A DNA stretch of 20,387 nucleotides from a virus. A program made the translations under genes and the position numbers. This document shows positions 1 through 20,387 of this stretch, piece by piece (within the stretch, counting starts at the first letter, position 1; every line of letters starts with the position of its first letter). The notes under the pieces were generated by a model. The model searched no databases, was not told the origin of the DNA, and saw nothing but the letters and a program-made list of their open reading frames with translations. The DNA lies in IMG/VR virus record IMGVR_UViG_3300008217_000126, positions 1 to 20,387 of that record. The stretch is one strand, 5' to 3'.

Positions 1-23
1 TCCTGGGTCTGGGGTTCTGGGGT
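1..23 (-). promoter_or_regulatory. Partial leader of a gene beyond the left edge
   Basis: The first 16 bases match positions 421-436 exactly (TCCTGGGTCTGGGGTT on the plus strand). At 421-436 this sequence is the spacer and start of the ribosome-binding site for the gene at 24-410. By analogy, another minus-strand gene with the same leader starts just left of the window. The match is visible; the existence of that gene is inferred. Confidence 0.5.
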
Positions 24-410
24 CTAGGCCTTGTACTGATCGGGCTCGTCGGAATCGTAGACGTTGCCCGATGCTGTCCACAGGAAGCGCTCCCGGTTAG
101 CTTGTTCGTCGGTGTACTCCCAATTGCAGCCGTACTCTTTCAGGTCTGCAATCAAGGCTTCCTCGTCTACGGTGGACCAATCGAGGACGCCAGCCCAATA
201 GGCTGCGGCTTCATCGACTGGGCCGGGACCGGCGAGGTCTAGGATTAGTTTGCCGGGGACTTTCATCTCAATCCGCCCGCAGCTAGATGAAAGCCAATAC
301 GAGCTCTCAGGGTCTATATCGGATTGGGTCTCGGTTAGTCTCCTGTAGCCGCGGCAGTTTCCCCATTCGAGGGCGAGCTCGTCGGAATCAATGTGGCCGG
401 GGATGGTCAT
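24..410 (-). CDS. Small acidic phage protein of unknown function
   Basis: A 128-residue protein rich in Asp and Glu, with several Trp and Tyr residues and only three Cys. I see no signal peptide, membrane segment or family motif that I recognise, so no function is offered. The ATG at 410-408 is supported by a strong Shine-Dalgarno AGGAG in the leader CAGGAGACTAAGACC at 425-411. The same 15 bases precede the next gene upstream (435-845), so the two look like a co-regulated pair of small accessory or early genes. An 11-base copy of part of that leader (CAGGAGACTAA) also lies inside this gene at 345-335, where no start codon follows. The coding call rests on the open frame and the strong ribosome-binding site. 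Small orphan proteins of this kind are common near phage genome ends. Confidence 0.75.
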   Translation of the reverse strand: MTIPGHIDSDELALEWGNCRGYRRLTETQSDIDPESSYWLSSSCGRIEMKVPGKLILDLAGPGPVDEAAAYWAGVLDWSTVDEEALIADLKEYGCNWEYTDEQANRERFLWTASGNVYDSDEPDQYKA

Positions 411-436
411 GGTCTTAGTCTCCTGGGTCTGGGGTT
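411..436 (-). promoter_or_regulatory. Ribosome-binding leader, repeated module
   Basis: Read on the minus strand the element is CCCAGACCCAGGAGACTAAG and then ACC before the ATG of the gene at 24-410. AGGAG is a near-consensus Shine-Dalgarno at good spacing. CAGGAGACTAAGACC (425-411) is identical to 860-846, and the 436-421 part is identical to bases 16-1. This fixes the start of the downstream gene. Confidence 0.8.
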
Positions 437-845
437 AGTCTCGGGAAAGGAAGTAGGAAGCCCCCGCCGGGAATGCAGCGAGGGATGAGCCGGTGTAAGC
501 CGTGCCGTCTTCGAGCGTGAAGTCTGCCGATCTATAGGGATTGTAGTGGACTTCGACACCCGAGAGCTCTGCGACGTCTGCGACGTAGCTACCGGTGATC
601 CACGCAACAACGTCTCGGCGTCCGCGTTTCTCGATGCGTCGCACTCCCCCAGCTGTGGCGTGGGGAACGCAGTTAGCTATGGTCACCTCGCGGCGATAGC
701 CAGCGTGTAGCCACTTGCCACTGCGGTTTACTCGGACAACCCAGAGACCTTCAAGGGTCTCGCCCGTGTCCATGCGGACAGGGTTTAGGTTGCGATGGAC
801 TCGGACGGTCTCGCCCGGCGCAATAGGTAATAGAGGGTGCTTCAC
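435..845 (-). CDS. Small conserved-type phage protein of unknown function, GTG start
   Basis: A 136-residue basic, probably soluble protein. It starts VRVHRNL at about residues 14-20 and continues WVVRV...GKWLHAG at about 34-49, then a GGVRRI...GRRDVVAWITG stretch at about 66-85. From memory this pattern (VRVHxNL, then Trp/Val strands, then a basic GR-rich stretch followed by a hydrophobic strand) recurs in small uncharacterised proteins of phages and bacteria. I know of no function. The start is the GTG at 845-843, chosen because CAGGAGACTAAGACC sits directly upstream. The gene ends at 435 and is followed after a short spacer by the gene at 24-410, so the two are probably co-transcribed. Confidence 0.75.
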   Translation of the reverse strand: MKHPLLPIAPGETVRVHRNLNPVRMDTGETLEGLWVVRVNRSGKWLHAGYRREVTIANCVPHATAGGVRRIEKRGRRDVVAWITGSYVADVAELSGVEVHYNPYRSADFTLEDGTAYTGSSLAAFPAGASYFLSRD

Positions 846-886
846 GGTCTTAGTCTCCTGTTTAGTCTCGGACGGTCGGTCTCCTG
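846..886 (-). promoter_or_regulatory. Double ribosome-binding module upstream of the small-gene operon
   Basis: CAGGAGACTAAGACC at 860-846 is the ribosome-binding site that decides the GTG start at 845. A second CAGGAGAC lies 26 bases upstream (886-879), followed by CGACC and then GTC where a start codon would be expected. This looks like a decayed or alternative copy of the same module. Further upstream TATAAG (905-900) could serve as a -10 element, but I find no -35 at a proper distance, so no promoter is called. Confidence 0.55.
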
Positions 887-1077
887 CCGTCCACTAGACT
901 TATACGGCTAAACCGGCTGCCGTGTTGCGCCTATTCTGTGGTGAAAACGGACCCAGAGAGACACACAGACGATAATCCACGGCACCACAGCAACTTAGGG
1001 CGCTCCGGATATCTTATCCCTTTCCGGGGCTGCTGGGAGCGGGTCTTAGGTCTCGAAGCCCCCCCCCGCCCCCTTTC

Positions 1078-1093
1078 GAGCTCGATGGAGCTC
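1078..1093. repeat. GAGCTC inverted repeat (hairpin)
   Basis: GAGCTC-GATG-GAGCTC can form a 6-bp stem with a 4-base loop on either strand. An outer TTTC (1074-1077) can pair with GAAA (1097-1100) across a 3-base bulge. It lies between the two C/G homopolymer tracts. It could be part of a composite terminator or a structured control element; the role is unknown. Confidence 0.45.
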
Positions 1094-1104
1094 CCTGAAA
1101 TCCT

Positions 1105-1135
1105 CTATAGAAAGGGACCCCCCCAGGGGGGGAGC
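1105..1135 (-). terminator. Candidate late-operon terminator (C7-T-G7)
   Basis: On the minus strand CCCCCCC-T-GGGGGGG is followed by TCCCTTTCTATAG. A stem of six G-C pairs with a 3-base loop is possible, and the downstream stretch is only moderately T-rich. It lies about 140 bases after the stop of the last late gene, where a terminator is expected. The poor T tract makes the call tentative. A replication or packaging signal, or a G-quadruplex, are alternatives. Confidence 0.4.
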
Positions 1136-1145
1136 ACGCCCGGCA

Positions 1146-1155
1146 CGCTATAGCG
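1146..1155. repeat. Perfect 10-bp palindrome CGCTATAGCG
   Basis: CGCTATAGCG is a perfect palindrome in the control region and contains CTATAG, the core around the start site of T7- and SP6-type phage RNA polymerase promoters. The flanks do not match T7 or SP6 beyond that core, so I list it as a possible protein-binding site and not as a promoter. Confidence 0.3.
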
Positions 1156-1273
1156 AATAGCCCTCGTATTTCTCCGGCAAAACGTCGCCAATTTTAGTCT
1201 CTGGAGTATTACGAGGTCTCTCCTTGTATCCCTTATCTCCCCGGCCTTCTTAGTCCCCTATTGCATAGTCTTT

Positions 1274-2074
1274 CTATACATCTCTTAGGACTTGGATACT
1301 GATGCGGCATTGTTCAGCGACGGTATTGAAGGTCCCTAGGGCGTAGCGCAGCATCAGTAGTTTTAGTATGTCGCCAGCGGCGAACGTATGAACGAGGTTG
1401 ATGCTGGCTGTTTCTACGCCTCCTGCGGTATCGAGAGCTCTGTAGAACTGTCCGCCTGTGACTGTGGCGAACCCGGAACCGGCGTCTATTTGGAAAGCGA
1501 ATCTGCCGTTCCCGGTTCCTGCGCTTGTGAACGTGATATCGCAAGTGATAGCTGCGGCACAGGCTTTATCGATGGTTATTTGTTCGGGATTGGTGGTCGT
1601 TGAGTGCGTGAAGTAGTCGGTGTCTATCTTGATTTGTGCGTCCCATTCGGTGTTTGCCACGGCTGCTCCCCAGCCTGTCTGAGCGGTATCGGCTCTCCCG
1701 GCGAACATGGGTATTTCTTCGCGTGCGGTCCATGAGGACCCGGTGTAGGCGAGCACATCTCCTGTGGCCGGCGATCCTGCGGAGGCGTTAGCGAGGTCAT
1801 CTACGTTGATGAGTCCTCCGGCTTGAGTCCCGGTGAGGCCTACGATATCTCCGGTTTGTCTGCCGAGGATTCTATTGGTGCTGACGTTGAGGTTGCTTAG
1901 GGCTCCGAGTGCTGTTGTGTAGAGCATCCGGCTATTCCCGGCCATTGAGTTGTCGTTAGCCCAGTTTGTTCCGTTGTGTACCAGGAGGTCCCTGTTAGCT
2001 GGGGAGGTTATGGACACATCGAGCAGGTCGGCTATTTTCCTGACTACTCCTACGAGGCTTCTTCGCCAGTCCAC
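1274..2074 (-). CDS. Tail fibre or receptor-binding protein with C1q/TNF-like C-terminus
   Basis: A 266-residue protein with fibre features. The N-terminus is an amphipathic segment (about 1-20). Next comes an LVHNGTNWAN stretch (about 31-40), a motif frequent in phage fibre shafts, and then a Gly/Thr/Asn/Ala-rich shaft (about 45-118) that includes VLAYTGSSW. Residues 120-266 read as alternating beta strands (DTDYFTH, QITIDKACAAAITCDITFTSAG, FAFQIDAG, ILKLLMLRY), suggestive of a C1q/TNF-like jelly-roll head that could trimerise and bind a receptor. The start is GTG at 2074-2072, one base after the stop of the preceding gene. In T7 the fibre gene precedes holin and terminase; here it is the last gene of the late operon. 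The fibre role is well supported by composition, the fold assignment less so. Confidence 0.7.
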   Translation of the reverse strand: MDWRRSLVGVVRKIADLLDVSITSPANRDLLVHNGTNWANDNSMAGNSRMLYTTALGALSNLNVSTNRILGRQTGDIVGLTGTQAGGLINVDDLANASAGSPATGDVLAYTGSSWTAREEIPMFAGRADTAQTGWGAAVANTEWDAQIKIDTDYFTHSTTTNPEQITIDKACAAAITCDITFTSAGTGNGRFAFQIDAGSGFATVTGGQFYRALDTAGGVETASINLVHTFAAGDILKLLMLRYALGTFNTVAEQCRISIQVLRDV

Positions 2075-2075
2075 G

Positions 2076-2453
2076 TTAGTTCACCCATCCTATGATGTTG
2101 ATTACGTTAGCTGAGGATGCGTAGGCTTTGACGAGCACCCCGTTGTTCAGGGGTGCTCCTGGAACGACGAGGACGATGCCTTCGTTGGGTTGTATTGTGA
2201 TGGGAACTGCGTCATCGGGAGCGGTTGTACCTCCCCATTGGACGGTTAGTGTTCTGGCTGTGGAGTCTGTGTTCACGGCCCATACCCATATGTTCTCTTG
2301 GGATTCGGTGCCTGCTAGGGCGGTATGTATGAGTGTTCCTGGAGAGGAAGTAGCGACAACCTTGATGGGTCTTCCGTTTGTAGACTCGGATACGGCTACA
2401 GAGGGCGCGGTTCCCCCCGGAGGGGACGCGGCGATTCCTGATCCTCTGGGCAT
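2076..2453 (-). CDS. Small beta-rich virion-associated protein (putative)
   Basis: A 125-residue protein that is beta-strand and Pro/Gly-turn rich after a disordered N-terminus (about 1-25). Visible strands include ENIWVWAVNTDS (about 52-63), ARTLTVQWGGTT, VPITIQPNEGIVLVVPG and a C-terminal VLVKAYASSANVINIIGWVN. The pattern of strand, WGG turn, PNEGIVLVVPG and hydrophobic tail resembles small structural proteins I recall from other phage genomes, without an established function. Its ATG abuts the TAA of the upstream gene (TAAATG) and its stop lies one base from the fibre start, so the genes are probably translationally coupled. A fibre-base, decoration or fibre-assembly role is inferred from the neighbour only. 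Confidence 0.6.
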   Translation of the reverse strand: MPRGSGIAASPPGGTAPSVAVSESTNGRPIKVVATSSPGTLIHTALAGTESQENIWVWAVNTDSTARTLTVQWGGTTAPDDAVPITIQPNEGIVLVVPGAPLNNGVLVKAYASSANVINIIGWVN

Positions 2454-2831
2454 TTATCGACCTCCCACGGGAGCCCCGCCAGCGGCGTGTCTTGAGGCTG
2501 TGATAGAGGCCATGTTAGCGGGGTGAGGTGTGATGTTTTGTCGTTCTGCGAGCAGCAGGCGCATGATTAGTTGCCCTAGGAGTTCTCCTAGTCCTCCGGG
2601 TCCTCCGGGTTCTTCGCCTCCGAGTCCTCCGAGTCCCCCGAGTTCTCCGACGCCTTCGATATCCTGTGGTGGTCTGGGGACTTGTAGTGGTCCTCCAGGC
2701 AGCGGCGGATTGAAGCCTCCAGGCGGCGGGGTATGCGGAGGATATCCCTGTGAAGCCCCGTAGGGCTGAGCTCCTGTGCCTGTCTGGTCCAGCAGGAGGT
2801 CTTCCAGTAGTTCTGCTAGGAGTCCGCGCAT
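2454..2831 (-). CDS. Gly/Pro-rich low-complexity protein
   Basis: A 125-residue protein with Leu-rich amphipathic helices at the start (GLLAELLEDLLL, about 3-14) and again at about 82-95 (GELLGQLIMRLLLAE). Between them is a Pro-rich part (about 28-58) and a Gly-rich part (about 60-83) with short G-x-x triplets (GEL GGL GGL GGE). The DNA under the Gly-rich part is an imperfect short tandem repeat of CCTCCGAGT-like units (about 2580-2650). It starts 16 bases inside the end of the HExxH gene and its stop abuts the next start. The tight coupling argues that it is expressed. I recognise no family. A flexible linker or assembly protein is possible, but this is a guess. Confidence 0.6.
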   Translation of the reverse strand: MRGLLAELLEDLLLDQTGTGAQPYGASQGYPPHTPPPGGFNPPLPGGPLQVPRPPQDIEGVGELGGLGGLGGEEPGGPGGLGELLGQLIMRLLLAERQNITPHPANMASITASRHAAGGAPVGGR

Positions 2832-3139
2832 CGCTTTAGGAGATTGTTGAGGGTCTTAGGGTTATCTCGGAAGAGGCAGCACAACAGTTGTTCATAGGTT
2901 CTCACGCCGGGTTCGCCTAGTTCGAGCCCATAGGACTCATCAAGGGCGTGGAGGATTTCGTGTATGTAGGCTTGTGCTCCTATGAGGTCTTTAGGAGGCC
3001 TCACTAGCCTGATGCGAAACCCTGTAGGGAAGTCGGGGTTTTCTTCGTACTTGGCGAAGAGTCCTTCGTCGCGCAGTTGGGGGTCTAAGTAGACGGGGAT
3101 ATTGTTGGCTCCGACCCGAATGCGGTCGATCTCTTCCAT
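2816..3139 (-). CDS. Small HExxH metallopeptidase-like phage protein
   Basis: A 107-residue protein with HEILH at residues 60-64, the HExxH zinc-binding motif of zincin metallopeptidases. It is followed by ALDESYGLELGE and then YEQLL, with acidic residues (E73, E76, E83) that could give a third ligand. The C-terminal LFRDNPKTL stretch is one I associate with small phage proteins of this HExxH type. There is no signal peptide. Its ATG overlaps the TGA of the terminase large subunit (ATGA at 3139), so it is coupled to packaging. Possible roles are virion-protein processing or an anti-host function. The motif is clear, but activity and substrate are unknown, and the protein is short for a complete protease. 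Confidence 0.7.
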   Translation of the reverse strand: MEEIDRIRVGANNIPVYLDPQLRDEGLFAKYEENPDFPTGFRIRLVRPPKDLIGAQAYIHEILHALDESYGLELGEPGVRTYEQLLCCLFRDNPKTLNNLLKRCADS

Positions 3140-4947
3140 CAGACGGCCCCTAGGCGGGAGAACCAGTTAGGTCTCTTTGCTTTCGATCTCCCGAGGGCGT
3201 TCGCCACGAACTTATTGAGTTCACGGTCGAAGTCTTCTTCTTTCCTACGGCGCACCATCTCGTCTACGTCTTGCGCCATCCTCTCCGTCCAGTAGTTCAC
3301 CGCGCCTGCTAGGGCTTCAAGACGGTCATCGTGCTTCAGAGCCCCCCTCGTCCTCTTCAGCCGACTGAGTTGATAGGCGAAGCGATACGAGGCTCCTCTG
3401 TCTTCTGAGTCTTCGGGTGTGTTCTTGTAGTCCCATTCGATGACGTCTTTAGATATGACGAGCCGCTTCTGGTTGAGCACGGGTTCGAGGGTGTCTATCA
3501 AGCGACCTTCCTTCATCGTGCTATGCCTGACGGCTTCCACGGTGATCCCGTGCCCGAGAAGGCCCTTCTCTTGCTTGGCTAGGGGCGTCGAGGCCCTGCG
3601 AAGGTGAGGCTTTAGCAGTTCCTCGAACATACCGTCCCCGAAGTTGCTCTCAATGAGGACCTTGGAGACCTTGTGCTCTACGCACAGGTTAGCCAAGGCG
3701 CTCAAGGTAGCTTCGGTGTAGCCTCCGGTGTAGCCACGAATGGCGGTGCAGAACAGGTATCCGTTTAGGATCTTGACGATGGCGATGGCGGTCTCGTCCT
3801 GTCCCTTGCCCGAAGGGTCAATGAAGGCGATAGACCCTGTGTATTCCCTCCAGGTGTCCGAGATGAACAGCGGACGGTAGTAGCGGTCTCCGAGGAAGCC
3901 CACGTTGGGTAGCTTGTCCCAGACCTTCTCGGGATCGTTGCACCAGACCAGCTTCTCCGGTGCCTTCTCCTTGTCCAAGTCGAGCACGATGAGCTCTGAA
4001 AGGCGCAAGGGGTAGAGCCCCAGGTCAGAGAGGGTGCTGTCTAGCTGATACTGACGAGCAAAGGTGCTCCTCCCGATCACGGCCTCCCTCGCCAGGAGAT
4101 CGTCCTCACCGAACCTCAGAGGCTCTGTAGGCTGTCCTACGAGGTCGGGGTCCTCTTCCATGTGCTTCGCCAGCAAAGGCAAGAGCGTGGCTCCCATGCG
4201 GTCTCGCAGGGAAGCTACGGGATACCGCGCCGGTACTACGAGCGTTCGATAGCCGCGAGGAGACAGCGTGTTGTAGACGCTATCGGCGTCCAGCGGAGTG
4301 CCCAGGAAGCCTACCTTGCCTCCTGGCTTGGCGATCATCTCCAGTTCGGCCATGCGCTCCAGCAGTTGCTCCTTTTGATGCTGGGTATCCGCTGTCTTGC
4401 GGGTTTCAACGTCATCACCTATTTCAAGGTCAGAGCGGTGCCCTGCTACCTGCCCTGCGATCCCCTTAGCCTCGACTGAGGCAAACTGAGCCGCCTCTTC
4501 GGCACCTACGACATCGAAGGATAGCCGGGACCAACGGATAGGGTTCCTTGGGATGAGAGACCGAAGAGGCTCTACGCGAGCCAAGAGACCCTGGACTTGC
4601 GTGGTGAACTCCTTGGCCTTCGGAGAAGACCCCGAGGTTACAAGGATCTGTAGACGGGGGTTGTGGCCCAGGCAATAGGCAGTCAGGGCTGCGGAGATGT
4701 AGGACTTCCCCATGCCTCTGAAGCCTTCTAGGAGGCTGCGGTCGAACCCCGGCTCAAAGAAGGTTTCCTTGCCTTCCGTGGGCTTCTTGAACAGGAGTGA
4801 GCCCACCCACATCTGAAGGTGCCGCGCTACGCCGTACTGGATAGCCGTGGGATCCGGCATCCCCTTCGCCTTCCAGACTACATAGAGAAACTTGCGGAAG
4901 TCCCGTAGTTCCGGGTGGAACGACAGGGGACCTTCAACGATGTTCAA
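3139..4947 (-). CDS. terL: Terminase large subunit (T7 gp19-like)
   Basis: The 602-residue packaging motor and headful/terminus nuclease. The ATPase half shows Walker A GFRGMGKS (75-82), Walker B LEIGDDVE (174-181) and the coupling-motif region GFLGTP (213-218). The nuclease half shows FIDPSGKGQDET (375-386), LIESNFGDG (431-439) and a late HDDRLEALAGAV that supplies the third acidic cluster. All match the T7 gp19 pattern in order and spacing, and the length is close to the family norm. The start is TTG at 4947-4945, overlapping the TGA stop of the small subunit (4946-4944). This is the only TTG start I accept here and implies translation by re-initiation. The protein would act at the portal, translocating concatemeric DNA into proheads. 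Confidence 0.97.
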   Translation of the reverse strand: MNIVEGPLSFHPELRDFRKFLYVVWKAKGMPDPTAIQYGVARHLQMWVGSLLFKKPTEGKETFFEPGFDRSLLEGFRGMGKSYISAALTAYCLGHNPRLQILVTSGSSPKAKEFTTQVQGLLARVEPLRSLIPRNPIRWSRLSFDVVGAEEAAQFASVEAKGIAGQVAGHRSDLEIGDDVETRKTADTQHQKEQLLERMAELEMIAKPGGKVGFLGTPLDADSVYNTLSPRGYRTLVVPARYPVASLRDRMGATLLPLLAKHMEEDPDLVGQPTEPLRFGEDDLLAREAVIGRSTFARQYQLDSTLSDLGLYPLRLSELIVLDLDKEKAPEKLVWCNDPEKVWDKLPNVGFLGDRYYRPLFISDTWREYTGSIAFIDPSGKGQDETAIAIVKILNGYLFCTAIRGYTGGYTEATLSALANLCVEHKVSKVLIESNFGDGMFEELLKPHLRRASTPLAKQEKGLLGHGITVEAVRHSTMKEGRLIDTLEPVLNQKRLVISKDVIEWDYKNTPEDSEDRGASYRFAYQLSRLKRTRGALKHDDRLEALAGAVNYWTERMAQDVDEMVRRRKEEDFDRELNKFVANALGRSKAKRPNWFSRLGAV

Positions 4948-5192
4948 CCGATCTTTTCTTCCATCGGATGCGGTTCATCGAAGTCTTCCTCGAAGCTCGG
5001 GAGATTCATAGGCTCGGGGGTTCCTACTCCTATGAGACCTTCGTAGAGGCCTACGCGGTCGATCACTTCTCTGATCTCTTTATGTAGGGCCGCAGGTACT
5101 TCTTTGCCGTCTTCCAGGTCTTCTCGAAGACGTTTCTCAAGGACTTCCAACTGGAGCTCAAGAAGGCGTAGAGCGCGTTCATCGTTAGACAT
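4944..5192 (-). CDS. terS: Terminase small subunit (T7 gp18-like)
   Basis: An 82-residue, mainly helical and very acidic protein directly before the large subunit, in the T7 gp18 position and near gp18 size. The helical part ALRLLELQLEVLEKRL (7-22), then LREDLEDG...VPAALHKEIREVIDRVGLYEGL, resembles the gp18 layout of two to three helices with a short loop. The acidic tail EEDFDEPHPMEEK could contact the large subunit. It would recognise concatemer DNA and present it to the large subunit. The start overlaps the end of the preceding gene by 8 bases, and the stop overlaps the TTG of the large subunit. Assignment rests on position, size and pattern; no DNA-binding motif is obvious. Confidence 0.8.
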   Translation of the reverse strand: MSNDERALRLLELQLEVLEKRLREDLEDGKEVPAALHKEIREVIDRVGLYEGLIGVGTPEPMNLPSFEEDFDEPHPMEEKIG

Positions 5193-5511
5193 CTAGTTTT
5201 ACTGTGAGGACGGAGACAGCGCCTTCGCCGCCAGCGGTGTTCGACACCCGCATTTGGGGCATGACGGCTATAGCGAAGTAAACGACTACGCCATCGGAAT
5301 TCAGTTTTGTGCGACCAATGCTCTTTATCGAAGCCCAAGCATCTGCGCTGCTCATGCGTCCTTGGATAACAGCGGTGAAGTTCTGGGTTCCAGCCGTCCT
5401 CTCAAGGAAGATAGTCCCGGCTTGGTCGTAAGCCCTGCCCAGGTCCACGGGGGTCGAGGTGGTAGTGCCTGAGAGCCCAGAAGCCAGGGTAACTACTCTT
5501 TGGTAAGGCAT
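5185..5511 (-). CDS. Beta-rich virion-associated protein, paralogue 2 of a tandem pair
   Basis: A 108-residue protein, clearly related to its upstream neighbour (5511-5864). Both start MPYQ-V-TL. Both contain DQAGT-F-E followed by a strand ending in GRM-S-D. Both end in PQMRV and then LTVK-D. The strand pattern suggests a small beta sandwich. Similar short proteins occur beside structural genes in other phages, but no function is established. The ATG overlaps the TAA of the upstream paralogue (TAATG at 5511), and its end overlaps the start of the terminase small subunit. The region 60-85 differs most between the copies. A capsid-decoration or tail-accessory role is inferred only from fold and context. 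Confidence 0.65.
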   Translation of the reverse strand: MPYQRVVTLASGLSGTTTSTPVDLGRAYDQAGTIFLERTAGTQNFTAVIQGRMSSADAWASIKSIGRTKLNSDGVVVYFAIAVMPQMRVSNTAGGEGAVSVLTVKLDV

Positions 5512-5864
5512 TACTCGTCAATCTTGACGGTGAGCGTTGATCCAGAGTTAGCCGAGATATTCACGCGCATCTGAGGGAGGATCGGGAAGGCAAAGGCTAC
5601 GAAAGCTGAGTTATCGGCGTCTGCTTCTGTAACTGCCGTGACGGCACCGCTTGTTGAGGTACTTGCAGAGCCATCCACCGGAATAGCCGTGAAGGTGTCG
5701 CCGCTGTCCATACGGCCTTCAATGGTCAAGCTGAAGGTTCCTGAACCCGACTCTTCCACAAACAAAGTTCCGGCTTGGTCGATTCTCCGCTGGAAGTCAA
5801 CCGTAGCTTGGTCCGCGTCGTCTGTGACCGCAGAACACAAGGTCTTTACTACTTGGTAAGGCAT
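5511..5864 (-). CDS. Beta-rich virion-associated protein, paralogue 1 of a tandem pair
   Basis: A 117-residue protein, the first copy of the tandem pair. The core is DQAGTLFVEESGSGTFSLTI (about 30-49), then EGRMDSGDTFTAI, a Ser/Thr/Val-rich middle, and FPILPQMRVNISANSGSTLT near the end. The Gly/Ser/Thr turns and alternating hydrophobic residues indicate a beta sandwich. The start is ATG at 5864-5862 in TAATG, overlapping the holin stop exactly as the next gene overlaps this one, so the duplication kept the junction. The pair sits between holin and terminase small subunit, where T7 has nothing. No function is known to me. It may be displayed on the virion, given the similarity to small structural proteins. 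Confidence 0.65.
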   Translation of the reverse strand: MPYQVVKTLCSAVTDDADQATVDFQRRIDQAGTLFVEESGSGTFSLTIEGRMDSGDTFTAIPVDGSASTSTSGAVTAVTEADADNSAFVAFAFPILPQMRVNISANSGSTLTVKIDE

Positions 5865-6148
5865 TACTTATCTCGGAGTCGTTCGGCTACTTGGCCTAGG
5901 GTTTTGTTGGTGTCCTTCATGGTTTCCTGGATCTCACGGAATCGCTGATCCATTCGCTCAATCGTAACGGAAAAAAGCCTGTCTCTGCGATCCAGATAGC
6001 GGACCAAGATCCAGACAACGGAGACAAGGGCCGCAAGGCTGGGAGCCGTGTCCTTGAACTCAGTGAATAAGGCTGCTTCGTCGCCAATCCTTGTAAGAAC
6101 CCAGGCTACAGGGACCACAAGGACTGCTAGAGACTTCTCAATAAGCAC
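5864..6148 (-). CDS. Putative holin with two membrane segments and coiled-coil tail
   Basis: A 94-residue protein with two hydrophobic segments, SLAVLVVPVAWVL (about 6-18) and APSLAALVSVVWILV (about 35-49). After them comes a charged helical tail (about 52-94) with heptad-like hydrophobics (FSVTIERMDQRFREIQETM) typical of a coiled coil. Small size, two membrane spans and a position between the gp16-like and terminase genes match the T7 gp17.5 class-II holin slot. It would permeabilise the inner membrane at the end of infection. The start is GTG at 6148-6146, abutting the TAG of the upstream gene. No endolysin is present in this window. A membrane-anchored virion factor is an alternative. Confidence 0.65.
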   Translation of the reverse strand: MLIEKSLAVLVVPVAWVLTRIGDEAALFTEFKDTAPSLAALVSVVWILVRYLDRRDRLFSVTIERMDQRFREIQETMKDTNKTLGQVAERLRDK

Positions 6149-9100
6149 CTATAGCTCAACCGGGCCAGCCAAGCGTCCAGCCTGGGTTAGCTGAAGAAGC
6201 TCGTTACGTCTGCCGGAACGCAAGTCTCTGATCTGCCTCTTGGCTCCGATGTGGGCTCGTTGAAGCGTGGGATACTCGCGGAGTACCTGAGTGAAAGCCC
6301 TGTTGCGGTACTTCCGAAGGACCTTTTTGATGGCAGAGACCCTGGGACTCTCAGCTTCCAAAGCGCCAAGAGGACTCAAGCCCTGATAGTCCCGCCGCTT
6401 GAATAGCTGCCTGAGCTCCTGACGCAGCGTTCGCCCACCTATACGGATCTCGCCCTGAAGCTCCTGCCAGCGATCATAGGCGTCTTGGCTTCCTTTGACG
6501 AACTCACGCAGGTTGACCCCAGAGACCGTAGGGAGCGGAGGACTGAAGCCGTGCTGAAGCAACACAAGCTCTTGGTTGACCACGGTATCGGAGACTTCGC
6601 GGTAAGCGACGGGCACCAATAGATCGCTCCAGCGGTCAATGGCCTCGCCCATTCCATAGCGAGCCGTCATCCGATTTAGAGGCTCACCAAACATATTACG
6701 AAGCGGCGGCAGATTGTCTGATATACCCGGTATCCGCGATTTCAACTTGTCCCCTATGGACTGAATATCGCGCATATGCAGGTCACCGCTGAGAGCGACA
6801 GCCTGTGCAAAGGTATTGGGGATGATTGCGCCTGCAAACTGCTGAATCACCCGCTCGGCGCGGCGATCCGGGTCAGACAGGACCCCGACGAGGTTTCGCA
6901 CGCCGCTCATGTAAGTGCGGTTCGTGATGTTCCTCGACATACCTACGACAAGGCCGCGCCCCAACTGTTCAAGGGCTTCCTGTTCTTCGTCACCGGCAAA
7001 CCGTGAGTAATCATAGACGTCCGCTACGGTGCCAATCAGGGCTGCAAAGGGTTCGACGCGAATGTAGGAAACGTAGCCTTCTGAAGTCCTGATGGAATAA
7101 GGCTGCCATCCGGCTTGCTCCAAGACTCGGCGCGTCTGTTTATCCTTCGGCCCTCCACCAGTAATCTTGCCTGCTGCGGCCATACCCGTAAAGAAGCTCA
7201 CGATGCCCAGGCCCGCTGAGACTCGTCCAATAGCTTCAGCTTGCTGGTGAGGGTTCCCAGAAACCATGTCTCGAACCAAGCGGCTGCGAGCTCCTTCGAG
7301 ATGCTTCAGATCCTTACCAAAGGCTTTGTGCAGGGCGTACTTGATAGCGCCAGGAAGGTCTACTCGCTGGCCCGCCTGGAAAGCGATGTTCAGCGGAGTC
7401 CTCACGAACGGGAGGAACGGGCGCAAGACAGGAGCCCTGATCGGGAGCATCTGAATCTCCCGCCCAAGAGTTCCGGGGGCAAGCTGCGTCTGGAAGGCTA
7501 TCTCCTCCATGCGAGTGATTGCGCGTTGGACAGGCTCAGACATCTCATCGTATCTGAGAAGGCCATTGTTCGGCATCCACTCTTTAGTGAGGAACTTCCT
7601 CCGCGCCTCGGCCCCCTGGATACCCAAGTCATCTACGGCTCGCTTTGCCAAGCGCAGCACACTTTCGTCAGTCATGCGCTGAGCTTGGTTTACCGCAAGA
7701 GCTAACTGCTCTCTGATATGAGCTTCCAAGGCTTCTCCGCGAAGACCTTGGCGCAGACCTTCGCCTTCTGCCGTTGCTTGGACTACAGCCCTGAAGTTGA
7801 TCTGCTTGGCGGCTTCGTCTGCCGTCATAATGATCCTACCGGGCATATTGATTACGTTCCTGGAGAACCAACCAAGCGCCCTGCCACCAACGGTATTAGG
7901 ACTGACGCCCAGGGCTTGCGGACTCGTAGCCCCAAAGCGGCGTACAGGATCGTCAGTAATGGATGCAGCGCGGCCAATCTGAGGCCTCCGCTCCATGAAA
8001 GCCCTGCCCGTCATCTGCCTTCCTTCTTGGCGGGGGACTCTGCCGGTCAAATCCATAGCATCGTCCAAGCGAAGGAAGTCCACGGTATTCCGTGTGATGT
8101 GCTTGAGTTCCCGCGCTGCCTGCATGAAGGCTGTGCCGCCGCCCTCCATGCCCATAAGCGACATTACGCCAGCGCCAGCCATGTTCTCAAGAGGCTTGTA
8201 GAACGTCAGGAATGCGGGGCCAAGACCAGAGATAACAAGGGTCTTCGGCCCAGACAAGATGGACTGAATGAAGACCTCGTTCACAAAGGCCATGATCTTC
8301 GAGCTCCCACGCTTTGCGGCGAGTTCGGCAAAGTGGGCCGTAGCCGCAGGGCCTAGCCCTTCGACGCTTACGAGGAAGTCTATCAACTTCTCCATGTCTC
8401 GGTCAGTACCAGCACCGCGCTCGAAGAGTTCCTGGAGAGGCTTGGTATCTCCAAGAGTATCTGTGAGGGATAGAAGCTGCCGTCCTCTGAACTGCTTGCC
8501 TTGCTGATAGCTAAACAACCGCATCTGCTGGAAGACGCCCGCCCAATTCTTCAGAAGTCCGTTGGCCGTGTCTCTGTCCCCCGCTCTGGCGGCTTTGAGT
8601 GCGGCTGTGCGGATTTCTTCGTGGGTCTGCTTCAATAGAAAGGTCCGCGCCAGCATTCTTTCGCCTACGATCTCATACAAGGCTACGTCTGCGCTTGCCT
8701 CCTCCAACATACGGGCGATGCTATCTGGGGTTACCTCGCCCCCTACGGTCTCATATTGCCGGATGATCTTGGCGAGATGGTGCATATCCGACGTCCTGCC
8801 CCCCCAGCCTGAAGGGAAGCTACCGAAGATGGATTCAATCGTTCGAATCGAGTCGGCTACACCTTGCTCTGAGATGAGACGAATAAGATTCATAGCCTCC
8901 GGGGGCATCCCGTGGAGAGCCTTCTGAGCCTCATTCATCTGATTGACGTTCAGGAGCGCAGAGCTTGTCCCCTCGGCATCCTTGGTGAGTTCAAATGCGC
9001 GAATGTAGTCATCAATCGCCTCGTCTTCGATTCCGAAGTCTTGCCTTAGAATCTGGCGTGCTCCTGTAGCAGTCTTCTCCAACTTGACGCGCTCTTGAGG

Positions 9101-10549
9101 AGAAGTGCGCTTCGGCAGGGCTTCTTCTCTCGGCGGGGGTGCGGCCTCTGCCGCTTCAGGAACTATGGGCTTAGCAGGCTCAGGGACGGCTCGCGCAGCT
9201 TCAACTTGCTCGATGAGCGTTGCGGACTTCTGATTCGCTGGGATGCCTAAAGACTTCGCTAGAGTCTGGAGCTCCCTCCGAGACAACGCCGCAAGGTCTT
9301 CAGCAGAAGGCTGGGGAATCTTGGGCGTCTTGCCTAGTGCGGCTTCGCCAACATCTATCCGGGAGGTCTTTACCACAGAGGGGTCAAAGTAGATTCTGAC
9401 GCCCTTATCGCGCTTACCTACTACGTCAATGGCATTGAAGCCGCTCTTCTCCATATTGGCGCGGAAGATATCGAAAATTTCCTGCACATCATCAGCGGTC
9501 AACCCCTCTCCCTCAGAGAAATCCCTGATGTTGCGGTATAGCTCCTTGACTGTCTTGGGGGGGGTGCCGTCGATGCCCTCCGAGAGAGCCAGATCAACCA
9601 GATCGTGGTGATCGCCTAACTTCCGCATCCAGTCGGGGATGGGTCCATCGAGGTCGAAGGCCTTTATTTCGCCCACTTCCTCGACCCGATGAACAGCGCC
9701 CCCTCGACTTTTGCCGTACCGCTGGGCGACATTAGCATCGGTGGTAGTGTAGAGCCCCTGCCCGTAGACATTCATCGTGGCATAGTGGCCCTCGTCAATC
9801 TCTAGCACCTCCGCGCCCCCGTGGAACCTTCCCGGTTCAAGATCCTTGAGTTCAATCTCCTTCGCCAGAGGAGAGACCGGAGCTTCTTCAGCGAGGTCTT
9901 CCGCCTCCTTCGCTAGAGGAGAGACCGGGGCTTCTTCGTCCACTTTGGGTGCTCGGCCTTCAGCAGACTTCTTTTGAGCTTCAAGGTACTCATCAGACCC
10001 CTTGGGCGCAGGAGCACTATCGGCACCCTGCGCTACAGCCGTGCGTTGACCCTTCAAACCACGAAGGCCTATGAACATGAGATCAAACGCCAGCCCAAGA
10101 CCCGCCCCTTCAAGGACGTTCTTCATGCGCCCAATGATCTCAGAGTCCTCTTCGTTAGAAGCTAAGAACTCAAAGAGCGGCTGCTGAAGACCAGGAATCT
10201 CCTTCAGCATATCCGACAGCCGCGCCTCGTTACCGCCGAACACGGTAGCGTCTACAAGAGCTCCCGTCAGAGCACTACGAGACAACTGAGCCGTCTTGGA
10301 AGCTCCACCAAGAAACTTCGACGCCTTCGATAACTTGGAGACCACGCCAATAGCCGGGACAAACCCAGCAGCGAAGTTGGTGATCGAGGCTAAAGCGCGG
10401 CCTCCCGCAGTCTCCGGGTCAGGAACGATGTCTATGTCGGGGACGTCATAGCCAAAGATTTCCGGCAAGCCCAGAATGTCATTAGCAAAGTCCTCGATCC
10501 CCTGGCCGAAGCCTTTGAGGGGTTCGAGGGCGAGGTTATCGAGCGTCAT
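6149..10549 (-). CDS. Giant internal/ejected virion protein (gp16 position) with ADP-ribosyltransferase-like and SAP-like segments
   Basis: A 1466-residue protein in the T7 gp16 slot. Residues 50-165 are hydrophobic and Gly-rich (LASITNFAAGFVPAIGVV; EGAGLGLAFDLMFIGL), a stretch I associate with ejected proteins of podoviruses. Residues 205-231 hold two EEAPVSPLAKE repeats. Residues 240-400 look like a phage-type ADP-ribosyltransferase: RFHGG, GQGLYTTTDANVAQRYG, SGFNAIDVVG and IYFDPSVVKTS. Residues 418-452 resemble a SAP/Rho-N helix pair (LSRRELQTLAKSLGIP). The rest is helical with two hydrophobic stretches (around 765-810 and the part holding GLGIVSFFTGMAAAG), suited to a trans-envelope channel. 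I see no lytic transglycosylase domain as at the T7 gp16 N-terminus. The usual catalytic Glu just before the last ADP-ribosyltransferase strand appears replaced (VRIYFDP), so activity is uncertain. The start abuts the upstream stop (TAAATG). Confidence 0.85.
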   Translation of the reverse strand: MTLDNLALEPLKGFGQGIEDFANDILGLPEIFGYDVPDIDIVPDPETAGGRALASITNFAAGFVPAIGVVSKLSKASKFLGGASKTAQLSRSALTGALVDATVFGGNEARLSDMLKEIPGLQQPLFEFLASNEEDSEIIGRMKNVLEGAGLGLAFDLMFIGLRGLKGQRTAVAQGADSAPAPKGSDEYLEAQKKSAEGRAPKVDEEAPVSPLAKEAEDLAEEAPVSPLAKEIELKDLEPGRFHGGAEVLEIDEGHYATMNVYGQGLYTTTDANVAQRYGKSRGGAVHRVEEVGEIKAFDLDGPIPDWMRKLGDHHDLVDLALSEGIDGTPPKTVKELYRNIRDFSEGEGLTADDVQEIFDIFRANMEKSGFNAIDVVGKRDKGVRIYFDPSVVKTSRIDVGEAALGKTPKIPQPSAEDLAALSRRELQTLAKSLGIPANQKSATLIEQVEAARAVPEPAKPIVPEAAEAAPPPREEALPKRTSPQERVKLEKTATGARQILRQDFGIEDEAIDDYIRAFELTKDAEGTSSALLNVNQMNEAQKALHGMPPEAMNLIRLISEQGVADSIRTIESIFGSFPSGWGGRTSDMHHLAKIIRQYETVGGEVTPDSIARMLEEASADVALYEIVGERMLARTFLLKQTHEEIRTAALKAARAGDRDTANGLLKNWAGVFQQMRLFSYQQGKQFRGRQLLSLTDTLGDTKPLQELFERGAGTDRDMEKLIDFLVSVEGLGPAATAHFAELAAKRGSSKIMAFVNEVFIQSILSGPKTLVISGLGPAFLTFYKPLENMAGAGVMSLMGMEGGGTAFMQAARELKHITRNTVDFLRLDDAMDLTGRVPRQEGRQMTGRAFMERRPQIGRAASITDDPVRRFGATSPQALGVSPNTVGGRALGWFSRNVINMPGRIIMTADEAAKQINFRAVVQATAEGEGLRQGLRGEALEAHIREQLALAVNQAQRMTDESVLRLAKRAVDDLGIQGAEARRKFLTKEWMPNNGLLRYDEMSEPVQRAITRMEEIAFQTQLAPGTLGREIQMLPIRAPVLRPFLPFVRTPLNIAFQAGQRVDLPGAIKYALHKAFGKDLKHLEGARSRLVRDMVSGNPHQQAEAIGRVSAGLGIVSFFTGMAAAGKITGGGPKDKQTRRVLEQAGWQPYSIRTSEGYVSYIRVEPFAALIGTVADVYDYSRFAGDEEQEALEQLGRGLVVGMSRNITNRTYMSGVRNLVGVLSDPDRRAERVIQQFAGAIIPNTFAQAVALSGDLHMRDIQSIGDKLKSRIPGISDNLPPLRNMFGEPLNRMTARYGMGEAIDRWSDLLVPVAYREVSDTVVNQELVLLQHGFSPPLPTVSGVNLREFVKGSQDAYDRWQELQGEIRIGGRTLRQELRQLFKRRDYQGLSPLGALEAESPRVSAIKKVLRKYRNRAFTQVLREYPTLQRAHIGAKRQIRDLRSGRRNELLQLTQAGRLAGPVEL
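9857..9937 (-). repeat. In-frame tandem repeat, 33-bp core at 48-bp spacing
   Basis: Bases 9857-9889 and 9905-9937 are the same in 31 of 33 positions and encode two copies of EEAPVSPLAKE, 16 codons apart, just before the ADP-ribosyltransferase-like segment. This looks like a recent linker duplication that lengthened an exposed hinge. Confidence 0.85.
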
Positions 10550-13500
10550 TTAGTCTGGGAGAACTACGGGGGTTATGCTGGTAGGTGCCTCTGTCCAGCC
10601 GCGCCACGGTGCCCGTCTACCCTGAAGCAGAGGATCTTCAGCGATGAGAGCTCTTTGGCTGGCTAGGAATCGGGCCTTTTGCTGTGCAAAGCCTTCAGGA
10701 GTCTTCATGTCCTCTTTCAGAAACCCAAGCATCTCGAAGACTCTGCGCTGATCCGCTTCGGAAGTAGCTGTTTGCCAAGCCTCGAAGTCTTTTTTTGATG
10801 TGATAAATCGGGAGGCCCCTACTTTGAGTGCTTGTGGTTGGAGAGAGAAGGTTCTGGAGATGTGCAGCCTCGATTCTGGCGTACCGGATGAGTGGTGTGA
10901 AACTGTGAAGCCCTTGTCTCCCAGCCAAGAAGTGAAATCTGCGCTACTGGCAAAGAGTTCAGGTGCCTTTGCAAGAAGACGGCGCACATCTTGAGGCATC
11001 ACAGACAAGTCCACGGGAAGTCCGGCGACTTTGTGGGGAGAGATTCTAGGAAACCTGAGCCATTGGTCCCTATCTACGGCCTTATCGGCTGTGATCTGTG
11101 GAGCAGCATCGCCCTTCTTTAGCGCCTGTCGAAACTCAATTTCCCACTCAGGCATCACGAAGGTTTCTACGGTGACTTTCCCAGCAGTAAGATCGTATAG
11201 AGAAAGACGGTTAGCAAGGCCCATGCCCGCTGTAGCCGCTTCAGCCTTAGAAACGTCTTCGAGATCCCCAGCACTAAGGAGGATTTCGGCCCCGACGTAC
11301 CACGCAAAACGTCTATCAATTACGTCGGGATGCCATTCCGCGAACGCAAACCCATCATCAGGACCCAAATTAGAATCCAAGGCTTTATCTTTATATTCAT
11401 AGATCTTTTCAGTCAGCAGCTTTGAAGTCCGCCCCGCTTCAATCGCGTCCTTTGCCATCTCTCCTAGGGTTGCATCAGGCTTCAGGGCGCGGCTGCTTAT
11501 ACTCAGTTCTTCTGATAAGCGTCTTGCGAGAATTCCCTCCAGCGTTGGCATAGGCTGTCCGTCGCGGAAAGGCAAAGTGCGTTCGGCGCTGTGTTTCCGT
11601 ATGGCGCTGACGGCAGCCGCCTTTTTGTCCTCTGCCGTCCCCTCGGTCTCATGAAAGGTAGTGGTATAGAGGAGGGCAAGTTCTTGCGTGTGCTGAGCCA
11701 CAATGCCGCCAAGGGCCTCTGACGCAACATCGATACCAGGGGCTCCTAATTCGCCCTCAAATCCTGCGACCTCTTGTGCAAGAGCTTGTGACCCAGAAAG
11801 GACGCTTCCCATTGTGGCTTCGTTGGCCTCTTTGAGTGTGGCTGCGGTCATAAGAGCGTTCTTTGCCGCCGAACCTAGCGGATTCGTGGGATCCCTTAGA
11901 CGTTCTAAGGCTTCAGTAATGAAAGACCCCCCTTGCCCAATGAGACCCCTAATGAGCAAATCTTCAGCTTGAAGCACCTCGACTTGCTTCACTAGCCTAT
12001 CTATATGGCTGTTCTGCGCTGCATACGTTGAAGGCGCATTGGAAAACGCAAGCACTTCATCAACCTGAAGTTTTGATGCCCGGGCAATAGTCTGACTTTC
12101 GAGGGCATTCCAGCGCCTCTGATCTTCAAGGACAACCGAGGGATCTGCGAGGCCTTCGTATAAACGACGTACCTGCGCGTAGTATGCGCTGGTGTCCTCC
12201 GTGGCGGGTGTCCGCACAAACTCGCGTATAGCCTCAGTTCTTTCGTCCCGCCCTTCTATGTCTCCAAGGACCGCATCATAAGTCTCTTTGTTGATGTCGC
12301 CGTTCGTGAAATCGGCCTCTACTTCCGCTTCGAGGACCGCTGGATCCTCCCCGCTTACCAAGCGACGAGCCATATCGCCCTCGTAGGCCTTGTTCTCAGG
12401 CAGCCGTTTCTCCGCAGAGATCGCGTTCACGCGCTGCTCTCCCCACAACTTCAATTCTGTCCGCGCTTCAGCAGAAAGATCTATAGTGCCTAGGGCTGAG
12501 TATGCGGCGACTGCATCTCTAAGTTTCTCTGCTGTGGTCAACGCAGAATCACCCGCCGCTATACTCTCGCTTCTCGTAGACTCCAGCCAAAGGCTTAGAG
12601 ACCTTTCAGCTTCGCGCTGCACCAAATCTCGATCCCGGATGTCGGATAGCTCTCTTTGGCTCTTTTTGTCCGCAATGGCGTCTTCAGCCTTTTGGATTTT
12701 CCCCGCCAACTCCGGGTACGCCTCCAAGACTGGCTGGTTTGACGAATGGACCTTCATATCTTCTAACATGGCTAAGATGGCGTAGCCGTCTTCTGCTACA
12801 GCGGCCCTCGTCTCGTCCCCCTCAACCTGCCGAGAGCCCATGTCTACGGCTTTTGAGATCATCTCGTCAAAATACCGGGGGTAAGCGTTCGGATCGTGCT
12901 CCTCGACACCCGCGATTACTTCGCTCAGCGCAGCCGCAGGCGCAGGGTCGGCTTGTTCTTCTGCCGTGAGGTCTACGAAATGGACAAGACCCATCCAGCG
13001 GCCTTCAGCATCTCCGTTGTAGAGTTCAACAGACTCCAGGCGCTCTTTCTCAGACTGGGCAAAGACGTTCCTGCGGTGCCTGACGTTTTCGCTGAGCTCG
13101 CGCTTGATACCGGGAAGTTGGGCGTTGAAGACTTGTGTGGCATAGAAACTATTAGCCAGTCCTGGACGCGCTTCGAGGAGACTTTTGAATTCTTCGTCTA
13201 CAGCCGCGTCTGTGTTCGCTGGACCGGCTAAGTCTCCGTTTTCATCCCGAACCGCCGATAGTTCGGCAATCCTCTCCAAGCTATTGACGCGAACATTCCC
13301 GATAGCTTCGTGAGCAACAGCCCTAAGCAAGCCCAACTGCGCGCCGGGGTGGGCCATCGGAGTATCAATGATGCCCTCTTCGTAGAGCTTGCGGAAAGCG
13401 ATGTTCCAGCGCCGATTATATTCCTCGGGAGTCTTGGCCCCCTTCGTCGCCTTGTCGATGCGGCCTTGAATCAAAGCCTTCGTCTTTGCGTCTTGTTTAC

Positions 13501-13717
13501 TCCAGAACCCTTCAGCGTTCTCAGCAGCCGCCGCATACTTCTTCTCGAAGTCCTTGGTCAGATGTTGAGCCAGAGCCTTTGAGAAGGGCGCCAGGTTCAG
13601 GACGTTTGGCGCTTCAGCCCTCAGATTCGGGGCTATGAAGGCATCGAGGGGGACCGCAGCCGGGGTTAGGTCTTGTCGGGCTTGAAGGGCCTGGATCGGA
13701 TAGCGGCGGGCTGCCAT
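10550..13717 (-). CDS. Internal virion/core protein (T7 gp15-like)
   Basis: A 1055-residue, largely helical, charge-rich protein with no membrane segment, in the T7 gp15 slot between gp14-like and gp16-like genes. It is longer than T7 gp15 (about 750 residues). The N-terminal part, PFSKALAQHLTKDFEKKYAA and then NRRWNIAFRKLYEEGIIDTP, with RWMGLVHFVDLT further on, reads like the start of gp15-type core proteins. The middle is Ala/Glu/Arg-rich helix with coiled-coil potential. The C-terminal part has a more globular look (SWLGDKGFTVSHHSSG, LHISRTFSLQPQALKVG). In this family gp14, gp15 and gp16 are ejected to form a channel across the host envelope. The ATG abuts the TAA of the gp14-like gene (TAAATG). 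Confidence 0.85.
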   Translation of the reverse strand: MAARRYPIQALQARQDLTPAAVPLDAFIAPNLRAEAPNVLNLAPFSKALAQHLTKDFEKKYAAAAENAEGFWSKQDAKTKALIQGRIDKATKGAKTPEEYNRRWNIAFRKLYEEGIIDTPMAHPGAQLGLLRAVAHEAIGNVRVNSLERIAELSAVRDENGDLAGPANTDAAVDEEFKSLLEARPGLANSFYATQVFNAQLPGIKRELSENVRHRRNVFAQSEKERLESVELYNGDAEGRWMGLVHFVDLTAEEQADPAPAAALSEVIAGVEEHDPNAYPRYFDEMISKAVDMGSRQVEGDETRAAVAEDGYAILAMLEDMKVHSSNQPVLEAYPELAGKIQKAEDAIADKKSQRELSDIRDRDLVQREAERSLSLWLESTRSESIAAGDSALTTAEKLRDAVAAYSALGTIDLSAEARTELKLWGEQRVNAISAEKRLPENKAYEGDMARRLVSGEDPAVLEAEVEADFTNGDINKETYDAVLGDIEGRDERTEAIREFVRTPATEDTSAYYAQVRRLYEGLADPSVVLEDQRRWNALESQTIARASKLQVDEVLAFSNAPSTYAAQNSHIDRLVKQVEVLQAEDLLIRGLIGQGGSFITEALERLRDPTNPLGSAAKNALMTAATLKEANEATMGSVLSGSQALAQEVAGFEGELGAPGIDVASEALGGIVAQHTQELALLYTTTFHETEGTAEDKKAAAVSAIRKHSAERTLPFRDGQPMPTLEGILARRLSEELSISSRALKPDATLGEMAKDAIEAGRTSKLLTEKIYEYKDKALDSNLGPDDGFAFAEWHPDVIDRRFAWYVGAEILLSAGDLEDVSKAEAATAGMGLANRLSLYDLTAGKVTVETFVMPEWEIEFRQALKKGDAAPQITADKAVDRDQWLRFPRISPHKVAGLPVDLSVMPQDVRRLLAKAPELFASSADFTSWLGDKGFTVSHHSSGTPESRLHISRTFSLQPQALKVGASRFITSKKDFEAWQTATSEADQRRVFEMLGFLKEDMKTPEGFAQQKARFLASQRALIAEDPLLQGRRAPWRGWTEAPTSITPVVLPD

Positions 13718-14422
13718 TTAGATTTTAGAAATCACGGTGCCGTCTGCGGCAACTGTATGGGTCATATCCCAAGCCTGCATAGCTGACGTACCTATCTGAA
13801 GGGCACCTTGAAGGAACGATGGCACCGGGACATCAACGTGCTGCGCGGCAAGGATGCGGCCCTGCGTCTGTGTCTGCATCGCTTTGACTGCCACTTCCGT
13901 TTGCGCGTCCGCGAACATTGAATTCCGCACCGTTGCTGTAGCAAAGTTCATGTATTGGCCCACTAGATCCCTAAGAACGGAGTTTACGGCGGCACCTGCT
14001 ACCTTTGTTTCTCCCGCTGTTGCTCTAGCGGTGCCAGCAGCCTCCATAGCAGCGCGGCCTACGCGATCTATCTCCATAGCGTGCTTCTGCTGCTGCTGAG
14101 CCTGTGCGGTCCTTGCCGTTGCTGTCCGGTCAAAGTACGACTGATTAGCTAAGTCTCTGTTTAGCTTGTAATTCTGTTCTCCAACTTTGTTTGCCAGTTG
14201 CGCCGCCTCCCGCTGTGCCCAGAAGCTATACGCAGCTCCAGCGGTCATAAGCCCCTGCACCGCCCCAGCCACGCCAACTGTAGAAGCAAGGCTTCCCACA
14301 GTCATCGACGTAAGGCCCACGCCACCCGCTCCTACTGAGATCGCCGGGATAGACAGAGCACTTATCGCGGTGCCCATCGAAGCGAGGGCTCCGGGTATTG
14401 CTGCTATAAGAGGAGGGCACAT
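13718..14422 (-). CDS. Internal virion protein (T7 gp14-like)
   Basis: A 234-residue protein, near T7 gp14 size (196). Residues 5-65 are Gly/Ala/Ser-rich and hydrophobic, suited to outer-membrane insertion after ejection. Residues 68-190 are helical with a Gln run (QAQQQQ, 107-112) and Ala-rich coiled coil. The end contains LAAQHVDVPVPSFLQGALQI (191-210), a Pro-containing segment typical of gp14-type proteins, followed by SAMQAWDM. It would be part of the inner core and then of the ejection channel. The ATG follows the stop of the gp13-like gene by four bases, and the stop abuts the gp15-like start. Confidence 0.85.
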   Translation of the reverse strand: MCPPLIAAIPGALASMGTAISALSIPAISVGAGGVGLTSMTVGSLASTVGVAGAVQGLMTAGAAYSFWAQREAAQLANKVGEQNYKLNRDLANQSYFDRTATARTAQAQQQQKHAMEIDRVGRAAMEAAGTARATAGETKVAGAAVNSVLRDLVGQYMNFATATVRNSMFADAQTEVAVKAMQTQTQGRILAAQHVDVPVPSFLQGALQIGTSAMQAWDMTHTVAADGTVISKI

Positions 14423-14426
14423 GAGA

Positions 14427-14978
14427 TTAGCAAGTCAGTTTGATGAATTCCCAGAAGGCTTCCCCGTGGACACCTTTGTTTGGATGAAGGACAACGAAAT
14501 CAAAGCCTACCCAGGTGAGCCAGCGTATATGGACCTCATTTCGGGCATCAACGTAGTTCATAAGACCGTCGTAGTTCCGGCCAACGTGCTTCAGCCAGTC
14601 CTTAGACCAGCGTAAGAAGGTCTTGGAAATGTCGAATATCTTGGGTGTACCCAAGAGCCACACGAATCCAATGAGAGGAAACGAGTTCTCAGGCAACTCC
14701 TCGGGCAAACTGTCTTCAGGAGGACGAGGCCCAGGTGTGGGAGGCGTGACGCCAAAGAGAGCCACGGGCTCACCATCGACTTCAACGGTGTGGCACTCAT
14801 CCGACAAATGAAAGCCCATGAGTACCGCTTCCAGCGGAGGGATCTCAGCTACAGCCCAGCATTCGGCTACGTCCGCTTGCCGCATATTGCTGGCAACTAT
14901 GTAGCAATCGGAGAGCTCCGCAGGGCGAACAGTTACCCCGTGTAAGGGCGCCTCTTTGCTACGAACTTTCCGTCCCAT
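14427..14978 (-). CDS. T7 gp13-like protein with GNAT acetyltransferase-type fold
   Basis: A 183-residue protein placed like T7 gp13, between tail tube B and the gp14-like gene. The C-terminal part NYDGLMNYVDARNEVHIRWL (about 135-154) aligns by eye with the T7 gp13 stretch containing YDTLWNYV and HIRFL. The opening TVRPAELSDCYIVASNMR (16-33) is the usual first strand and helix of a GNAT fold. A Pro-rich insertion (about 79-99) makes it longer than gp13 (138 residues). In T7, gp13 is needed for virion assembly; acetyl-transfer activity is not established. The ATG at 14978 lies 46 bases inside the end of tail tube B with no clear Shine-Dalgarno, so a later start is possible, but the GNAT-like part starts close to it. 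Confidence 0.8.
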   Translation of the reverse strand: MGRKVRSKEAPLHGVTVRPAELSDCYIVASNMRQADVAECWAVAEIPPLEAVLMGFHLSDECHTVEVDGEPVALFGVTPPTPGPRPPEDSLPEELPENSFPLIGFVWLLGTPKIFDISKTFLRWSKDWLKHVGRNYDGLMNYVDARNEVHIRWLTWVGFDFVVLHPNKGVHGEAFWEFIKLTC

Positions 14979-17900
14979 TCTGCGCTGGTTAGGTTTGAGG
15001 GTAAATGCGAATCGTTAGTGACTGTGATCGTGGTCTCCGTGGCCTTGCCTTGGACGGGGAAACGATGTGTCTCGCTCTTGAACAGCGGAGTCGTATCTGA
15101 GGCAGAGCCAAACTCGGTCTCCCGCGCAGTCCTGTTCGTCAGTGAACACGATGTCTTGAAGTACGTTGTGTTATCGCAGTTCAAGCGTCCATCTTGGACT
15201 TGCCAAGAGAACGGCAGAACCTCTACGCTGCCTTTCTCAGTCTTACGCCGAAGTTTAGGCGTAGAGAAGGTGTAGGTCATCGTGTATTGGACGCCCACCC
15301 AGACCGCCGTACTGGCTTGATCTCCTGTGACCCTGACGGTATTCGCCGTAGTCGCGCTGACTGTCAACGGCTCGCCTGTCTTCTTTACGACCTTCATCGT
15401 GGCCCCGGTGGGGATGTCGTAAGGCAAAGTCCATTCGGTATAGACACCCGAACTAAACGAGGGCGACAAGGTTGAACCGTCAAGGCGCATATCCAAGGTA
15501 GTCTTGAAGGTCTTGCCCGTGTCCACCGTCCCCGGAGCCACCGTCATCTTCTCGATATGGAGACCATCATCGCGCTCAATCGTCAGATAAAGGTCTGAGT
15601 CAATGAAACTCATGTGCCGGATCGTGGCTTCAGAATCAAACTGATACTTGAACCAAGCCGCCTGGATCTGCTGAGTCCCCGACCAGAAGAACTTGAAGCC
15701 ATACAGAAGGCCTCGGTCACCCGAAGACTGGACAACCAGAAGATTCTCCGTATCTGAAGCCACCATCTGCTCCACAGTCCCAGAGATGAGCTCGGGAACC
15801 GATGCGCTGCTGTGGTCAGAGCGGTAACGATCCGCGTCCCCCACCTGGAAGAATTCACGGATACCGCTGTAAGCCGAGAGCGGGGTAGCGAAGAAGATCC
15901 TCTCTCCTACGGAGACAGGCTCAGCCGCCATGAAATCGTGTGCCCCTATCTTGTCTACGGCGGCTGTCTCAGGCGTCAGCAAAGGTACGCCGGTTAGGCG
16001 GTATTGCGCTCGGTCGCTGAAGAGAACCAAGGCCTGTTCGTGGTCTACTCCGAACTCAAACAGAGAGACTTCCCGGTTGCTCGAAGCGATGTCAATGCGG
16101 TCGCTGTCAATGACGGCAAGCACCGAAGTACGCCACAAGTTGAAGAAGGCATTGACTTCAGACAGCACTACGCGGTCTTCCGTGATGAAGCCTAGACGGC
16201 CTTTGTGGAGGAAGACGTCTGTGATGGACTTGTCGATAAACGAAGGCGCTGGGTTGCTATCGTCATCGCCTACCTTGCGGTCTATCCAGGTTATAGGACC
16301 CCACTCAAAATAGATTTTGTCGGCTACGCCTGTGATGGTTCCGTGGGTGTCATCTTGATAACGAGTAAGCCTATGCGGCATCGTCGTATCGTTGAATTTG
16401 TAAGCCACTTCAGACCCAATGCTTTCCTCCCAATGCCCCTCTCCAAAGGCGTCAGTACCGCCGTCTGCCTGGAACTTGACCCAATAATCAGCGGTGTCTC
16501 CTTGGCCTTCAATGGGCTCGCCCGTGACCTTGATAGGAATGCCGTCTAGGAACGTGAGCGGAAGGTCAGCAAAGAGAGGGACAGTCTTGAAAATCTTGAG
16601 AAGTCCTGTGTCTCCAATCCCATCGGTGCATTCCACAGAATCAAAGGCCGTTCCATCAGTCTTCACCACGCGCAAAACAGAGCCCACTCGCGTTACTGTG
16701 TAGCCCGCAAGGGGAGTTGCGCCATATGGCAGATCCCCCCCACCAATGATGTGCTCGAAGTCTTTGCAAATGCTATCGGTAGCTACGCCTGTCTTCGTGA
16801 ATGCCGTCCCCGTACTCATTGCAAAGCCACGCAGCCGTGCAAACGGACTGTGGAGGCCGCCATCAACCCAAAGCCCCCCATCAGCAATACAAGAGAGATA
16901 ACTTGGTCCCTCTCCGTTATGGCACCGGCTTATAAAGTTTACATCGTCATTCGTCCCAATAACCACCGTGACCTTCGATTCCCCGACTGGCGTGAAGTTT
17001 ACTTCGTAGTCCACCATGTACGCCCCTTGCTTGACGAACATGAAGAACTCATCGTCTGCCTGTGCAGGAGACACCAACGCCGTATTCATCGCGGGGACCT
17101 TGGCCTTGTTCACCCAGATCGTGTAGTCGGCTATCGTCGTAGCTCTAATGTCGGACAAGTCCGAAGTCGTTAGGTAGGACAGGTCGAGCGTCCGCTCACC
17201 CAACTTAGGGTGCCAAACAAGAACCTTCGACTCTCCCGCTACCGTGCTCTTATGGGGGTAAATCTCCATGTAGACCGGCTCGCCAGCCAGCCCTGGCACA
17301 TACCAATTACCTCTGAGGAGCACCCAATCGTCATCCAACACTTCAAGCGTAGTGCCCATATCGGGATTAGTACCTACGTCATAAACACTGGGGGGGCTTG
17401 CATCAAGGTTGACGGCTATCTTGCCCTTGACCCCTTCGGCGGTGCCATCAGCGAAGATATGCACCTGCACAGAGCTGCAAACTCCTGCGTCTTTTTTGAG
17501 GTAGACCTCGAACGGAATATCCGCAAAGTCATCAAAGGGGTTCTCATCGGGCTGGCTGGGTCCAAATTCTTCCAAGTCCCCTGTATAGACTTGCTCCCTC
17601 AATTTGAGGTCGCTTTCTGTAGTTCCAGGATTGTCTGACGTAAAGCGGGAAGCTGTCTTCGTGAAGTCGGGCGCTATGCCGTAGCCCTCTTCGATGGTGC
17701 AGTCCGCATCAGCTACCCAATAGCTCGTATCCTCAAGCCCATATTGGGCGTAGGTTTTGAGGCGGTTGTCTAGTTTCCCGTAAACAGGGATCTCTGTGCC
17801 ATCTGCGAGATCCCAGACTTTCATCTCAGTAGACGAGGCCTTGACCACATACTTCTCATTCACATCGCGGTCAATCGTGTGATACTTCCCGGCTGAGACA

Positions 17901-18073
17901 GAGCCATCTATGACTCGCTCCAGGTGCTCTGTGGGATGCCGCTTGATAAGCCCCTCAGTCGGGGACGGGAAGGCATTGATCTGGTCTTCAGCGTGCTCAG
18001 GACGCCTAGCCGCGTCAGGCTGCTGAGAGATCCCATGCACCAGCGACGGGATCGAGACTGAGACCCTAGACAC
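14933..18073 (-). CDS. Tail tubular protein B (T7 gp12-like, tail nozzle)
   Basis: A 1046-residue protein, longer than T7 gp12 (794). The start VSVSIPSLVHGISQQPDAAR (5-24) followed by INAFPSPTEGLIKRHPTEHL is the family signature: GISQQP, then a TEGL-KR-P motif. The remainder is beta-rich, as expected of a nozzle built of beta barrels and propellers. The C-terminal half includes FIDKSITDVFLHKGRLGFIT and an EFGVDHEQALVLFS stretch, both regions I would expect in this family. Extra length probably sits in inserted beta domains of the N-terminal half. It forms the distal tail tube through which core proteins and DNA exit. The start is GTG at 18073-18071, overlapping the TAG of tail tube A (TAGTG). 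Confidence 0.95.
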   Translation of the reverse strand: MSRVSVSIPSLVHGISQQPDAARRPEHAEDQINAFPSPTEGLIKRHPTEHLERVIDGSVSAGKYHTIDRDVNEKYVVKASSTEMKVWDLADGTEIPVYGKLDNRLKTYAQYGLEDTSYWVADADCTIEEGYGIAPDFTKTASRFTSDNPGTTESDLKLREQVYTGDLEEFGPSQPDENPFDDFADIPFEVYLKKDAGVCSSVQVHIFADGTAEGVKGKIAVNLDASPPSVYDVGTNPDMGTTLEVLDDDWVLLRGNWYVPGLAGEPVYMEIYPHKSTVAGESKVLVWHPKLGERTLDLSYLTTSDLSDIRATTIADYTIWVNKAKVPAMNTALVSPAQADDEFFMFVKQGAYMVDYEVNFTPVGESKVTVVIGTNDDVNFISRCHNGEGPSYLSCIADGGLWVDGGLHSPFARLRGFAMSTGTAFTKTGVATDSICKDFEHIIGGGDLPYGATPLAGYTVTRVGSVLRVVKTDGTAFDSVECTDGIGDTGLLKIFKTVPLFADLPLTFLDGIPIKVTGEPIEGQGDTADYWVKFQADGGTDAFGEGHWEESIGSEVAYKFNDTTMPHRLTRYQDDTHGTITGVADKIYFEWGPITWIDRKVGDDDSNPAPSFIDKSITDVFLHKGRLGFITEDRVVLSEVNAFFNLWRTSVLAVIDSDRIDIASSNREVSLFEFGVDHEQALVLFSDRAQYRLTGVPLLTPETAAVDKIGAHDFMAAEPVSVGERIFFATPLSAYSGIREFFQVGDADRYRSDHSSASVPELISGTVEQMVASDTENLLVVQSSGDRGLLYGFKFFWSGTQQIQAAWFKYQFDSEATIRHMSFIDSDLYLTIERDDGLHIEKMTVAPGTVDTGKTFKTTLDMRLDGSTLSPSFSSGVYTEWTLPYDIPTGATMKVVKKTGEPLTVSATTANTVRVTGDQASTAVWVGVQYTMTYTFSTPKLRRKTEKGSVEVLPFSWQVQDGRLNCDNTTYFKTSCSLTNRTARETEFGSASDTTPLFKSETHRFPVQGKATETTITVTNDSHLPSNLTSAEWDGKFVAKRRPYTG

Positions 18074-18669
18074 TAATAGCCCCTCAAAGGACTACCACGC
18101 TTCACCGCGTATGCACCAGGACTCACGTTGAGGATATTAGCCTCATTCGTGAAGCCCTCGGCGCTGATTAGGCGAGCTCTGGCTTGGCGTTCGTCAATCG
18201 AAGTGAACGAATAAGTGTCTCCGTCACTCTGGTAGCGCGAAGCAAAGACGCGGGCCGCTCGAATGCTGATGTAGCGATTCGCAGCTTCAGGGAGATCGGT
18301 GAAAGCTCGGTAGTACACAATGTCCATCTTCTTAGCCGAAGATCCCCAAGACGTTGTGCTGAAGTCTTCCGAGTCGTACATGAAGAGGCCCTTTTGAAAG
18401 CCCTTCACAGACGGATCGTGGAAGTCGATCTTGAGAGCATCTGTAGGAACCGCGATGGCTCCACCCGAAGGCGTAATCTCTACCTCGTACTCCGTATTGA
18501 AATGCCAGCCCTCAAGTTGAACCTCCTTAGAAACCTCATCCAGCGTAGTCTCAGCTTGAGTCCCGTAGAAGTCTGAAGCCGCCGCTGGGATGGACGCTAC
18601 AGGACCTTCGTTGATCGTCGCCAAGATGATGTTGACGGCTTCTAGTTTTGTGGTGAGTGCTGTAGGCAT
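18073..18669 (-). CDS. Tail tubular protein A (T7 gp11-like, gatekeeper)
   Basis: A 198-residue protein, the same size as T7 gp11 (196). KLEAVNIILATINEGPVAS (8-26), LDEVSKEVQLEGWHFNTE (43-60) and the later ANRYISIRAARVFASRYQSD are the family hallmarks. It forms the ring that joins portal to nozzle. The ATG at 18669-18667 has no Shine-Dalgarno: upstream lies a pyrimidine-rich CCTTCTTCT directly after the hairpin at 18693-18719. Translation may therefore depend on other signals. The stop overlaps the GTG of tail tube B. Confidence 0.95.
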   Translation of the reverse strand: MPTALTTKLEAVNIILATINEGPVASIPAAASDFYGTQAETTLDEVSKEVQLEGWHFNTEYEVEITPSGGAIAVPTDALKIDFHDPSVKGFQKGLFMYDSEDFSTTSWGSSAKKMDIVYYRAFTDLPEAANRYISIRAARVFASRYQSDGDTYSFTSIDERQARARLISAEGFTNEANILNVSPGAYAVKRGSPLRGY

Positions 18670-18692
18670 TTCTGTTCGTTAGAAGAAGGCCA

Positions 18693-18719
18693 GGGGTCCC
18701 TGGTCTAGCCAGAGACCCC
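18693..18719 (-). terminator. Intrinsic terminator-like hairpin after capsid gene
   Basis: On the minus strand GGGGTCTCTGG-CTAGA-CCAGGGACCCC forms an 11-bp stem (one T-G wobble) with a 5-base loop, starting 11 bases after the capsid stop codon and followed by the pyrimidine-rich TGGCCTTCTTCT. T7 has its late terminator at the same place, between genes 10 and 11, where partial termination gives excess capsid mRNA. The T tract is interrupted, so read-through is likely. An RNA-processing or stability hairpin is the alternative. Confidence 0.75.
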
Positions 18720-18730
18720 CAGCGTTAGAA

Positions 18731-19747
18731 CTAAGCAGTCTGGATCTGAGCACACGCCTGCGGAAGAAGGAAATCGTGGCCTTCCGCAACCTTGGCAAGC
18801 ATCAGGTGGCCCTGACGCTCCATGATGTACTCAACCTCAGTCTGAACATCCATCAGAGACACGCTGCCGATAGCGTCCTTCTGCCAGCAGCAAGCCGTGG
18901 TGTTGCTGGCGTCAACCAGATAGGTGGCACCGCGCTGCCCCGCAGTCTGGTAGCCGCTGGAGTCATCGGTCGGAAGGAGGTTCGTCTTGATGAGCTCCAT
19001 GCCCCAGGCCTTGAAGACCGTGCCTTCAGAGAAGATCCCGTTCTCCCCGCCACCGAAGTCCCTGTTCAGGAGATCCTGGTTTTGGACGAGCAGGTAATAC
19101 TGCGTCGGTGCCAGGGCGCAATACCGGCTGTCCTCGGGCACATCATTGTCATCGAACGCAATAGCGACGTCTTTGATGGCTTCCAAGAGAGCGCCACCAT
19201 CAGTCCCGGAGTTGGCCGAAGTAATGACGGTGCCGCCAGGATGCTCGGTATTTCCCGTCGAACCCAGAATACCGTTCGTTTCGTTCGCCGCTGTGATGAC
19301 AACCCGCATCAAGTTGATGTCGGTGTTCCGCGCCAAAGCCATGCCCTGTTTGCGGGCATAAGGAGCGCGAACGTCATAAAAGTTGCGAAGCTCATCGAGT
19401 TCGGAGATGAAGAGCGGAGAGATGAAGAGATCATCACAGAAGACCTCCTTCTCTGCGTGCTTCATCGCATCCAGATAGTTCACGGTCGCAGTTGCAGCGG
19501 CCTCATGGTCAAGGGCGGTATCCGTCAGAATGTCCTCGCCTGCGGCGTGGTATTTTCCCGTAGATTTGCCGATGACGGGGAAGACTGAGGATTTTTGGTT
19601 GCGAAGTTTGCGCCGAGTAACTGTGGGCGCAATCTTCACCATCTCATCGTAGGCCAGGAGGACTTCGCCGCTGTACTGCTTGAGAAACAGCTCGATGTCA
19701 TCGGACCCTCCGGTGTCGAGACCGGGTTGTGAAAGTGCAAAAGCCAT
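18731..19747 (-). CDS. Major capsid protein (T7 gp10A-like, HK97 fold)
   Basis: A 338-residue protein, close to gp10A length (345). The N-terminal pattern IELFLKQYSGEVLLAYDEMV (18-37), then TRRKLRNQKSSVFPVIGKST and YHAAGEDI, follows the T7 gp10 order of FLK-GGEVL-AF, then the Ser/Arg strand, FPV-GR and Y-APGE. The C-terminal GSVSLMDVQTEVEYIMERQG and a final beta strand fit the HK97-fold P-domain and C-terminus. It forms the icosahedral shell. The ATG at 19747-19745 is supported by AGGAA seven bases upstream. The gene is flanked by a candidate promoter upstream and a strong hairpin downstream, which would let it be transcribed separately at high level. Confidence 0.95.
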   Translation of the reverse strand: MAFALSQPGLDTGGSDDIELFLKQYSGEVLLAYDEMVKIAPTVTRRKLRNQKSSVFPVIGKSTGKYHAAGEDILTDTALDHEAAATATVNYLDAMKHAEKEVFCDDLFISPLFISELDELRNFYDVRAPYARKQGMALARNTDINLMRVVITAANETNGILGSTGNTEHPGGTVITSANSGTDGGALLEAIKDVAIAFDDNDVPEDSRYCALAPTQYYLLVQNQDLLNRDFGGGENGIFSEGTVFKAWGMELIKTNLLPTDDSSGYQTAGQRGATYLVDASNTTACCWQKDAIGSVSLMDVQTEVEYIMERQGHLMLAKVAEGHDFLLPQACAQIQTA

Positions 19748-19773
19748 GTTGGTTTCCTATTAGAAAAAAGGTA

Positions 19774-19808
19774 AGGGGTCGTTACATAAGAAACCGTCCA
19801 ACAGTCAA
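19774..19808 (-). promoter_or_regulatory. Candidate promoter for the capsid gene
   Basis: In the 107-bp gap upstream of the capsid gene the minus strand shows TTGACT (19808-19803), then TGTAAC 16 bases later (19786-19781), with an overlapping TATGTA (19788-19783). A transcript would start near 19774 and have a leader of about 27 bases ending in TAGGAA-N7-ATG. The -35 box is good and the -10 box is poor, as might be expected if the phage sigma factor next door, with its own -10 preference, reads it. No second copy of this element is visible in the window. Confidence 0.35.
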
Positions 19809-19854
19809 ACTCTGCCGCTACTGCACAAGCATTCCCCGCAGGGAGGCCCGGTAG

Positions 19855-20387
19855 CTAGTCACAACGAGAACTAGAGTCCGGTTGTTCGTTTAGATGGGTA
19901 CTCTCACGCAATCGGTAGTAGACCGCGCTGTACGTCACGCCAAGGCGATCTGCTATCTCTTGCGAGGTATAGCCCATAGTCCGCAAGCGATGTACCTGGA
20001 CTTGCTTCGGCGTACAGCGGCGTAAGAAATGCCGATAGGAGTCCAGGAGCTCAGCCGTCTTGGCCGGGTCAGGAGTCAAAGAAGCCGGTGTAGCCTCTTC
20101 AGGAGTCAACGCATCCAAGCTGGCGAAGCTGCCGTTGAATGTCCCGCCTTGGCGCAGCCGTAAGCGGATCTCATCCTTTATGTAGTAGCGAGCCTTCATA
20201 TAGGCGAACGCTTCCAGGTTATCGCTCCTAGCCGGGTCAAAGCTCTCAACAGCTTTCCAAGCCCCTATGAGCCCCGCTGAGTAGGCCTCGTCTAACAGCG
20301 GGCGAGGGATATCCAGCGAACGCATCGCCCTCTTTACAGCAGGGACAAGCTCGCTGACCGTGCTATCCCTCGTCCCCACTTTGCCCA
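19855..20387 (-). CDS. Phage sigma-70-like transcription initiation factor (possibly cut at the window edge)
   Basis: A protein of 174 residues or slightly more. Region 2 spans about 27-78: LLDEAYSAGLIGAWKAVESF, then AFAYMKARYYIKDEIRLRLR, matching the core-RNA-polymerase-binding and -10-recognition helices of sigma-70 proteins. After a linker rich in Pro and Thr (about 88-106), region 4 spans about 118-160: TPKQVQVHRL, then TSQEIADRLGVTYSAVYYRL, a clear -35-recognition helix-turn-helix. Regions 1 and 3 are absent or very short, as in small alternative sigmas. The innermost visible start is GTG at 20379-20377, but the frame stays open (GGC AAA before it) and bases 20387-20386 allow an NTG codon finishing one base outside the window. 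It lies just upstream of the capsid gene, so late-gene control is likely. A host-derived helix-turn-helix regulator is less likely, as both sigma regions are present. Confidence 0.85.
   Translation of the reverse strand, partial: GKVGTRDSTVSELVPAVKRAMRSLDIPRPLLDEAYSAGLIGAWKAVESFDPARSDNLEAFAYMKARYYIKDEIRLRLRQGGTFNGSFASLDALTPEEATPASLTPDPAKTAELLDSYRHFLRRCTPKQVQVHRLRTMGYTSQEIADRLGVTYSAVYYRLRESTHLNEQPDSSSRCD

Follow-up and report, generated by a model that had tools for sequence, protein, structure and literature searches.

What would a sigma factor be doing beside the capsid gene of a T7-type phage? T7-like phages are the classic example of phages that transcribe their late genes with a polymerase of their own, and the question is raised by a 20,387-base record of an uncultured virus, analyzed here over its whole length and referred to as the window, in which a sigma-like gene at the extreme right edge adjoins the capsid gene of a T7-type late module. 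Structural genes of the Autographiviridae type are present in T7 order, and all recognized genes lie on the minus strand. Read from the right end, they run sigma, capsid, tube, nozzle, gp13, gp14, a protein at the gp15 position, gp16, small genes, the terminase large subunit (TerL) and a fiber-like gene. The succession from capsid to gp16 and then terminase is that of T7, and the fiber-like gene lies behind the terminase here. The features of the window are as follows.

19855–20379, minus strand: sigma-70-family factor, regions 2 and 4, as predicted with Pfam, NCBIfam, PHROG, AlphaFold and Foldseek
19748–19854, minus strand: 107-nt sigma–capsid gap, candidate late (phi10-like) promoter site, as the sole sizeable gap before the structural operon
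18731–19747, minus strand: major capsid protein, T7 gp10 type (Pfam Gp10A-like, 5.9e-39; PHROG 267, 1.3e-54)
18689–18723, minus strand: 15-bp stem-loop between the capsid and tube genes (terminator scan; T7 Tphi position)
18073–18669, minus strand: tail tube protein, gp11 type (Pfam Tube, 2.1e-31)
14933–18073, minus strand: nozzle protein, gp12 type (Pfam Phage_nozzle, 3.4e-180)
14427–14978, minus strand: gp13-type internal virion protein (PHROG 308, 4.7e-35)
13718–14422, minus strand: gp14-type internal virion protein (Pfam T7_gp14, 2.2e-18)
10550–13717, minus strand: large protein at the gp15 position, placed by position only, with no family match
6149–10549, minus strand: gp16-type internal virion protein (PHROG 6651, 9.6e-61)
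3139–4947, minus strand: terminase large subunit (PHROG 38, 1.6e-89)
1274–2074, minus strand: tail-fiber-like protein (PHROG 9729, 3.6e-5)

Two further observations concern other genes of this module. Within the gp16-type protein (6149–10549), a stretch YGQGLYTTTD... resembles an ADP-ribosyltransferase fold by eye only, and near the terminase the small genes 5185–5511 and 5511–5864 form a tandem pair, related to each other (E 1e-14) and conserved around their starts.

On its family matches and predicted fold, the gene at the right edge is judged to be a small two-domain phage sigma factor with regions 2 and 4 and, like ECF sigmas, without region 3. Both peptides quoted in the preliminary description belong to a single minus-strand reading frame, which has a GTG start at 20379 or is open to 20385, the gene being cut, or nearly so, by the window edge. 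We found three near-identical contigs of the window; the sigma protein measures 174 aa from the GTG common to all contigs and 177 aa from an ATG in one of them, L002, only. In the sigma-70 family, region 2 serves core binding, -10 recognition and melting, and region 4 serves -35 recognition. Region 2 of the window protein matches Pfam PF04542 (Sigma70_r2) with an E-value of 9.3e-11 and 41.8 bits against a cut-off of 24; its sequence (LEAFAYMKARYYIKDEIR) resembles the FliA/WhiG kind, and the FliA/WhiG models match the protein weakly and in region 2 only. Region 4 alone reaches 21.2 bits with PF08281, under the cut-off of 25.7, and is also matched by generic helix-turn-helix models in the Pfam search, whereas region 4 of a homolog in another phage (L103, described below) passes PF08281 by itself (36 bits). 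Over the length of the protein, the NCBIfam model TIGR02937 (sigma70-ECF) matches residues 14–161 with 50.5 bits against a cut-off of 42.9, and PHROG 351, "RNA polymerase sigma factor", matches residues 31–161 (4.5e-10); PADLOC returned a weak match only, to the helix-turn-helix part. Of the two regions that had been claimed for this protein, region 2 is borne out by PF04542 over its cut-off; for region 4, PF08281 alone falls short of its cut-off, and TIGR02937, over its own, reaches residue 161.

The predicted structure agrees with this assignment. An AlphaFold model built from a shallow alignment of 4 rows (mean pLDDT 72) shows the region 2 helices and, for region 4, a domain of four helices, with a flexible, unpredicted linker (residues 81–106) between the domains. 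In Foldseek, its best PDB matches are either sigma factors or RNA polymerase complexes that contain one, of which only two pass an E-value of 0.001, and many of its viral matches are named sigma factors. The low global TM scores are expected because the relative placement of the two domains is unpredicted. The protein is identical and intact in four contigs, L002, L003 and L004/L005 among them, and the neighboring genes across near-identical contigs show few base changes, mostly at third codon positions. A chance ORF is ruled out by the curated-model matches and the intact gene in four contigs. The Pfam region 2 match, TIGR02937, PHROG 351 and the fold together support what had first been proposed, namely that a member of the sigma-70 family, possessing both region 2 and region 4, is encoded beside the capsid gene of a T7-type module.

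The genes upstream of sigma are seen in the near-identical contigs. In L002, the order is portal, scaffold, a 66-aa protein, an 84-aa lipoprotein-like protein, sigma and capsid. With both portal and scaffold upstream in L002 and sigma between scaffold and capsid, replacement of either one by sigma is ruled out. The relative L124 has portal, scaffold, homologs of the two small proteins (59% and 54% identity), a 144-nt gap and capsid, and no sigma. Because L124 has the same neighborhood without it, the sigma gene looks inserted, on this comparison, between the lipoprotein-like gene and capsid, in a scaffold–capsid slot that is variable. Lipoprotein and small membrane genes occur in this slot, and in other T7-like phages it holds a gene annotated as an HNH endonuclease (CRP-403) or, elsewhere, small genes. 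A sigma region 2 was found in none of 92 other related contigs and phages (42 records and 50 more, many of them fragments).

Two T7-like contigs, L012 (11613–12104) and L009 (4830–5321), encode a different sigma-like protein in the same slot, lying between scaffold and capsid in L012 and behind scaffold in L009, that passes Sigma70_r4_2. The L012 protein also scores over the sigma70-ECF cut-off (45.7 bits); Pfam does not recognize its region 2, it is no close homolog of the window sigma, and its structure model is of modest confidence. Separately, proteins of ~270 aa with a FliA/WhiG-like region 2 are encoded on the viral contigs L111 (5308–6138) and L113 (5986–6783), the L111 gene standing among virion genes (SU10-type adaptor).

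Upstream of sigma, L002 and L003/L004 are entirely different, and downstream they are about 99.5–99.8% identical. The two versions part at the opening bases of sigma (TGGGCAAAGTGGGG; L002:2440, L003:723), and the window starts exactly there (right end, 20387). The L003 version has a gene for a 171-aa lipoprotein-like protein before sigma. In this population, then, sigma remains joined to the capsid operon while the upstream genes exist in two versions. L124 supports the L002 version as the native one. Each of the two junctions may be genuine, or one of them may be a chimera of the assembly.

Related genes occur in L103 (IMGVR_UViG_3300025296_000034), a 42-kb record of an otherwise unrelated phage in which a fiber-like gene, a homologous small sigma and a lipoprotein-like gene stand in a row (7585–9452). 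The L103 sigma is 30% identical to that of the window over 174 columns, the lipoprotein-like protein of L003 shares 80% identity with the L103 protein adjoining this homolog, and the C-terminal part of the window fiber-like protein is 43% identical to the L103 gene on the other side of sigma. From these identities, sigma-neighbor genes appear to have been exchanged between window-type and L103-type phages. L103 is not visibly T7-like; its virion-position proteins that were tested matched no T7-type family, and its capsid-position protein has no match among annotated phages. A scan of bacterial and archaeal genomes with the window sigma returned only matches of 28–33% (Nesterenkonia, Hyphomonas, Caulobacter) and no close homolog among the genomes scanned.

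The spacing of the genes points to where late transcription might begin. From tube to fiber the genes abut or overlap, and the only sizeable gaps are one of 107 nt before capsid, one of 61 nt between capsid and tube, and one of 428 nt behind fiber. No other sizeable gap precedes the structural operon, which makes 19748–19854 the most likely site of a late promoter, and a promoter role would fit both the position of phi10 in T7 and the arrangement in LUZ100, which, like T7, has a promoter before the capsid gene and a terminator behind it (PMC10134795). The hairpin in the 61-nt gap between capsid and tube has an energy of -29.4 kcal/mol (z -4.0), compared with -28.2 (z -3.4) for the Tphi region of T7, and is without a clean run of U. 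In a scan for sigma-70-type promoters, sites were no commoner than in shuffles and gave no promoter consensus, which is not derivable from one near-clonal population. A repeat scan that recovers all five T7-type promoters in the late region of T7 found no such repeated promoter in the window; because CRP-403, a related control that bears the polymerase, is also without an obvious late promoter family, the missing repeats are weak evidence.

We lean toward a reading in which the small phage sigma steers host RNA polymerase to late promoters, above all in the 107-nt gap, and so drives the capsid gene and the structural operon. Sigma would be made during infection and bind host core RNA polymerase, and the sigma-bearing polymerase would be directed to phage late promoters, chiefly in the gap just downstream of the sigma gene. 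A promoter there would drive the capsid gene and the densely packed operon behind it, and the hairpin after capsid may curb read-through in the manner of T7's Tphi. The analysis shows to which family the protein belongs, where its gene lies, that the packed operon is headed by a single gap of promoter size, and that a hairpin is present; binding to core, promoter specificity and timing are our inference.

Several findings favor this late-sigma reading: the whole-length sigma70-ECF match, region 2 and the fold; the packed operon and the hairpin at the Tphi position; the persistence of sigma with the capsid operon; a homolog in L103, whose 42 kb lack PF00940; and the absence from the window of T7-type promoter repeats, all five of which are recovered in the T7 control. 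There is also a precedent in the podoviruses phiEco32 and 7-11, which use a phage sigma on host polymerase for late genes (PMC8948821). Against it stand region 4, which alone is under the Pfam cut-off, the lack of a promoter consensus, the pairing of an ECF-type slot sigma with a phage polymerase in L012, and the location of the known podovirus sigmas in a middle-gene cluster, outside the late genes (PMC8948821). Because the slot is variable, the sigma gene could moreover be accessory.

Among the alternatives, the one that survives best is that the late genes of the phage are still served by a T7-type single-subunit RNA polymerase and that sigma is an extra factor, tuning a promoter subset or timing via host polymerase; we regard this as possible though not probable. 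The preliminary description had argued from a sigma in this place to the absence of a phage polymerase, a step that is weakened by L012, which has a related portal and encodes a T7-type RNA polymerase (393–1466; PF00940, 2.9e-85) upstream of its ECF-type slot sigma. Since L012 encodes both, a sigma in the slot does not imply that the polymerase was replaced. T7-type polymerase is likewise present in 28 of the 45 contigs found mainly by portal or terminase similarity, many of which are fragments. The L012 protein, however, is not a close homolog of the window sigma, its region 2 being unrecognized by Pfam, so that the two are comparable in position only. The near-identical fragments L002–L004, which do not cover the early half of the genome, yielded no PF00940 polymerase, and searches with the portal, terminase, capsid and right-end protein yielded no contigs extending the window genome into the early region; the 42-kb L103 record gave no PF00940 match either. 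T7-like relatives without a phage polymerase do exist, namely the cobaviruses (PMC6918029). More speculative, and in our judgment rather doubtful, is the extension of the late-sigma reading to a T7-virion lineage that has abandoned its single-subunit RNA polymerase and has its late operon transcribed by host polymerase with an operon-encoded sigma beside the capsid promoter, as a self-reinforcing late switch, with the slot having received a sigma at least twice independently.

We think it unlikely that sigma acts on host genes, as an auxiliary regulator of host physiology or takeover, and not on late phage promoters. Phage sigmas in spore-formers do redirect host programs and can be non-essential (PMC9429907), and the gene occupies a variable slot that also holds lipoprotein and small membrane genes and lacks sigma in the relative L124, but it lies directly before the capsid promoter region, stays with the capsid operon when the upstream genes are exchanged, and gave no close match in the scanned cellular genomes. 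Least probable is that the protein merely regulates by binding DNA, or is a sigma decayed to the point of forming no holoenzyme: region 4 is under the Pfam cut-off and generic helix-turn-helix models match too, but the stronger match is to region 2, which serves core binding and melting, the superfamily model spans both regions, and the protein is intact in all four contigs.

If the late-sigma reading holds, its working principle would not be new, since podovirus late sigmas are already known (phiEco32 gp36, 7-11 gp47; PMC8948821), and sigma genes occur in about 13% of reference phage genomes (PMC9429907). In the open-access literature searched, we found no report of a sigma inside a T7-type structural module. 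Within that literature and the collections searched, what is new is the sigma in a T7-type late module beside capsid, together with its apparent repetition with an unrelated ECF-type sigma. A sigma before the capsid gene is a testable route by which a T7-like lineage could come to depend on host polymerase or use the two systems side by side, and the window sigma could supply a compact new sigma–promoter pair.

With T7, LUZ100 and the roseophages CRP-361 and CRP-403, the window genome shares the gene order portal, scaffold, capsid, tube, nozzle, internal virion proteins and terminase. T7, LUZ100 and CRP-403 encode a single-subunit polymerase; CRP-361 and CRP-403 gave no region-2 sigma gene when searched, and the late region of T7 has no sigma gene annotated. 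The sole named matches of the window sigma in annotated phage records are the sigma genes of the SPO1-like Bacillus phages SP8 and Adastra (25% identity, E 2e-3), which are very distant in sequence and come from much larger genomes. T4 gp55 is likewise small, belongs to the sigma-70 family and serves late promoters through host polymerase. It is of the domain-2 type and acts together with the sliding clamp gp45 and with gp33, a separate protein that mimics sigma domain 4 (PMC2988020), so that the domain-4 role resides in gp33, whereas the window protein carries its own region 4 (structure model, TIGR02937). A T4 gp55-type late switch, one of the models first suggested for this locus, therefore fails on anatomy, and kinship with gp55 is rejected. 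By analogy, closer functional models appear to be phiEco32 gp36 and 7-11 gp47, the late sigmas of C3 podoviruses (PMC8948821). Those genes lie in a middle-gene cluster transcribed opposite to the late genes, whereas the window sigma is inside the late module on the same strand, and phiEco32 gp36 is without homology to region 4, which the window sigma has. The proposed principle would nonetheless be the same: a small podovirus-encoded sigma that directs host RNA polymerase to middle or late promoters.
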